Of a stretch of DNA of 64,000 bases, positions 1-64,000 are shown piece by piece (the first letter of the stretch is position 1; every line of letters starts with the position of its first letter). Origin of the DNA: Proteiniphilum acetatigenes DSM 18083 (lineage in GTDB: Bacteria > Bacteroidota > Bacteroidia > Bacteroidales > Dysgonomonadaceae). A model generated the notes under the pieces. The model did no database searches. It was given only the letters and a program-made list of their open reading frames with translations, and was not told the DNA's origin. The stretch spans positions 248,001-312,000 of the forward strand of contig NZ_KB905693.1 of assembly GCF_000380985.1 (NCBI RefSeq), in the 5' to 3' direction. A program made the position numbers and the translations under genes.

Positions 1-1
1 A

Positions 2-1777
2 CATCACGACGGGTTTTGCATGTATCATTCTGCTCATACCGATTACAATATTGTGGATGCTACTCCTTACGGTAGGGATTTGATGAAAGAACTGGCCGAA
101 GCCTGTGAACGGGGTGGGATTGCGTTTGGTGTCTATTTCTCGTTGATCGACTGGCACTTCCCTCAGGCTTATCCTATCTCAAGTCATAATGCTGACCCGC
201 TGACGCCGGAGCATTATGCGTTCAACCTGAAGCAGGTAGAGGAGATTATGACGAATTACGGGCCTCTCTCCGAAATCTGGTTCGATATGGGTTCCCTTAC
301 GCCTGAGCAAAGTAAGGGATTGTATGAACTGGTCAACCGGTTGCAGCCGCAATGTATGATCAGTGGCCGTCTGGGGAATGATTATGTGGATTTTTCGGTG
401 ATGGGCGACAATGAATATCCCGATTATCAAATCGGTGTACCCTGGCAGACAGCTGCTTCCATATTCGATGAAACTTGGGGTTATCGTTCCTGGCAGGAAA
501 GGGGTGAGGTGCAGCCGAAAGTAAGAGAAAAAATAGAAAGCCTTATCAAAGTGGTCAGCAGGGGAGGAAATTTCCTGCTCAATATCGGACCGAAGGGGGA
601 TGGGTCTGTGGTAGAGTTCGAACGTGAGGTCTTACTTGAAATTGGTAAATGGGCGATATTCAATAGTGAAGCTATCTATGGAACTCATCACAACCCGTTC
701 CATCAACCGGTCGTCTGGGGTGATATCACTACGAAAGAAGGGAATTTGTTTGCCTTTGTGGAAAGAATGCCGGCGTCCGGCAAGATCGAACTATCCGGTT
801 TCAATGGTAAGGTAAGCGGAGTGAACCTGTTGTCATCGGGAGATCTGCTGCCTTACTCACAAGAAAAAGAGCAGTTGGAGATCGATCTTTCTGCTGTTTC
901 AGCCGGAAAAGCCATTCCCGTATTGAAGATTACGTTTGAGGATGGCTATAGTGTTATTCCCCCATTAGTAGTCACTAACGGGATATTAACTCCCCGAAAT
1001 GCTGTTTGCCTCTTTGGTCATTCCAGCCTTAACTATTATGCCGGCTACAAGAGTATAATAGGTTATGATTGGATGCTCCGTTCGCGCAAATCATCCGTCT
1101 CGCCGCAAATTACTTTTACAGACAATGAGAAAGGAAGGAAAATTGAGTTGGAGATTGATGGCCGGAAACAATCGGTCACTTTGGAAGCAGATACATCCGA
1201 AACGGCCAGACTTTCCCGGAGCAGTGTGAAATGGGGTAATTTGTACAGAAAACCGGGTAGAGGTGTATTCGGTAATGTGGAAGAAGAGGGTATACCGTGG
1301 GTGGATGTAAATGCCGCCGGCTCACGTTGGGTGGCAGTCGATGATTTTCTTTACGGTGAGAGCCATACCGAGCATATCCTTCCGCGTGCAAGTGTGATCT
1401 TCCTGCAGGAATTGGAGTCGACACGCGAACAAACTGCAGCCGTGAAGATCGAAAGCGGCAATGCTGTTTATATCCTGCTGAATGGTGAATACATCACAGC
1501 TCATTTTTCTCCCGAGAGGATAAAGCAACAGGAAGAGATCGTGCTTTTACCACTGAAGAAAGGACGAAATCAACTTATAATTAAATATTATAACGGATTT
1601 GGGAAAGAATTTACTTATGGTATCACTCCGCTGAATGAGTGGATGGTATATACACGGAAACTTTCACCTGTCACATTGGGAAGAGGTGATAATCACCGGA
1701 TTTCTATCCGCTCTGCCAATTCGTCTTCGAATGTTTCGCCGTTGCGTTTAAACAATATTAATCTGATCCTCCGCTAG
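2..1777 (+). CDS. Alpha-L-fucosidase, GH29 (5' end outside window)
   Basis: Glycoside hydrolase of family 29, hydrolysing terminal alpha-L-fucose from glycans. The reading frame is open from base 2 and begins in the GH29 signature HHDGFCMY, so the true start and the N-terminal part of the barrel lie upstream. The motif EIWFDMGS follows about 95 codons in; its Asp is at the position of the family nucleophile. RGGNFLLNIGPKGDG, typical of the end of the GH29 barrel, follows. A further roughly 300 residues after the barrel form an unassigned C-terminal beta-rich region, so this enzyme is larger than the second GH29 at 13332-14702. Family assignment is secure; exact linkage specificity cannot be read. 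No other pectin gene lies within 11 kb, so membership of the pectin locus is doubtful. Confidence 0.9.
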   Translation, partial: HHDGFCMYHSAHTDYNIVDATPYGRDLMKELAEACERGGIAFGVYFSLIDWHFPQAYPISSHNADPLTPEHYAFNLKQVEEIMTNYGPLSEIWFDMGSLTPEQSKGLYELVNRLQPQCMISGRLGNDYVDFSVMGDNEYPDYQIGVPWQTAASIFDETWGYRSWQERGEVQPKVREKIESLIKVVSRGGNFLLNIGPKGDGSVVEFEREVLLEIGKWAIFNSEAIYGTHHNPFHQPVVWGDITTKEGNLFAFVERMPASGKIELSGFNGKVSGVNLLSSGDLLPYSQEKEQLEIDLSAVSAGKAIPVLKITFEDGYSVIPPLVVTNGILTPRNAVCLFGHSSLNYYAGYKSIIGYDWMLRSRKSSVSPQITFTDNEKGRKIELEIDGRKQSVTLEADTSETARLSRSSVKWGNLYRKPGRGVFGNVEEEGIPWVDVNAAGSRWVAVDDFLYGESHTEHILPRASVIFLQELESTREQTAAVKIESGNAVYILLNGEYITAHFSPERIKQQEEIVLLPLKKGRNQLIIKYYNGFGKEFTYGITPLNEWMVYTRKLSPVTLGRGDNHRISIRSANSSSNVSPLRLNNINLILR

Positions 1778-1805
1778 ATAGTTTTGGAATATCTGATTCT
1801 CCGAA

Positions 1806-1837
1806 TTTTATAATTTGGTTCTCATTAATTATCTTTG
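1806..1837 (+). promoter_or_regulatory. Candidate promoter for the ArsC-like/dus pair
   Basis: A perfect Bacteroidota -7 box TATCTTTG lies at 1830-1837 with a weak -33 box (TTTT, 1806-1809) 20 nt upstream. It would give a leader of about 210 nt before the gene at 2057. The -33 box is not consensus, so this is only a candidate. Confidence 0.35.
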
Positions 1838-1847
1838 TACATAGATA

Positions 1848-1874
1848 GATTCAAAATTCAAGATTCAAGATTTC
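1848..1874 (+). repeat. Dispersed intergenic word, copy 1
   Basis: A 27-nt string starting GATTCAAAATTC occurs identically at 17205-17231, and its reverse complement (25 nt) at 43237-43261. The rest of the 1778-2056 spacer is made of short related phrases such as ATTTGGGA and AATTCTAAATTC. No gene is visible in this spacer. Confidence 0.8.
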
Positions 1875-2056
1875 ATATTTGGGATTTTCGATATGGGATA
1901 TAGGATTTGTGGTATGTTATCCACCGGTAATTAGTAATTATTAATTGGTAATTAATTACTTTCCCTCTTCCCAAACTTCTAAATTCTGAATTCTAAATTC
2001 CCAGTTCTGACTGCTTAAAATAAGTCTTGATTCCTGGTTATAAATAAAATAATAGA

Positions 2057-2413
2057 ATGAAACCTCTTTTTTTACAATATCCCAAATGCGGCACTTGCCG
2101 TAAAGCTGCCAAATGGCTGGAAGAAAACAATGTGGATGTGACCTCAAGGCACATTGTAGAAGAGAATCCTACCCGCGAAGAACTTTCGCTGTGGATTGAC
2201 AGAAGCGGTCTGCCTATCAGCCGTTTCTTCAATACATCGGGATTGGTTTACAAGGAGCAGAATTTGAAGGAAAAGGTAAAAACAGCCTCTCGTGATGAGT
2301 TACTCGGGATTCTGGCTTCCAATGGTATGGTAGTAAAACGTCCCATTATCGTGGCTGACGACTTTGTGCTGGTCGGCTTTAACGAAATAGAGTGGAAAGA
2401 AAAGTTAGGATGA
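2057..2413 (+). CDS. ArsC/Spx-family thioredoxin-fold reductase
   Basis: A 118-residue protein of the ArsC/Spx/YffB glutaredoxin-like family. The N-terminal motif YPKCGTCRKA puts a CxxC pair at Cys11 and Cys14. The sequence then runs full length for the family, with the conserved-type segment VVKRPIIV near residue 92 that in this family precedes the C-terminal helix. Members are thiol reductases or, in Spx proteins, RNA-polymerase-binding regulators; the sequence does not settle which. No arsenic transporter or ArsR is nearby, so a role as arsenate reductase is not supported by context. The stop codon overlaps the start of the downstream tRNA-dihydrouridine synthase (ATGA), indicating translational coupling. 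Confidence 0.85.
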   Translation: MKPLFLQYPKCGTCRKAAKWLEENNVDVTSRHIVEENPTREELSLWIDRSGLPISRFFNTSGLVYKEQNLKEKVKTASRDELLGILASNGMVVKRPIIVADDFVLVGFNEIEWKEKLG

Positions 2414-3450
2414 AGATTGCTAATATAGAACTTCCGGATAATCCCGTTTTTCTCGCTCCTATGGAGGATGTAAGCGATATCGGGTTTCGGCTGCTGTGCA
2501 GGCAGTTTGGAGCCGATATGGTCTATACCGAGTTTATATCGAGTGATGCCCTTATCCGCGATATAAAGAAAACTAAGGAAAAAATCCTCTTTAGTGAAAA
2601 GGAGCGTCCTCTCGGGATACAGATTTATGGTAGTGATCCTGTAGCGATGGTGGAGGCCGCCAAAATCTGTGAAGATTCCGATCCTGATCTTATCGACATT
2701 AACTTTGGTTGTCCCGTAAAGAAGATAGCCGGTAAGGGAGCCGGTTCGGGGATGATGCGTACGCCTGATGTGATGCTTGATATCACCGCGAAGGTCGTCA
2801 AGGCGGTAAAGAAACCGGTATCGGTCAAAACCCGCTTAGGTTGGGATGACAATTCCAAAATTATTGTACAGTTAGCGGAACAGTTACAGGACTGTGGTAT
2901 CGTGGCCCTGACCATTCATGGGCGCACCCGCTCGCAGATGTATAAGGGCGATGCCGACTGGACATTGATCCGCGAAGTGAAAAATAATCCACGTATGCAT
3001 ATTCCTATTATTGGGAATGGAGATGTGACTTCGGTAGAACAATGCCGGCAGCGGTTTGACGAGACAGGCGTGGATGCCGTGATGATTGGTCGCGGAAGCA
3101 TTGGCGCATCCTGGATATTCAGGGAGTTAAAATATTATCTGCAGACCGGTGAACATCTTCCCAAAGAACCGTTCCATTGGTATCTGGATATCCTGAAGAA
3201 ACAGGTGCTTGAAAGTGTGGAACGGATCGACGAAACACGGGGAATCCTCCATATGCGCCGACATCTGGCTGCTACGCCCCTTTTTAAAGGTATTCCCGAT
3301 TTTAAAGCGACACGTATCGCTATGCTCCGTGCCAATACCCTCGCGGAATTATTTTCTATCCTGGATGAGATCCCGGAAAAATTTCAGGTGGATTTAAACA
3401 AACAGGATATACAGGAAGAGGCTATATTTGAAAAACCGGTTTTTTTGTGA
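2410..3450 (+). CDS. dusB: tRNA-dihydrouridine synthase (DusB-like)
   Basis: FMN enzyme that reduces uridine to dihydrouridine in tRNA D-loops. The 346-residue protein opens with the family N-terminus (LAPMEDVSD near residue 15). It carries the catalytic-loop motif INFGCPVKKI with the proton-donor Cys at 101, then KTRLGWDD, TIHGRTRSQMY and GNGDV, all standard Dus motifs. I chose the ATG at 2410, which overlaps the previous stop codon, rather than a GTG at 2392 that adds six non-conserved residues. It forms a two-gene unit with the ArsC-like reductase. DusB is the best subfamily match by overall pattern; the family call is certain, the paralogue letter less so. Confidence 0.93.
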   Translation: MKIANIELPDNPVFLAPMEDVSDIGFRLLCRQFGADMVYTEFISSDALIRDIKKTKEKILFSEKERPLGIQIYGSDPVAMVEAAKICEDSDPDLIDINFGCPVKKIAGKGAGSGMMRTPDVMLDITAKVVKAVKKPVSVKTRLGWDDNSKIIVQLAEQLQDCGIVALTIHGRTRSQMYKGDADWTLIREVKNNPRMHIPIIGNGDVTSVEQCRQRFDETGVDAVMIGRGSIGASWIFRELKYYLQTGEHLPKEPFHWYLDILKKQVLESVERIDETRGILHMRRHLAATPLFKGIPDFKATRIAMLRANTLAELFSILDEIPEKFQVDLNKQDIQEEAIFEKPVFL

Positions 3451-3531
3451 AATTGCAGATCTATCATTGGGATTATACAAAAAATACCTTAGAAGTGCCA
3501 AGAAGAGTGTCAAATATTCCTATTTATAGGT

Positions 3532-3563
3532 ATTGACTTTTTTGTTTGCAGCCCCTACTTTTG
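3532..3563 (+). promoter_or_regulatory. Promoter of the methyltransferase gene
   Basis: A perfect -7 box TACTTTTG at 3556-3563, with ATTG at 3532-3535 as the -33 box and a 20-nt spacer, matches the Bacteroidota primary-sigma consensus. It predicts a leader of about 35 nt before 3604. Confidence 0.6.
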
Positions 3564-3603
3564 TAAATGGATATGATAATCAACCATTTAATATGTAGGT
3601 GTA

Positions 3604-4386
3604 ATGGCTAAAACAGAGAAAAAATTAAACATAAAGCAGGGACACTGGATTCTTGCAAAGCTGGGGAAAAGAGTACTCCGTCCCGGAGGAATTGAACTGA
3701 CCGATGAGATGATTGAGAGTTTGAATATCTCTCAGGAAGACGATGTTGTGGAATTTGCACCCGGATTAGGTTTAACTGCTCAGAAAACCTGCTCTTTCTC
3801 TCCGAAATCATATACGGCCGTAGAGATCAATGAAGAGGCAGCGGATATTGTCCGCAAAAGAGTGGAGTATGATAAGATGCGTCTTATAGTTGCAAATGCT
3901 ATGGAGTCGACACTTCCTGACTCGAGTGCCGATAAGGTATATTGTGAAGCTATGCTCACTATGCAAAGCAACAGAAATAAGAGTGCTATCATTTCGGAAG
4001 CAGCAAGAATATTGCGCCGCGGCGGTTACTACGCCATACATGAAATATGCCTGATTCCCGACAATATCTCCGATACCCTAAAAAAAGAGATCTATCGTGC
4101 GCTGGCAGATACAATCCAGGTGAATGCACGTCCGGTCACTATTCCTGAATGGGAAGAATTGTTTGCAGAGGCTGGTCTGGAGGTGGTGAGCTATAGCATG
4201 AATAACATGCATTTGCTGGAACTTAAACGGATTATAAATGATGAGGGAGTGCCCAGAACAATAAAGATATTTTTTAATGTCCTAACACATCCTGCCATGC
4301 GTAAAAGGGTACTGGGTATGCGTCGTATATTCCGTAAATATGACAATAGCCTGAGGGCTGTAATCTTCCTGGCAAGAAAGGTGTAG
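3604..4386 (+). CDS. Class I SAM-dependent methyltransferase
   Basis: A 260-residue soluble protein with a Rossmann-type methyltransferase core. Motif I is VVEFAPGLG at residues 48-56, followed by the acidic end of strand beta-2 (AVEINEEA near residue 77) and the motif III-like region RILRRGGYYAIHE near 140. This is the methyltransf_11/25 type, often acting on small molecules. The substrate cannot be read from sequence. The gene stands alone with its own promoter at 3532-3563. The C-terminal 60 residues are basic and helical. Confidence 0.85.
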   Translation: MAKTEKKLNIKQGHWILAKLGKRVLRPGGIELTDEMIESLNISQEDDVVEFAPGLGLTAQKTCSFSPKSYTAVEINEEAADIVRKRVEYDKMRLIVANAMESTLPDSSADKVYCEAMLTMQSNRNKSAIISEAARILRRGGYYAIHEICLIPDNISDTLKKEIYRALADTIQVNARPVTIPEWEELFAEAGLEVVSYSMNNMHLLELKRIINDEGVPRTIKIFFNVLTHPAMRKRVLGMRRIFRKYDNSLRAVIFLARKV

Positions 4387-4544
4387 TTAACGAAAACGTT
4401 CATATAGTTTAAACAGTTTCCTGTTTTAATTGTCTTAACAAGAAAGCGTATAGCTATGGAACGAATCGTGTTACAATAATAAGAAGTAAAATATTGAACA
4501 GACAAGCTTCATACAGCTTTCGTATTAAAATAAATCATGTCCCT

Positions 4545-4904
4545 ATGAAAAGGAATTTAGTTTTGATCGTATTATTGGCAACGATTGGGGGAGGATATGC
4601 TCAACAGCCTTCTATTATTGAAAAGGTATTGATAAACAGTGTGGAAGAAAAAGTTTCCTCCATGCAGAAACTGATCGGATTTGATGATGTGCAGGCGCAA
4701 CAACTCCGTCAAATGGAATTAAATTTTCTGCAGGAAATTAACAAAGCCGAAAATTGCTTTCTGTGTAACAAGCAAAGACGCATTGAAAAACTGAAACAAA
4801 AACGCGATGCGGAATTACAGAAAATCCTCGAGCGCGATCAATATATCAAATATGATGCAATCGAGAACGAAAGGATAAAGAAATACCCGTTATGGGCAAA
4901 ATGA
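4545..4904 (+). CDS. Small secreted helical protein, unknown
   Basis: A 119-residue protein with an N-terminal signal peptide (hydrophobic LVLIVLLATIGGGYA, then QQ), so probably periplasmic. The mature part is charged and helical, with a CxxC pair (ENCFLCNK, about residue 82) and heptad-like KQRRIEKLKQKRDAEL. The FDDVQAQQLRQ segment resembles, weakly, the LTxxQ segment of Spy/CpxP periplasmic chaperones; I do not claim membership. ATG 4545 is preferred over an upstream TTG at 4494 because it begins the signal peptide directly. A terminator follows at once. Confidence 0.7.
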   Translation: MKRNLVLIVLLATIGGGYAQQPSIIEKVLINSVEEKVSSMQKLIGFDDVQAQQLRQMELNFLQEINKAENCFLCNKQRRIEKLKQKRDAELQKILERDQYIKYDAIENERIKKYPLWAK

Positions 4905-4916
4905 TACAACAAAAAG

Positions 4917-4940
4917 AAAGAGGCCTGCAAAGCCTCTTTT
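4917..4940. terminator. Bidirectional intrinsic terminator
   Basis: Perfect 8-bp stem AAAGAGGC (4917-4924) / GCCTCTTT (4932-4939) with a 7-nt loop. A-rich upstream and T-rich downstream flanks let it serve both converging genes (4545-4904 plus, 4970-6721 minus). Confidence 0.8.
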
Positions 4941-4969
4941 CTATATTATTATATTTCTTCGTGTAATTT

Positions 4970-6721
4970 TCAGTTTCGTAATTGCTGAAGTTTTTGAAAA
5001 TCTTCCGCTGTTAATTTTATATTATCCATGATTACAGGTTTACCTTCTTCGAGAGAATTAATAATCTCTTTACTAATTGTTGGAGTACTTCGCGTTGTTC
5101 GGGGTTGTACCGGCAGATAGCTTACATCTCCCGAAATCAAATACAAGGCTTGTCCCAATAGAACATCTTTGGTATCACCAAGGGGAGTCCAGTAATCAAT
5201 GTAACCAAATCCTTCTTCTAATTTATGATCGGGAATTAAATATCCGGGATTGCTGAAATTTTTACTGTCCTTATTGGCATACATGGCTACGATGGGTTGC
5301 ATAGCCCAGTTTTTCAGTTTGTTTTTTTCGGAGGATGAAAGCTTAGTTTCATCATATACTGGTATCCCGAATTCATCGTCGTATCCGTGAATAGTCCACG
5401 ATGCTGTATATTTTCCGCCCGTATTACCTCCGATATGGACAACATTAATATACGGTTCTAAACAGAATGTGACAAGCTCTGAAGCGGAATAAGAACCGCC
5501 TGTAGCGATGATATAAACTGTGTTTAGATCTAGGTTTGCATTCAATGGGTTTTGATCTTTGGAGTTATCATAAACGCCTAAATATTCTTTTCTGTCATAT
5601 TTATACTTATCTGCAGGCGCTGCTTCATTATACCATTTATCAAATGAGGTATTCAACAGATTGTTGTAATTCATTACTACAAAAGGAGATTTGTTTTCTA
5701 CAGTAGTTTTTGGAGCTATCAAAGAAGCCAGATAAATAGCCGATGAAACAGCTCCCCCCGTATTATAGCGCAAATCTAATACCAAATCGGTAACGCCGGA
5801 CTGTTTAAATTTATTGAAAACCTCATATAGACGATAATTATAGCTATCGTAGAAATCAGTATAAAAAAGATAACCGATTTTTTTATTGCCGATGGTGTAA
5901 ATGTTGTCGTAAAGAACCGGATCTTTGTTGCTGTCATCAGGGGTGATGGTTACCTCTTTATCGGGAATGATCTGGTTTCCTGAAATTTTATAAGTGGAAA
6001 ATGTGACGGTATTATTGCCATAGAGCAGACCGATTGATTGATCACTGATATAGACATTACCGCCCCTTTGCACAGTCGTAATAGGTTGCCCGTTCAGTTC
6101 TCCTATCCAATCGAGACGTTGTAAGCCTGCTCTCGCGGCTGGTGTATTGGGGTGTACGTATTTAATGATTGCAAACACATCATTACCGATCATGGTGAAA
6201 CTCAAATCATATCCAAACGATAACGATTTGCCTTCAAATCCGGCTAAAAGGCCGTTCACATCATCTGTGATCCACGACCACCCTTTTTGGGTATCTGTGG
6301 AATGTAATATCTTATAGAAATAATTTTCCGGATCAACATCGGTAAGTTTTGGCTGTTTGTTTATTACGTCATCTGCCCAGAAATAGTAAGTGGACATCCC
6401 GTCATATACAAACTGAGAAACAGTATTTACCTCTTTTGAAATGGTTGCATCTCCGGAAATTGCTGCATCAGCCGCATATAGATAAGTTTTATCATCTAAT
6501 GCATAACCTGCCGTCGGAGGATCTACCGTATTATCTATTACAGCCGGGTAGCTTTTTTCGCCCCCTTCACTATATTTTACTATGAACGAACGGGTTGCCG
6601 CGTCATAAGTAGCCGAAACAACATCTCCCAGAGCTCTGTCAGAAGTCTCTTTGGGATCGCAGGATGAGACCACAATTATCAATGTGGCGATAAGTGGAAA
6701 AATGAGAAATAATCGTTTCAT
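4970..6721 (-). CDS. S41-family C-terminal-processing-type peptidase, lipoprotein
   Basis: A 583-residue surface or periplasmic lipoprotein. A signal sequence ends in the lipobox VSSC (Cys21). An N-terminal non-catalytic region is followed by a PDZ-like segment (about 170-260; PNTPAARAGLQ) and the S41 core (about 280-530). LVLDLRYNTGG near residue 317 is the typical S41 strand, and the nucleophile segment is GGSYSASELV with the likely catalytic Ser at 412. The architecture matches Bacteroidota tricorn/Ctp-like lipoproteins that process secreted or misfolded proteins. It is a single gene on the minus strand, sharing a terminator with its convergent neighbour. The substrate is unknown. Confidence 0.88.
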   Translation of the reverse strand: MKRLFLIFPLIATLIIVVSSCDPKETSDRALGDVVSATYDAATRSFIVKYSEGGEKSYPAVIDNTVDPPTAGYALDDKTYLYAADAAISGDATISKEVNTVSQFVYDGMSTYYFWADDVINKQPKLTDVDPENYFYKILHSTDTQKGWSWITDDVNGLLAGFEGKSLSFGYDLSFTMIGNDVFAIIKYVHPNTPAARAGLQRLDWIGELNGQPITTVQRGGNVYISDQSIGLLYGNNTVTFSTYKISGNQIIPDKEVTITPDDSNKDPVLYDNIYTIGNKKIGYLFYTDFYDSYNYRLYEVFNKFKQSGVTDLVLDLRYNTGGAVSSAIYLASLIAPKTTVENKSPFVVMNYNNLLNTSFDKWYNEAAPADKYKYDRKEYLGVYDNSKDQNPLNANLDLNTVYIIATGGSYSASELVTFCLEPYINVVHIGGNTGGKYTASWTIHGYDDEFGIPVYDETKLSSSEKNKLKNWAMQPIVAMYANKDSKNFSNPGYLIPDHKLEEGFGYIDYWTPLGDTKDVLLGQALYLISGDVSYLPVQPRTTRSTPTISKEIINSLEEGKPVIMDNIKLTAEDFQKLQQLRN

Positions 6722-6798
6722 AATTGTGGCTATTGTGCAATTATATTAAAATGTTAGACTACGAAAATAGAAAAGAGTTGGGTGCTCTTTGCCATTTT

Positions 6799-7407
6799 TT
6801 AGAAATTTAACGTTCCTTTGCCTTGTCGGATAATCTCCGGTTCGTCGGAAGTGCAGTCCACTACAGTAGAGGGTTCAATATCCCCAAAGCCGCCGTCGAT
6901 CACGATATCAGCGATCTCTCCCCATTTTTCGTGGATCAATTCGGGGTCGGTAGTATATTCTATTTCATCATTTTCGTCTTTTACCGATGTGCTCAGTACC
7001 GGGTTGCCAAGTTGCGCTACGATCTCCCGGATGATATTATTGTCGGGCACACGGATCCCAACGGTCTTCTTGTTTTTGTAAATTTTGGGTAATGATGAGG
7101 TTGTAGGCAGGATGAATGTGAACGGACCGGGCAGATTTCGTTTCATCAGTTTGAAGACGGGAGTAGTTACCTTGGCATATTCACTGATTACACTCAAATC
7201 GTTACAGATGATCGATAGATTACTCTTCTGCGGATTGATTCCTTTCAATTCGCATATCTTCTCCACCGCACGCACATTCAGCGCATCACACCCCATACCG
7301 TAGAGGGTATCGGTAGGGTAAATCACGATGCCTCCGTCACGAAGTACCGAGATCACTTTTTCAATTTCCCGCGGATTGGGATTTTCGTTATATAATTTCA
7401 CTATCAT
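6799..7407 (-). CDS. L-threonylcarbamoyladenylate synthase (YrdC/Sua5 domain)
   Basis: Makes L-threonylcarbamoyl-AMP from threonine, bicarbonate and ATP for the universal t6A37 modification of ANN-decoding tRNAs. The 202-residue protein is a stand-alone YrdC domain with the motif IVIYPTDTLYGMGCDA near residue 30, the KGR-type loop KGINPQKSNLSII, and the conserved segment STSVKD near 135. ATG 7407 gives the usual N-terminus; the in-frame extension to 7446 would lie inside a promoter repeat and is rejected. Two tandem promoters lie directly upstream (7414-7447 and 7487-7518). The closer one puts the transcription start almost on the ATG. Confidence 0.92.
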   Translation of the reverse strand: MIVKLYNENPNPREIEKVISVLRDGGIVIYPTDTLYGMGCDALNVRAVEKICELKGINPQKSNLSIICNDLSVISEYAKVTTPVFKLMKRNLPGPFTFILPTTSSLPKIYKNKKTVGIRVPDNNIIREIVAQLGNPVLSTSVKDENDEIEYTTDPELIHEKWGEIADIVIDGGFGDIEPSTVVDCTSDEPEIIRQGKGTLNF

Positions 7408-7413
7408 AACGTG

Positions 7414-7447
7414 CAAATATAGTGAAAGGTGAGTGCAGAGTGGCAAA
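7414..7447 (-). promoter_or_regulatory. Proximal sua5 promoter
   Basis: On the minus strand, -33 TTTG (7447-7444), 22-nt spacer, -7 TATATTTG (7421-7414). Only 6 nt separate the -7 box from the ATG at 7407, so transcription would start at or next to the start codon (leaderless or nearly so). Confidence 0.55.
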
Positions 7448-7486
7448 TTTATTTGCCGACTATGCCGAGCCGCATCCTATATTTTG

Positions 7487-7518
7487 CAAATATAGTGAAA
7501 GCCGAGAGAAAAGCCAAA
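7487..7518 (-). promoter_or_regulatory. Distal sua5 promoter
   Basis: On the minus strand, -33 TTTG (7518-7515), exactly 20 nt, then -7 TATATTTG (7494-7487). This is a full match to the Bacteroidota consensus and would give a leader of about 75 nt. Confidence 0.65.
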
Positions 7519-7621
7519 CTTGTTTGAATTTTTCCGAGGCGTATCCTATATTCTAAAAATGTATAAAAAAATAGCTTCAACCATAATGATCGAAGCTAAT
7601 TTGTGTATAATTACCGGAATA

Positions 7622-8479
7622 TTATCCGTAGTTCACATTCTCATCTTCGTTACGATTCTCATCCAGTCCGTTGCTGTATTGCTTCATTGCACGGAGGCTC
7701 ATACCCATGCTTGAGAAACCTCCGTCGTTGTAGAGATTCTGCATGGTGACCTTGCGTGTAAGGTCGGAGAACATCACCACACAATAATCGGCACAATCGT
7801 CGGCATCGGCATTTCCCAGAGGAGCCATCCGTTCGGAGAAATCCATCAGGTCGGTCATCCCTTTTACACCGCTTCCGGCAGTGGTCATTGTGGGCGATTG
7901 CGAAATGGTATTCACTCGTACCTCTTTGTCACGACCATAGATGTATCCGAAACTACGGGTGATGGATTCAAGCAGCGCCTTGGCATCGGCCATGTCGTTA
8001 TAACCATAAAAAACACGTTGTGCGGCTACGTAAGTGAGCGCGAGCATTGATCCACCCCGTTCGATGGCATCTAACTTACGGGCTACATGCAGCATCTTGT
8101 GAAAAGAGATAGCTGAGATATCGAGCGTTTTTGCCAGCATATCATAGTCGAGATCGTCATACGTCCTCTTTTTACGGACATTGGGCGACATGCCGATAGA
8201 ATGGAGCACAAAATCGATTTTTCCACCCAATATTTCCATCGATTTGGAAAAGACCATCTCCAGGTCTTCTACATTGGTGGCATCTGCCGGAAGGATCTCA
8301 GCATTGAGTTTTTCTCCCAACTTGGCCGTATCTCCCATGCGGACTGCTACCGGAGTATTCGATAACGTGATGATAGCACCTTCTTCAACAGCTCTTTCGG
8401 CTACCTTCCAGGCGATAGACTGATCGTTCAATGCGCCGAAAATAATGCCTCTTTTTCCTTTTAATAAATTGTGACTCAT
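7622..8479 (-). CDS. fabI: Enoyl-[acyl-carrier-protein] reductase (NADH)
   Basis: Last step of the fatty-acid elongation cycle, reducing trans-2-enoyl-ACP. The 285-residue SDR-fold protein has the FabI-type nucleotide segment GIIFGALNDQSIAWKVA (about 11-27) and HSIGMSP near 93. The FabI-specific catalytic pair is Tyr160 and Lys167 in GYNDMADAK, with the second conserved Tyr at 150. NTISQSPTMTTAGSGV is the substrate-loop region. Length and motifs are those of classic FabI rather than FabL or FabV. The C-terminal 20 residues are Asn/Asp/Glu-rich. It has its own promoter with a long leader that contains a degenerate dispersed repeat. Confidence 0.96.
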   Translation of the reverse strand: MSHNLLKGKRGIIFGALNDQSIAWKVAERAVEEGAIITLSNTPVAVRMGDTAKLGEKLNAEILPADATNVEDLEMVFSKSMEILGGKIDFVLHSIGMSPNVRKKRTYDDLDYDMLAKTLDISAISFHKMLHVARKLDAIERGGSMLALTYVAAQRVFYGYNDMADAKALLESITRSFGYIYGRDKEVRVNTISQSPTMTTAGSGVKGMTDLMDFSERMAPLGNADADDCADYCVVMFSDLTRKVTMQNLYNDGGFSSMGMSLRAMKQYSNGLDENRNEDENVNYG

Positions 8480-8527
8480 AATTTTTTCAATTTTGATCTT
8501 CCTGATAAAAAATCTTTTTACCGGGAC

Positions 8528-8590
8528 GTTTTCGTTAAGCTAATGGAGCAAAGAACAAACTTTGTTTGAACTATACCATAGCGGAAAAGC
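8528..8590 (-). repeat. Diverged copy of the promoter repeat in the fabI leader
   Basis: This segment (GTTAAGC ... GAGCAAAGAACAAAC ... CATAGCGGAAAA) matches 40944-41008 along its length and the core of 7486-7554. The -7 box is lost here. It lies between the fabI promoter and the start codon, inside the predicted 5' UTR. Confidence 0.65.
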
Positions 8591-8637
8591 AACTAATGTA
8601 ATTAATTTTTACTGTGATTAGTTTTCGAAAAACTGCG

Positions 8638-8645
8638 CAAATTTA
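8638..8645 (-). promoter_or_regulatory. fabI promoter -7 box
   Basis: The minus strand reads TAAATTTG, a perfect TAnnTTTG box, with GTTT about 20 nt upstream. It predicts a leader of about 150 nt for fabI. The remainder of the 8480-8861 spacer has no gene. Confidence 0.5.
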
Positions 8646-8801
8646 CAAAAAATGTGCAATAAGTAAACGTTCTATAAAGAAATAAGTTCTCGATACCAGC
8701 TTTATTTTCTGGGAAAAATAGAATGGAAAATGAAAGAATAGTACAGGGTAAAGCTCAATTCCGGATAAAAAGAAGATTATTTGCGGAAAAGAATCAATAA
8801 A

Positions 8802-8840
8802 GCGAGGGAAAATCATCCTAATATGATTTTCCCTCGCCTT
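8802..8840. terminator. Long-stem terminator after the aquaporin gene
   Basis: Perfect 15-bp stem (8802-8816 / 8823-8837) with a 6-nt loop. It is AT-rich near the loop and GC-rich at the base (GCGAGGG/CCCTCGC). It sits 20 nt beyond the aquaporin stop codon. Confidence 0.85.
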
Positions 8841-8861
8841 TTAATTATTCGGATGCGCGAA

Positions 8862-9548
8862 TTATGCCACTTTTACTGCATCATTCTCCACCGTGATTCC
8901 TTTCCAGACAATGGCGGCAATTGCCGCGCCGAGTAACGGAGCCACAATGAATAACCAGAGTTGACTCAATGCCGCACCTCCTTCAAAAATTGCCGGTCCT
9001 ATACTACGGGCAGGATTTACTGAAGTTCCCGTGATAGGGATACAGACAATGTGTACCAACACCAATGCCAAACCTATGGCCAGGCCGGCAAATTTATTCA
9101 GACCATTCCTGGCCGTCACTCCCAGTACAACCAGTACAAAAATGAAAGTGAACGCCGTCTCGGCTACAAAGGCTACAGTCATCTGCCCTTCAGCAAAGCC
9201 ATTCGCACCTGTCAGAGTGGTAGTGGAACCGGAATCTTTTGCAAGAAACCAGAGGATGGAAGAACCTAAAATAGCGCCAATTACCTGAAAGATCATATAC
9301 ATACCGGCATCTTTACTACTCATCCTGCCTGAGAGGAATACCCCCAGTGTAATAGCCGGATTGATATGACATCCCGAAATACTACCGATGGCATAAGCCA
9401 TTGCCACTACCGAAAGGCCGAATGCAAACGCAACACCTAACGTACCTACAGAATCAAAAGGCTGGCCTGCACCTGCAAACACGGCTGCACCGCAGCCCAT
9501 CAATACCAGTACCATCGTACCGATCATTTCTGCCAAATACTTCTTCAT
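8862..9548 (-). CDS. aqpZ: Aquaporin (AqpZ-like water channel)
   Basis: A 228-residue inner-membrane channel of the MIP family with six membrane segments and two half-helices. Both NPA boxes are intact: GCHINPAITLG and GTSVNPARSIG. The narrow ar/R filter residues of AqpZ-type water channels are present: His in VLVHIVCIP, Thr in GTSVNPA and Arg in NPARS. It is therefore predicted to be water-selective rather than a glycerol facilitator. ATG 9548 gives the canonical MKKYLAEMIGT start; the longer in-frame extension is hydrophobic but not family-like. It is a single gene with a strong terminator. Confidence 0.94.
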   Translation of the reverse strand: MKKYLAEMIGTMVLVLMGCGAAVFAGAGQPFDSVGTLGVAFAFGLSVVAMAYAIGSISGCHINPAITLGVFLSGRMSSKDAGMYMIFQVIGAILGSSILWFLAKDSGSTTTLTGANGFAEGQMTVAFVAETAFTFIFVLVVLGVTARNGLNKFAGLAIGLALVLVHIVCIPITGTSVNPARSIGPAIFEGGAALSQLWLFIVAPLLGAAIAAIVWKGITVENDAVKVA

Positions 9549-9866
9549 GATTTTTTGATATTTTAGTAAAACATACACTACTCTGCAAAGGAAGAAAATA
9601 ATTTGTAATAATGTGCGAATCAGCAAGAAAATTGGGGATTGACTCCACACTTTTTCTTTTTCTATTGAGAGGTGTTACTTCTATTTCGGATATTGAGAAA
9701 ATTAAATCCGAGAGAATTGAATAACTGATTATCCACAGACAGAAGACAATTCCCACTGCATTTTCTACTTCATCGAATATCCGGATTCACTGTTTTTACC
9801 AAATTTTATGTGAAACCCATTGAACATTTAGCCGGTCAGTTGTTATTAATGGTAAGAATTTCGGCT
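9549..9866. other. Divergent intergenic region, no gene seen
   Basis: 318 bp between the aquaporin (minus) and the MBL-fold gene (plus). I see no convincing ORF, RNA or consensus promoter. A weak minus-strand TTCCTTTG box near 9585-9592 could serve the aquaporin gene. Confidence 0.4.
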
Positions 9867-10592
9867 ATGACAATCACCTATATATATCACAGTTGCTATC
9901 TGATTGAATTTAAAGAGTTTTCAATACTCTTCGATTATTATAAAGATGCACCCCGTAAAGATGGAACGGAATGGGTGAATGATTACCTTCTCAATAAGGA
10001 GGAGGAACTTTATGTACTGTGTTCGCATTCACATTACGATCATTTTAATCCGGAAATTCTTTCCTGGAAAAAACGGAAAAATAATATCCGCTATATTTTC
10101 TCCCGGGAATTGCTGGAGAGTGGAAGAACGGCTACAGGGGATGCTCTCTATCTCGAAAAAGAAGAGGTTTATCGCGATCAGCACCTTACAATAAAGGCGT
10201 TTGGATCAACTGATGCCGGTGGATCTTTTTTGGTTGAATACAATAACCGGCAATTTTTTCATGCCGGAGATCTGAATAACTGGCATTGGAGTGAAGAGGT
10301 TGGCACGGAAGAGGCACTTTCCTATGAAAATTATTTTTTATGTGAACTGGAATTATTGGCGGAGCAGACTAATCGTCTTTATTTGGCGATGTTTCCCGTT
10401 GATCTGCGCCTGGGAAGAGATTTTATGCGGGGTGCGGAACAATTTGTATCACGCATAAAAACCGATCTCTTCCTGCCTATGCATTTTGGAGAGAATTATG
10501 AGAAAGCAAATAGCTTCGGAGAGATTGCCGCCCTCTATGATTGCCAATATCTACCCTTATCGCATAAGGGACAATCGTTTACGTTTGAATAA
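9867..10592 (+). CDS. MBL-fold metallohydrolase
   Basis: A 241-residue cytosolic protein of the metallo-beta-lactamase superfamily (UlaG-like/beta-lactamase_2 type). The metal-binding motif HSHYDH is at residues 54-59. Downstream ligand regions are FFHAGDLNNWHW (about 131-142) and LPMHFGEN near 205. The start was set at ATG 9867 (MTITYIYHSCYLI), where the fold begins. In-frame GTG 9810 and ATG 9849 would only add a non-conserved N-terminus. No signal peptide is visible. Substrate unknown. The glyoxalase gene follows 28 bp later and may be co-transcribed. Confidence 0.82.
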   Translation: MTITYIYHSCYLIEFKEFSILFDYYKDAPRKDGTEWVNDYLLNKEEELYVLCSHSHYDHFNPEILSWKKRKNNIRYIFSRELLESGRTATGDALYLEKEEVYRDQHLTIKAFGSTDAGGSFLVEYNNRQFFHAGDLNNWHWSEEVGTEEALSYENYFLCELELLAEQTNRLYLAMFPVDLRLGRDFMRGAEQFVSRIKTDLFLPMHFGENYEKANSFGEIAALYDCQYLPLSHKGQSFTFE

Positions 10593-10620
10593 AGGTTTTT
10601 AGAATCAAAAAAACAAGAAT

Positions 10621-11001
10621 ATGGAAATAAAAGCAAGATTCGACCACTATAATATCAATGTGTTCGATCTACAAAAAAGTATAGAATTTTATGACAAGGC
10701 ATTGGGCCTGAAAGAAGTTCGCAGAAAAGAAGCATCAGACGGATCCTATATACTGCTCTATCTGGGAGACGGGGTGACGGGTTTTACACTTGAACTCACA
10801 TGGCTTCGCGATTGGGACAGACCGTACAATATGGGGGACAATGAACAGCACCTGTGCCTCCGTGTGGAAGGGGACTACGACGAGACGAGGGCCTTCCATA
10901 AGGAAATGGGTTGTGTATGTTACGAAAATGATAAAATGGGACTTTATTTTATCATTGATCCCGACGGATATTGGATAGAAGTATTACCTTTGAAGAAGTA
11001 A
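10621..11001 (+). CDS. Glyoxalase I-like VOC protein
   Basis: A 126-residue single VOC-domain pair (two beta-alpha-beta-beta-beta modules). All four positions of the glyoxalase I metal site are filled: His9 (RFDHYNINV), Glu58 (FTLELTW), His77 (NEQHLCL) and Glu120 (YWIEVLP). The C-terminal IIDPDGYWIE motif is standard for lactoylglutathione lyases. It probably detoxifies methylglyoxal as a thiol adduct; which thiol this organism uses is not visible. It lies 10 bp before ispG and is probably co-transcribed with it. Confidence 0.85.
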   Translation: MEIKARFDHYNINVFDLQKSIEFYDKALGLKEVRRKEASDGSYILLYLGDGVTGFTLELTWLRDWDRPYNMGDNEQHLCLRVEGDYDETRAFHKEMGCVCYENDKMGLYFIIDPDGYWIEVLPLKK

Positions 11002-11011
11002 ATAGTAAAAT

Positions 11012-12865
11012 ATGGATTTTTTCAATTACAAACGCCGCTCTACCATCGATGTACATGTAGGAAATATCATTATGGGCGGAAATTATCCGGTTGTCGTGCA
11101 GACGATGACCAATACTAATACGCTCGATACCGAGGGTAGTGTTGCCCAATGTGAGCGCATCATTGCTGCCGGTGCCGACCTAATTCGTCTGACGACACAG
11201 GGTGTACGAGAGGCCAATAACTTACGAGAAATACACCAACAATTAAGAGATAAGGGATATACCACCCCCCTGTCGGCTGATATTCATTTTAATCCCCGTG
11301 CGGCAGAGGTGGCAGCCACTGTCGCAGAGAAAGTGCGTATCAATCCAGGTAATTTTGTGGATAAACAAAAGACTTTTGCCGAGTTGATATATACCGATGA
11401 GGAATATGCACAGGAACTGGAGAAAATACGTTCCAAAGTAGTCCCTTTTCTTCGTATCTGCAAGGAACATGGCACTGCTGTACGTATCGGTGTGAACCAC
11501 GGTTCACTGTCGGACCGTATTATGAGTCGCTACGGCGATACCCCCGAAGGGATGGTAGAATCCTGTATGGAGTACTTGCGAATCGCTATAGATGAAGATT
11601 TTACCGATATAGTGATATCGATGAAAGCTTCCAATACATTACTGATGACCAAAGCGGTACGTTTATTGGTAGCCACTATGGACAGGGAGAATATCCATTT
11701 TCCGCTACACCTGGGAGTGACCGAAGCCGGCGACGGTGAGGACGGACGGATGAAGTCGGCCGTAGGTATCGGCGCTTTGTTGAGCGACGGGTTAGGGGAT
11801 ACTATCCGCGTTTCATTGAGTGAAGATCCTGAAGTGGAAGTACCTGTAGCCAGAAAATTAGTGGATTATGTAAACCTGAGAAAAGGGCATACACCCATAG
11901 AGGGCAGAATTTATCCCGGCTTTTCCCCCTACTCTACAGACCGGCGTGAAACGGATCCGGTCTGGAATATCGGTGGGGAACATTTGCCTGTGGTAATTTC
12001 TGACAGGAGTAAAATTGATGATATGTCGGTCAACCCACATTTCATCCCCGATTATATTTATGTAGGAAACCGTATGCCGGTTAATTTCCCGAAAGGAATG
12101 AAGTCTATTGTCGATTATCCCTATTGGGAAGAGAAAATAGATAATTTTCCGCTCTTTACGATCGGCTCTCTCGATAAAATAAGGGGCTGCAATGCAGAAG
12201 TAAAGTTCCTGCGACTCTCTTATCTCGAATTCTCGGACGAAGTGATCGCTTTCCTGAAAGAGACGCCCAAAATAGCGGTGATCCTTACTACTGCTCATCA
12301 GAACGGAGTAGGTGAGCAGAGGGCATTCTTCCACGCGTTGTTGAACGCCGATTGCCATGTGCCGGTAATCCTTCAGCGGAGTTATGTCGAAGATGAAGCT
12401 GAAGATATTCAGATCAAAGGCGGTGTGGATTTCGGTACTGTTCTCCTCGATGGGTTTGGTAATGGAATTATGGCGAGTAACCAGGGACAGATAGCTATTA
12501 CTGATCTCGACGCTTATGCATTTGGTATTTTGCAGGCAGCACGTGTGCGGACAAGCAAGACCGAATTTATCTCCTGTCCCAGTTGCGGAAGGACGTTATT
12601 CGACCTGCAGACTACAGTCGCCCTGGTAAAGCAACACTTCTCCCATCTCAAGCATCTGAAAATAGGGGTGATGGGTTGTATTGTGAATGGTCCCGGTGAG
12701 ATGGCCGATGCAGATTACGGGTATGTAGGTGCAGAACATGGAAAGATTTCACTCTATCGGAAGAAACAACTGGTAGAGAAAAATATTCCTCAGGCCGAGG
12801 CTGTAGAACGTTTGATCCAACTGATCAAAGATCACGGCGACTGGATTGAACCGGAAAAGAATTGA
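11012..12865 (+). CDS. ispG: 4-hydroxy-3-methylbut-2-en-1-yl diphosphate synthase (long form)
   Basis: MEP-pathway iron-sulfur enzyme converting MEcPP to HMBPP. At 617 residues it is the long form known from Bacteroidota, Chlamydiae and plastids: an N-terminal TIM barrel (GADLIRLTTQG, LSADIHF, RINPGNF), a large insert (about 290-500) and a C-terminal 4Fe-4S domain. The cluster ligands are visible: CPSCG (Cys522, Cys525) and GCIVNGPGE (Cys556), with the conserved Glu in NGPGE. It sits downstream of the glyoxalase gene with a 10-bp gap and is followed by an inverted-repeat element. Confidence 0.96.
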   Translation: MDFFNYKRRSTIDVHVGNIIMGGNYPVVVQTMTNTNTLDTEGSVAQCERIIAAGADLIRLTTQGVREANNLREIHQQLRDKGYTTPLSADIHFNPRAAEVAATVAEKVRINPGNFVDKQKTFAELIYTDEEYAQELEKIRSKVVPFLRICKEHGTAVRIGVNHGSLSDRIMSRYGDTPEGMVESCMEYLRIAIDEDFTDIVISMKASNTLLMTKAVRLLVATMDRENIHFPLHLGVTEAGDGEDGRMKSAVGIGALLSDGLGDTIRVSLSEDPEVEVPVARKLVDYVNLRKGHTPIEGRIYPGFSPYSTDRRETDPVWNIGGEHLPVVISDRSKIDDMSVNPHFIPDYIYVGNRMPVNFPKGMKSIVDYPYWEEKIDNFPLFTIGSLDKIRGCNAEVKFLRLSYLEFSDEVIAFLKETPKIAVILTTAHQNGVGEQRAFFHALLNADCHVPVILQRSYVEDEAEDIQIKGGVDFGTVLLDGFGNGIMASNQGQIAITDLDAYAFGILQAARVRTSKTEFISCPSCGRTLFDLQTTVALVKQHFSHLKHLKIGVMGCIVNGPGEMADADYGYVGAEHGKISLYRKKQLVEKNIPQAEAVERLIQLIKDHGDWIEPEKN

Positions 12866-12881
12866 TTATAGTGACTATTTC

Positions 12882-13035
12882 GCAACTAAAGCGTTCGTCT
12901 GACAATGTTTTGTGACCCATTTTAACTCTCACTCGCTAAAAGAGTAGAACTCGCTTCACTCAGACAGCTACTCTTTTTACGCTCCTTTCGAGTTATGGGC
13001 GCCCCACAAACATTTGTAGGTCTCGCTTTAGTTGC
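12882..13035. repeat. Inverted-repeat element, family A copy 1
   Basis: 154-bp imperfect palindrome. Ends are GCAACTAAAGCG (12882-12893) and CGCTTTAGTTGC (13024-13035), and a central stem is AAAAGAGTAG (12938-12947) / CTACTCTTTT (12968-12977). It carries the core CTGACAATGTTTTGTGACCC starting at 12899. The core and end words recur at 26491-26560 and, degenerate, at 49251-49295. No ORF is visible. It could act as a folded RNA or as a small non-autonomous mobile element. Confidence 0.75.
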
Positions 13036-13095
13036 AATCGTATTGCATGCTAACCAATAACGACTAAAAAAGATAAAATGATTATTGTGATTTCT

Positions 13096-13127
13096 TTTGG
13101 AAAATTCCGAAAAAAGCAGTAATATTG
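13096..13127 (+). promoter_or_regulatory. tRNA promoter
   Basis: -33 TTTG (13096-13099), 20-nt spacer, -7 TAATATTG (13120-13127). This is one mismatch from the Bacteroidota consensus and lies about 35 bp before the tRNA. Confidence 0.6.
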
Positions 13128-13162
13128 CACCCGCTTTCGGTGAAACTAAAAGCTGAAAGAGA

Positions 13163-13236
13163 GGTCCCATAGCTCAGTTGGTTAGAGCACCTGACTCATA
13201 ATCAGGGAGTCCTTGGTTCAAGCCCAAGTGGGACCA
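13163..13236 (+). tRNA. tRNA-Met (anticodon CAT)
   Basis: Full cloverleaf. The 7-bp acceptor stem is GGTCCCA/TGGGACC. The D arm contains AGCTCAGTTGGTTAGAGC. The anticodon stem-loop is CCTGA-CTCATAA-TCAGG with CAT at 13197-13199, and the T arm contains GGTTCAAGC. Discriminator A is at 13236; CCA is not encoded. The G1-C72 pair rules out initiator tRNA. Elongator Met is most likely, but a CAT anticodon can also be the lysidine-modified tRNA-Ile2, which sequence alone does not exclude. Confidence 0.93.
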
Positions 13237-13250
13237 CTTTCTTCTTCAGA

Positions 13251-13281
13251 AAAGAGTTACTTTTAAAGGTAGCTCTTTTTC
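13251..13281 (+). terminator. tRNA terminator
   Basis: 10-bp stem AAAGAGTTAC (13251-13260) / GTAGCTCTTT (13269-13278) with one G-U pair and an 8-nt loop, running into a T tract 15 bp past the tRNA. Confidence 0.75.
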
Positions 13282-13331
13282 ATTATTCTCGGGTTATAAT
13301 TCTCAGGGTTAGAAAAATACAGTTTTTTGAT

Positions 13332-14702
13332 TTAGTCTTTAAAATCTGAAATTTTGTATACCCACGCATGTTGCGACGGATATTCATTGATAGCCAAAAG
13401 GGGTGGTGTAATGGTTAACCGGCCGTTTTGGAATGATGAATGAATTACATCCGGATACCCCAATAATTCTACTTTTCCTGGTTGCTTCATTCCCTGAATA
13501 GTGATTGGCTCCTGCTGCCATTCTTTGAGGATGACGTACAGGTTACCCTCTCTTTGGGTGAAAGCGATCTGTTCGTTCTCGGATTTATTGGCGTTTCGCC
13601 ACGGACGGGAAGAATAAATGGCCTCACCATTTATCTTCAGCCATTTCCCTATATCGAGTAAGCGCTCTTGCATTACTACCGGTATCATTCCGGTGGCATC
13701 CGGGCCTACATTCAACAGGAAATTACCTCCGTTGGAAACTTTATCGATCAGAATATCGATCAGTTCCTTCGATGAGAGGTAGTGTACCGATGTCTCAAAC
13801 CGGTTGTAGCCATATGATGTGCCTATGCCGCGACTCTCTTCCCACGGATGATCGGCATTGTCGCCTATACCTTTCTCATTGTGTACCAGATCATACTCCG
13901 TCGTATAATAATCGCCGTGTTTACTACGTGTTTCCTTGCCCCACCGATCATTTGCCACTACCGAATTTCTTACCGGAGATTCGTTATACAGCCAGGCTAA
14001 AAATTCTTCGCTTTTCAATGTTTTACTGTCGTAATCCCATTCTCCGTCGGCAAAAATAATTTCAGGTTTATAGGTGTTTACCAACTCTTTCATTTGCGGG
14101 ATCATATGTGTGTCTACCCACTTTTTGATGGTGGGTTGGGAATATAACGGGTGTGCCCATTCGAGCAAGGAGTAGTATAGTCCGAAACGTAATCCCGCAT
14201 CACGCACTGCGGATGACAACGTGTCGATAATGTCGAGGTGAGGTCCCATCACAACGCTGTTCCAATGGGGTGTTTGGGTACTCGGCCACAGACAGAATCC
14301 GTCGTGGTGTTTCGATGTCAGCACTACGTATCTTGCTCCGGCTTCCTTAAAAAGTTCTGCCCATTCCGTAGGATTGAAATACTCTGCCCTGAACATTGGG
14401 GCAAAATCGGCATATTTAAAATTCTCGCCGTAATGTTTGGTGTGAAAATCAGTAAACAGTTTGTTTCCTGCCAACAAGCGGTTGTAGTAGTGTTCGGCAT
14501 ATTTTTCGTAAATACCTTTCACCTCGTTGACAGGTGCATATGCCGGAACCGAATACAATCCCCAATGGATGAAAATTCCGAATTTGGCATCCGACCACCA
14601 CAAAGGTATTTCGCGCTTGTCGAGCGATTGCCAGTCTGCCTTGAACTGTGCCTGTGCGGAAGAGAACGCAAAGACAAGAAGAATGATAATCAATTTTTTC
14701 AT
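13332..14702 (-). CDS. Secreted alpha-L-fucosidase, GH29
   Basis: A 456-residue enzyme with a cleavable signal peptide (MKKLIIILLVFAFSSAQAQ). GH29 motifs in order: FGIFIHWGLYSVPAY (about 42), TSKHHDGFCLWPS (about 130), EIIFADGEWDYD with the nucleophile-position Asp (about 215), and GGNFLLNVGPDATG (about 325). A short C-terminal beta domain completes the usual length. It is the last gene on the minus strand of the pectin locus but is separated from the transporter gene by a terminator-like hairpin at 14808-14841. It is therefore probably a separate unit, though still likely to act on fucosylated pectin side chains or xyloglucan (inference). Confidence 0.92.
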   Translation of the reverse strand: MKKLIIILLVFAFSSAQAQFKADWQSLDKREIPLWWSDAKFGIFIHWGLYSVPAYAPVNEVKGIYEKYAEHYYNRLLAGNKLFTDFHTKHYGENFKYADFAPMFRAEYFNPTEWAELFKEAGARYVVLTSKHHDGFCLWPSTQTPHWNSVVMGPHLDIIDTLSSAVRDAGLRFGLYYSLLEWAHPLYSQPTIKKWVDTHMIPQMKELVNTYKPEIIFADGEWDYDSKTLKSEEFLAWLYNESPVRNSVVANDRWGKETRSKHGDYYTTEYDLVHNEKGIGDNADHPWEESRGIGTSYGYNRFETSVHYLSSKELIDILIDKVSNGGNFLLNVGPDATGMIPVVMQERLLDIGKWLKINGEAIYSSRPWRNANKSENEQIAFTQREGNLYVILKEWQQEPITIQGMKQPGKVELLGYPDVIHSSFQNGRLTITPPLLAINEYPSQHAWVYKISDFKD

Positions 14703-14807
14703 CGTATCTATTTAAATAAAAATATCAGTTATTCCCCAAAGTTAGTGAATAACTATACATTATCCTACAACTCTTTTTGTTCTTTGTCAAAAAAGTGATA
14801 AAAACGA

Positions 14808-14841
14808 GAAGAGGATATCCCAATTGTAAGACATCCTCTTC
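14808..14841. terminator. Hairpin terminator after the ExuT-type gene
   Basis: 12-bp stem (14808-14819 / 14830-14841) with a single G-U pair and a 10-nt loop. It is followed on the minus strand by a T-rich stretch. It separates the transporter gene from the GH29 gene. Confidence 0.7.
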
Positions 14842-14889
14842 ATTCATGATTATTACTAGTTTATAATTGCTGCTAGATTCCCGATACGA

Positions 14890-16356
14890 TTACATATCAG
14901 TAATCAGTTCATATCTAGGAACGAGTGATTTCATAATGGTCCATCCGATCAGGTAGGCAAAGGCACAGACACAGAAAACAATGAAATATCCCGACTCTAT
15001 GCCTTCGAATCCCATAAATTTCATGTTGGTGTTGGCCGTATGGTCGAACAGGATACCTGAACTCTGATTGATGATAAGCGAGCCTATTCCGCCTGCCATC
15101 CCCCCGATACCGGTGATGGTGCCGACGGCATGTTTGGGAAACATATCGCTTACGGTCGTAAAGATATTGGCCGACCACGATTGGTGTGCCGCTGCTGCAA
15201 TACCGATAATGATCACGGGGATCCAGACCGATATTCCGCCTAACGGTTGTGCCAGCAGGATCAGGACGGGGAAAAAGGCAAAAAGGAGCATAGCTCTCAT
15301 TCGTCCCTGATAGGGATCCAGTTTTTTCTTGTTCATAAAGTAGGCAGGGAAATAACCGGCTGCAAAAACGGAAATCATGGAGATAGCATATACCAGGAAC
15401 ACGTGCGGTGCGCTTTGTGTGGAATTCAGCCCGTATACTGAACTCAGGTAAGCCGGGATCCAGAATAACAGGAACCACCATACACCGTCGGTAAGGAATT
15501 TACCCACAGCAAACGACCAGGTTTGTTTGTGGCGGAAAGCTTGTTTGAAAGATACTTTCTTCCCCGCATTCTCATCTGTCAGAACTCTCTCTGTTGTCGG
15601 ATCCGTAATATCATCCTGATTGATATAAGCCAGTTCGGCCGGATTCACCTTTTTATGTTTTTCCGGTTTGTCATATACAAATACCCAGAATCCCATCCAT
15701 ACAAAACCGATCGCACCGATTACGATAAATGCCATCTCCCAGCCCCACGCTTTTGCAATGAAGGGGATAGTCAGTGGGGCGAGTAATGCGCCGATCTGGG
15801 CACCTGAATTGAAGATACCGGTGGCATAACCCCTGTCCTTTTTCGGGAAATACTCAGCTGTCGCCTTGATGGCGGCAGGAAAGTTACCGGCTTCACCGAT
15901 CGCCAGGATCAAACGGGCAAAAACGAACAGCGTTACACTTACGGTTACCACCATGGATACGTTGCCTACGGTGGCAATGGCTTCACGTGCACCCAGGAAA
16001 CTCAATGTCCATTCGCCGGCCGTAATTCCTGCGGTAAGAAGTCCGCAGAAAGCGTGGAGCACAGCTCCGAATGACCATACACCGATGGCCCAAAGGAATC
16101 CCTTTTTGGTATCCATCCAGTCGACAAACTTACCTGCAAACAGCATGGAAACAGCGTAGAAAAGTGAGAACAAGCCGGTAATGGTACCGTAATCACTGTT
16201 TGTCCAGTGAAATTCCGGTGCAATGAAGTCTGCCCATGTGAGCGATAATACCTGCCGGTCAAGATAATTAACAGTTGTCGCCAGAAACAGCATAAGAACA
16301 ACTGTCCAGCGGTGATTGGACATTTTTGTTTTTCCTTCTTCTTGTAGTTTACTCAT
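14890..16356 (-). CDS. exuT: MFS hexuronate transporter (ExuT-like)
   Basis: A 488-residue inner-membrane symporter of the MFS anion:cation symporter family with about 12 membrane helices. The family motif VNYLDRQVLSLTW lies in helix 1 (near residue 28). ARLILAIGEAGNFPAAIKATAEYFPKKDRG (cytoplasmic loop region) is close to that of hexuronate transporters. The location beside KDPG aldolase, kdgK and kduID supports uptake of galacturonate, glucuronate or unsaturated uronate. It contains a roughly 35-residue Gly/Thr-rich insertion around residue 110 (AGITAGEWTLSFLG region) that I have not matched to a known feature. Confidence 0.9.
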   Translation of the reverse strand: MSKLQEEGKTKMSNHRWTVVLMLFLATTVNYLDRQVLSLTWADFIAPEFHWTNSDYGTITGLFSLFYAVSMLFAGKFVDWMDTKKGFLWAIGVWSFGAVLHAFCGLLTAGITAGEWTLSFLGAREAIATVGNVSMVVTVSVTLFVFARLILAIGEAGNFPAAIKATAEYFPKKDRGYATGIFNSGAQIGALLAPLTIPFIAKAWGWEMAFIVIGAIGFVWMGFWVFVYDKPEKHKKVNPAELAYINQDDITDPTTERVLTDENAGKKVSFKQAFRHKQTWSFAVGKFLTDGVWWFLLFWIPAYLSSVYGLNSTQSAPHVFLVYAISMISVFAAGYFPAYFMNKKKLDPYQGRMRAMLLFAFFPVLILLAQPLGGISVWIPVIIIGIAAAAHQSWSANIFTTVSDMFPKHAVGTITGIGGMAGGIGSLIINQSSGILFDHTANTNMKFMGFEGIESGYFIVFCVCAFAYLIGWTIMKSLVPRYELITDM

Positions 16357-16420
16357 GATTTATGATGATTATTTATTTAAAAATGATTTCTCCTGGTGAT
16401 ATATATTGTAAGTCTTTGTT

Positions 16421-17089
16421 TTACTGATATCTCTTGACAATTGACAGGCTTTGTCTGCATAATTCGGTTATTTTGTGCCACTCCCCGTTTTTCATTACCT
16501 CTTTTGGGAAAAGGTTGGAGCCCATCCCTACGCAGGTTACCCCTGCCCGGAACCATGCTGACAGATTTTCTTCGGTAGGTTCTACCCCGCCTGTGACCAT
16601 GATCCTCGACCAGGGCATGGGGCCTTTGATGTTTTTCACGAATGAAGGGCCGCCCACGTTACCTCCGGGAAATACCTTTACGATCTCTGCACCCAACTCC
16701 TGTGCCAGACCGATCTCGGAAACCGTGGCGCAACCGGGTGAATAGGCTATCTGCCGGCGGTTACAAACTTTGAATACTTCCGGGTTCAGCAATGGGCCTA
16801 CCACAAAGTTTGCCCCGGACTGGATATAGAGGACGGCGGTAGGGGCATCCACTATGGAACCGATACCCAATATCATCTCCGGACACTCCTTGTCTGCCCA
16901 CTTGACCAGTTCAGCAAACACCTCATGGGCAAAATCACCCCTGTTAGTAAATTCGAATGCCCTGATACCTCCTTCGTAGCACGCTTTCAGTACCTTTTTC
17001 GCTACTTCGGTATCGGAATGGTAAAATACAGGTACAATGCCCGTATCTACTATGGTTTGATAGACTTGCAGTCTTGTAAATTTAGCCAT
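16421..17089 (-). CDS. eda: 2-dehydro-3-deoxy-phosphogluconate (KDPG) aldolase
   Basis: Splits KDPG into pyruvate and glyceraldehyde 3-phosphate; some members also act on 4-hydroxy-2-oxoglutarate. This 222-residue class I aldolase has the acid-base Glu46 in AFEFTNRG and the Schiff-base Lys138 in [26 protein letters not shown] is the phosphate-binding segment. ATG 17089 gives the normal N-terminus; the in-frame extension upstream is discarded. Together with kdgK (17295-18332) it completes the conversion of 2-keto-3-deoxygluconate to central metabolites. Confidence 0.93.
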
Positions 17090-17153
17090 TTCTATATTTA
17101 TTAGAGTAAAGAATAAAGAACAAGGAATAAGGACTTTTAGAGACAAGATTTGG

Positions 17154-17231
17154 CTTATGCCGATTGTTAATTGACTATGTCGATTTTCAATTCAATTCAA
17201 TTCGGATTCAAAATTCAAGATTCAAGATTTC
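17154..17231. repeat. Modular spacer repeat between eda and kdgK
   Basis: Holds two words that also occur, inverted and in a different arrangement, upstream of gnd. 17154-17187 (starting CTTATGCCGATTG) matches the reverse complement of 43200-43233 at 31 of 34 positions. 17205-17231 equals 1848-1874 exactly and 43237-43261 in inverse. ATTCAATTCA-type simple repeats lie between them. No coding potential. Confidence 0.8.
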
Positions 17232-17294
17232 TCCATTTCTTGAACTTCTTCACTTCTGATTTCTTATTAATCTTCACATCAGTAAATCATCACA

Positions 17295-18332
17295 TCATCT
17301 AACTACTCTTCCCGATCCGTCGCCTTTCATCAATGTTTCCACTTCCGGTACAGTAACCAGGTTAAAATCGCCATAGATGGTATGTTTCAGACAGGAGGCA
17401 GCTACGGCGAAGTCGAGCGCTTTCTGGTCATCATCCTTATAGGTAAGTAATCCGTAGATCAATCCTCCCATGAAGGAGTCTCCTCCGCCCACTCTGTCTA
17501 CGATATGGGTAATATCGTATCTTCTGGATTGATAGAGCTTATCGGAATAGAGGCATCCTCCCCATGTATTGTGATTAGCATTGATGGAACCGCGCAGTGT
17601 AATGATTACCTTCTTCGCGCGCGGGAATTGTTGCATAAGTTGTTTGCAGACCGACTCGAATTCCGCTGCATCTACTTCTCCTGCGGTCTGTTCCACCTGG
17701 AATCCTTCCGGCTTGATACCGAACACTTTTTCGGCATCTTCCTCATTGCCAAGGATGATATCACATCCCTTTACCAGTTCGGGCATGATCTCCGACGCCT
17801 TTTTGCCGTATTTCCAGAGATTCTTCCGGTAGTTGAGGTCACATGAAACGGTCACTCCCAGTTCATTCGCTGTTTGTATAGCTTCAAGGCAGGCGTCGGC
17901 AGCTCCCTGCGAAAGTGCGGGGGTGATACCTGTCCAATGGAACCATGATGCATCTTTGAGTATCTCTTTCCAGTTGAACATCCCCTTTTCTACTTCTGCG
18001 ATAGAGGAATGGGCCCTGTCGTACACAACTTTCGAGGGACGGGCCACGGCACCGGTTTCAAGGAAATAGACCCCCACACGTTCACCGCCGCGCAGTATAT
18101 GCTTCGTACCGACATTCATTTTTCTGAGATCGGAGATACACCATCCGGCTATATCGTTCTCGGGCAGGCGAGTGACAAATTCCACGGGAACACCATAGTT
18201 TGCCAGTGAAACGGCTACATTGGCTTCACCTCCGCCAAAGGTGGCCGTAAGATGGTCCGACTGGATAAATCTTTTATAATCCGGTGTGGCAAGACGCAAC
18301 ATGATCTCGCCGAAAGTTACTACTTTCTGCAT
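17295..18332 (-). CDS. kdgK: 2-keto-3-deoxygluconate kinase
   Basis: PfkB-family kinase phosphorylating KDG to KDPG. The 345-residue protein starts with TFGEIMLRLATPDYKRF, characteristic of KdgK, and has the substrate-side glycine motif TFGGGEANVAVSLA (about 31-44). The C-terminal PfkB signature is DRVGGGDSFMGGLIYG, whose Asp is the catalytic base of the anion-hole motif. It lies between the eda gene and the DUF4861 gene; its start is 1 bp from the end of the DUF4861 gene, so the two are surely co-transcribed. Confidence 0.94.
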   Translation of the reverse strand: MQKVVTFGEIMLRLATPDYKRFIQSDHLTATFGGGEANVAVSLANYGVPVEFVTRLPENDIAGWCISDLRKMNVGTKHILRGGERVGVYFLETGAVARPSKVVYDRAHSSIAEVEKGMFNWKEILKDASWFHWTGITPALSQGAADACLEAIQTANELGVTVSCDLNYRKNLWKYGKKASEIMPELVKGCDIILGNEEDAEKVFGIKPEGFQVEQTAGEVDAAEFESVCKQLMQQFPRAKKVIITLRGSINANHNTWGGCLYSDKLYQSRRYDITHIVDRVGGGDSFMGGLIYGLLTYKDDDQKALDFAVAASCLKHTIYGDFNLVTVPEVETLMKGDGSGRVVR

Positions 18333-18333
18333 C

Positions 18334-19473
18334 TTATTTTATCTGAATAGTTAAAGGATGATCTATTTTTTCTTTCTCTTTTTTTACAAACTGCGTCCAG
18401 TCTTCAAAACTGTCGAATCCGGCTTTGCTCCATCCTCCTCCCGCATAATAGGTATAGGATGAGCCGGGCAGATAGTTGTTCAGGCCCAGGTAATGTCCGT
18501 TCGCCACTTTGATATCGCTGAATCCGCCGGGATGGATAGCTGCGGTATAAATAGTACCGTTGACATTATCGGTTGGGGTTTCATAGGCGATAATACCGGA
18601 ATTGTCACCATAAGTGATTTCCGGCTTGTCTTTTTCCATTACGATACCGGTGGCTACGGTCAGTTCATCGGCATCCACTTCGAAAATATTGGTCACCTTG
18701 TTGAAAAGGGTATAGGCATCCAGAGAGATGATACGCGTTTCCGTTACTGTTTTGCCACCGGCTTTATAAGGATCGTAAGTGAGTTTGAAGGTAATGCGAA
18801 GCGGGCCGTTATCGAGGATTTCCGTCGTAACAAAATTATCTCCTAAACATAATGTATCGTTATCAACGGGAGCAGTCATTCCCAGGCCGAGGGTTCTTCC
18901 TACCTTGTAAAAATCCAATCCCTCGCCATGATCTTCATGATAAGAAGCCACACCTGCCAGGTCGTCTTTATACCACTTGTCGATAATCAGCGATTCGGTT
19001 TTCTTGGCCCAGAAGTCCATCCCGTTACTGATCTCACCGGTTGCTTTCAAAGCCGGGCCATAGACCCGGAAGGCACTCCGGTTATTTTCCCAGGTGAAAT
19101 CGTCTTTCCGTTCAGGTACCAGACGCCCGTACACAAGAGGTGTAAATGCTTCGGGTTCACCTGTTACAATCTGAAAAGAGGCTGTTTGTCCGGCTTGCAG
19201 GGAGACCGGGAAGATGAATGTCTCTCTGTTTCCCGTTCCATTGGTTACAAGTTGATAGGGAAGTTGCTGTCCGTTGCCATCGGTTATGATGATCGTCTCA
19301 CCTGTGGAAAGCGATAATTTTTGTTGTACCGTCTCCCAGGCTATCTCTACCATCTCATTTTCTCTATCTATTGATCCCGGGTTATTCACTTCCACTGTCA
19401 ACACTTGCTTTGAAGGGCTACACGCAATAAAGATTGCTGTTGCCAGAAGTAACGTGAGAAATCTTATTTGCAT
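18334..19473 (-). CDS. DUF4861 lipoprotein of the pectin locus
   Basis: A 379-residue secreted lipoprotein (lipobox IFIAC, Cys18) matching the DUF4861 pattern known from Bacteroidota pectin loci. The mature protein is beta-rich with many aromatic residues (FTWENNRSAFRVYGPA, GMDFWAKK, YYAGGGWSKAGF near the C-terminus). It resembles a carbohydrate-active super-sandwich fold, but no activity is established to my knowledge. It is tightly linked to kdgK (1-bp gap). Possible roles are lyase, uronyl hydrolase accessory or mutarotase-like protein; the sequence does not decide. Confidence 0.8.
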   Translation of the reverse strand: MQIRFLTLLLATAIFIACSPSKQVLTVEVNNPGSIDRENEMVEIAWETVQQKLSLSTGETIIITDGNGQQLPYQLVTNGTGNRETFIFPVSLQAGQTASFQIVTGEPEAFTPLVYGRLVPERKDDFTWENNRSAFRVYGPALKATGEISNGMDFWAKKTESLIIDKWYKDDLAGVASYHEDHGEGLDFYKVGRTLGLGMTAPVDNDTLCLGDNFVTTEILDNGPLRITFKLTYDPYKAGGKTVTETRIISLDAYTLFNKVTNIFEVDADELTVATGIVMEKDKPEITYGDNSGIIAYETPTDNVNGTIYTAAIHPGGFSDIKVANGHYLGLNNYLPGSSYTYYAGGGWSKAGFDSFEDWTQFVKKEKEKIDHPLTIQIK

Positions 19474-19661
19474 ACCTGTTTTAATTAATTGTGCTAATAT
19501 GAATAATATGCCAATATTAAAGTTAATAGTAAAAAGTGAAAAATTGGGGATATCGGATTTGGGATTTGGGAACTTCCAGACTTTTCACTCTCTCCAGTCT
19601 CCCGGTCTCTCCAGTCTTTTCACCTTTCCACCTTTTTACCTTTCCACTTTTTTCACCTAAA
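19474..19661. repeat. Pyrimidine-rich spacer words
   Basis: The spacer between kduD and the DUF4861 gene is built of phrases such as GATTTGGGATTTGGG and a long C/T-rich run (about 19567-19658). TCTCCCGGTCTC at 19598-19609 recurs at 47691-47702. No coding signal is visible. Confidence 0.55.
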
Positions 19662-20453
19662 CTATGGTTGCTTCCCGATATACGCCAGAATACCTCCGTC
19701 CACATACAGGATATGTCCGTTAACGAAGTTTGAAGCGTCTGAAGCAAGGAAGACAGCAGGTCCTGCCAGGTCTTCAGGGGTTCCCCACCGGGCTGCCGGT
19801 GTCTTGGCAATAATAAATGAATCGAACGGATGGCGTGATCCGTCGGGTTGTCTTTCCCTTAGCGGAGCGGTCTGCGGTGTAGCGATGTATCCCGGACCGA
19901 TACCGTTGCACTGGATATTATGTTCCCCGTACTCGGAACAGATATTTTTCGTCAACATCTTTAATCCGCCTTTAGCTGCTGCGTAGGCAGAAACAGTTTC
20001 ACGTCCCAGTTCACTCATCATGGAGCAGACATTGATAATCTTTCCATGCCCTTTTCTGATCATGTGAGGAATTACGGCCTTAGAAACAATAAACGGTCCG
20101 TTCAGGTCGATATCGATTACCTGGCGGAATTCGGCGGCGCTCATCTCGTGCATCGGTATGCGCTTGATGATACCGGCATTGTTCACCAGGATATCTATCA
20201 CACCTATTTCTTGCGTTACCCGGGCAATGAATTCATTTACCGCCCTCTCGTCTGTAACATCACATACATAACCATGTGCTTCTATCCCCTTTTCCCGGTA
20301 AGCCGCAAGGCCTTTGTCCACCAATTCCTGGTTGATATCGTTGAATACGATTTTGGCGCCGGCATCTGCAAAAGCGGATGCCATGGCAAACCCTATACCG
20401 TAGGACGCTCCTGTGACAAGAGCAATTTTCCCTTCTAATGAAAAATTAACCAT
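19662..20453 (-). CDS. kduD: 2-dehydro-3-deoxy-D-gluconate 5-dehydrogenase
   Basis: SDR enzyme reducing 2,5-diketo-3-deoxygluconate to KDG in unsaturated-uronate catabolism. The 263-residue protein has the cofactor motif TGASYGIGFAMA (about 14-25), NNAGI (near 90) and catalytic S-YxxxK in SAYAAAKGGL (near 157). The KduD-like ending is GHILYVDGGILAYIGKQP. It follows kduI in the same direction (74-bp gap), which fixes the assignment within the broad SDR family. Confidence 0.93.
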   Translation of the reverse strand: MVNFSLEGKIALVTGASYGIGFAMASAFADAGAKIVFNDINQELVDKGLAAYREKGIEAHGYVCDVTDERAVNEFIARVTQEIGVIDILVNNAGIIKRIPMHEMSAAEFRQVIDIDLNGPFIVSKAVIPHMIRKGHGKIINVCSMMSELGRETVSAYAAAKGGLKMLTKNICSEYGEHNIQCNGIGPGYIATPQTAPLRERQPDGSRHPFDSFIIAKTPAARWGTPEDLAGPAVFLASDASNFVNGHILYVDGGILAYIGKQP

Positions 20454-20527
20454 ATTATTTTTTCTTATTTATAGTACGGAAGTTCTTTTACTTCACATCT
20501 GTATCCCTGTAATTCAGGGTTGTTGTT

Positions 20528-21370
20528 TTACCGTAAGTCAACTATTTTTGAAAAGTCCTGATCCCCGTAATCGAGATTCTCGCCTGCCATACCCCAGATG
20601 AAAGTATAGTTGGTGGTGGCTGCACCGGAATGGATCGACCATTCGGGAGAGAGCACCGCCTGGTCATTATGCATCCAGATATGACGTGTCTCGTCGGGTT
20701 CACCCATAAAATGGCACACTGCCTGGTCTTCGGGCACTTCAAAATAGAAGTAGACCTCCATCCGGCGGGAGTGGATATGTGCCGGCATGGTATTCCATAC
20801 GCTTCCCGGAGCCAGTTCGGTCATTCCCATCTGTAACTGGCAGGTGGGAAGTACCTGGTTGACGATCATTTTGTTGATGTTTCTGTGATTTGAGGACTCT
20901 AAAGACCCCATCTCAGCTACCACGGCATCGGCTTTGGTTACTTTTTTATCGGGATAGTTACGATGGGCTGTCGCCGAGTTAAAGTAGAATTTCGCCGGTT
21001 TGGCCGCGTCGTCGCTCTCAAAATAGACTTCACGTTCTCCTGAACCGAGGTAAAGCGCCTCTTTGTAGTCAAGCTCAAACACGGTCCCACCTACTTTTAC
21101 TTTTCCTTTACCACCCACATTAAATATACCCAGCTCGCGACGGCATAGAAACATTGGTTGCTTCAACGGATCTATTGCTTCCAGGTGTAACGGTTCGTTT
21201 ACCGGCATCGCTCCCCCCACGATCATACGGTCGTACATCGAATAAACCATATTCACTTCATCCGGAGCAAATATTTTTTCTATGAGAAAATCTCTTCGCA
21301 AACGCTGCGTGTCATAAGATTTCGCATCTTCCGGATGCGCTGCATAACGTAATTGATAATTTGTCTTCAT
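20528..21370 (-). CDS. kduI: 5-dehydro-4-deoxy-D-glucuronate isomerase
   Basis: Isomerises 4-deoxy-L-threo-5-hexosulose uronate (DKI), formed from unsaturated galacturonate, to 2,5-diketo-3-deoxygluconate. The 280-residue cupin has its metal site in [15 protein letters not shown]: His198, His200 and Glu205, with a fourth ligand expected in the HNDQAV/EWSIHSG region. It is full length. ATG 21370 was chosen because the protein there starts with the family N-terminus [15 protein letters not shown]. It sits directly downstream of the pectate lyase gene that generates its substrate. Confidence 0.96.
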
Positions 21371-21574
21371 ATATTTATTTTTCTGATTATTTCCCATTTA
21401 ATTTCTGCAACTCTCTATGCTATGGAGACTGTGTACCCGCACAAAATTACGATATGTTTTGACGTATTCAAAATAAAATATTAATTTTTTAGAATTTATT
21501 GTATTTCTGTTTTAGAGATATATAGCATAGCAAGTCCATGCGTAAAATATTGTAATTATTTATTTTCTTATATT

Positions 21575-21955
21575 TTAAAGATTAAATTCAGCAACAATCT
21601 TCTTGTAGAATTCTCCCATCACCACCTCCGGGGTAATCTCTTGGGCTTCTCCGGGAGATAGTATTTTCATCCAGTTTACCCGTTGAGCGGTATCACTTCC
21701 TACTCCTGAATTATTATATTCGGCATATCTGGCTGTTTTTTCGTTTTCCGGATTACGCCAATTATCCCAGCCGTGCGGATGAATTTCTTTGGGTAGTTCA
21801 CAGTGTATAAAGAGCGTCATGGCGTATGGTCTCCAGGGGCGGCCCAGGTAGACAGAAGTCACATGGTCGTCGGCTGTGATGTGGCAGTTGTTGAGAATAT
21901 ACCCGAACTCCACATCCTTGGGTGTACTTGCCGCGGTAATATATGAGTTTTTCAA
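21575..21955 (-). pseudogene. CE8 pectinesterase C-terminal fragment, out of frame with PL1
   Basis: About 126 codons matching the C-terminal third of pectin methylesterases (CE8): KNSYITAAS, then YLGRPWRPYA with the conserved active-site Arg/Trp, and NWRNPENEKTARYAEY. It is read one frame away from the upstream PL1 gene, whose own tail contains the first 40 or so residues of the same domain. The middle of the domain, with both catalytic Asp motifs (QDTL and DFIFG), is missing. Only a TTG at 21955 opens this frame, so it is unlikely to be made independently. It is the remnant of a PL1-CE8 fusion enzyme. Confidence 0.85.
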
Positions 21956-23492
21956 AATAGGTACCCTCTTTCACAAAGATAGTGGTTGCATAATCAGGGT
22001 CGAATGCTCTTACGGCATCAATCGCTGCCTGTATGGTGGTAAAATCATCTTTTCCGCTTTTGTCTACCACTAACTTTTTCACCTTTTTCTCAAAAAAATC
22101 CCGGCCCATCAGATGATCCACGAGGCTGTTGAGATAAACTTCGAGATAAGTGTATCCGTTGCTATCCAGTTCTTCCGCTTTTTTTCCCGGATAATTCTCT
22201 TCCAGCCAACCGTCGGGAATACCGTCGGAATCCGAATCAACATAATTATTATAGGTTTTATATTCAGGCCAGCCTCCTACATCATTCTGGCTGTCAATCA
22301 ATCCATTGGAGCTTCCTCCGGACCCTTCGAAAGAGTAGGACCGGTTCTTTACATTATCCACATATCGAAGATCATGTATATCCCTTACCAGAGCGTATCC
22401 CCCATATTTCAACACTTTCTCGTATGCCTCTTCCGCGTTGTCCGTGGTGACGGGTAAGAATGAAAATTCCTCATCGGCAATAATATCTTCCAAGGTAACG
22501 CCCGGAGCAAATTTAGTAAACGAGCTACCCATTTCGATCCCCAGCCTGTTATCCCGGGTTACTTCCGGATTTTCGTCCAGATAATTTCCTGTGATATAGA
22601 AGTGCCCATAAGTTCCTTTCGGTTGTTTGTTTTCTCCATTATCCGCATCGGGATTTATAAGCCGTTTCTTTGAGCCGCTACTTGAAGCTGGGCCATATTT
22701 GTAATAATTGTTGATGATATTATAACTACCACCTTCAGCTGCATAAATGTTGTTTGATCCCCAGTTATAGATCACATTATTTCTGAAATCCACCCTTTCC
22801 TCTCCGGGCTGGTTGGAATAGCGGCTGCCGCAGAAACGCGGATTGCGACTGTCGTTGTGTGCCAGGAGATTGTGGTGGAAAGAAGCATTCTGTCCTCCCC
22901 ATATACCACCGTAGCCATGTTTCCCTTTTCCGTGAACGGACTTTCTCAGACTTTCGGTGATGAAACACCACTGCATGGTGAAATTTGTATTATCGTAAAA
23001 AGAAGACAGCTCGTCTATAGCCCAGCTCATACTGCAGTGGTCGATGATAATATTCTTATTTCGATACCCTGAAAGGGCATCTACAGCCCGTTTCGTTTCA
23101 TCACCCAGGCGAAAGCGGAGAAAGCGTATGATCACATTATCGGCGCTGATCACGGTTTCATAGTCGCTGATACAGATACCGTCGCCGGGAGCGGACTGGC
23201 CGGCAATGGTGAGATCGCCGTTATTGATCTTCAAAGGGCTTTTCAGGCGGATATGTCCCGATATCTTGAAGAGAATGGTCCGAGGGCCTTTCTGTTTCAC
23301 TGCCCACCGCAATGTGCCGGGTTGTTCCGAATCTTCCAGGGAAGTGACATACAGTACCTTACCTCCTCTTCCTCCGGTAGTATATTTGCCGGCCCCTTCC
23401 GCACCGGGGAAGGCAGGGATTTGTGCTGCTACCCCGGCTGGAATGAGCAGAAGCATCACGGTTAGTTTGATGACGGATGATTGTAAACTCAT
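21798..23492 (-). CDS. Pectate lyase PL1 with broken C-terminal CE8 domain
   Basis: Secreted enzyme cleaving polygalacturonate by beta-elimination. A signal peptide (about 1-23) is followed by the PL1 beta-helix (about 25-420): PAFPGAEGAGKYTTGGRGG, DHCSMSWAIDE (near 150) and the Arg-bearing HNDSRNPRFCGSR (near 215). A Ca-binding type linker DSDSDGIPDGW (about 425) comes next. From about 472 the start of a CE8 domain begins (VVDKSGKDDFTTIQAAIDAV ... EGTYFEK). At 21945-21953 an internal deletion changes frame, and the last 50 or so residues are out-of-frame nonsense. The lyase should be active; the esterase is dead. Upstream and downstream genes are in operon order. Confidence 0.9.
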   Translation of the reverse strand: MSLQSSVIKLTVMLLLIPAGVAAQIPAFPGAEGAGKYTTGGRGGKVLYVTSLEDSEQPGTLRWAVKQKGPRTILFKISGHIRLKSPLKINNGDLTIAGQSAPGDGICISDYETVISADNVIIRFLRFRLGDETKRAVDALSGYRNKNIIIDHCSMSWAIDELSSFYDNTNFTMQWCFITESLRKSVHGKGKHGYGGIWGGQNASFHHNLLAHNDSRNPRFCGSRYSNQPGEERVDFRNNVIYNWGSNNIYAAEGGSYNIINNYYKYGPASSSGSKKRLINPDADNGENKQPKGTYGHFYITGNYLDENPEVTRDNRLGIEMGSSFTKFAPGVTLEDIIADEEFSFLPVTTDNAEEAYEKVLKYGGYALVRDIHDLRYVDNVKNRSYSFEGSGGSSNGLIDSQNDVGGWPEYKTYNNYVDSDSDGIPDGWLEENYPGKKAEELDSNGYTYLEVYLNSLVDHLMGRDFFEKKVKKLVVDKSGKDDFTTIQAAIDAVRAFDPDYATTIFVKEGTYFEKLIYYRGKYTQGCGVRVYSQQLPHHSRRPCDFCLPGPPLETIRHDALYTL

Positions 23493-23513
23493 TGTTGGAT
23501 AGTTTGGTCGTTT

Positions 23514-24701
23514 TTATCTCTCCAGCAGTATGCTGGTCATTATAAACGGGCCTACCGCTTTGGGATCGTCGTCTCTTACCGGCTCTGAAATATAGTATTC
23601 GAAACTGCCGTCTCGGTATATCTTTTCTCCCCCTAACCCGGCTACGGAGCATACGTTTGTGACAGAAATGGTACCGTCGCTGTTCTCACGGATAAATTGC
23701 TTCAGGAACTGATTGTAGGCTGTCGCTCCCTTTTCGGCAAATTCTACCGGTAAATAGCCTTTCTGAGCGCCTTTCACCCATGTATAGATAAACATGATCG
23801 AACCTGAAGACTCCAGATAATTTCCCTCCCTGTCGGGCAGGTTTGTCACCTGGTACCACATACCGGTTTCGGAATCACGATATTGATCAATCGTAGTAGA
23901 TATGTTATTCAATAAATCAATGATATGGCTCCTTTTCGGATGATCTTCCGGAATAAAATCGAGCACGTCTACCAGCGCCATCATGTACCACCCAATGCTT
24001 CTTGACCAAAAGTTGGGCGATTTCCCCGTCACGGGATCGGCCCAGCGCTGTTCGCGGCTCTCATCCCAGCCATGATACAATAGACCGGTCTCTTCATCAA
24101 TCAGATCCTCCCACGCGGTGGTGAGTTGCAATACTACCTCATCGAACAGAGCCGGTTCATCGAAAGTCTTCCCATACTCGGCAAGAAAGGGACCAGCCAT
24201 ATACAATCCGTCCAACCATACCTGATGCGGATAGATCTGTTTATGCCAGTAGCCTCCGTTAGAAATGCGCGGATGTGTTTCCATCTGGCTTCTGAGTAAT
24301 TGTAATGCTTTCAGGTATTTGGGATTCCCTGTTTTTTTAAATATAGGGAATAGCATTTTACCCGGATTGATATGATCAATATTGTACCGCTCTAATTGGT
24401 ACGTTTTGATGGTTCCATCCTCATTGACCATAGTATCGGCATAATTCTCCGCATAATTGAAGTATTTCTCGTCGCCGGTTTTTTCCGATACTTCGATAAT
24501 AGCCTGTAGCTCCAGGCCGTGTGTATAATTCCATTTGATCTTATCCGAAAAGTCCACCATCCAGCTTTCCGGATATCTTTTCATTTCCGAATCGGCCATT
24601 CTCATGTAATAGGGATCGAGAGGCGTTTCTTTCCCGCTGCTGCAATTCAGGAAAATGGCGATAAGCACTAAAAGCAGTACTGATATTTTCTTACTACTCA
24701 T
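23514..24701 (-). CDS. Unsaturated glucuronyl/rhamnogalacturonyl hydrolase, GH105
   Basis: Removes 4,5-unsaturated uronate from the non-reducing end of lyase products. The 395-residue lipoprotein has lipobox FLNC (Cys20). It shows the alpha6/alpha6 barrel pattern: NWYTHG-type segment KWNYTHGLELQA (near 57), VWLDGLYMAGPFLAEY with the catalytic-position Asp164, and NFWSRSIGWYMMALVDVL (near 228). It lies 21 bp upstream of the PL1 gene. The motif layout favours GH105 over GH88. The substrate is probably unsaturated oligogalacturonide or rhamnogalacturonan fragments. Confidence 0.9.
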   Translation of the reverse strand: MSSKKISVLLLVLIAIFLNCSSGKETPLDPYYMRMADSEMKRYPESWMVDFSDKIKWNYTHGLELQAIIEVSEKTGDEKYFNYAENYADTMVNEDGTIKTYQLERYNIDHINPGKMLFPIFKKTGNPKYLKALQLLRSQMETHPRISNGGYWHKQIYPHQVWLDGLYMAGPFLAEYGKTFDEPALFDEVVLQLTTAWEDLIDEETGLLYHGWDESREQRWADPVTGKSPNFWSRSIGWYMMALVDVLDFIPEDHPKRSHIIDLLNNISTTIDQYRDSETGMWYQVTNLPDREGNYLESSGSIMFIYTWVKGAQKGYLPVEFAEKGATAYNQFLKQFIRENSDGTISVTNVCSVAGLGGEKIYRDGSFEYYISEPVRDDDPKAVGPFIMTSILLER

Positions 24702-24776
24702 ACGCTATTTGATTAAATCGATAAAATTAATGATTTCTTGCTTGCCAACTTACAGAATGAATAATATAATGTCTGA

Positions 24777-26453
24777 TTATCTTAAGAAAATTTCATCTTT
24801 GTCCACTTCAGGAGCCATCTCAACCAGATTTTCCGGTAAACCCGGGAGATAGACCCCGAAATTCCGGCTTCCGGTTATACTGGCCGCCTTTTCCGGTTCA
24901 TTGATCTCAAACGAGAGATTGTCACTCCGGAAATTCTTCACATTGTTCAGCTTATATGCAGGTCCCTCTTCCGGGATCACCGTTACATCCCTGAAAAAGA
25001 TCTCTTTTGATTCCGAAAGTTCGGCACCATAGCGTGCAGTGATAAATGCATTTTCAAGGTTGATGTTTTCGATGTTCATTTCGGGCAGGCCGTTAAAGAG
25101 CATTGCTCTGCGGGCATTCCTCGATACAAGATTCTTTACGTAGATATTTCTGAAAACAGGAGTTTCTTCGGTGACCGGGAACGCCTCTCCATCGGAAGGA
25201 GTTGTATCTCCGTCGGCTAACGATTCCGATGCCGATTTGCCACCGTAGTACAGGTCGAACAAGAACGATTCAGTCACTATATTATACATATAAATGTTTG
25301 AAATATGGATATTCTCTACTATCCCACCGCGTCCGCGCGTACTTTTGAACCTGAGACCCACATCCGTCCCGAGGAAATGGCAGTTTGTCACGGAGATATT
25401 TTTTACGCCTCCCGACATTTCACTGCCTACGATAAACCCTCCATGCCCGTGGAATACTTTACAATTATCCACGATCAGATTCTCCGTGGGGCGGGCCCGG
25501 CGACGGCCATCCTCATCCTTACCCGATTTAATGCAGATAGCGTCATCACCCACATCGAATATGCTGTTCACTACAATCGAGTTGACACATGACTCCAGAT
25601 CGAGTCCATCGCCATTTTGCGAATAGCTGGGGTTTTTCACATATATACCATCAATAATCACATTCTCGCACATCAGCGGATGAATGTTCCAGGCCGGAGA
25701 ATTCTCAAACAGCACACCCTGCAGATACACATTCTTACATTCAATAAAACTGACCATCACCGGACGAAGGAAATCCTTTACTTCGAGCCACTCCTCCTCA
25801 GTCATATTGTGGCGCGGTACATTCATATCGCTCATCAGGTGCCCTTTCAGGGATCCTTCGGTCGGAAACCAGTAATCCCCGTTATGTACAACGCCGCCTG
25901 AGGCAACTACCTCATTCCATTTCCGTTCGGTTACCTTGTCCTTTTTCAGCGGACGCCATGCTTCACCATAACCGTTGATGGAACCTTCACCTGTGATAGC
26001 GATATTCTCTAAATTTCTCCCTGCAATGGGAGACTGGCAACGGCGCGTATCTAATCCTTCGAATATGGTTTCCACCAGGGGATAAAGTTCAAAATCAGGT
26101 GAAAAAAGGATCAAAGCACCTTTTTCCAAATGCATGTTGATATTGGAGCGGAAGACAATGGGGCCGGTAAACCAGACTCCTTTGGGAACGATCAGTGTGC
26201 CGCCGCCGTGCTGTGAAAGCGCTTCCATGGCTTTTTCAAAGGCTTCGGTATTCAACGCTATTCCGTTGGGATTGCCTCCGAAATCGGCTACATTTACCTG
26301 ATTCCCGGGAAAGACCGGAGGATGTATATAGGGCATCCCGAAGGGAAGATCGTCATAAAGGTATGCGTATTTGTAGGATGATCTCTCTGCCGGTTTATGG
26401 GCACACGAGTTTGCTACAAGCAAGAGCAACGCTAATTGCAATATTCTTTTCAT
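24777..26453 (-). CDS. Polygalacturonase, GH28
   Basis: Hydrolyses alpha-1,4-galacturonan. The 558-residue lipoprotein (lipobox VANSC, Cys17) has a right-handed beta-helix with all GH28 signatures: NGDGLD (280-285, catalytic Asp282), GDD (302-304), GHG (336-338) and RFKS. These four match the NTD, DD, GHG and RxK motifs of the family. ATG 26453 is chosen since it directly precedes the signal peptide; the in-frame ATG at 26480 adds nine polar residues. It is separated from the upstream gene by an inverted-repeat element (26491-26560). Confidence 0.93.
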   Translation of the reverse strand: MKRILQLALLLLVANSCAHKPAERSSYKYAYLYDDLPFGMPYIHPPVFPGNQVNVADFGGNPNGIALNTEAFEKAMEALSQHGGGTLIVPKGVWFTGPIVFRSNINMHLEKGALILFSPDFELYPLVETIFEGLDTRRCQSPIAGRNLENIAITGEGSINGYGEAWRPLKKDKVTERKWNEVVASGGVVHNGDYWFPTEGSLKGHLMSDMNVPRHNMTEEEWLEVKDFLRPVMVSFIECKNVYLQGVLFENSPAWNIHPLMCENVIIDGIYVKNPSYSQNGDGLDLESCVNSIVVNSIFDVGDDAICIKSGKDEDGRRRARPTENLIVDNCKVFHGHGGFIVGSEMSGGVKNISVTNCHFLGTDVGLRFKSTRGRGGIVENIHISNIYMYNIVTESFLFDLYYGGKSASESLADGDTTPSDGEAFPVTEETPVFRNIYVKNLVSRNARRAMLFNGLPEMNIENINLENAFITARYGAELSESKEIFFRDVTVIPEEGPAYKLNNVKNFRSDNLSFEINEPEKAASITGSRNFGVYLPGLPENLVEMAPEVDKDEIFLR

Positions 26454-26490
26454 CAAGTTAATATTATTCAAGTCATTCATTCTATTATAT

Positions 26491-26560
26491 GTATGCAGCT
26501 AAATCATTCATCTGACAATGTTTCGCGACCCATTAAAAAGCCTCCGATTTAGCTGCATAC
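26491..26560. repeat. Inverted-repeat element, family A copy 2
   Basis: 15-bp perfect inverted repeats GTATGCAGCTAAATC (26491-26505) / GATTTAGCTGCATAC (26546-26560), with AT-rich imperfect extensions outside. The interior holds the core CTGACAATGTTTCGCGACCC at 26512-26531, differing from 12899-12918 at two positions. It lies between the beta-helix lipoprotein and GH28 genes of the pectin operon. It could terminate, process or stabilise the mRNA. Confidence 0.75.
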
Positions 26561-26589
26561 TACATATAATTCACATCAATCGGTTTTTA

Positions 26590-28137
26590 TTAATTTAACC
26601 AGCGGGGATCACCCATCCCTTTTGCATTCACATCTATGGTGTTTACTTTGAAATTGCCTTCACCGGGATTTTCAAATTCCGGATCCAATTGTAATCCGGA
26701 TTCATCGAAAAATCTGGAAGAACTGCTTCCGCCGGGTAAAAATCCGGGCGCCTGGAAATAGTTGTTATTGCTGAACGCAGGGACAGCGGTTGCAGTCTGA
26801 TTAGAGAATATTCCTTCAGTTGAAGCGACAATATTATTGGTAAACGTTGTCTGATGACCTGTATAACGGATATAAAGCAATCTGCGGCTTGAGCCGTTGC
26901 ACACATTATAAATCGTATTACGGTCGATAATAATTTTAGACTCTACTCCCGGAAAATTCTCAGAAGCGTTGTCGTAACGAACCATATCGCGTGCAAGCGC
27001 ACTGTTATAGATAGTGCTGTTGGAGATTGTGAGAACCTTTATCGCTCCGGTTCTACTGTCGAACAGGTCTCCCCCGTTACATTCCACATGATGGATCAAC
27101 GTATTGTTGATGGTGATGGATTCTACTAACGCTGCTACATTCAAGTAATAAACCCCTTTTACATGATTGCGTATTTCGCAATTTTCAATAGTTATGTCGC
27201 CATAAAATGCTCCTGCTGTTTCGAATACAATAGCCTGGTTACCATCAGTTAATCCTGCTCCATCCAATACAATACTTTGCAACAGGACTGCAGAATTGTC
27301 TACCATGGAAATATAACCTTTCAATATGGGTTTATCATAGGGATAAACAGCTTTGATCTCAACATTTTTGCTTATTGTAATTTTGCTCATATCTCCATAA
27401 GTTCCGGGGAAGAGGGCGAAAGCATCGCCGTCTTTGGCTGCGGCAAGTATGGTAATAAGATCGTCCTCAGGGTATACCGGTGTTGCGTTTCCTATGTCTA
27501 CCAACGTTGTAAAGGAGACGGTAGCACGCACTTTTTCTCCATTCATTATTTTTGCCGTATAATTGGTTTCTCCGGTTAACCCTTCAATAATAGCAATTCC
27601 TTCTGCCACTTCGGCAGGAGTAACTGTATGGGTAATGTTACCGGGGGTGAGGAGAATTTCGGTAACCTGTTGTCCGGCCGGCCAACGGAATATTACACTT
27701 GTAGAAGCAATGTCGCCATCCTGAAAAGGGAGAAGGAGATGTTCGGCCGCTGTCCTGAAAAATACCCCTGTCCATTTCGAGTCGGCGGTCTTGCTACTCA
27801 CCGCCTTAACCCTTGCCGAATAGCGGGTTTCACCGTCTAAATTCTCTATTATATTTTCAGTAGTAGTAACACCTTCCATTGTAAGTACCGGTGAGCCTGT
27901 GAATGTGAGGCTATCGTTTGCAAAAAGTTCAATTGTATAACTCTCTGTCGAGGTATTGTTGACCCATTTAAGTCGTACATTGGTTCTGTTCAGGATGGTT
28001 GCTTCGAGTTTGGTCGGTGAGAAAACCCTGTCGTAATCGATCTTCGTAATTTCCGTCAGGTCATCGGAGCAACTTGTCGGGATGGCTATTGTAAGTATAA
28101 ACAGGACAATAGCCGATGTATATTTTAAAATCTTCAT
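26590..28137 (-). CDS. DUF4957/DUF5123-type beta-helix lipoprotein
   Basis: A 515-residue surface lipoprotein (lipobox IPTSC, Cys23). The N-terminal half contains two fibronectin-III-like segments (about 43-130 and 135-212; ATILNRTNVRLKWVNNTSTESYTIEL). From about 225 a parallel beta-helix follows (NVEIKAVYPYDKPILKGYI, ITIENCEIRNHV, SITINNTLIHHV, LTISNSTIYNS). This is the DUF4957 plus DUF5123 arrangement common in pectin loci. It is the third gene after susC and susD, the usual place of a surface glycan-binding protein, so pectin binding is likely; a lyase function is possible but no catalytic residues are recognised. Confidence 0.8.
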   Translation of the reverse strand: MKILKYTSAIVLFILTIAIPTSCSDDLTEITKIDYDRVFSPTKLEATILNRTNVRLKWVNNTSTESYTIELFANDSLTFTGSPVLTMEGVTTTENIIENLDGETRYSARVKAVSSKTADSKWTGVFFRTAAEHLLLPFQDGDIASTSVIFRWPAGQQVTEILLTPGNITHTVTPAEVAEGIAIIEGLTGETNYTAKIMNGEKVRATVSFTTLVDIGNATPVYPEDDLITILAAAKDGDAFALFPGTYGDMSKITISKNVEIKAVYPYDKPILKGYISMVDNSAVLLQSIVLDGAGLTDGNQAIVFETAGAFYGDITIENCEIRNHVKGVYYLNVAALVESITINNTLIHHVECNGGDLFDSRTGAIKVLTISNSTIYNSALARDMVRYDNASENFPGVESKIIIDRNTIYNVCNGSSRRLLYIRYTGHQTTFTNNIVASTEGIFSNQTATAVPAFSNNNYFQAPGFLPGGSSSSRFFDESGLQLDPEFENPGEGNFKVNTIDVNAKGMGDPRWLN

Positions 28138-28151
28138 ATCATTTCCTGTTA

Positions 28152-29915
28152 TTAGTTAGACAACATTCCGTTACTTATGTCAATAAAAGTCTTCCAGATA
28201 GGCCAGAACTGGTTTTGATCCGGATCTTTCTGGTAAAGGGCGTCGATTAATTCGTCAGGGAGTTTGTCGGGAGCAATCCAAACGGTGCTGCTCTCGTATT
28301 CCAGGCTTGCCCCTATCTCATCGGTATCACCGTGATTCAATCCGTAGATCATCAATGTCTCGCCATCCGGTGCTGTTTGATAGTAGAGCTTTTCCGGTAG
28401 ATCGGCGTATGGGCCTTCGCGGTTTGCCAGTTGCCGCATCTTATCTTTTGCTTCATCTAATTTTACTTTCAGTAAGTTCCAACGGATCAGGTCGGCTTTG
28501 CGGAGAGACTCGCCGGCAAATTCAAATGCCCTTTGTTCCACTATGGCATTGAAGAATGCCTCTTTGCCGGCCGTTGCCCGGGTCATATAAGCGGTGACTT
28601 TTGCAGGAGGCAGGGCACGGTCGAGGATTGGCTTCAGATAAGGCGCTGCTGCTGCAGGTCCTTCGAGTTCGTTGATTGCTTCTGCCGCCATCAGGTAGAC
28701 ATCGGCTAAGCGCATATACTGCCAGTTGATACCATCGTCGTTAGTAGATATGACGCGTCGTGACATCCATTCGTAACGCAATTTGCCGAAGCACCAGGAT
28801 TTGAGTGTGCTCAACTGCTGTACAGCCGGATTATTATTCCAGTTATAAGGGATGCATGTGATATCGCGACGAATGTCGTCTACATCGTAATCGTAAAACA
28901 GGGTGGGAATCGGGCCGTTTACACCCCCTTGTGCCTGTCCTGTATATTGGTTTACGACCCTGTGTCTGATGCCGAATGTATAAAGCACGCGTCCACGGCC
29001 TGCGGAGAAAGGAATTTCCCATAGGGATTCATTTCCTGCCTGTACATTATCCTGACAGAGTAACCGGAAATTCTGCTCGAATTCGTCCAATCTGTTTGTC
29101 CCGCTGTTGATCACTTCCAGTGTCTTCTCCTTTACCAATTTATACATGTTATCGACACTCAGTTCCGGGTCAGTGCTTCTGCGGACGCCATCAGAGCGTT
29201 GGCTGTATCCAGAAGCGTAAAGCGCGATACGCGCCATCAATCCTTTTACAAATGCTTTGTTCACTCGTTCGGTAGAGCTTGTAATATTTGACCCGTTAGG
29301 CCATGCTACCAGTTCTTCGGCTTCCGCCAGATCGGCAAGCAGCTGTTTATAAATAATATCCCTGTCTGTTCTTGGCAGATAGACTGTTTCGGTAGAGATA
29401 GGTTCCAGACGTAACGGTACATCGCCCCATCCCTTTATCAGATCCAGATAGATAACCGCTCTTAAGGTAAGTGCTTCACCGAGGAGTTGAGCCATATCGG
29501 GATCATTTTCTACATTACCGAAATCGCGAAGCCCTTCAATAGCCAGATTAGCCCGCTCTATACCTTCATAGAATTTTGCCCAGGCATTGTTTTCCGTATT
29601 CATCTGGGTATTAGTTGGCCTTGCTGCATAGCCGGTCAGTTCATACTTGCCGTCATCAGCAAGTTGCCCGGAGATATTGTTTATCCATTCTATATCGGAG
29701 TTAATCCCATAGAATGGAATATACCTACCCCGGTAAGAGTTTGTTTCGGCAAACGATTGATGAATGCCCATCACTAATCCTTCGGCAAGGGCATAAGTAG
29801 AGGTTACTACCTGGCTTTCCGCAGCTGATTTTGCAGGCGCGTCCAGGTCGCAGGATGTAAATAACAACCCTGCAGATGCCAGTACCACGTTGAGTATATA
29901 AATTATTTTTTTCAT
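28152..29915 (-). CDS. susD: SusD/RagB-family outer-membrane lipoprotein
   Basis: Surface lid of a TonB-dependent glycan importer. The 587-residue protein has lipobox LFTSC (Cys22). An N-terminal TPR-like helical region (ENNAWAKFYEGIERANLAIEGL) and the SusD C-terminal region (EFAGESLRKADLIRWNLLK, RQLANREGPYADLPEKLYY) are clear. It is paired with susC (12-bp gap). The partner is the porin and the ligand is probably oligogalacturonide by context. Confidence 0.95.
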   Translation of the reverse strand: MKKIIYILNVVLASAGLLFTSCDLDAPAKSAAESQVVTSTYALAEGLVMGIHQSFAETNSYRGRYIPFYGINSDIEWINNISGQLADDGKYELTGYAARPTNTQMNTENNAWAKFYEGIERANLAIEGLRDFGNVENDPDMAQLLGEALTLRAVIYLDLIKGWGDVPLRLEPISTETVYLPRTDRDIIYKQLLADLAEAEELVAWPNGSNITSSTERVNKAFVKGLMARIALYASGYSQRSDGVRRSTDPELSVDNMYKLVKEKTLEVINSGTNRLDEFEQNFRLLCQDNVQAGNESLWEIPFSAGRGRVLYTFGIRHRVVNQYTGQAQGGVNGPIPTLFYDYDVDDIRRDITCIPYNWNNNPAVQQLSTLKSWCFGKLRYEWMSRRVISTNDDGINWQYMRLADVYLMAAEAINELEGPAAAAPYLKPILDRALPPAKVTAYMTRATAGKEAFFNAIVEQRAFEFAGESLRKADLIRWNLLKVKLDEAKDKMRQLANREGPYADLPEKLYYQTAPDGETLMIYGLNHGDTDEIGASLEYESSTVWIAPDKLPDELIDALYQKDPDQNQFWPIWKTFIDISNGMLSN

Positions 29916-29927
29916 ATTGATTTATAA

Positions 29928-32900
29928 TTAAAAACTTACATTCACTCCGAATACAAATTGACGGCTCTTGGGGTATGCTGAATAATCTACACCGGGAGTG
30001 AGGTTAGTTCTCCGCATGGTAGAGTTTTCGGGATCATACCCTGAATAGTTGGTCCATAAGAAAAGGTTATAACCTGTTACGTAAAAACGGAGATTTTCCA
30101 TTTTGACTTTATGCAACCATGTTTTAGGCAGCGAATAACCCAGGGTAAGCATATTCAAACGCAGGAAACTTCCGTCTTCCACTGCCCAGTCGCTTAAGAT
30201 CATTCGTGCCGTATAGGGCGACCACATGGTGGTATTGGCATTCATTTCTGCCAGCTCCTGCGGATCATTGCTGATTGTTCCGTCGGGACGGAGATTTGTC
30301 CACCGTGAACCTTCCTTCATAATATCGATCATATTCCGGAACTGATATTTACTTGTCTGGGTAAATTCAATTTTATTGGCATTGTACACATCGTTGCCGT
30401 AACTCCAGTTAAAGTTGGCCGACAGGTCGAAATTATAGAATGATGTATTAATTGTAAAACCTCCGGTGTGGAGAGGGTTGGCATCGCCGATCACCTCGGT
30501 ATCGGTAACACTGATCACTTCGTCGTCGTTGAGATTCTTTAATTTCATCGCTCCCGGTCGGATAGTGCCTACCACGGGACCTGAATCGGCAACGCCTTCT
30601 TTGAGGATCCATTTATTGGTTGCACTGTCATACCGTTCAAAGTCATCCACCTCGTATCGTCCGTCTGAACGATAGCCGATTATCTGGCCGACAGCTCCTC
30701 CTTTGGCAATCCAGTAGTCATACCCTATCTCAGTCGAGGCCCAGGCGGTTGCCCATCCAAAATCATTCATATCACCTAAACTGATGATCTTCGTTTTGTT
30801 GAATCCTATATTTCCGCTAAAGCTGAGTGTAAAGTTTTTCTTGTTTACGGCATACCAGTTCAAAGTGACTTCAACACCGCTGTTCTGGTTCTCTCCCATA
30901 TTCCGGTATTGGTTGTCGTAACCGGTTCCCTGAACCGGAAATAAGATTAGCAGGTCTTTAGTGGAATTACGATATGTTTCTATCGTACTGCTTAATTTTC
31001 CTCCCAGGATCGTAAAATCCAGACCCATATTCCGGGTAACGGTAGTTTCCCATTTCAGATTTGGATTTGCCATGGTCTTGGAGGGTGCCCAATAGCTTGA
31101 AAATCCATTGATCCAGGCGGTGGCGTTTGGTTCGAACATCTGCCTTAATTGACCGGTTGGGATATTGTTATTACCCGCTGTTCCATAGCTGAAACGCAGT
31201 TTCAGGTCGTCTAGCCACGATTGGCTGTTTTCCATAAACGGTTCGGACGATATACGCCATGCCGCGGCAGCCGACGGGAAATATCCCCAGCGGTTTGCCT
31301 TGCTGAAACGTGATGATGCGTCGGCACGGAATGTACCGCTTAACAGGTATTTACCCTGATAATCGTAATTTGCACGGCCGAAAAATGAGAGCAACTTATC
31401 ATCTTCGTTATAAAAATTATCTACTTCAAAGGGAGTCCCTTCCGCGGAGAGTTTCCATGCATCCCGGGCACTGAATGATTCGGGAAAGCCATGTACAACA
31501 TCGGTCAGTGTTTTCTGCTCCGTTACCATATATTCATGACCAGCCAAAAGAGTTATATTGTGGTTTTCCGGTAAAATATTTTTGAAATCCCAATTAATTG
31601 TATTGGTATTTCTTATTGATCTCCTATGGCGATTTTGCAACTGGATAGCCGGTTTTCCCTGATTCTCCGGTAGCGGTACATTTTTAATATAATAGGTGGT
31701 TAATCCCCAAAAGCGCTGGTCGCTCTGCCTGTTGTCATCCATCCCGACTTCCGATTTTAACGTGAGATTGCGAAGAGGCTTGTAAGTCGCGCTACCTCCT
31801 AAATTCAGGATTTGCCTTGTACGCTCACGGTCGTTATCATCGATAGATTCCAAGGGATGGTATAGATTCCCCAATTCATCGTCGTCACTCCCCACCGATG
31901 CATCCAGGTTTTTAAGAGGTATGGGGGTGTATATGACTGAATATTTTAATCTTCTATCCGAGTCATAGGGACTTTGCGTGTCAATAGCCCCGCCTCCGTA
32001 TATTTCAGTATTGGAATATCGGGCGCTGAAATCAAGTGATACTTTATTACTTACTTTATTATTCAGTTTTAGACTTAGATTATCACGATTAAAATTAGAT
32101 TTATGCATGATGGCTTTATCATCGATATGGGAGTAGTTGAACGAATAGCGCATCTTTTCGCTACCTCCTGTAATGCTTATACTATGGTTAAAAGTCTTTC
32201 CGGTTCTCCCAAAGGTAAGATCCTGCCAGTCGTTTGCAGGGATGTTCCTATACAAATCAATATCCTGGAAATTGCCAAAAAAGTCGATATACTTATTCAA
32301 CTCGTTTGAACTCTGTAACGATGCCAATTCATACTGCCAGAGTGCATAATCATAAGGTGAAAGTACATCAAGGGTTTTCGAAATATTTTTTATACTATAA
32401 TAAGCATTGTAGCTTACGCTTACTTTTCCTGCTTTTCCCGATTTGGTGGTCACGATCACAACGCCGTTTGCACCGCGTGAACCATAAATTGCTGTGGAAG
32501 AAGCATCTTTCAAGACATCGATAGATTCAATATCCGAACTGGGGATATCTGAAATGGATTCTACCGGAAATCCGTCCACAATAAAAAGCGGCTCGTTGCT
32601 CTGCGTGATAGAACCACCTCCACGTACGCGTATCTTCATTTCCGCATCAGGTGAACCTTCTGTGGTGGTGATCTGCACCCCGGCCATTTTTCCGGTCAAT
32701 GCTTCTGTAACGCTCGCAACCGGAACTGCGGAGATGGTTTCCGCACTTACAGATGATACTGACCCGGTGAGGTCTCGTTTTCTGACCGTCCCGTAACCGA
32801 TCACTACGACTTCATCCAAATTAGCTATATCTTCTTCTATGGTAATATTGACTACACTCCCGGTAATGGGAACTTCGGTGTCTTTCATTCCGATATAGGT

Positions 32901-33143
32901 AACTTGTAATGTGGTTGCAGAAGACGGTACTGATAGCGAATAATTCCCGTTGATATCGGTTGCCGTTCCTGTACTCGTTCCTTTAGCCATCACACTCGCT
33001 CCAATGATTGGCTCGCCGTAAGTGTCCTGTACCACTCCTCTGATCGTTCTCTCCTGAGCCGAAATAGCCAAAGAACAAAACAGAAGAAGCAGTAATCCGA
33101 TGGATACTTTTAATTTCATTCTTGATTCATTCATACTTGTCAT
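29928..33143 (-). CDS. susC: SusC/RagA-family TonB-dependent transporter
   Basis: Outer-membrane importer of glycan fragments. The 1071-residue protein has a signal peptide (IGLLLLLFCSLAISAQ), a carboxypeptidase-regulatory-like domain (about 33-105; IRGVVQDTYGEPIIGASV), a SusC-type TonB-box region (LDEVVVIGYGT) and a plug (about 115-230; the SusC signature SSTAIYGSRGANGVVIVTT). A 22-strand-type barrel runs to the C-terminal NLFLWTNYSGYDPE and terminal Phe (FVFGVNVSF). ATGs at 33143, 33134 and 33119 are all possible; the start cannot be fixed. It is the first gene of the pectin operon, divergent from the HTCS gene. Confidence 0.96.
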   Translation of the reverse strand: MTSMNESRMKLKVSIGLLLLLFCSLAISAQERTIRGVVQDTYGEPIIGASVMAKGTSTGTATDINGNYSLSVPSSATTLQVTYIGMKDTEVPITGSVVNITIEEDIANLDEVVVIGYGTVRKRDLTGSVSSVSAETISAVPVASVTEALTGKMAGVQITTTEGSPDAEMKIRVRGGGSITQSNEPLFIVDGFPVESISDIPSSDIESIDVLKDASSTAIYGSRGANGVVIVTTKSGKAGKVSVSYNAYYSIKNISKTLDVLSPYDYALWQYELASLQSSNELNKYIDFFGNFQDIDLYRNIPANDWQDLTFGRTGKTFNHSISITGGSEKMRYSFNYSHIDDKAIMHKSNFNRDNLSLKLNNKVSNKVSLDFSARYSNTEIYGGGAIDTQSPYDSDRRLKYSVIYTPIPLKNLDASVGSDDDELGNLYHPLESIDDNDRERTRQILNLGGSATYKPLRNLTLKSEVGMDDNRQSDQRFWGLTTYYIKNVPLPENQGKPAIQLQNRHRRSIRNTNTINWDFKNILPENHNITLLAGHEYMVTEQKTLTDVVHGFPESFSARDAWKLSAEGTPFEVDNFYNEDDKLLSFFGRANYDYQGKYLLSGTFRADASSRFSKANRWGYFPSAAAAWRISSEPFMENSQSWLDDLKLRFSYGTAGNNNIPTGQLRQMFEPNATAWINGFSSYWAPSKTMANPNLKWETTVTRNMGLDFTILGGKLSSTIETYRNSTKDLLILFPVQGTGYDNQYRNMGENQNSGVEVTLNWYAVNKKNFTLSFSGNIGFNKTKIISLGDMNDFGWATAWASTEIGYDYWIAKGGAVGQIIGYRSDGRYEVDDFERYDSATNKWILKEGVADSGPVVGTIRPGAMKLKNLNDDEVISVTDTEVIGDANPLHTGGFTINTSFYNFDLSANFNWSYGNDVYNANKIEFTQTSKYQFRNMIDIMKEGSRWTNLRPDGTISNDPQELAEMNANTTMWSPYTARMILSDWAVEDGSFLRLNMLTLGYSLPKTWLHKVKMENLRFYVTGYNLFLWTNYSGYDPENSTMRRTNLTPGVDYSAYPKSRQFVFGVNVSF

Positions 33144-33294
33144 GTTTATTTAAGTTAAGTAAATTTTACTACAGAGAGTTCTGGTATTTATTTCATCTCT
33201 CCTCTTTCATCGTCTAAAAGTTTGTTAACATTCGGGTTTACACAGTAACAGTTATATTCACATCACAATATTACTCTCTTTTTTTTCTGACAGA

Positions 33295-33328
33295 GGTGAT
33301 AAATTGGTTTTTAAGGGGTGACAAATTG
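33295..33328. promoter_or_regulatory. Candidate HTCS operator: direct repeats
   Basis: GGTGATAAATTG (33295-33306) and GGTGACAAATTG (33317-33328) are direct repeats, 11 of 12 identical, 22 bp apart start to start (two helical turns). They lie in the 434-bp region between susC and the HTCS gene, about 150-185 bp upstream of the susC start. A partial third GGTGA follows at 33335. AraC-type domains of HTCS proteins are expected to bind such direct repeats; the assignment is inferred from position. Confidence 0.5.
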
Positions 33329-33369
33329 TTATAAGGTGAAAAACAGATCCAACAAACCGTAAATAATCG

Positions 33370-33444
33370 TATATTTGTAAATAGAGGATGCGCCTTGGCA
33401 CTCCTTAGCAAGCTTAGAATTTTTCTCGGATTTCACTATATTTG
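33370..33444 (+). promoter_or_regulatory. HTCS promoter in a dispersed promoter repeat
   Basis: Two TATATTTG boxes (33370-33377 and 33437-33444) lie 67 bp apart. The second sits in a stretch (AGGATGCGCCTTGG ... AAGCTTAGAA ... TCTCGGATTTCAC) that aligns with the sua5 repeats 7413-7554 read on their minus strand. The -33 boxes are poor. It predicts a leader of about 130 nt for the HTCS gene. Confidence 0.6.
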
Positions 33445-33577
33445 TGATGGATAAATAGTCCGGCAATTTATCGTTTTAACCCATAGTAACATGGTGTTAT
33501 TTCAGTTTCATACAGATTGAAAATAACTTGTTATTGTTAATCCATATGACCTTAGTGCCAAAAATGAAAATTATCGA

Positions 33578-36500
33578 ATGAAAAGAGAGTTGAAGATATT
33601 ATTTCTTTCTTTATGGATGCTCCTTCCCGGCGCAAAGCATATTATGATGTCCCAGCCCGAAGCCTATTTTGTACATTACGGTTCGGAGAATGGCCTGCCG
33701 CAGCATACTATCACAGATATTCTGCAGGACAGTAAGGGATTTATGTGGTTCAGCACATGGGACGGATTGAGTAAGTTCGACGGGTATACTTTCACTACTT
33801 ATCGCCTGCCGACGGGCAATGTCGTTGAGTCGCAGAGTAGCAGGATCGATCATCTTTATGAGGATAAATACAATAATATCTGGATCCTTTCTTATGACAA
33901 TCAGGTATACCGATTCGATGTGCAGACCCGGAAGTTCCTGGATATTAAATCGATTGAAGAATACAGGAAGCGTACATTCACTGCCTCCCGGATCATTCCC
34001 ATGAAAAGCGGCAGGGTGTGGCTTCTATCCGAAAAGGATGGCTGCATCTCCATTGTCGATTCTCTTTTCAATGCAGAGGTATACGATAGCGAAAATCAGA
34101 ATCTGACCGACAATTGGGTTCATACGGTTTTCGAAGATAAGGAAGGGGATTCATGGATCCTGACCAACAGCGGATTGACATTGATACCATCTGACGAAGA
34201 TGTGGCTGTTTCTTATTTTCATCCGGCATCCAATATCGGCAGTCGTCAAGCGAGACCGTTTTTCAGTGTGATGGAGTTCAACGGTGAGTTATGGTTCGGG
34301 TCGAACAAGGGAATTATCTGGAGATATGACCGGAAAAGAGAGCACTTTTATCAGCTTTCTACCGGATTGACCTCCGATATTATTTCCATTCAGGAGATTT
34401 CTTCCGAGAAAATAGTCATCGTTTCCAGCCTTAGCGGTTTTGTCATATATAATACCCACGACGGTAGTATGGAGGCGTATAATGAGTTGACTCTGCCCGC
34501 GATGCCATCAGGAAGGATTTTTACCTGTTATATCGATCAGTCTAAGAATATCTGGATCGATACGGACAGCCTGGGCGTTTCCAAATTTAATCCCTATACC
34601 CGTAGATATACTCATTTTACACCTTATATAGAAAGTACGGAAAGAAATGTATTTCCTCCCAATTTTTTTATTTTCGAAGATAAGGAAGAGCGCCTTTGGG
34701 TACATCCGAGAGGAGGAGGTTTTTCTATATACGACAGAATGGAGGATAAGCTTATTCCTTTTTATAATGAGCCCTTCTCTCCAAAATGGATGTTTTCCAA
34801 TATGATGCATTCTGCCTATTCCGACAAGCAGGGTAACTTGTGGATGTGTACCCGGTCGCACGGATTGGAAAAGGTGATCTTTTATGATGATTCCCAGTTC
34901 AAATCAATATTACTCAATAATAATGTGAATTCGACGGTCAGTAACGATGTGCGTCCTATTTTCGAGGATTCTTACAATAATATCTGGGCGGCGACAAAAG
35001 ATGGTAAAATCCACATATATGACGTCGAATTGAATGAGATGGGTATCCTGAATAACCGGGGAGAAATCGGCAAAGGTTTGCCTTTAAACGGGATCGCTTA
35101 CTGCATCACCGAAGACTCGGAGCAGAACATCTGGATTGGTACCAAAGGGGAAGGAGCATACAAGCTGGTTAGAAAAGATTATCGTAATGCTTTTGAGATA
35201 TTCCACTTCAAGAATGATCCTTCCGATAGTTATTCTTTGAGTAACAACAGCGTATATTCTATTTTTGAAGACAATAGGGGGAATATCTGGATCGGCACTT
35301 TTGGAGGAGGTATTAACCTGATCCCTTACGGAAGTAATGGTCTAAAAGTAATCAACCATCGGAATGAACTCTCTGGTTATCCGTCCGATCTGGGCGATCA
35401 GGTGCGCATTATCCACAGTGACCGACATGGAAATATTTGTGTGGGAACGACCCTCGGATTCATCATGTTTGATACAGTTTTTGAGAAGCCAGACGAAATA
35501 GACTTCAGGATATATGTAAGGAATAATCAGCATTCCGGTTCTATTGGAGCCAATGATGTGATAGATATATGTACGACAGAGTCGGGTGAGACCTTTATCG
35601 GTACTTTCGGAGGAGGCATCAGTAAAATTAATGAGACCGATAACAAGGGTTTTCCGCTTTCTTTTGAAACATACGGATCAGCACATGGATTACCATCCAA
35701 TATTATCCTTTCCCTACAGGAAGATAATAATGGCAATATCTGGATCGGGAGTGAAGGAGGACTGACAAAATTCAATCGTAAGGAACAAACATTTGAAAAC
35801 TTCAGTGAGATCAAACGATTGATGAAACGGAACAATTTCTCTGAAAATTCGAGGTATCGTTTATGTGACGGTAGAATGCTTTTCGGCTATTCACACGGGA
35901 TGGTTATTTTTAATCCCGAGAATGTGAGAAATAACACCTTTAGTCCCTATCTTGCACTTGTGCAATTCAAACTGTTCAACCGGAACTTACCCATATCCCC
36001 TGAAGGGCCGCTCAAAAAAGATATCAATATACAGGATAGGATAGTGCTAAAATATAATCAGAATTTTATCGGGATAGAATTTGCCGCCCTTGATTATATC
36101 GATCCGGAAAATATACTCTATATGTATAAGATGGAAGGATTCGACAAGGAGTGGATCTATGCCGGCAATCAACGGACAGCTAACTATACCAATCTTTCGA
36201 GAGGAAAATACTTATTCCGTGTTAAATCGACCAATAGTGACGGGGTATGGGCCAGCAACGAACGGGTTCTTACGATAGAGGTTTTGCCTCCATTCTGGGC
36301 TACCGGGTGGGCCTATCTTATCTATTTTTTAGTGGCCATCCTGGTTTTGTATATCACATTTAGAATACTCTATACATTTTACAAGATGCGGAATAAGATC
36401 GTGTTGGAGAAACAGGAGTCGGAGATTAAAACACGCTTTTTTACCAATATTTCGCATGAAATTCGTACCCCATTGACAATGATCGTTTCTCCTATTGAAA

Positions 36501-38020
36501 ATCTGTTACAAAGTAAAACCACGCCGCAGCCGGTAAAAGATCAGCTTGCTCTTGTGTCGAAAAATACGAATAGATTGCTGAAGATGGTGAACCAGATCCT
36601 CGACTTTCAAAAAATGGCACAATCTCCGCTTACGGTAAGTAGAGTCGAAATAGCTTCTTTTGTGGAAAATATATATAATAATTATATTGGAAATTCAGAG
36701 ATAAATAATATCGATTATAATTTTGAAAACAGGGTCGGTATTCAGACGGTATGGATTGATACCGAGGCGGTTGAAAAAATTATTGTCAATCTGCTTTCCA
36801 ATGCTTTCAAATACACTCCCTCCGGAAGATCCATCCATGTGTCCGTGTATAATCAAAACGAGGAAGTAGCCCTACGGGTAAAAGATACCGGAGTGGGTAT
36901 TTCAAAAGATAAACAGGAGCGTCTGTTCAGAAGGTTTGAATCGTTTAATGAACATAAGAGCAACCCGAGTACCGGAATCGGATTATCTATCGTGAAAGAA
37001 ATGGCCGATAAGCACCGTGCCAGGGTAATAGTGGAGAGTGACGAGCAGAAAGGAAGCGCTTTTACCATTTTGTTTAAGACAGGGATCTCCCATTTTGGAA
37101 CCGATGTGATCATTGATGAAAGTTCAGTGCCCGCCTTATCGGAGGAAACAAAAGGAACGGAGGTCGTAGCAGAAGAGTCCGCTCATGCCTGTATATACGA
37201 AGAGATCAACGATAATCCTTCTGTATTGATTGTGGAAGATGACGAGGATCTAAGGCAATTTATCCGGTCGGTCCTTGAAAATGAATATGAGGTACATGAA
37301 GCCTCGGATGGAAAAGAGGGTTTTGAAAAAGCATTGGAACTGATCCCCGACTTCATTGTGAGCGATATTATGATGCCGGAAATCGATGGAATAGAGTTTC
37401 TCGAAAATATCCGGAAAAATATCCTGACGAGCCATATCCTCTTTTTACTGCTTACGGCAAAAACAACTTTGGACAGCAAGTTAGAAGGATTTGAACATGG
37501 TGCCGATGAATACATTACCAAACCCTTTAGTGTGGCATATTTTAAAATAAGAGTAAAAAACCTGTTACAACGAAGAAGTGAATTGCAGACTTATTATAGA
37601 AATAGGAGTAATGTAGCGCTACAAATCCCGATGAAACAGGAGAATGGTGCAAATAATACCCATGTGAATGATAAGGATCTGAAATTTATCAGATCTGTCA
37701 ACTCTTTTATTGAGAAACATTTGGGTGATAATGATTTTGTAATAGAAGATATGGCGATTGAAACAGGTATGAGCCGCACCTTGTTTTTCAGGAAATTGAA
37801 AGGACTCACAGGATTGGCCCCTGTAGAATATGTGCGTGATTTCCTGATGCAGCATGCGGCGGAACTGCTTCGGAACGGAGATTATACAGTAAAGGAGATA
37901 GCCTACAAGGTAGGAATGAATGACGCTAAATATTTTACCAGATGTTTTAAAAGGAAATATAACATCACGCCAAGCAATTATAAAAAGAGATACACAGAAC
38001 ATTCATCGATGCAAATGTAA
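33578..38020 (+). CDS. Hybrid two-component system regulator (HTCS)
   Basis: Single-protein sensor and transcription activator of glycan loci, 1480 residues in the inner membrane. Order: signal/anchor (1-25), periplasmic beta-propeller repeats with NIWI/DSKGFMWF motifs (about 30-770), Y_Y_Y domain (about 835-905) and a transmembrane helix (about 910-931). Then come HisKA with H-box NISHEIRTPL (His960), HATPase with NLLSNAFKYTPSG, DTGVGIS and STGIGLS, a receiver domain (about 1212-1330; phospho-acceptor Asp1263 in SDIMMPE, Lys in ITKPF), and an AraC-type HTH (about 1370-1475). All catalytic residues are present. The divergent position from susC implies control of the pectin operon by an oligogalacturonide signal. 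Confidence 0.95.
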   Translation: MKRELKILFLSLWMLLPGAKHIMMSQPEAYFVHYGSENGLPQHTITDILQDSKGFMWFSTWDGLSKFDGYTFTTYRLPTGNVVESQSSRIDHLYEDKYNNIWILSYDNQVYRFDVQTRKFLDIKSIEEYRKRTFTASRIIPMKSGRVWLLSEKDGCISIVDSLFNAEVYDSENQNLTDNWVHTVFEDKEGDSWILTNSGLTLIPSDEDVAVSYFHPASNIGSRQARPFFSVMEFNGELWFGSNKGIIWRYDRKREHFYQLSTGLTSDIISIQEISSEKIVIVSSLSGFVIYNTHDGSMEAYNELTLPAMPSGRIFTCYIDQSKNIWIDTDSLGVSKFNPYTRRYTHFTPYIESTERNVFPPNFFIFEDKEERLWVHPRGGGFSIYDRMEDKLIPFYNEPFSPKWMFSNMMHSAYSDKQGNLWMCTRSHGLEKVIFYDDSQFKSILLNNNVNSTVSNDVRPIFEDSYNNIWAATKDGKIHIYDVELNEMGILNNRGEIGKGLPLNGIAYCITEDSEQNIWIGTKGEGAYKLVRKDYRNAFEIFHFKNDPSDSYSLSNNSVYSIFEDNRGNIWIGTFGGGINLIPYGSNGLKVINHRNELSGYPSDLGDQVRIIHSDRHGNICVGTTLGFIMFDTVFEKPDEIDFRIYVRNNQHSGSIGANDVIDICTTESGETFIGTFGGGISKINETDNKGFPLSFETYGSAHGLPSNIILSLQEDNNGNIWIGSEGGLTKFNRKEQTFENFSEIKRLMKRNNFSENSRYRLCDGRMLFGYSHGMVIFNPENVRNNTFSPYLALVQFKLFNRNLPISPEGPLKKDINIQDRIVLKYNQNFIGIEFAALDYIDPENILYMYKMEGFDKEWIYAGNQRTANYTNLSRGKYLFRVKSTNSDGVWASNERVLTIEVLPPFWATGWAYLIYFLVAILVLYITFRILYTFYKMRNKIVLEKQESEIKTRFFTNISHEIRTPLTMIVSPIENLLQSKTTPQPVKDQLALVSKNTNRLLKMVNQILDFQKMAQSPLTVSRVEIASFVENIYNNYIGNSEINNIDYNFENRVGIQTVWIDTEAVEKIIVNLLSNAFKYTPSGRSIHVSVYNQNEEVALRVKDTGVGISKDKQERLFRRFESFNEHKSNPSTGIGLSIVKEMADKHRARVIVESDEQKGSAFTILFKTGISHFGTDVIIDESSVPALSEETKGTEVVAEESAHACIYEEINDNPSVLIVEDDEDLRQFIRSVLENEYEVHEASDGKEGFEKALELIPDFIVSDIMMPEIDGIEFLENIRKNILTSHILFLLLTAKTTLDSKLEGFEHGADEYITKPFSVAYFKIRVKNLLQRRSELQTYYRNRSNVALQIPMKQENGANNTHVNDKDLKFIRSVNSFIEKHLGDNDFVIEDMAIETGMSRTLFFRKLKGLTGLAPVEYVRDFLMQHAAELLRNGDYTVKEIAYKVGMNDAKYFTRCFKRKYNITPSNYKKRYTEHSSMQM

Positions 38021-38068
38021 AATATAAATTAAATCATTTTGTATCTGGCATTATCAAATAAAAATATA

Positions 38069-38076
38069 TAACTTTG
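38069..38076 (+). promoter_or_regulatory. Candidate -7 box for the uronate cluster
   Basis: Perfect TAACTTTG (38069-38076) in the 221-bp spacer before uxaC; the -33 position (CTGG, 38045-38048) is poor. An activator may help. Nothing else is recognised in this spacer. Confidence 0.4.
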
Positions 38077-38241
38077 AGGACTTGTACGGATTGTGTACGA
38101 CAACAGTGAGTCCTATGGCGGAAAATATCCATTTTTAATATAGTATATCATATGAAACGAGCATAATAACCGCTCTCACTCAAGAACGTGATAATATGCG
38201 AGTTCCATACGACCATAGTATAAAAAATTAAATATCATCGT

Positions 38242-39648
38242 ATGAAAAGTTTTATTCATGAAGATTTTTTGCTTCAGACAGATGCAGCGAAAGAGTTGTA
38301 TCATGAACATGCAAAAATGCAACCTATTATTGACTACCATTGTCATCTGAACCCTGAGTATATCGCCAAGGATTATGCTTTCGATAATCTGAGTCAGATA
38401 TGGCTCGAAGGCGATCACTACAAGTGGCGTGCCATGCGTACTAACGGTGTGGAAGAGAAGTACTGCACAGGTAAAGATGTCTCCGATTGGGAAAAATTTG
38501 AGAAATGGGCCGAAACGGTACCCTACACTATGCGGAACCCATTGTATCACTGGACTCATCTGGAATTAAAAACTGCTTTTGGTGTTGATAAGCTTCTGAA
38601 TCCCGAAACGGCAAAGGAGATATTCGACAAATGTACCGGGCAACTGCGTACACCGGAATTCTCTGCCCGGGGATTGATGAAAAAATTTAAAGTGGAGGTG
38701 GTTTGCACTACCGATGATCCTGCCGATAGCCTGGAACATCATCTTGCGCTGAAAGAGGAGAAATTCAATATTAAAGTTTTACCGACCTGGCGTCCCGATA
38801 AAGCCATGGCTGTGGAGAATCCGCAAGAGTATCGTGCATACCTGGAAAAACTATCTGAGGTGTCGGGAGTGACCATCAACCGGTTCAACGACCTGATCGA
38901 AGCGCTTCGTAAACGACACGACTTCTTTGCCGCTGCAGGCTGTAAACTTTCCGACCATGGTATCGAGGAATTTTATGCCGAACCCTATACACAAACCGAA
39001 ATTGAGCAGATATTCAATAAAGTGTATGGTGGACAAGAACTGGGAAGAGAGGAGATCCTGAAATTCAAATCGGCCATGCTCTATGAGGGTGGCGTGATGG
39101 ATTGGGAAAAAGGATGGACGCAACAATTCCATTACGGGGCTATTCGCAACAACAATACCCGGTTGTTTAACCAAATTGGCCCGGATACCGGTTTCGATTC
39201 TATCGGTGATTTTACCATAGCAAAAGCGATGAGCCGTTTCTTTGACCAGCTGGACAAAGACAACCGATTGGCCAAAACCATAATTTATAACCTGAACCCC
39301 AGGGATAACGACCTTATTGCTACTATGATCGGTAACTTTCAGGACGGATCGGTCGCCGGAAAAATGCAATTCGGTTCCGGATGGTGGTTCCTCGATCAAA
39401 AAACAGGGATGGAAGCACAGATGAATTCTCTCTCTAACCTGGGACTGTTGAGCCGCTTTGTAGGAATGCTGACCGATTCGCGCAGCTTCCTCTCTTATCC
39501 GCGTCATGAGTACTTCCGGCGGATATTATGTAATCTTATTGGGAATGATGTCGAGCAGGGACTGCTTCCTGTTTCGGAAATGAAATTCCTTGGGGAGATG
39601 GTGGAGAATATATCCTATAACAATGCAAAGCAGTTTTTTAATTTTTAA
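38242..39648 (+). CDS. uxaC: Glucuronate/galacturonate isomerase
   Basis: Isomerises D-galacturonate to D-tagaturonate and D-glucuronate to D-fructuronate. The 468-residue amidohydrolase-fold protein is close to the usual 470. The metal-binding motif DYHCHLNP (His33, His35) is near the N-terminus, and the UxaC-specific segments WLEGDHYKWRAMR and CTTDDPADSLEHH are present. SYPRHEYFRRILCNLIGN is at the C-terminus. It is the first gene of a plus-strand series of uronate genes and ends 10 bp before uxaE. Confidence 0.96.
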   Translation: MKSFIHEDFLLQTDAAKELYHEHAKMQPIIDYHCHLNPEYIAKDYAFDNLSQIWLEGDHYKWRAMRTNGVEEKYCTGKDVSDWEKFEKWAETVPYTMRNPLYHWTHLELKTAFGVDKLLNPETAKEIFDKCTGQLRTPEFSARGLMKKFKVEVVCTTDDPADSLEHHLALKEEKFNIKVLPTWRPDKAMAVENPQEYRAYLEKLSEVSGVTINRFNDLIEALRKRHDFFAAAGCKLSDHGIEEFYAEPYTQTEIEQIFNKVYGGQELGREEILKFKSAMLYEGGVMDWEKGWTQQFHYGAIRNNNTRLFNQIGPDTGFDSIGDFTIAKAMSRFFDQLDKDNRLAKTIIYNLNPRDNDLIATMIGNFQDGSVAGKMQFGSGWWFLDQKTGMEAQMNSLSNLGLLSRFVGMLTDSRSFLSYPRHEYFRRILCNLIGNDVEQGLLPVSEMKFLGEMVENISYNNAKQFFNF

Positions 39649-39658
39649 TATCAGAATC

Positions 39659-40918
39659 ATGAAATTAGGAAAATATAGTATAGGAGTAGGAGATAGGTTC
39701 ACTCATCAGGGAAAAGCGCAGTTGAGGGCTATCATGAAAGCGAATGAAAAGGGAGGTCTGGATATCAGTCCGGTATGGAATAAATCCAACAGGGAGCATA
39801 TCTATGTCGGTACACAACCGGCAGATACCCGCAGAGAGGCCGACGAGGCTGTCAATGCCCTGGACTTCAAAGGACTCTATTTTGTGGATGCCGATCATAT
39901 CAATCTCAGTACGGTAGCCAAATATGTAGAGGTATCCGATTTCTTTACGTTGGATGTGGCTGCATTTATCGGTAACGAGAGCAGCCAGGGAGATGTAGAT
40001 ACTTTTGTGGCTTCCTGCCGGAAATATATGGGACAGTTACATATCCCCGGTATGGAGGAGCCTTTGAATGTAACTGAAGAGTTGTTGCGCGATATCGCCG
40101 CCAAATTCCTTGCTGCCGCACAGCACGCTTCGGAGATCTACGCCTATCTGAAAAAGGAGAAGGGTGAAGGCAACTTCATCACGGAAGTTTCCATGGATGA
40201 GGTGGAGTCGCCGCAGACACCTGTTGAGTTGCTTTTTATTTTGAAGATGCTCGCCGACAAAGGTGTGCCTGCCCAGACAATTGCGCCCAAATTTACCGGA
40301 CGGTTTAATAAAGGAGTCGATTATGTGGGCGATCTGAATCAGTTTGCCAAGGAGTTCGAAGAGGATGTGCTTGTGATCGATTTTGCAGTGAAAGAGTTCG
40401 GTTTGCCGGAAGAGCTGAAACTGAGCGTTCACTCGGGAAGCGATAAATTTTCCATCTATCCGATCATGGCTGGTATCATCGCTAAGCATGATAAAGGATT
40501 GCATCTGAAAACCGCTGGTACGACCTGGTTGGAAGAGGTGATAGGTTTAGCTTTGGCAGGAGGAGAAGGTCTGGTATTGGCAAAAAATATCTATGAGAAT
40601 TCATATAACAGGCAGGAAGAGTTGTGTGGCCCTTATGCCGATGTGATTGATATCGACGGTTCGAGACTACCTTCCGTAGAAGAAGTCAATAGCTGGACGG
40701 GAGAGAAGTTTGCCAATACGCTCCGGCATATACAGGGACATCCTGATTACAATTCCAATTTCCGCCAGCTCATTCACGTAGCCTATAAAGTGGCTGCGGA
40801 AATGGGAAGCAAATATACCGATTTGCTCGTCAAATATGCCGATGTGATCGGCACATGTGTGGAAGAGAATATTTATGACAGGCACCTGAAAAGACTGTTT
40901 AATATCGGTAAGGAGTGA
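39659..40918 (+). CDS. uxaE: Tagaturonate/fructuronate epimerase
   Basis: A 419-residue protein of the UxaE family, first described in Thermotoga, which interconverts D-tagaturonate and D-fructuronate at C3. Recognised by the N-terminus KLGKYSIGVGDRFTHQGKAQL, the TFL-type segment VDADHINL, the TIAPKFTGRFNKGVDYVGD region and LSVHSGSDKFSIYP. The start ATG 39659 replaces a longer in-frame extension overlapping uxaC. Because UxaE merges the galacturonate route into the fructuronate route, no altronate enzymes (UxaA/UxaB) are needed, and none are present. Confidence 0.9.
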   Translation: MKLGKYSIGVGDRFTHQGKAQLRAIMKANEKGGLDISPVWNKSNREHIYVGTQPADTRREADEAVNALDFKGLYFVDADHINLSTVAKYVEVSDFFTLDVAAFIGNESSQGDVDTFVASCRKYMGQLHIPGMEEPLNVTEELLRDIAAKFLAAAQHASEIYAYLKKEKGEGNFITEVSMDEVESPQTPVELLFILKMLADKGVPAQTIAPKFTGRFNKGVDYVGDLNQFAKEFEEDVLVIDFAVKEFGLPEELKLSVHSGSDKFSIYPIMAGIIAKHDKGLHLKTAGTTWLEEVIGLALAGGEGLVLAKNIYENSYNRQEELCGPYADVIDIDGSRLPSVEEVNSWTGEKFANTLRHIQGHPDYNSNFRQLIHVAYKVAAEMGSKYTDLLVKYADVIGTCVEENIYDRHLKRLFNIGKE

Positions 40919-40943
40919 GATTGAAAACGACTGATTTTAATGA

Positions 40944-41008
40944 ACTATTTTGTTAAGCCAAATGAGCAGAACCAAGCTTGCTTGAGTTATGCCATGGCGA
41001 AAAATAGT
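40944..41008. repeat. Dispersed repeat related to the promoter repeats
   Basis: Inverted ends ACTATTTT (40944-40951) / AAAATAGT (41001-41008) flank GTTAAGCC ... GAGCAGAACCAAGCTTGCTTG ... ATGCCATGGCG. It matches 8528-8590 over its whole length and the core of 7486-7554. No -7 box is seen toward the downstream gene. Confidence 0.65.
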
Positions 41009-41097
41009 CTAACTTTAGTGAAGAAGATTTTACGGGAAATAAGATTAAAAAATAAAATGGGAGGCCTATTTTTGCCGGGTCATTAAATCAATAAATT

Positions 41098-41910
41098 ATG
41101 TACAAATTATTTGATATTAAAGGAGAAGTGATCGTCATCACGGGAGGAACCGGAGTATTGGGTTCTTCAATGGTAGAGTATCTGGCCGCACACGGTGCAA
41201 AAGTGGCGGTGTTGGCGCGAAACAAGGAGAAAGGTGATGAACTGGTGCAAAAAGTGAAAGCGGCCGGAGGGGATGCAATGTTCCTTCAAACCGATGTAAC
41301 CGATGAGTTTGTCCTGAAGCAAAATGCGGAAGAGATCGCTGCCAGATACGGCAGGATAGATGTGCTGATCAATGGCGCCGGTGGAAATATGCCGGGTGCT
41401 ACTATCGGTCCCGATAATACCATCTTTGACCTGAAAGCAGATGATTTCCGGAAGGTGGTCGATCTGAACCTGATGGGAACGGTTGTCCCCACACTGGTTT
41501 TTGCCGAATATATGGTCAGGGAGAAAAAGGGGAATATCGTGAATATCTCTTCTGCATCGGCTTTACGTCCGCTGACACGTGTCGCAGGATATGGAGCAGC
41601 AAAAGCAGCAGTGACCAATTTTACCAAATATATGGCAGGCGAGATGGCTATTAAATTCGGAGAGGATTTTCGTGTGAATGCGTTGTGTCCCGGCTTTTTC
41701 ATTACGGAACAAAACAGGGCGTTGCTCACCAATCCCGACGGGTCTTATTCTGCACGGGGTAATACTATTATAGCACACACCCCTTTCCGCCGATTCGGAA
41801 ATCCTGAAGACCTGTTAGGTACGCTCCACTATCTGGTAAGTGACGCTTCGAAATTTGTAACGGGAACGGTGGCTATCGTCGACGGAGGCTTCGATGCGTT
41901 CAGTATTTGA
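41098..41910 (+). CDS. SDR-type D-mannonate oxidoreductase (fructuronate reductase)
   Basis: A 270-residue short-chain dehydrogenase predicted to reduce D-fructuronate to D-mannonate. Cofactor motif TGGTGVLGSSM (about 15-25), NGAGGNMPGAT (about 96) and the S-YxxxK site in GYGAAKAAV (near 164) are intact. The long GGNMPGATIGPDNTIFDL insert after NGAGG is typical of the YjmF/UxuB-like SDR group. Its position after uxaC and uxaE supports fructuronate as substrate. The classical UxuB belongs to another fold, so I give no symbol. The next classical enzyme, mannonate dehydratase UxuA, is absent from the window. Confidence 0.88.
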   Translation: MYKLFDIKGEVIVITGGTGVLGSSMVEYLAAHGAKVAVLARNKEKGDELVQKVKAAGGDAMFLQTDVTDEFVLKQNAEEIAARYGRIDVLINGAGGNMPGATIGPDNTIFDLKADDFRKVVDLNLMGTVVPTLVFAEYMVREKKGNIVNISSASALRPLTRVAGYGAAKAAVTNFTKYMAGEMAIKFGEDFRVNALCPGFFITEQNRALLTNPDGSYSARGNTIIAHTPFRRFGNPEDLLGTLHYLVSDASKFVTGTVAIVDGGFDAFSI

Positions 41911-42028
41911 TTGGATTTGGAATTTCATAATTTCAAGATTCCAGAATTCAATGCTTCATTGTCAATCGTCAATTATCCATTGTCAATTGAGTAAATCATC
42001 AAATTAATAAATCATCACATCAACCCAA

Positions 42029-43108
42029 ATGTCTATAACATTAAAAAAAGAATTCAAATATTCATTGATAGTACCTACCAGTATGGGAGTACGTATTACG
42101 CCGGTAGATGCACAGCCGGTGCAGAGTACCAATATGTTTCGCATGCAGGCGACCAGTGCCGAGACCAATGTGGCAAGCATCTCTTCCTACCTTGGACTTC
42201 CAGTGAAGGTCCTCACCACCTTCGTGAAAAATAGTCCGATCGCTGCTTTCATTAAAGCCGATCTCAGAGCACGGAATATGGAATATGAGGGGCCTGAGGT
42301 GCCCCAGGGCGATCCCTGGGGATATCGTCATCAGTTTAATATTGCCGACAGTGGTTTCGGATTGCGTGGGCCGCGGGTACAGAACGACCGGGCAGGTGAA
42401 GTGGGAAAAACACTGAATGTAAAAGATTTTGATCTGGAACGAATCTTCGGCCGGGAGGGGGTACAAATTGTACATCTTTCCGGTCTTATTGCGGCGCTTT
42501 CTCCCGATACAAGCAACTTCTGCCTCGAGATTGCACGTTATGCCAAAAAGCATGGTACGGTCATTTCTTTCGACCTGAATCACCGGGCTACTTTCTGGAA
42601 GGGCCGGGAGAAAGAACTGAAAGAGGCTTTTACAGAGATTGTTTCCCTTTCCGATATTGTTATCGGTAATGAAGAGGATTTTCAATTGTGTCTCGGTATT
42701 GAAGGACCGAAAGCAGGGGGTAAGAATATTGAAGGCACACTGGATGCTTTCAAAGGGATGATCCTGAATGCGAAGAAAGCGTTTCCTCATGTTTCGGTCT
42801 TTGCCAATACGTTGCGTGAGGTAATCAGCGCCAATGAACATCTCTGGGGCGCTATTGTTTATGAAAACGGGAACTGGCACGAAGCACCGTTGCGTAGGAT
42901 CAACGTGATGGATCGTATCGGTGGTGGTGACGGTTTCGTAGGTGGATTGCTTTATAGTATCCTGAAAGGGATGGAACCCGAAAAGTGGGTGCAGTTTGCC
43001 TGGGCGAGCGGTGCACTGGCGACTACCTTCCTGACAGATTATGCCCAGCCGGCCGATGAGGAGGTGATATGGAGCATCTGGAAAGGCAATGCGAGAGTGG
43101 TTAGATAA
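42029..43108 (+). CDS. PfkB-family sugar (aldonate?) kinase
   Basis: A 359-residue ribokinase-fold kinase. C-terminal PfkB signature DRIGGGDGFVGGLLYS with the catalytic Asp; SFDLNHRATFW and VIGNEEDFQLCLGI resemble KDG-kinase segments. The N-terminal half differs strongly from the kdgK at 17295-18332: the GGGEANVAV loop is replaced by ATSAETNVASISS, and there is a long QGDPWGYRHQFNIADSGFGLRGPRV insert. The window already has a good kdgK, so this enzyme may use another acid, for example gluconate. It is placed between the mannonate oxidoreductase and gnd. Confidence 0.85.
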   Translation: MSITLKKEFKYSLIVPTSMGVRITPVDAQPVQSTNMFRMQATSAETNVASISSYLGLPVKVLTTFVKNSPIAAFIKADLRARNMEYEGPEVPQGDPWGYRHQFNIADSGFGLRGPRVQNDRAGEVGKTLNVKDFDLERIFGREGVQIVHLSGLIAALSPDTSNFCLEIARYAKKHGTVISFDLNHRATFWKGREKELKEAFTEIVSLSDIVIGNEEDFQLCLGIEGPKAGGKNIEGTLDAFKGMILNAKKAFPHVSVFANTLREVISANEHLWGAIVYENGNWHEAPLRRINVMDRIGGGDGFVGGLLYSILKGMEPEKWVQFAWASGALATTFLTDYAQPADEEVIWSIWKGNARVVR

Positions 43109-43134
43109 TGGACAATTGAAAATGGAAAATGGAA

Positions 43135-43261
43135 AATGGAGAATGGACAGTTGACAATGTTTGTCCTGATTTTGAATTGAAACAACGTTCGGCGGAGCCA
43201 AAATCGACGTAGTCAATTAACAATCGCCGTAAGTACAAATCTTGAATCTTGAATTTTGAAT
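43135..43261. repeat. Modular spacer repeat upstream of gnd
   Basis: Words in order: 43135-43154 (identical to 44753-44772), 43200-43233 (inverted match to 17154-17187, 31/34) and 43237-43261 (inverted match to 17205-17231 and 1848-1874). The last word runs into the gnd start codon. Confidence 0.8.
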
Positions 43262-44737
43262 ATGGAATATAATAATATAGAAATGAATAAAAAAGCAGAT
43301 ATCGGATTGATCGGATTGGCCGTGATGGGTGAAAATCTGGTCTTAAATATGGAAAGTAAGGGCTATACGGTAGCCGTGTTCAACCGTACGGTTGACAAAG
43401 TAGACGCGTTTGTCAACGGACGGGGAAAAGGGAAAAATTTTATCGGTGCACACTCCCTGCAGGAGTTGGTAGCATCCTTAGAACGTCCCCGCAAAGTGAT
43501 GATGCTGGTAAAAGCGGGTAAGCCTGTGGACGATTTTATCGAACAACTCATCCCGCTGCTTGAACCAGGTGATATTATTATCGACGGCGGGAACAGCCAT
43601 TTTCCTGACACCATCCGCAGAACGAAATATGTAGAGAGCAAAGGATTTCTCTATATCGGTACTGGCGTTTCCGGCGGTGAAGAGGGAGCCCTCAAAGGAC
43701 CTTCCATGATGCCGGGCGGATCGCCGGAAGCGTGGCCTCATGTGAAAGAGATCTTCCAGGCGGTCGCTGCCAAAGTCGATGGGGGTGTTCCCTGCTGCGA
43801 CTGGGTGGGCGAGAACGGCGCCGGCCACTTCGTGAAGATGGTCCACAACGGCATCGAGTACGGCGATATGCAGATTATCAACGAAGCATATCACCTGATG
43901 AAAGAACTGCTCGGCATGGATGCTTTTGAGCAGCATGAAGTATTCAAAAGGTGGAACAGCGGCGTGCTGGATTCCTACCTGATCGAGATCACCACAGATA
44001 TCATGGCGTATAAGGATGAGGATGGAAGTCCATTGGTAGAAAAAATCCTTGATACCGCAGGCCAGAAAGGTACCGGTAAATGGACTGCTGTGACAGCGCT
44101 CGATCTGGGTATTCCGCTTACACTGATCGGCGAGTCGGTCTTTTCGCGTTGTCTCTCGGCTCAAAAAGATCTGAGGGTAAAAGCTTCGGAAGTCATCTCC
44201 GGAAAAAAATCCGGTTTCAAAGGTGATAAACAGCAATTCATCAATGACCTGGAGAAAGCGCTTTATGGCGCCAAAATTATCTCCTATGCACAGGGTTACG
44301 ACCTGATGATGGACGCAGCCAAAGAATATGACTGGAACCTTAATTACGGAGGTATCGCCCTGATGTGGCGCGGTGGTTGCATTATCCGCTCCCGTTTCCT
44401 GGGAGATATCAAAAAGGCGTTCGATAACAATCCTTCGTTGGAAAACCTGTTGCTCGATGGTTTCTTCAAAGAAGCAGTGCTATCGGCAGAGGAAAGCTGG
44501 CGCAGAGTTTGTGCCACGGCTTTGCAGAACGGAATTCCCGTGCCGGCACTTACTTCGGCGTTGTGTTATTTCGACGGGTTCCGCAACTCACGTCTCCCGG
44601 CAAACCTTTTGCAGGCACAGCGTGATTACTTCGGTGCACACCAGTATGAACGGATAGACAGACCTCGCGGTGAGTTCTTCCATACCGACTGGACAGGACG
44701 CGGGGGAAATACGGCCTCTACCACGTATGATGTTTGA
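43262..44737 (+). CDS. gnd: 6-phosphogluconate dehydrogenase, decarboxylating
   Basis: Oxidises 6-phosphogluconate to ribulose 5-phosphate and CO2. About 491 residues, full length. NADP-fold start GLIGLAVMGENL, IDGGNSHFPDT, GVSGGEEGALKGPSMMPGG, catalytic Lys/His region GAGHFVKMVHNGIEYGDMQ, and the C-terminal AQRDYFGAHQYERID are all present. The start is taken as ATG 43262; ATG 43283 (MNKKADIGLIG) is equally plausible and closer to the usual length. It is unusual in a uronate cluster, where the expected enzyme would be mannonate dehydratase; see the LarA homologue downstream. Confidence 0.95.
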   Translation: MEYNNIEMNKKADIGLIGLAVMGENLVLNMESKGYTVAVFNRTVDKVDAFVNGRGKGKNFIGAHSLQELVASLERPRKVMMLVKAGKPVDDFIEQLIPLLEPGDIIIDGGNSHFPDTIRRTKYVESKGFLYIGTGVSGGEEGALKGPSMMPGGSPEAWPHVKEIFQAVAAKVDGGVPCCDWVGENGAGHFVKMVHNGIEYGDMQIINEAYHLMKELLGMDAFEQHEVFKRWNSGVLDSYLIEITTDIMAYKDEDGSPLVEKILDTAGQKGTGKWTAVTALDLGIPLTLIGESVFSRCLSAQKDLRVKASEVISGKKSGFKGDKQQFINDLEKALYGAKIISYAQGYDLMMDAAKEYDWNLNYGGIALMWRGGCIIRSRFLGDIKKAFDNNPSLENLLLDGFFKEAVLSAEESWRRVCATALQNGIPVPALTSALCYFDGFRNSRLPANLLQAQRDYFGAHQYERIDRPRGEFFHTDWTGRGGNTASTTYDV

Positions 44738-44752
44738 TAATTGATAATTGAC

Positions 44753-44772
44753 AATGGAGAATGGACAGTTGA
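44753..44772 (+). repeat. Spacer word shared with the pre-gnd spacer
   Basis: 20-nt exact copy of 43135-43154 in the 147-bp spacer between gnd and larA. The rest of the spacer is simple-repeat text of the TTGATAATTGACAATGG and CTTTTCACTATTAATT kind, without coding signal. Confidence 0.7.
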
Positions 44773-44884
44773 GAATTGAGAATTAATATCCCAAATATTA
44801 AATCCGACTTCCCAAATCCTACATCCCCAATTTTTCACTATTAATTATTCACTTTTCTAATTATTCACTTTTCACTTAAAAAGG

Positions 44885-46168
44885 ATGATCTATTACGAAA
44901 ATGGTTCTCCGACGACTGCTCTTTCTCATGATGATCTGAGGAGAGGATTGTATGAAGCACTGGAGAAATTAGGCGAACGGCAGAAAGTTCTTGCCGTTCC
45001 GCCCGATTATACCCGCCTGCCCAGTCGTGCCGGTGAACTTACCGAGATCGCATGGGGATATTATGATGAGAAACTTACCGACATCCTCCCTGCTTTAGGT
45101 ACCCATACCCCCATGACCGAAGGACAGATCGATCATATGTTCGGGAAGACCCCTAAAGGACTTTTTCGAGACCATGACTGGCGGAATGATGTAATCACGT
45201 TGGGTGAGGTGCCGGCGGAATACATACGTGATATCTCGGAAGGGAAAGTCGATTTCTCCTGGCCGGCACAAGTAAACAGGTTGCTGGTAGAAGGCGGTTT
45301 CGACCTTATCCTATCTATCGGACAGGTAGTACCCCACGAAGTGGTGGGGATGGCCAACTACAACAAGAATATCCTGGTCGGGACCGGCGGGAGTGAAGGG
45401 ATCAACAAGAGTCATTATATAGGGGCAGTATATGGTATGGAGCGGATGATGGGTAAATCAGATACTCCGGTAAGGCGTGTATTTAACTATGCGACTGAAA
45501 AGTATTTGAAAGAACTGCCAATCGTGTATGTCCTGACTGTAGTAGGGGTAAATTCCGAAGGAGTGCAGCAGACCTACGGTCTGTTTGTGGGGGACGACTT
45601 AGAGGTATTCGACCGTGCAGCCCGGCTCTCTTTGCAGGTCAACTTCGTGATGGTGGAAAAACCATTGAAGAAGGTGATTGTATGGCTCGATCCTACCGAA
45701 TTTAAAAGCACATGGTTAGGGAATAAATCGATCTACCGCACACGGATGGCTATTGCCGACCGAGGTGAACTGATCGTACTGGCTCCGGCATTGAAAGAAT
45801 TCGGAGAAGACAAAGCTATTGATTTGCTGATCCGTAAATATGGCTATTTCGGAACGGATTATACTTTGAAAGCGGTATCCGAAAACCAGGAACTCAGGAA
45901 TAATCTGGGTGCAGCAGCACATCTTATTCACGGATCTTCTGAAGGGCGTTTTTCTGTCACCTACTGTCCCGGTAAAGAGGCCTGGAATCTTACGCGGGAA
46001 GAGATAGAGAGCGTCGGTTTCCATTGGGGCGATATCGATGAGATTATGCAGAAGTATGATCCCTTGCGCCTCAAAGAGGGCTTTAATATGCTCGACGACG
46101 GAGAGGAGGTCTACTATATTTCAAGTCCCGCACTCGGTTTGTGGGCACATAAAGACCGGTTTGCATAA
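44885..46168 (+). CDS. LarA-family nickel-pincer racemase/epimerase
   Basis: A 427-residue protein of the lactate racemase (LarA/DUF2088) superfamily, which uses a nickel-pincer nucleotide (NPN) cofactor to invert 2-hydroxy acids. Residues matching LarA of Lactiplantibacillus: Asp41/Arg44 in PDYTRLP, His74 in GTHTPMTEG, His151 in QVVPHEVVG, Lys161 in NYNKNIL (cofactor-linking Lys) and His177 in NKSHYIG (Ni ligand). The 151-161-177 spacing equals that of the reference (174-184-200). The context suggests an aldonate 2-epimerase, for example D-mannonate to D-gluconate. Cofactor genes larB/C/E are not in this window. It sits 26 bp before the next gene. Confidence 0.88.
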   Translation: MIYYENGSPTTALSHDDLRRGLYEALEKLGERQKVLAVPPDYTRLPSRAGELTEIAWGYYDEKLTDILPALGTHTPMTEGQIDHMFGKTPKGLFRDHDWRNDVITLGEVPAEYIRDISEGKVDFSWPAQVNRLLVEGGFDLILSIGQVVPHEVVGMANYNKNILVGTGGSEGINKSHYIGAVYGMERMMGKSDTPVRRVFNYATEKYLKELPIVYVLTVVGVNSEGVQQTYGLFVGDDLEVFDRAARLSLQVNFVMVEKPLKKVIVWLDPTEFKSTWLGNKSIYRTRMAIADRGELIVLAPALKEFGEDKAIDLLIRKYGYFGTDYTLKAVSENQELRNNLGAAAHLIHGSSEGRFSVTYCPGKEAWNLTREEIESVGFHWGDIDEIMQKYDPLRLKEGFNMLDDGEEVYYISSPALGLWAHKDRFA

Positions 46169-46194
46169 TTCTATAAACTCCATATATACATATC

Positions 46195-47616
46195 ATGACA
46201 ACGAGAAGAGAATTTATCAGAAATGCGGCTCTGGCATCAGCAGGGCTTGCTATGGGCGGCATATCGACTAAAATGAATGCCGCAAGTTACAGCAGGGTTG
46301 TAGGTGCCAATAAGAAGGTGAACCTGGCCCATATCGGTATCGGAAACAGGGGATGGGAAATCATTAATGATTTCGACAAGACAGGATTGGCCAACGTGGT
46401 CGCCCTTTGCGACGTGGATTTGGGTGCCGAACATACAAAGAAGGCGCTCGACAAGTTCCCGAAAGCAAAACGTTTCAAGGATTTCCGGGAAATGTTCGAC
46501 AAGATGGGCAATGAGATTGAGGCGGTAGCTATTGCCACACCCGATTTCGCACATTTTCCCGCAGTGATGATGTCGATGGCCGAAGGCAAACATGTTTACG
46601 TGGAAAAACCCTTGACACGTACTTTTCATGAATCGGAACTGCTCCTGAAAGCGGCAAAGAAGTATCCGAATGTAGTCACTCAGATGGGTAACCAGGGCCA
46701 TTCGGAGGCCAACTATTTCCAGTTTAAAGCCTGGAAAGAGGCAGGTATTATCAAAGATGTGACGGCTGTCACGGCGCATATGAACAACCCGCGTCGCTGG
46801 CACGGATGGGATCCCAATATCAAAAAATTTCCTGCTGCCGAACCTATCCCCGAAACGCTGGATTGGGACATATGGTTGATGGCACAGCGATACCATGACT
46901 ACAACAAAGATTTCCATTACGGGCAGTGGCGCTGCTGGTATGATTTTGGGATGGGAGCCCTGGGAGATTGGGGAGCACATATTATCGACACGGTGCACGA
47001 ATTCCTCGATCTGGGTCTACCGGAAGAAGTCACTCCATTGAAACTGAAAGATCATAACGATTATTTCTTCCCGATGTCGAGCACCATAGAATTCAAATTT
47101 CCGGCACGGGGCAACATGCCGCCGCTGGTTATCACCTGGTATGATGGTCTGGACAATATCCCGTCTGTACCCGAAGGATACGGCGTATCGGAACTCGATC
47201 CCAATATCCCCTCCGTGGGCGGCGGACAGATACAGCCGGCCAAATTGAATCCGGGTAAAGAGATCTATAGTAAGGAACTTACCTTCAAAGGTGGATCGCA
47301 TGGCAGCACGCTAAGCATCATTCCGGAAGAGAAGGCGAAGGCTATGGAGAAAGACCTCCCCGAAGTGCCGAAGAGCCCTTCCGACCATTTCGCCAATTTC
47401 TTACTGGCTTGCCAGGGCAAGGAGAAAACACGTTCCCCGTTTGAAATATCTGCCCCATTAAGTCAGGTGTTTTGCCTGGGTGTAGCAGCACAGAAATTGA
47501 ACCGGAAAATCGTGTTCGACCGTGAAACCAGGCGGGTGACCAACGATGCCTTTGCAGATGCTTACCTCACCGGAGAGCCACCCAGAAAAGGATGGGAAGA
47601 TTTTTATAAGATTTAA
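46195..47616 (+). CDS. Secreted Gfo/Idh/MocA-family oxidoreductase (Tat signal)
   Basis: A 473-residue NAD(P)-dependent sugar oxidoreductase with a twin-arginine signal (MTTRREFIRNAALASAGLAM), so exported folded to the periplasm. The Rossmann motif HIGIGNRGWEI is near residue 47 and the family EKP motif has Lys138. A C-terminal alpha/beta domain contains RCWYDFGMGALGDWGAHIIDTVHEFL. Such exported members probably keep NAD tightly bound and oxidise or isomerise sugars, including 3-keto formation on glycosides. It is followed by a DUF1080 protein, a recurrent pairing. Confidence 0.87.
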   Translation: MTTRREFIRNAALASAGLAMGGISTKMNAASYSRVVGANKKVNLAHIGIGNRGWEIINDFDKTGLANVVALCDVDLGAEHTKKALDKFPKAKRFKDFREMFDKMGNEIEAVAIATPDFAHFPAVMMSMAEGKHVYVEKPLTRTFHESELLLKAAKKYPNVVTQMGNQGHSEANYFQFKAWKEAGIIKDVTAVTAHMNNPRRWHGWDPNIKKFPAAEPIPETLDWDIWLMAQRYHDYNKDFHYGQWRCWYDFGMGALGDWGAHIIDTVHEFLDLGLPEEVTPLKLKDHNDYFFPMSSTIEFKFPARGNMPPLVITWYDGLDNIPSVPEGYGVSELDPNIPSVGGGQIQPAKLNPGKEIYSKELTFKGGSHGSTLSIIPEEKAKAMEKDLPEVPKSPSDHFANFLLACQGKEKTRSPFEISAPLSQVFCLGVAAQKLNRKIVFDRETRRVTNDAFADAYLTGEPPRKGWEDFYKI

Positions 47617-47779
47617 ATTTTAGAGCCAGGAGTCAAGACAGGAAATTGAAGATTTGGGATATGGGATGTGGGAATTGTCCAACTTTTCATTCTCCCGGTC
47701 TCCCAATCTTTTCACCTTCCCACTTCTCCACTTCTTGGGCTTCTCCACTTCTAATTTCTAACTTCAACAAACAAAAGTA
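47617..47779. repeat. Modular spacer, pyrimidine-rich
   Basis: GATTTGGGATATGGGAT-type text followed by a C/T-rich run (about 47678-47763). TCTCCCGGTCTC at 47691-47702 recurs from 19598-19609. No gene is visible. Confidence 0.55.
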
Positions 47780-49138
47780 ATGATAAAAAAAATAGTAATA
47801 TCAATTTTGGCAGTGATAGTAACTGTTTCGGCATGGGCACAGGAGCCGAAATGGGAAAACCTGTTCAATGGGCGTAACCTGCGCGGATGGGAAAAACTGA
47901 ACGGTACTGCAGAATACAAAATACAGGACAATTCCATTATCGGTATTTCCAAAATGAATACCCCCAACACTTTTCTTGCCACCAAAAAGGTGTATAACGA
48001 TTTTATCCTGGAATTTGAGTTCAAGGTCGACGACGGTCTGAATTCCGGTGTCCAGTTTCGCAGTAACAGCCTGAAAGAGTACCAGAACGGTCGTGTCCAT
48101 GGTTACCAGTTCGAAATCGATCCTTCCCCCAGGGCATGGACGGGAGGTATCTATGATGAAGCGCGTCGCGGATGGCTCTACCCAATGAACTACAATCCGG
48201 AAGGGCAGAAAGCATTCAAAAACGGAGAGTGGAACAAAGCCCGTATCGAGGCTATTGGCAGCTCTATCCGTACATGGGTGAACGGCGTTCCCTGCACCGA
48301 CCTGCTGGATAATACCACACTATCGGGTTTTATTGCCCTGCAGGTGCATTCTATCGGTAATGCCGACCTGGAAGGAAAGACTGTCGCCTGGCGCAATATC
48401 AGGATACTTACACAAGATCTGGAGCGGTTTAGAACCCCTGAAAATGATAAAGTGAAGCAGATCAATACAATCGCCAATACTATCTCTGAACGCGAAGCGG
48501 CGGAGGGATGGAAGCTGCTGTGGGACGGCAAGACCACCGAAGGATGGCGAGGTGCGAAATTGGATCATTTTCCCGAAAAAGGATGGTCTATCGATAACGG
48601 TGTGCTGAAAGTGCATAAAAGCGGCGGGGGCGAATCTACCAACGGAGGCGATATCGTTACCACCCGCCCCTACAAGAACTTTATGCTGAAAGTAGATTTC
48701 AGGATTACTGAAGGTGCTAATAGCGGGATTAAATATTTTGTGGATACCAACCTGAATAAAGGGGAAGGATCGGCCATCGGTTGTGAATTCCAGATACTGG
48801 ACGACAGGCGGCACCCCGACGCGAAGCTGGGTGTTGAGGGGAACCGGACATTGGGTTCACTCTACGACCTGATACCTGCCCCGAAAGATAAACCTTTTCG
48901 CAACGGATTCTTCAACACCGCTATGGTGGTTGTCAAGGGGAGTCATGTGGAACACTGGTTGAACGGCGTGAAAATTATTGAATACGAGCGGAACAACCAG
49001 ATGTGGGAAGCCTTGGTGAACTTCAGCAAATACAAGGACTGGCCCAATTTCGGCAATGCCGAAGAGGGATTGCTCCTCCTGCAGGATCATGGCGACGAGG
49101 TGTGGTTCCAGAATATCAAGATTAAAGAACTGGAATAA
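47780..49138 (+). CDS. Secreted protein with two tandem DUF1080 domains
   Basis: A 452-residue exported protein (signal peptide ending near AWAQ). It has two concanavalin-like DUF1080/3-keto-disaccharide-hydrolase domains: about 22-212 ([48 protein letters not shown]) and about 235-450 ([57 protein letters not shown]). Members act on 3-keto-glycosides made by Gfo/Idh/MocA-type oxidoreductases, which fits the gene just upstream. Whether both domains are catalytic is unknown. It ends the plus-strand cluster before a terminator. Confidence 0.88.
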
Positions 49139-49186
49139 AAGAACGGTTTATACCTTTTTTATTATCCCAAATGCGTAAGATGCTGG

Positions 49187-49232
49187 AAAAGGAGTACATG
49201 CTCTTCTTCGGAAGAAAAGGTTCTCCTTTTTT
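49187..49232 (+). terminator. Terminator of the uronate/DUF1080 cluster
   Basis: Outer stem AAAAGGAG (49187-49194) / CTCCTTTT (49223-49230) followed by T's. An inner hairpin TCTTC-TTCG-GAAGA (49202-49215) has a stable tetraloop. Confidence 0.65.
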
Positions 49233-49250
49233 CAATTCTCGTAAGTTACA

Positions 49251-49295
49251 TGTATGTAGCTAAAGTTTCCGATTGACAATATTTTATGACCTATA
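49251..49295 (+). repeat. Degenerate family A element, copy 3
   Basis: GTATGTAGCTAAAG (49252-49265) then TTGACAATATTTTATGACC (from 49273) matches the left end and core of 26491-26534 with several changes. No right-hand inverted end is found, so this is probably a decayed copy. Confidence 0.5.
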
Positions 49296-49360
49296 ATAGT
49301 TCAGAAGAACACCAATTCTACTGCTGTGATATTTTGCAAAGGGGAGGAAGATCTATTGAT

Positions 49361-50809
49361 CTAGGAAAGAGATATCATATATTGATATAAATCGACATCG
49401 GCAGGAATACCCAATTTCTTTCTTAACCGGCTCTTCCGGGTTTGCACCGAACGGTGTGTAATGAAGGCGTATTGGGCAATCTCTTTCGAGGAGAAATTTA
49501 AATAAACCATCGCGCAGAGCCACAGCTCAGACTCAATTAATTGAGGATGTGCCTTGAGCAAGTTATTGATGAATTCGGGATATATCATTCTAAACCGTGC
49601 AAGAAAGGAGGGATCATTTTCTCTGGCCAATTCTATCACCTCATCAAAGGCATCGTTCAGTTTGTCTTGCAATACGGATACTTCTCGCTCTGTTGCTTCC
49701 AGTATTGCTTTTTTCCTTTTTCTCCATTGTTGCCAGAATAGATAGATACCCAACAACGTGGCGATTATGGAATAAACGATGATGGAGAGTGTCTTGTTGA
49801 ATCTCATCTGCGCATATTTACGTTCCTCTTCTAAAAGGAGTTGCATGGCTTTCTCCGTGGCTCCTTCTCTTGAGGTGGAGAGCTCATCTGAGATTTCTTG
49901 GTACATGTTTTGATAAAAGCGCGCGGAGTCTTCCATTCCATTTTTGGAATAGATAGTCGTTATTTTTTGATATAATCCTGGTAATTCATTTCTGAGATTT
50001 GTCCTTTTTGCACATTCCAATCCTTTTTTGACGCAATTGAGGGCAGCGTCGGGTTCTCCCTTCATTAAATGGAGGTCACTCCAATGTGCGCAGAGCCATG
50101 AGGAGTAAGGATAATCATATTTGGTAATGAGTGAGTTTGCCTGATTGTACCATACGGTTGCAGAGTCGAACACCTCTTTATCCCTATAATAATTACCAAT
50201 AAGGGTGTAAAGGTTGATTTTGTTTCTGAATGTAAGGTTTTCGTCCGTTTTGTCGAGTAGCTCCTTATTCTTTCTATAAAAATAAAAGGTTGAGTCAGGC
50301 TTATTTCTCACTGCTGTATATGCTATGCCGAGATTTTCATAAGCCAAGCTCACATAGCGGTCACGTTCTTTTTTTTCTTTAATCCGTATTGCGTATTCGT
50401 AAGCCTTTTGGAATTCACGAAATGAAGCTTCCTTTAATCCCAAATAGAAAAATACTTGTCCCTTGATCCTGCAGATCTCTGATTTTATGATATCATTTTT
50501 CGATGTGTATTTTTCTTTTTGAGAGAGTTGTAGGTATTCCAGCGATTTTTCATAATCTCCCATATAAATAAGGACCTGTCCGATATAAAAAGAAGACATT
50601 GCCTTTCCTCTTGAGTAATTGATTTCCCTGCTTAATGTTAAAGCTTTGGTTGCAGATTCAATTACCCCTATTGGATTCACGTTAGAGACTTCAGCTGATG
50701 CAACCGTTAATAAGCTATCTACTTTTTTGACTTTTTCCGGTACAATATCCTGACCATATATGCTGGATCCAATTATCAATAATACAAATGCAAAGAAGAT
50801 TAATTTCAT
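49361..50809 (-). CDS. TPR-membrane regulator with LuxR-type HTH
   Basis: A 482-residue protein with an N-terminal signal sequence (LIFFAFVLLIIGSSIYG) and an extracytoplasmic TPR region (about 25-320; EYLQLSQKEKY, FREFQKAYEYAIRIKEKKER). One transmembrane helix (about 343-362) precedes a short coiled coil (WRKRKKAILEATEREVSVLQDKL) and a C-terminal winged/LuxR-like HTH (about 415-478; FSSKEIAQYAFITHRSVQTRKSRLRKKLGI). The type is common in Bacteroidota as a membrane-tethered regulator. It is divergent from the pilus operon across an 816-bp region, so it may control that operon (inference). Confidence 0.83.
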   Translation of the reverse strand: MKLIFFAFVLLIIGSSIYGQDIVPEKVKKVDSLLTVASAEVSNVNPIGVIESATKALTLSREINYSRGKAMSSFYIGQVLIYMGDYEKSLEYLQLSQKEKYTSKNDIIKSEICRIKGQVFFYLGLKEASFREFQKAYEYAIRIKEKKERDRYVSLAYENLGIAYTAVRNKPDSTFYFYRKNKELLDKTDENLTFRNKINLYTLIGNYYRDKEVFDSATVWYNQANSLITKYDYPYSSWLCAHWSDLHLMKGEPDAALNCVKKGLECAKRTNLRNELPGLYQKITTIYSKNGMEDSARFYQNMYQEISDELSTSREGATEKAMQLLLEEERKYAQMRFNKTLSIIVYSIIATLLGIYLFWQQWRKRKKAILEATEREVSVLQDKLNDAFDEVIELARENDPSFLARFRMIYPEFINNLLKAHPQLIESELWLCAMVYLNFSSKEIAQYAFITHRSVQTRKSRLRKKLGIPADVDLYQYMISLS

Positions 50810-51062
50810 AATTGTTTTTTTAGTTTCTTCAAACTCCTTTTTGTTTTTAATAAATGTGTAATATCTATTATATATTATATATGATAGTGATAGGGGTTTT
50901 TTACGATTCAGCGATTATCAAGAAACAGGAATCTGTTATTTTTTATGGAATTTCCTTTATAAAATAAAAGATTTTCACCCTTCCGGAAAAAAACTATTGC
51001 GAAATTAAATATTTTTTTCAACAATTCTGGCAATATGATATTTAAGACATGAATAAATTTGT

Positions 51063-51094
51063 ATACTGTGGATTTTTTCCACAGTATATTTTTT
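51063..51094 (+). terminator. Orphan hairpin with T tract (terminator or operator)
   Basis: Perfect 10-bp stem ATACTGTGGA (51063-51072) / TCCACAGTAT (51078-51087) with a T5 loop, followed by T6 (51089-51094). It is typical of an intrinsic terminator on the plus strand although no plus gene precedes it. It begins 2 bp after a TAAATTTG -7 box, so it may instead be an operator dyad at a promoter. Confidence 0.6.
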
Positions 51095-51405
51095 GCAGGT
51101 TGTCTTTTAATATTCATATATACAGATAATTAAATTATATGTTGTATCTATGTAGTATCTTCTTTTTATTTTTCGATATGTCTTTTTTTTGATATTAGTG
51201 GCTAAAATATGACTTTTGTGGTGCTTTAAAAATCGATATTGATTTATTAGAATTGTGTAAAAGATAAGATGTTGTTTTATAATATCTTGGGGTCTTTTTT
51301 TTGTCAGCAAATTATTATGAAAGAAGATAGTCTTATTAGAAATAAGAGATAGCGCTTATTTTTTTCTTAGTTAATGCTTACCTAATAATTGATAATGACC
51401 ACTGC

Positions 51406-51443
51406 GATGCCACCATTGTCATATGATGATAAAGATTGGCATC
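51406..51443. repeat. Dyad in the pilus upstream region
   Basis: GATGCCA (51406-51412) and TGGCATC (51437-51443) are inverted around an interior that itself contains the palindrome TCATATGA. It is a possible regulator-binding site. Confidence 0.35.
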
Positions 51444-51625
51444 AAATATAAATTTTGAAGCCAAACCATAACTCGTTTAAGCACAGTCATAAGGTCGTTA
51501 GCAATTAAGATATCATTAGGAGTATCGATGTTAAAGCATTTTTAAATAGGTTAGTTAAATAAGTAAATAGGTAATAGAAAGATATACACGGCTTTGTTAT
51601 TTAAAACTATTTGGAAACAAAAGAG

Positions 51626-52201
51626 ATGGATAAATCAAAACAATTAATTATCGCTATTGTGATGTTGTTCAGTTTTAACGGCATATCGGCACAAAAAGCC
51701 GCCATTAAGACAAATATAATGGCAGATGCCACCACCACGATGAGTTTGGCGGCGGAGATAGGGACAGCTCCCAAAAATACGCTGGAGCTTTATATGCACT
51801 GGAACCCATGGGAGTTGAGTGACGGCAAATTGATCAAACATTTGTATTTGCAACCCGAGTACCGATTTTGGTTCTGTGAGAAATTCTCCGGTTCATTCTT
51901 AGGGGTTCATCTGCATGGAGGGCTCTTTAATCTGGCGGGAATTAAGCTTCCTTTCGGAATGTATCCCGGCCTCAAGACACACCGATATGAGGGTGAGTTT
52001 ATTGGAGGTGGTGTTTCTTATGGTTATCAATGGGTGCTGTCAAAACATTGGAACCTTGAGGCAACTCTTGGAGCAGGATATGCTTACATTAATTACGACA
52101 GGTATCAGTGCGGCGACTGTGGAAAGCGTCTCGACAAGGACAAGGATAAACACTATTTCGGTCCTACTAAAGCGGCACTAAGTATTGTTTATGTATTCTA
52201 A
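51626..52201 (+). CDS. DUF3575 outer-membrane-type protein
   Basis: A 191-residue exported protein (signal peptide ending near ISAQ) of the DUF3575 family: KTNIMADATTTMSLAAEIGT, YMHWNPWELSDGK, YLQPEYRFWFCEKFSGSFLGVHLHGG, and a C-terminal beta strand ending in Phe (ALSIVYVF). It is likely a small 8-10-strand outer-membrane barrel. It is the first gene of a fimbrial operon, where DUF3575 and DUF3868 genes regularly precede FimB/Mfa2-type genes. ATG 51626 is used rather than TTG 51611. It contains a CGDCGK loop near residue 170. Confidence 0.82.
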   Translation: MDKSKQLIIAIVMLFSFNGISAQKAAIKTNIMADATTTMSLAAEIGTAPKNTLELYMHWNPWELSDGKLIKHLYLQPEYRFWFCEKFSGSFLGVHLHGGLFNLAGIKLPFGMYPGLKTHRYEGEFIGGGVSYGYQWVLSKHWNLEATLGAGYAYINYDRYQCGDCGKRLDKDKDKHYFGPTKAALSIVYVF

Positions 52202-52213
52202 AATAAAGATCAA

Positions 52214-53536
52214 ATGAGAAATATATTCATAATCACGCTCTTTTTCTTGAGTTTCGTCACATTACGGGGACAGTCGTCTTCCGACAATCCGGTACGGGTG
52301 GAAAACCTCTCCGTACAGTTGTCTGACGATCGTATCTTGTCTGTCGACATGGATATCATCTTGCCGGAAAATTTCAAGGTTTCATCTAACAGGATGGTTA
52401 CATTCACTCCTATTATAAAAGGAAATGATAATCAGAATGTATTGCCGTCGGTTCATGTGTATGGCAGGAAACGTCAGATTATATCTGAACGGAATAATCT
52501 TTTACCTGATGATTCAGAACAGTTATTCCGAAGAGCAAGCGGTGAAGAACAGGTTATCGCATATACTGCATCTCTTCCTTCCGAGGATTGGATGGATAAG
52601 GCGGAATTGGTGTTAGAACAAGACTTTTGCGGATGCGGGAATCAATCGGAAGAGATCGATTTCCTTGCACTTACCCATATCGACGTGCCTCAGCCGGTGG
52701 TGCTGCCCAACATTCTTTACCGCGCCCCCGAACCGGAACCGGTGAAGCGTCGCATACTCAAAGGTCAGGCGTATATCGATTTTCCCATCAACCAAATCGT
52801 GATTTATCCCGATTATATGCGCAACTCAATTGAGTTGGCTAAAATCGACAGTACCTTGAAGGGCTTCGCCCCAAGCGATGTCCAAAGTATCAAGCTACAT
52901 GGTTTTGCATCGCCCGAAGGAGTTTATAAACATAATGTGTATTTGGCTGACGGACGTACCAAGGCGTTGAAGGAGTATATCATCAAGAAATTCAACCTTC
53001 CCGAAAAGATCATTCAAACCAATTCCACTCCCGAAAATTGGGAAGGATTTATCCGTTTGGCTGAAAATTCTCAATTACCACAGAAGGCGCGTATCCTTGA
53101 GATTGCCAAGAGTGACGTGGAGCCCGATGTGAAGGAAACCGAATTAAAACGGATGCATGAAGCTTTCCGGCATATGATGCGTAACTGGTTTCCGGTATTA
53201 CGTCATACCAACTACGAGATTGAATATATCGTTCGCGATTACGCGGCCCAAGAAGCCCGTGATATTGTGAAAAAAGATCCATCCCAATTGAGTTTGAGGG
53301 AGATGTTCGATGCCGCATTGCTGAGCGGGAAAGGGTCGGATGAGTATTACCGGTTGATAGAAACCGCCGTAAAGACCTATCCCGACAATCCCGATGCAAA
53401 CCTCAACGCCGCGGCGGCGGCATTGGAACGGGGCGATTTGGAGTCTGCCGAAAAATATATGGAGAAAGCGGATCTCTCTACACCCGAAGGAAAAAATAAC
53501 ATGGAATATATCAAAATATTGAAAGAAAAGCAATGA
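52214..53536 (+). CDS. DUF3868 pilus-associated protein with OmpA-like domain
   Basis: A 440-residue exported protein. After the signal peptide an N-terminal DUF3868-type beta domain (about 22-185; VRVENLSVQLSDDRILSVDMDI) leads to an OmpA-like region (about 185-265; SIKLHGFASPEGVYKHNVYLADGRTKALKEYI). A C-terminal TPR-like helical part (about 355-438; DANLNAAAAALERGDLESAEKYMEKA) completes it. This suggests a cell-envelope or peptidoglycan-linked assembly factor for the pilus. Its stop overlaps the next start (ATGA at 53533). Confidence 0.82.
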   Translation: MRNIFIITLFFLSFVTLRGQSSSDNPVRVENLSVQLSDDRILSVDMDIILPENFKVSSNRMVTFTPIIKGNDNQNVLPSVHVYGRKRQIISERNNLLPDDSEQLFRRASGEEQVIAYTASLPSEDWMDKAELVLEQDFCGCGNQSEEIDFLALTHIDVPQPVVLPNILYRAPEPEPVKRRILKGQAYIDFPINQIVIYPDYMRNSIELAKIDSTLKGFAPSDVQSIKLHGFASPEGVYKHNVYLADGRTKALKEYIIKKFNLPEKIIQTNSTPENWEGFIRLAENSQLPQKARILEIAKSDVEPDVKETELKRMHEAFRHMMRNWFPVLRHTNYEIEYIVRDYAAQEARDIVKKDPSQLSLREMFDAALLSGKGSDEYYRLIETAVKTYPDNPDANLNAAAAALERGDLESAEKYMEKADLSTPEGKNNMEYIKILKEKQ

Positions 53537-54429
53537 TGAAGAATATCTGTAAAATAGCAAGCGTCTCCCTGCTTTTACTTTTGGCATCTTGCATTAAGTC
53601 CGATTACGACACGGAAAACTGTCCGGGATTATACACCATCACTCCTATCGTACCGGTGGAATTGCAACAGAAAAAGAATGAGTTTCTGCCCAATACGAAT
53701 ACCTCTGTGATGTATCCCGGTGGAGAATGGCGCAAGACCGAAGTAGGGCCGGATAATATCCTGGAACTGACCAAAGGACAATACAGAGCCTTTTCCCTGA
53801 AAGGAGAGAACGAGCAGGTAGGATTACACTTCGGAACGGTGGTATCTGTTAGTTCCACCGATGGAGCTGCCGGCGATCCGGGTGACTTTGTAGGAGGCTA
53901 TATCGATTTTAATGTCGATGGTGGATTAGAGGATTGGGGTATCATCAATTACGATGTTCCTACTTATATCCAAACTCGCATACTTACGCTAAAGGTGAAG
54001 ATTGAAGGGCAAAATGCCGATTTGGTGGAATCTGTGACAGCCACTGTAGACGGTATCACCCTCTCCCGTGAACTGCACAACGCCTTTATTGAAAACGGGG
54101 AACGGGATCGTTATCCGGCATTGAGCACAGGTTATGCGGCTTATGCATTGGATGAAGTGGATAAGGACGGCTTTTATACCGATTCGTACCGCCTGTTGGG
54201 ATTGGATGGTAATGCGGACCAGAATCTGGTGTTGACCATTCACTATAAGGATGGTTTCAAGAGAGATTTCAACTATGAGATCGCTGACGATCTTGCTGGT
54301 TTTCATACCAAAGAAGTGACTACCCCTTGGATTATTCGTATTGTGCTTCGTACCGGAGCCGATTTCACTGCCGATATAGAGGATTGGCAAGCGGGGCCCG
54401 AAGAATGGATAGATGTGAAACCGGTCTAA
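53533..54429 (+). CDS. FimB/Mfa2-like fimbrial lipoprotein
   Basis: A 298-residue lipoprotein (lipobox LLASC, Cys20) with two beta-rich halves (about 25-145 and 145-295), as in Mfa2/FimB anchor subunits of type V pili. The N-terminal ENCPGLYTI with a conserved Cys resembles the CP motif after the lipid anchor in this family. It is encoded immediately before the fimbrillin-like proteins and overlaps the DUF3868 gene. It probably anchors the pilus to the outer membrane and limits its length. Subfamily (Mfa2 versus another DUF) is uncertain. Confidence 0.72.
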   Translation: MMKNICKIASVSLLLLLASCIKSDYDTENCPGLYTITPIVPVELQQKKNEFLPNTNTSVMYPGGEWRKTEVGPDNILELTKGQYRAFSLKGENEQVGLHFGTVVSVSSTDGAAGDPGDFVGGYIDFNVDGGLEDWGIINYDVPTYIQTRILTLKVKIEGQNADLVESVTATVDGITLSRELHNAFIENGERDRYPALSTGYAAYALDEVDKDGFYTDSYRLLGLDGNADQNLVLTIHYKDGFKRDFNYEIADDLAGFHTKEVTTPWIIRIVLRTGADFTADIEDWQAGPEEWIDVKPV

Positions 54430-54479
54430 GAATTGTGGCAATTCAATGGTCAGATAGAAAATAAAAACATATAAAACAT

Positions 54480-57400
54480 ATGAAGACATCTTTTTTTAAA
54501 CTTATCTTTTTGAGTGCGATCGCAGCCCTTTTTGCTGTGGCTTGCACGAATGATGTGATACCGCCAAACGCTGAGAATGGCGTGGAAGCCCGTATCTCCG
54601 CCGAGGCGGGGGGACTGTTGAAGTCCGGAGCCGACAATTTGAAGAGCAGTACCCGGGCAACAAATGATGTGTGGGATGAGGGTGATGTGATTGGCGTGAC
54701 GATGGTCAACCCGCAGTCGCTTGAAGTGATCGCTCCTTACCGTAACTTTGGATATACAACTTCCGGCGACGATAAGTTCTCCCCCAACAATGCTTCGCAG
54801 ATCATTTATTTTCCCACCAGCGACGAAGAGGTGGCTTTCAAAGCCTACTATCCGTATAAAAAGGATCTCCCGTCGAACTTGGTGATCCCGGTATCTACCA
54901 AAGACCAAACCAACCTGCCGGATATCGACCTGATGACGGCGGAGCACCTTTCGGGCACCTCCACCAAAGACCCTAACGTGAAATTGCATTTCTATCACCG
55001 TTTGGCAAAGGTGGTGGTGAACCTCTCCACCGATAACGAGAGCATCTCCATCCTCGAGGGAGTAGACGTGACGATGAAGGGCTTGAAGACTGAAGCGAGC
55101 TACGATCTTTTGAGTGAAAGCCTTATTGTGGATAATAACCTTCCTGGTGCGGATATCTCTTTCCCGGTCTCCAATGCGAAGGCAGAAGGGATCATCCTTC
55201 CCCGTCCCGCGGGCGAGGGGGTGGAATTTGTGATCACCACGACTGACGGGGGAAAATATACCGCGGCATTAAGCAGTGATTTCGAATTCAAAGAGGGATA
55301 TGTGCATACTTTCCACCTTCGCTTGAAATCGCCTGCTGAGATAAGCGCCACCATTGAGCCTTGGATTGAAGGGCCCACCCGCCATTTCGATGTGATCCGC
55401 GTGGTTACGGGACTGGGCATTACCAAAGGATTCGAGACGGGACATTCTCTCGATCTGTTCCTGAAAGAAGGAACCGATGGTAAGTTCGGACTCCTTGAGA
55501 ACTTCACATACGAAGGAAATAACAAATGGACCCCCGGATCTCCCATTTATTGGGAAAGTATTACCGGTAGTCCCACTCTGTTTAAAGGAGCCACGATCCT
55601 TGAAAAAGCGCTCAACGACTCGCAGATGGACGATATCCTTATCTCCAAGGAGGTGGAGGTGAGTCCTTATACAGGTGTGAACCTCGAATTGGAGCATGTG
55701 GGCTCTAAAGTAACTGTAGTATTGGAATCTTCCGACGGTACTTTCACTAAAGCCGATTTGGACGCTGCTACGGTGATTCTGCCCAATTACCTGAATTCGG
55801 GTTCTTATAACGATAAAGGGGAATTCGTGCCGGGTACTACCCGCGGGGATATCATCCCCGAAGAAGGCGTGGCCATCTTCCCTCCGCAAACCATTGCCAA
55901 CGGAGAGAATATCCTTACCGTCTCTATCAACGGTCGCCTTTATGAGGTGAAAGCCGACGGAACCGATAATTTTGCATACAAAAAAGGATATGCTTACACG
56001 CTGGTACTTGATGCAAGTAAGGCCAAAGTGGAAATGAGCACAATCATCAAACCTTGGATTGAAGAAACCATAGAGTTTAAAGAGGTGCGCATAGGCGAGG
56101 CTAGCCTTGATAATAACAGTGGTGACTTAGTGGATGGCGATCAACTCTATCTCTTCTCCGGCAATGAGGCCGACCGTATCACCCTTCCCGGTAATTTTGT
56201 TTACAACGAAGCCGCTGATACCTGGACATATAACGGTCCATCGGCACCGCTTTACTGGGAAGACATCCCGGCTGACGGTAATCTCTATGCCTCCATCACC
56301 CGGCCGGCTGTAGATGCCGCCGAGGGTAATAACCAATCGCCCGACTATATCGTGGCTACTCCTATCGTCAATAAGGGAGGAACCGACAATACCGCGTTGA
56401 ACTTCCAATTGGCACATCAGGTGGCGAAAGTGAATGTGATACTCCGTTCCAATACTTATCTCGAAGATAAGCTGCTAGGTGCCAATATCACCTTACCCAA
56501 TTACGCCATTGGCGGTAAGTTGGACAAAGGGGTATATGTGCCGGGCTCAAACAAAGGAACCATCGCACTGGCTAAACCCACCAAAACAAGCGATGCTACC
56601 GAAGTTACCTACAATAGCGCTTCTTACCTGCAACCACAAACCATTGCCATAGGTAAAGACCTGGTGACTATTGAAATTGACGGACGCACCTATACGGTGA
56701 AACCCGAAGATGTGAAGTTGCAAGGGGGAGCCACCGCGGCCGACATCCTTTATGAGGCGGGCAAGGTGACCAACCTCATCATCACCATCGAGAAGACAGG
56801 ATTGAGTGTAAGCGTGGATGTGACCGGATGGACTGAATTGCCTGCCCTTGAGTTCGAAGGCCTCTTCTTCTCCGTATCCAACAAAACTTCCGCAGGTTTT
56901 GAAAATGAGGATCAAATTAAATTTTATAAACTGAATGCTCACGGTGATGCCGTGGATGCTATCAGCAATATATATAAGTATGTCGGCGGCCCCGATAACG
57001 GCACTCTTAGCCCGGTAGGAACTCCCTGGTACAGGGATGATTTCAAAACCGGCGACTTGATAGCCGCCGTATATCCCGCAACTGCTTCCGCGCTTGCAGC
57101 CGGAGAGAATACGTTCAACTGGACGGTAAAGAGTTCTGGAACCACGAATGCTCATGCCGACGATATTATGGTAGCGGCTCCCGTAGCAGACAGGAATTTA
57201 GGTGAAATACAAGCCGAGGGCGATGTGGCTTTTGAGTTCAAACACGTGTTGAGTAAAGTCTCTATCAACCTGATCGCAGGGGAAGGATTCACTTCCGATG
57301 AGATAATGCTTGCCGAGGTTGAGATGAACAACTTCCAATTGTCGGGTATTGTGGATGTAATCAACGGCACAGCCACTCCTGACGGTGCTGCTACTGCCGC

Positions 57401-57683
57401 ATTCACCCCGTCGAAGTTAGACAAGGTCTATTCCGTGACAGGCAAGACCGTCGTGTCGAGCTACGAAGCCTTCGTGATGCCACAAAACATTACTGGCAAT
57501 AGTGTGATGGTTACGGTGAAACTGAATGATGCCGAGTTCCAGGTGAAGTTGCCCGCTGATAAGCTCTTTGCCGCCGGCGCACACAATATGCTGAACCTGA
57601 CTTTAAACAAGACAGGAGTGGAACTCACAGCGTCCATCGTGGATTGGAATAAAGAACCCGATATCGATGTTGAATTACATTAA
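54480..57683 (+). CDS. Four-domain fimbrillin-family lipoprotein (paralogue 1)
   Basis: A 1067-residue lipoprotein (lipobox AVAC, Cys22). After a short linker, the segment SSTRATNDVW contains Arg59, the expected type of trimming site in type V pilins. Four tandem fimbrillin-like domains follow (about 60-300, 300-535, 540-790, 795-1067). Each has an H-x-x-x-K-V strand (FYHRLAKV, LEHVGSKV, LAHQVAKV, FKHVLSKV) and ends in a W motif (IEPWIEG, IKPWIEE, VTGWTEL, IVDWNKE). Typical fimbrillins have one or two domains of about 300-400 residues in all, so this is a very large member. Paralogue of the next gene. Confidence 0.85.
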   Translation: MKTSFFKLIFLSAIAALFAVACTNDVIPPNAENGVEARISAEAGGLLKSGADNLKSSTRATNDVWDEGDVIGVTMVNPQSLEVIAPYRNFGYTTSGDDKFSPNNASQIIYFPTSDEEVAFKAYYPYKKDLPSNLVIPVSTKDQTNLPDIDLMTAEHLSGTSTKDPNVKLHFYHRLAKVVVNLSTDNESISILEGVDVTMKGLKTEASYDLLSESLIVDNNLPGADISFPVSNAKAEGIILPRPAGEGVEFVITTTDGGKYTAALSSDFEFKEGYVHTFHLRLKSPAEISATIEPWIEGPTRHFDVIRVVTGLGITKGFETGHSLDLFLKEGTDGKFGLLENFTYEGNNKWTPGSPIYWESITGSPTLFKGATILEKALNDSQMDDILISKEVEVSPYTGVNLELEHVGSKVTVVLESSDGTFTKADLDAATVILPNYLNSGSYNDKGEFVPGTTRGDIIPEEGVAIFPPQTIANGENILTVSINGRLYEVKADGTDNFAYKKGYAYTLVLDASKAKVEMSTIIKPWIEETIEFKEVRIGEASLDNNSGDLVDGDQLYLFSGNEADRITLPGNFVYNEAADTWTYNGPSAPLYWEDIPADGNLYASITRPAVDAAEGNNQSPDYIVATPIVNKGGTDNTALNFQLAHQVAKVNVILRSNTYLEDKLLGANITLPNYAIGGKLDKGVYVPGSNKGTIALAKPTKTSDATEVTYNSASYLQPQTIAIGKDLVTIEIDGRTYTVKPEDVKLQGGATAADILYEAGKVTNLIITIEKTGLSVSVDVTGWTELPALEFEGLFFSVSNKTSAGFENEDQIKFYKLNAHGDAVDAISNIYKYVGGPDNGTLSPVGTPWYRDDFKTGDLIAAVYPATASALAAGENTFNWTVKSSGTTNAHADDIMVAAPVADRNLGEIQAEGDVAFEFKHVLSKVSINLIAGEGFTSDEIMLAEVEMNNFQLSGIVDVINGTATPDGAATAAFTPSKLDKVYSVTGKTVVSSYEAFVMPQNITGNSVMVTVKLNDAEFQVKLPADKLFAAGAHNMLNLTLNKTGVELTASIVDWNKEPDIDVELH

Positions 57684-57787
57684 ACTCTCGAAACACAGCA
57701 CGTATGATGCCGGATATACCCTGGATCATACCGTTGTGGGAGAGTCCAATTTAGCAAAACCGAGCAAACAATAAATATTGATCAGAT

Positions 57788-60700
57788 ATGAGACATAAAT
57801 CATTTTTAAATATATGTAAATCACTGTTGGGAGGAGCCTTGTTGACCCTGTTGGCCACTGGTTGCAATAGCGAAGACTTCACTCCTTCTACCAACGATGT
57901 GAAAGATGCCGTGGTGCTCACGGGGGGCACCACAATCTCTGTAGATGCCCAATCTACCACCCGTGCCGCCAATGACACATGGGCAGCCGACGACCTGATT
58001 GGCGTCACGATGTTAAGCACGTCAACCCCCACGACACCTATCTATACCAATAACCAGTATAAAGCTGTCGCCGCCGGATCGGGTGATGTAGCTTTCAATC
58101 CCGAAACGGAAGGACAAAAGATGTATTATCCCATCAATGGTAGCGAAGTGACCTTCAAAGCCTATTATCCCTATACAGGACTCACTGATTATCCCAATTA
58201 TCCGGTGAACGTGTCGGGACAAGGCGATATTGCCGCTTTGGATTTGATGACAGCCGTCCATGAGAACAAGGATGGCTCTACAGCCAATAGCAAGGATAAT
58301 AAAGAAGCCCATTTGGTGTTCCATCACCGCCTGACCCTTGTGACGGTCAATCTGCTCACAGAAGCCGGAAGCCCTATTGATTTAGGTGGCAGTCAGTTGG
58401 CAATTAAAGGGATGAAGACCACAGGTAGTTATAACCTGTTGACCGATGTGTTGACACCCGATGCCGCAAGTGTGAATGCCATCAACATCCCATTGTCGAA
58501 CAACACAGGACAAGCCATCCTCTTGCCCCGGGAAGCCGGCGAGGGTGTTACATTTGAAGTAACTACCGACAATGGTGGAGTTTATACCGCAAAAATGGAT
58601 GCCGGCCTCGAATTGAAAGGCGGAACCAAATACACCTTCAACCTCACCCTCAAGACCACGCCGGCGTTGATCACCGCCAGCATTGAAGACTGGACGGACG
58701 GGCCTGTTAGGAATTACGATGTCGTTCATGTTGTGACCGCCCAAGGTGAGAGCGAAGGATTCAAGGAAGACGACGTGCTGAGGCTGTATGCCAAAGATAA
58801 CGGAGATGCTGACTATAGTTATACTAAGGGTGGTTCATTTATCTTCAAAGGATCCAAATGGACCATCGAGAATCCCGTTTATTGGGAAAACTTCACCGGA
58901 CCGGTCGATTTCAGAGCCACTTCGGTGTATGCCGAGAAGCTGAATACCACCCAGATGGACGATTACCTGGTGGGTGAAACCACGGGTGTGGATTTATATA
59001 AAGGAGTACATCTCGAGATGAAGCATGCCGGAACAAAAGTCACGGTGAAACTCTCATCTTCTGACGGCATTTACACGGCTGCGGACCTGCAAGGAGCTAC
59101 CGTGACTTTGCCCGATTATCTCAATACCGGGTCTTTGAATGAAACTACTGGAGCATATACCGTTGGTACCGGCAAGGGAGACATTACCCCCGAAGCGCCG
59201 GGAGCTACCGAGCGGGTAGCCATTTTCCCCGCACAGACTATCGCCGCGAACGACGTGTTGGTAAAAGTGGAAATCAACGGTCACGTGTATGAAGTGAAAG
59301 ACGCCTCAGCGTTTACGTATGAAGCGGGACAGCACCATGAAATACGGTTGAATATTCAAAAGTCGGGGGTGATGCTCACCACCAAATTGGTTGATTGGGT
59401 AGATGGCGACGATCATGAAGCGGAAGTACGGATTGGTATCCCTACTTTAGGAACCAATGAAAATATCCCTGATGGCAGTCAATTGAGACTTTTTACCGAA
59501 GAGACCGTAGGAGCTGAACGGGTTGAAGTACCTGGTTATTTCACCTACAATGCGACGAGCGATAGTTGGAGTTATTCAGTTGCCTCCAATCCTTTGTTCT
59601 GGGAGGTTCTGCCCAGTACGGGAAATATATACGCTTCAATTGAAAACGCCGCGATAAATGGTACAGAGGGTTATAACCAATCGAAAGACTATATCGTCGC
59701 CACGCCGATAGAGAATAAAGGTGGAAAAGGCAATACGGCCGTCCATTTTGAAATGAGTCATGCCGTATCACAGGTGAACGTAACTTTGCGCACTTCCGAC
59801 ACCTATACCGCGGACCAGCTTAAAACAGCTGAAATTACTTTGCCCGGTTATACGATCGGAGGAAGTTTGAACAAGGGTGTATATGTGCAGGGCGCCAATA
59901 CCGGTGATATTCGTCTCGATAACCCCAACAACAATGAAATTTCCACACGTTCCTATTTGCAGGCACAGACCATCCCGGCGGGAGAAATCGTGGCCCGTGT
60001 GAAGATAGGCACTCGGGTTTATGATGTGACATATAATCACGATGTGGAATACAATGCCGGTGAGATCACCCATCTGTTCATCACCATAAAGGGATCGGAA
60101 GTACTGGTAAGTGTGAAGGTGACCGACTGGATCGACCAGACACCTGTGGAGCTTACCTACTCATTCAATGAGAGCCCCACAAGTGTGGAAGGATTTGAAG
60201 TTGGAGACAAGATTACTTTCCACCGTTTGGATAATAATGGAGATGTAATCGAATCGAAAGTATATGTAGTGCAGGAAGTTGAAGGAAAGAAAAAGTTGGT
60301 GGCGGAAGACGGAACCCCATGGTACAGGGACGACTTTGCAACCGGCGACAAGATCGTGGCGGTTTATCCCGATGGAACGCGTACCGGGATTGCATCCGGA
60401 GAAAAGACCTTCGATGTGGATTTGAACGGCAAGACCGATCCTTCCGACCGCACCAATGATATTCTGGTCGCGTCCGATGGAGAGATCGAAGACAAGGATG
60501 CCAATGTGGATCTCACTTTCGATCACATATTGAGTAAGGTGACCGTGAATATTATCCCTGGCGAAGGATTTGCTCCCAATGAGATAAGCGGTGGAAGTCC
60601 GGTGGTAGAGCTTGTGGAATTCATGCAGAAGGGGACAGTGGATATATCCAACGGTACTGTTTCAAATCTATCCGATAACCAGACATTTGAACCTACTCAA

Positions 60701-60964
60701 TTGACTACACCTAATAGCGGTGCCGAATTGAGTTACCAGGCGTTGATCTTGCCTCAAACGAAGGGCTCTACCGGGAATAAAGTCATGTTAGTGAAAATCA
60801 CGCTTGGAGGTGTTGTCTATGAAGCCCAATACGAAGGAGTCTTCACTTTTGAACCAGGTAAAAACCATGTGTTGGATATCACCCTTGCCAAGACGGCATT
60901 GAAACTCTCTGCGACAATCGCGGAATGGGAGCTCGGTACCAAAGGTGATATCACAATTGATTAA
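57788..60964 (+). CDS. Four-domain fimbrillin-family lipoprotein (paralogue 2)
   Basis: A 1058-residue lipoprotein (lipobox ATGC, Cys26) with the same plan as the gene upstream. TTRAANDTW places Arg59 at the same residue number. Four domains carry FHHRLTLV, MKHAGTKV, MSHAVSQV and FDHILSKV, each closed by IEDWTDG, LVDWVDG, VTDWIDQ and IAEWELG. Equivalent domains of the two proteins resemble each other more (GTPWYRDDF, SPDYIVATPI / SKDYIVATPI) than domains within one protein. This points to duplication of the whole four-domain gene. Confidence 0.85.
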   Translation: MRHKSFLNICKSLLGGALLTLLATGCNSEDFTPSTNDVKDAVVLTGGTTISVDAQSTTRAANDTWAADDLIGVTMLSTSTPTTPIYTNNQYKAVAAGSGDVAFNPETEGQKMYYPINGSEVTFKAYYPYTGLTDYPNYPVNVSGQGDIAALDLMTAVHENKDGSTANSKDNKEAHLVFHHRLTLVTVNLLTEAGSPIDLGGSQLAIKGMKTTGSYNLLTDVLTPDAASVNAINIPLSNNTGQAILLPREAGEGVTFEVTTDNGGVYTAKMDAGLELKGGTKYTFNLTLKTTPALITASIEDWTDGPVRNYDVVHVVTAQGESEGFKEDDVLRLYAKDNGDADYSYTKGGSFIFKGSKWTIENPVYWENFTGPVDFRATSVYAEKLNTTQMDDYLVGETTGVDLYKGVHLEMKHAGTKVTVKLSSSDGIYTAADLQGATVTLPDYLNTGSLNETTGAYTVGTGKGDITPEAPGATERVAIFPAQTIAANDVLVKVEINGHVYEVKDASAFTYEAGQHHEIRLNIQKSGVMLTTKLVDWVDGDDHEAEVRIGIPTLGTNENIPDGSQLRLFTEETVGAERVEVPGYFTYNATSDSWSYSVASNPLFWEVLPSTGNIYASIENAAINGTEGYNQSKDYIVATPIENKGGKGNTAVHFEMSHAVSQVNVTLRTSDTYTADQLKTAEITLPGYTIGGSLNKGVYVQGANTGDIRLDNPNNNEISTRSYLQAQTIPAGEIVARVKIGTRVYDVTYNHDVEYNAGEITHLFITIKGSEVLVSVKVTDWIDQTPVELTYSFNESPTSVEGFEVGDKITFHRLDNNGDVIESKVYVVQEVEGKKKLVAEDGTPWYRDDFATGDKIVAVYPDGTRTGIASGEKTFDVDLNGKTDPSDRTNDILVASDGEIEDKDANVDLTFDHILSKVTVNIIPGEGFAPNEISGGSPVVELVEFMQKGTVDISNGTVSNLSDNQTFEPTQLTTPNSGAELSYQALILPQTKGSTGNKVMLVKITLGGVVYEAQYEGVFTFEPGKNHVLDITLAKTALKLSATIAEWELGTKGDITID

Positions 60965-60977
60965 GTAATTTCTAAAG

Positions 60978-62096
60978 ATGTTAGAGATGAAAAGGAAATA
61001 TTATACATATATGGCGGCACTTTGTTCGCTGCTCATTTTTGCGAGTTGCGACAAAGAAGCCATCGATATCCCCGGCACGGAGACGGAGAAGGTGCCAATC
61101 ACCCTCTCCGCGTCTTCCCTTCCGGTATCGGTAGATGTGCAGACAAGGGCGGAGACGATCGATGGAAGAACCATTGGGGTGGTCGCCGCAAATACGGATG
61201 AAACAACCCCTCTTACATCCGTCGATTGGTTCGATTACTATCTCGATCATGTAAAGGCAAGCGGTACAAATACAACATTGAACGGAGAGAAAGAGGTCGC
61301 TTTTTCTCCTGCCCAATATTGGCCGTTCAATCCCGCCGAATACCTGGCTTTCGTGGCTTACAGTCCGTACCATGGGACTAACGGTGATAGCAGGGTAGAA
61401 CGAGTGAGCGGGACCAACACATTAAAGGTCACAGCCAATGGAAATTCTTTTCCCGATTTTCTTTATACCGAGCCGGTTGGCCCGTATAACAAAGAAACAG
61501 CAAAGGCGGCAACAGATAAAGCCATCGGCTTAGGGGAATTTCAACACGCCATGGCAAAGCTCGATATACAGGTGAAATTGGTGGATAAAGATGGGGTAGA
61601 AATTCCGGCAGCGAATTTCCCTAATCCGAACCGATTGAGGATTGCGGAGCTGAGAGTATCGACGGAGGTGAAAAACGGGGAGTTCGATTTACTTCAGACA
61701 ACATCTCCCAAAGCATGGACGAACCTGGATGCGACAGGTCCTAAAGAGATAGTGCGTACTCACATCAGTTCGTTAATAACACTGACGGCGACACTTCCCA
61801 CTTATACAAACTGTTTCTTGCTGCCGGGTACGGAGGAAAAGAGTTATGTGTCGATCAAGATTCAGGAACTACACCCAACTACCAACACTGTTGTCAATGA
61901 AGTCTTGAGAGAGGCTAAAATCACAGAGTTTGAGGTCTCCAGTGGGGTAGGCGCCAAACTCGAAATGGGTAAAACCACGTTGCTGACCATTAAGGTGAAA
62001 TATGTGCCTATTCCGGATCCCGATACAGATGTCATTCTTGAAGGACAGTTGGTGGAATGGGATTATAAAGGTGAAAGTACCGTTACGATTGAATGA
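60978..62096 (+). CDS. Fimbrillin-family lipoprotein, two-domain size
   Basis: A 372-residue lipoprotein (lipobox IFASC, Cys24) with the segment DVQTRAETID (Arg57) resembling the trimming site of the two larger fimbrillins. The body has fimbrillin strands (WPFNPAEYLAFVAYSPYHG, LGEFQHAMAKLDIQVKL) and ends in VEWDYKGESTVTIE, so it is the normal size of a major or minor pilin. ATG 60987 is an alternative start. It lies 13 bp after the previous gene and 17 bp before the next. Confidence 0.83.
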   Translation: MLEMKRKYYTYMAALCSLLIFASCDKEAIDIPGTETEKVPITLSASSLPVSVDVQTRAETIDGRTIGVVAANTDETTPLTSVDWFDYYLDHVKASGTNTTLNGEKEVAFSPAQYWPFNPAEYLAFVAYSPYHGTNGDSRVERVSGTNTLKVTANGNSFPDFLYTEPVGPYNKETAKAATDKAIGLGEFQHAMAKLDIQVKLVDKDGVEIPAANFPNPNRLRIAELRVSTEVKNGEFDLLQTTSPKAWTNLDATGPKEIVRTHISSLITLTATLPTYTNCFLLPGTEEKSYVSIKIQELHPTTNTVVNEVLREAKITEFEVSSGVGAKLEMGKTTLLTIKVKYVPIPDPDTDVILEGQLVEWDYKGESTVTIE

Positions 62097-62113
62097 TATA
62101 AAGGATAAAGAAT

Positions 62114-64000
62114 ATGTTGAAACAATTCTATAAATATATGACGGCACTCCTCATTGGTGGAACCATCGTTGGTTGTACTTCCGACCTTCCGGTGGAAAAC
62201 CCGCCTGTGGAAGGAGATGTGCCGGTACAACTGAATGGAATGCTGAGGTCGTTGGGTGATGCTGATGACCCAGGTGATGGGGAGTTGATCACTACAGGGT
62301 ATCCATTGGAAGCCTATTCCGGGGTGAAGTTTTACCTGTCCGCAAGGACAGTCGACGCGCCGGTATCAAACTACTTGCTAAACCAGGAAATCTTTATTGG
62401 TGCGAAAAATACAACAGACCAAGGCCGGAATAAGCTGGATGGTACTGTCTATTATCCTCTCGGTAAGAAAGCGATTAATTTGTTTTCTTATACAGGATCG
62501 ACGATAAGTGAAAATGGAAATATCACCCTGACTTCCGGTACAGGTATCAATAATGACTATCTGTTGGGCGTAGGGACCGAAGCCGATGGGACTACACTGA
62601 AATCCGGCAAGTCGGATGATCCGGTCGAGTACATCACCTACAAGCACCTGATGACCCGGGTGGATGTGAGGATAGAGGTGGCAGGTGATGTGGAAGAAAC
62701 GAAACCGCAGAGCGTGACAATGAATTTCTACCGTTCCGGAAATACGGCACCTATTGCTAATAAAGGCACTTACAACATATTTACCGGTGGAAATAGTGAG
62801 GGTTATGCAACAAATAGTCCAAATGGGGACTATAGTTTTTCAAATATCACGACAACCCCTACCACTCACTATCTGGTGCCAAACGGCATGAACTTGACCA
62901 CATATCCAGGGCAGATATTTTCCTATCTGAAAATTGATGACTATGTGGCCACAACAGAAGACTTGGTGGCATTGAAATTCTCAAAAGCTAAATTAGGGAG
63001 TACGGGAGTCGAAACCGATTTTATTCTTAAACCGGGTCTTGCTTATGACTTGGTGTTTAAAATCAATCGGTTGAAGATTACTTCGATAGAAGTGACCGTG
63101 AAACCTTGGGATGTTAAACCGGGTGATACCGAATGGGGTTACGAACCGAAAATTATCTCACTCTCCACTGATGACTATGATAGTGGTGATATCTCCAAGA
63201 TGTTACTGAAGTACGAACATACGGATGGAAAGGTATATCAATATATCGGTAAGGCAGAGTTGGATGGATCTGGTTACAATGTAGATTTTGTTTCATTACC
63301 CCCAAACCTCTCAACGTTAGGGGGCAAACTCACGGCCGATTTATATACTAAAGACGGACTATTGGCAAAAGATGTCACGATCACTCCTTCCGGTGATACA
63401 GAGCTTGCGGTGGACAATCTGGGCAGATATGGAATGAAGAAAAGGGGTGATATATTGGAAATTTCCACTCCCTTGCAATTTGCACTGATGCTCAACGATG
63501 CCGCTAAACCTGACGGTGCGAAATATGAAGTGATGAGAGACCTTGATATGAATGGTGTTTCAGTGGAGATCGTTCCTCAGGCATTTCCCGAAAATTCAGT
63601 GTTGGACGGTAAAGGATTCGATATTTTAAACCTGTACATCACTGGTAACGGCCTTTTCACCGAAAATAAGGGAATCTTGAAACATTTCCGTATCGCGTCG
63701 GGAGAGATAACAGGAAACGGCTCCGGAGCTATCGGGGCGATCTGTCAATCCAACTCCGGTACGATAGAGGCGGTAGCCAACCAGGCCAACGTGCAGGCTG
63801 CCTCAGGACAAATGGTTGCCGGTGGTATTGCGGGGACAAATGAGGCTGGCGGTACAATCATCGCTTCGGTGAATAGCGGAAACGTATTCGGTGATTCTTC
63901 TGGAGCCGTAGGAGGTATTGTCGGTGAAAATAAGAATTCCAGTGGAGGCGCTGTTACCGCCTGTCTCAATACGGGAATGCTCGATAAGAGTGCCAATGTC
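62114..64000 (+). CDS. Fimbrillin-like lipoprotein with GLUG-type repeats (3' end outside window)
   Basis: At least 629 codons, open to the window edge. Signal sequence with lipobox TIVGC (Cys21). The first about 330 residues are fimbrillin-like (YYPLGKKAINLFSY, YKHLMTRVDVRIEV, KLKITSIEVTVKPWD). After an Ig-like stretch, from about residue 450 it changes to a repeat region with GLUG-like motifs (DGKGFDILNLYITG, GAIGAICQSNSGTIEAVAN, GGIAGTNEAGGTIIASVNSG, GGIVGENK). These form beta-helical adhesin segments in other proteins. This gene is a good candidate for the tip adhesin of the pilus. Confidence 0.8.
   Translation, partial: MLKQFYKYMTALLIGGTIVGCTSDLPVENPPVEGDVPVQLNGMLRSLGDADDPGDGELITTGYPLEAYSGVKFYLSARTVDAPVSNYLLNQEIFIGAKNTTDQGRNKLDGTVYYPLGKKAINLFSYTGSTISENGNITLTSGTGINNDYLLGVGTEADGTTLKSGKSDDPVEYITYKHLMTRVDVRIEVAGDVEETKPQSVTMNFYRSGNTAPIANKGTYNIFTGGNSEGYATNSPNGDYSFSNITTTPTTHYLVPNGMNLTTYPGQIFSYLKIDDYVATTEDLVALKFSKAKLGSTGVETDFILKPGLAYDLVFKINRLKITSIEVTVKPWDVKPGDTEWGYEPKIISLSTDDYDSGDISKMLLKYEHTDGKVYQYIGKAELDGSGYNVDFVSLPPNLSTLGGKLTADLYTKDGLLAKDVTITPSGDTELAVDNLGRYGMKKRGDILEISTPLQFALMLNDAAKPDGAKYEVMRDLDMNGVSVEIVPQAFPENSVLDGKGFDILNLYITGNGLFTENKGILKHFRIASGEITGNGSGAIGAICQSNSGTIEAVANQANVQAASGQMVAGGIAGTNEAGGTIIASVNSGNVFGDSSGAVGGIVGENKNSSGGAVTACLNTGMLDKSANV

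Follow-up and report, generated by a model that had tools for sequence, protein, structure and literature searches.

Genes of the cluster and their surroundings

We have analyzed a stretch of DNA of 64,000 nucleotides, here called the window, from a Proteiniphilum-like genome. Six genes, uxaC, uxaE and those encoding an SDR oxidoreductase, a PfkB kinase, Gnd and a LarA homologue, are open reading frames of the + strand within positions 38242–46168, in a cluster that adjoins a pectin locus. Profile searches found all six at the positions given in the first-pass annotation, with the families expected.

The first gene, uxaC (38242–39648), encodes uronate isomerase (PF02614, 682 bits; NF002794, 671 bits, cut-off 387). 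The product of uxaE (39659–40918), tagaturonate/fructuronate epimerase, matched PF16257 with 182 bits (cut-off 27) and no NCBIfam model in the profile search. These are followed by an SDR D-mannonate oxidoreductase, assigned the role of fructuronate reductase (41098–41910; NF006132, 370 bits, cut-off 281), a divergent PfkB kinase that is a candidate gluconate or mannonate kinase (42029–43108; PF00294, 74 bits), gnd, encoding decarboxylating 6-phosphogluconate dehydrogenase (43262–44737; TIGR00873, 752 bits, cut-off 427), and the LarA homologue (44885–46168). For uxaE and gnd the list of open reading frames gives slightly earlier TTG starts; the internal ATG codons at 39659 and 43262 were taken.

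Two + strand neighbors lie downstream, encoding a Gfo/Idh/MocA oxidoreductase (46195–47616; PF01408) and a 3-keto-disaccharide hydrolase-like protein (47780–49138; PF06439, in two stretches). By clustering, the family of each is present in 12 of 79 related loci. The operon is separated from the pectin locus by another + strand gene, that of a hybrid two-component sensor/regulator (33578–38020) with Reg_prop, Y_Y_Y, HisKA, HATPase_c, Response_reg and HTH_18 domains, whose position suggests that it may regulate the operon. The gene order suggests co-transcription of the cluster. Terminator-like sites numbered 13, with 10.6 expected, and sigma-70-like sites, whose promoter type would not be expected in this genome, numbered 35 on both strands, with 19.7 expected. 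A Bacteroidota-type promoter pattern had no match in the cluster spacers.

The LarA homologue and a proposed route from mannonate

The LarA homologue is a member of LarAH group 18 (NPN_18_hexonate) by the curated cut-off of NF052594, a model named "nickel-dependent putative hexonate epimerase". The match scores 646 bits (cut-off 500) and spans model positions 3–410 of 411. Group 18 has been hypothesised to epimerise a hexonate, and conversion of mannonate into gluconate has been measured for groups 19 and 20, according to PMC7583248. In the portions of the LarA-homologue literature available to us, we found no measured activity of any group-18 enzyme.

The residues D41, R44, H74, H151, K161 and H177, which serve catalysis and binding of the nickel-pincer nucleotide (NPN) cofactor, are kept in 81 of 81 aligned rows. 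Their LarA counterparts are D72, R75, H108, H174, K184 and H200, a correspondence made through alignment with Thermotoga maritima 4nar and the equal H174-K184-H200 spacings, the Lactobacillus plantarum LarA itself standing outside the alignment. In the region of LarA K298, where the 4nar alignment is loose, Y284, R285, R287 and M288 are invariant across the 81 rows and there is no lysine. Gluconate epimerases usually have E, V, A and H at four specificity positions (PMC11770544). At the equivalent positions, which are LarA F175, F176, W358 and T359 and were mapped via GntE2/4nar, every one of the 81 rows has E152, V153, A345 and H346; GntE2/4nar in the same alignment shows E, S, A and H. We propose from these sequence comparisons that the group-18 protein is a mannonate/gluconate 2-epimerase.

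The gene appears to be under purifying constraint in the pairs that could be evaluated. Comparing the window with the related loci L003, L004 and L005 gave dN/dS = 0.137, 0.054 and 0.047, four further pairs being saturated. The ratio against L003 is 2–3 times those of the SDR, PfkB and gnd genes (0.052–0.058), chiefly owing to a low dS of 0.14.

The neighboring genes are conserved with it. The PfkB gene (at least 60% identity) is present in 63 of the 65 related loci with more than 3.5 kb of upstream sequence, and gnd in all 42 of those that also have more than 5.5 kb downstream. The linkage of PfkB and gnd to the LarA homologue is more than chance.

These genes can be arranged into a route. 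UxaC and UxaE would convert galacturonate via tagaturonate into fructuronate, which the SDR enzyme would reduce to D-mannonate. The LarA homologue would then invert C2 to give D-gluconate, passing a hydride to a lysine-tethered NPN and back. Phosphorylation of D-gluconate by PfkB would provide 6-phosphogluconate, which Gnd would decarboxylate to ribulose-5-phosphate, and this last step could regain the reducing equivalent spent on fructuronate. We think it probable that the galacturonate branch of the pectin locus proceeds in this way, from mannonate through gluconate and 6-phosphogluconate to ribulose-5-phosphate. It is the best reading because the epimerase is of group 18 and carries the GntE signature, and because its gene is so consistently linked to those of PfkB and Gnd. 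The first-pass annotation had put forward the same path; these observations strengthen it, and the failure to detect LarB, LarC and LarE, described below, weakens it.

That annotation also knew of no described pathway joining these steps, and here it was mistaken. A route from galacturonate to pentose phosphate via a nickel epimerase has already been proposed and is not new. The steps were proposed for T. maritima by Rodionova et al. (2012), as reported in PMC6978723, and the epimerase step (GntE2) was shown in vitro in 2020 (PMC7583248). According to PMC6978723, PMC7583248 and PMC7953866, the T. maritima system resembles the present cluster in having UxaE, a fructuronate reductase, a LarA-family epimerase, a kinase and 6-phosphogluconate dehydrogenase, proposed to lead into pentose phosphates. 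However, its epimerase belongs to group 20 rather than group 18, and its kinase is a gluconokinase whereas that of the cluster is of PfkB type. Such a route is described as redox-neutral from galacturonate to pentose phosphate (PMC6978723) and is of interest for fermentation; the Bacteroidota operon supplies candidate genes for it, in the PfkB-type kinase and the putative group-18 epimerase.

The kinase and other exits from mannonate

The PfkB protein reaches no NCBIfam equivalog cut-off. The best KDG-kinase equivalog gives 99 bits against a cut-off of 440, a threshold that separates weakly, since the KdgK of the window also falls below it (212 bits). An FGGY gluconokinase (TIGR01314, cut-off 648.55 bits) was not found in the genome; the best of five matches, with 145 bits, is a protein whose top model is xylulokinase. 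Outside its own genome, the matches listed for PfkB in a sample of 395 genomes, drawn across the whole class, have at most 36% identity.

The order of kinase and epimerase could be reversed. PfkB would then make 6-phosphomannonate, and the LarA homologue would epimerise this to 6-phosphogluconate. There is a precedent in Lactobacillus suebicus, whose galacturonate route also joins the upper isomerase pathway to 6-phosphogluconate by C2 epimerisation but phosphorylates mannonate first; both activities were found in extracts, and these two new steps have no assigned genes (PMC6978723). A PfkB protein lacking a matching equivalog and clustered with a putative group-18 epimerase would suit such a scheme. 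Nevertheless, the characterized GntE enzymes use free mannonate (PMC7583248 and PMC11770544), and the LarA homologue retains their usual signature. We regard the kinase-first order as unlikely and favor epimerisation of free mannonate.

The genome contains a second way of using mannonate. No uxuA lies within the window, and the first-pass annotation correctly reported none in the cluster. The possibility that uxuA is truly missing from the genome was rejected: there is one good copy on another contig (C9:852–2006; TIGR00695, 433 bits), the sole match in the genome, which is unlinked to the cluster and adjoins an SDR gene of its own. Such a copy elsewhere had been named in the annotation as a finding that would count against its idea, and so it does.

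Three further genes of interest are on the − strand of the window. They encode a KDG-kinase-like PfkB protein (KdgK; 17295–18332), KDPG/KHG aldolase (Eda; 16421–17146; NF005499, 370 bits, cut-off 275) and an MFS transporter that may import uronates or aldonates (14890–16356; PF07690, 178 bits; TIGR00893, 172 bits, below the cut-off of 395). The first two went unremarked in the first-pass annotation. KdgK, the neighbor of Eda, and the PfkB protein of the cluster have 31% identity and are distinct kinases. Both kinase types occur within one locus in some relatives (L048, L051, L053 and L056).

UxuA, with KdgK and Eda, would provide a parallel exit of Entner-Doudoroff type, and therefore the route through the LarA homologue would be a branch and not a replacement. 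Could this exit be the only one in use? UxuA would then take the mannonate, PfkB would serve as another KDG kinase, and the LarA homologue would act on a different substrate or convert gluconate into mannonate. This accords with the true uxuA, with the KDG-kinase-like character of those named models nearest to PfkB and of its best relative among solved structures, and with the fact that 8 of 79 related loci include a UxuA-family gene (by clustering, one member being tested by HMM). On the other hand, the window already holds a KdgK-like kinase with Eda, and the divergent PfkB occurs together with the LarA homologue and gnd. The 395-genome class sample yielded no LarAH18 protein and no close match to PfkB outside the genome itself, and gnd would have no role in this exit. 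We consider an ordinary Entner-Doudoroff exit improbable as the whole explanation, and retain the gluconate branch as the preferred reading. Gluconate may have another possible fate, in an SDR protein of the window (19662–20453) that scores above the cut-off as gluconate 5-dehydrogenase.

Supply of the NPN cofactor

The genes for NPN synthesis were not found. LarC (PF01969) had no match in the genome, which is unlike T. maritima, the control, where both LarC and LarE were matched. Hidden copies of larB, larC and larE were considered and rejected: the only AIRC protein, sought as LarB, is PurE, and the weak LarE matches (TIGR00268) are GuaA, QueC, ArgG and NadE. The first-pass annotation had asked for a search for these genes, and its outcome counts against the proposal.

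This pattern is widespread. Neither LarC nor LarE was found in 40 of the 50 genomes that carry a group-18 enzyme, examples being Proteiniphilum sp. X52, Mariniphaga anaerophila and Draconibacterium. The other 10, such as Mangrovibacterium marinum, hold both and are scattered over the tree of group-18 enzymes; eight belong to the Prolixibacteraceae and two are without a family name. LarC is thus present in 10 of 50 carriers versus 1 of the 395 class-sample genomes (Fisher p = 1.4e-9, a value confounded by relatedness).

It might be supposed that the LarA homologue is idle or repurposed, no cofactor being made. The missing genes, here and in the 40 carriers, would be explained in this way. Yet the NPN-binding residues are kept in all 81 rows, and dN/dS, wherever it could be computed, lies well under 1. 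A sequence difference marking the enzymes of genomes with larE and larC was also sought and rejected, no alignment column separating the two sets (10 versus 41 rows). We judge an idle or repurposed protein very unlikely. Given these conserved active-site residues and the low dN/dS, the absence of cofactor genes does not refute activity of the proposed epimerase.

The absence of larB, larC and larE leaves the cofactor supply of the LarA homologue unexplained. Since these genes were not found, either NPN is scavenged from outside, or it is made by an unrecognised route, or the cofactor differs. We give an even chance to the view that an active LarA-family enzyme functions without LarB, LarC and LarE, NPN being vitamin-like in the Bacteroidota, where most carriers of the epimerase would not make it but acquire it or a precursor from neighbors, or made by a second biosynthesis. 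Within the literature accessible to us we found no mention of this cofactor-orphan pattern in LarAH group 18, and no report of larA homologues in genomes lacking larB, larC and larE, which is no proof that none exists. The pattern is the unexpected result and the real puzzle of this analysis. As selection keeps the enzyme where the known synthesis of NPN was not detected, it becomes directly testable whether cells share the cofactor or a second route supplies it.

We also considered whether larE, larC and larB might serve only other LarA proteins. This was rejected, as in eight of the 10 genomes that hold both LarC and LarE the single PF09861 match is the group-18 enzyme; the remaining two (G417 and G425) have 2 and 4 matches. 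PF09861 is weak on group 18 (about 27–42 bits) and failed to match in Corynebacterium glutamicum, a control that is the named source species of GntE1, so that other LarA types may escape it. Genome G395 has an extra LarA match of 20 bits, below the cut-off, and the metagenome bin G398, one of those lacking LarC and LarE matches, has a second and stronger LarA match of 194 bits.

The uxaC cluster and its surroundings

Six collinear genes lie on the forward strand at 38242-46168, an arrangement given by the first-pass annotation and borne out by the open reading frames and family profiles. They encode UxaC (38242-39648), UxaE (39659-40918), an SDR D-mannonate oxidoreductase (41098-41910), a PfkB kinase (42029-43108), 6-phosphogluconate dehydrogenase (gnd, 43262-44737) and the LarA homologue (LarAH, 44885-46168). 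All but the PfkB kinase reach the curated cut-off of a specific family. The LarA homologue scores 646 bits (cut-off 500) against NF052594, the model for LarAH group 18, titled 'nickel-dependent putative hexonate epimerase' in NCBIfam; it shares 96% identity with that of Proteiniphilum sp. X52. Two genes of uncertain relevance to the pathway follow on its 3′ side, for a Gfo/Idh oxidoreductase and a PF06439 protein. Degenerate repeats with a period of ~7 nt are common to the spacers before gnd (43102-43158) and the LarA homologue (44734-44790), as four 43-nt copies with a spacing of 14 within each spacer.

Upstream of uxaC lies a hybrid two-component regulator (33578-38020). Divergent from this and from the uxaC operon, on the reverse strand, is a pectin utilization locus (14890-33143) containing GH28, GH88, KduI, an SDR, a KdgK-like kinase, Eda and an MFS transporter, together with putative SusC/SusD-like genes labeled by sequence reading. 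The SDR beside KduI (19662-20453, reverse strand) passed the gluconate 5-dehydrogenase model NF005488 (516 bits, cut-off 369) and did not reach that for kduD (231 bits, cut-off 339). Its location points to KduD as the probable identity, but a different gluconate-active enzyme is possible.

A proposed route from galacturonate into the pentose phosphate pathway

It had been proposed that the LarA homologue, PfkB kinase and Gnd convert mannonate via gluconate and 6-phosphogluconate to ribulose 5-phosphate. Four specificity positions are usually E, V, A and H in gluconate epimerases (PMC11770544). Mapped through T. maritima GntE2 (PDB 4nar, E = 7.5e-36), which itself has E, S, A and H there, these are E152, V153, A345 and H346 in all 81 aligned LarAH sequences, i.e., that of the window and those of the best 80 of at least 564 confirmed loci.

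We examined the neighbors of the LarA homologue in the same 80 loci. Matches by tblastn over more than half of the query were found for PfkB in 71, gnd in 68, the SDR in 67, uxaE in 29 and uxaC in 25 of the 80. Many of these loci sit on contigs that end early, and flank-filtered counts were used as well. At ≥60% identity PfkB was present in 63 of the 65 loci with >3.5 kb upstream, and gnd in 42 of 42 with >3.5 kb upstream and >5.5 kb downstream. The two loci lacking such a PfkB (L037 and L077) come from separate contigs of the same Chromatiales bin (Ww343), where uxaE and gnd (55-66% identity) are divergent from a LarA homologue 75-76% identical to that of the window; L077, not L037, has a PfkB of 34% identity. 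Transfer or mis-binning is possible. Clustering of 79 loci (L030 left out) placed UxuA-family proteins in 8, KdgK-type kinases in 12 and Eda in 10, one member of each cluster being checked by HMM. Among 395 genomes sampled across the class, its own included, the LarA homologue occurs in its own genome only, and PfkB matches outside that genome were ≤36% identical among those listed. From these co-occurrence counts, the PfkB kinase tracks the epimerase and gnd, not the KDG branch. Clustering also placed a Gfo/Idh protein (36/79 loci) and a PdxB-like 4-phosphoerythronate dehydrogenase (43/79) near the LarA homologue, with examples in L028 (10260-12498), L031 (10389-12602) and L072 (11431-12558); in the two that were opened, L028 and L031, both lie between it and gnd.

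The signature and the PfkB and gnd counts thus partly support the proposed reading at the level of sequence. The claim that no described pathway joins these steps did not survive. According to PMC6978723, Rodionova et al. (2012) proposed, based on T. maritima, a galacturonate route in which mannonate is converted to gluconate, followed by gluconokinase and 6-phosphogluconate dehydrogenase; PMC6978723 itself describes activities for the kinase-first order, through 6-phosphomannonate, in Lactobacillus suebicus extracts, without genes assigned. PMC7583248 reports mannonate to gluconate conversion measured for LarAH groups 19 and 20, hypothesizes a hexonate substrate for group 18, and states that GntE2 probably gives mannonate entry into the pentose phosphate pathway; gntE is listed within the Thermotoga hexuronate regulon in PMC7953866.

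A uxuA gene elsewhere in the genome was expected to weaken the idea, and there is one. The single match (another contig, C9:852-2006; TIGR00695 433 bits, cut-off 200) is a true mannonate dehydratase, flanked by a SusD-like gene and an SDR 63% identical to that of the window. None of five FGGY gluconokinase matches in the genome exceeds the cut-off, and the best is nearest to xylulokinase.

LarA homologues in genomes with no LarC or LarE match

LarB, LarC and LarE make the nickel-pincer nucleotide (NPN), and a search of the window's own genome (4.78 Mb, 37 contigs; rated completeness 100%, contamination 0.51%) found none of them. The larC profile has no match, and the sole AIRC-domain protein is PurE. 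Four weak LarE matches are GMP synthase, QueC, argininosuccinate synthase and NAD synthase.

For 50 of the 80 loci, chosen with a preference for isolates and long contigs, we searched the genome for LarC (E ≤0.001) and LarE (E ≤1e-30 and over cut-off). Both were found in the same 10 of 50. Neither was found in the other 40, of which 30 are metagenome bins of unstated completeness; the window's genome is rated complete. The 13 records without a metagenome tag in the title comprise 10 negatives and three positives (Maribellus maritimus, Mariniphaga sediminis and Mangrovibacterium marinum). In the four positive loci that were opened, larE-, larC- and larB-like genes are adjacent (one locus HMM-verified). 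The group-18 enzyme is the sole PF09861 match in 8 of the 10 positive genomes, and therefore NPN is plausibly made for it there. In L092, L098 and L100 a membrane protein follows larE-larC-larB; it presumably resembles a nickel/cobalt transporter, and the one tested (L092) had no NCBIfam match at 1e-20. The bin of L006, without LarC or LarE matches, has a second, stronger LarA match (194 bits).

The residues for catalysis and NPN binding (D41, R44, H74, H151, K161, H177) do not vary among the 81 sequences (the window and the best 80 of at least 564 loci), and no alignment column separates positives from negatives. A quick LarAH tree, with 13 of its 48 inner branches starred, requires 8 changes to account for the positives, close to the shuffled-label mean of 9.4 (61 of 500 shuffles went as low). 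Of the 17 members of the window's clade, the window counted, none is positive. For LarAH, dN/dS is 0.137 between the window and L003, 0.054 with L004 and 0.047 with L005; dS is saturated against L006, L008, L009 and L012. The L003 ratio is two to three times as high as those of the neighboring SDR, PfkB and gnd (0.052 to 0.058), mainly owing to a low dS. Elsewhere, two negative pairs have ratios of 0.025 and 0.022; that of the positive pair L078/L081 is 0.032.

The most likely reading of these sequence data is that the LarA homologue is active with NPN, and that most carriers examined obtain NPN or a precursor outside the LarB/C/E scheme. Those without LarC and LarE may salvage NPN, make it by a second biosynthesis or use another cofactor. 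The pathway itself is already described; what deserves follow-up is this cofactor-orphan distribution. In the partial texts available on LarA, larB/C/E and nickel-pincer we found no mention of a LarA homologue in genomes without larBCE; the reverse case, larBCE without larA, is noted in PMC11796402. A control, Corynebacterium glutamicum (the named source species of GntE1), gave a LarC match and, at 1e-30, no LarE match, which hints that maturation of NPN may vary elsewhere too.
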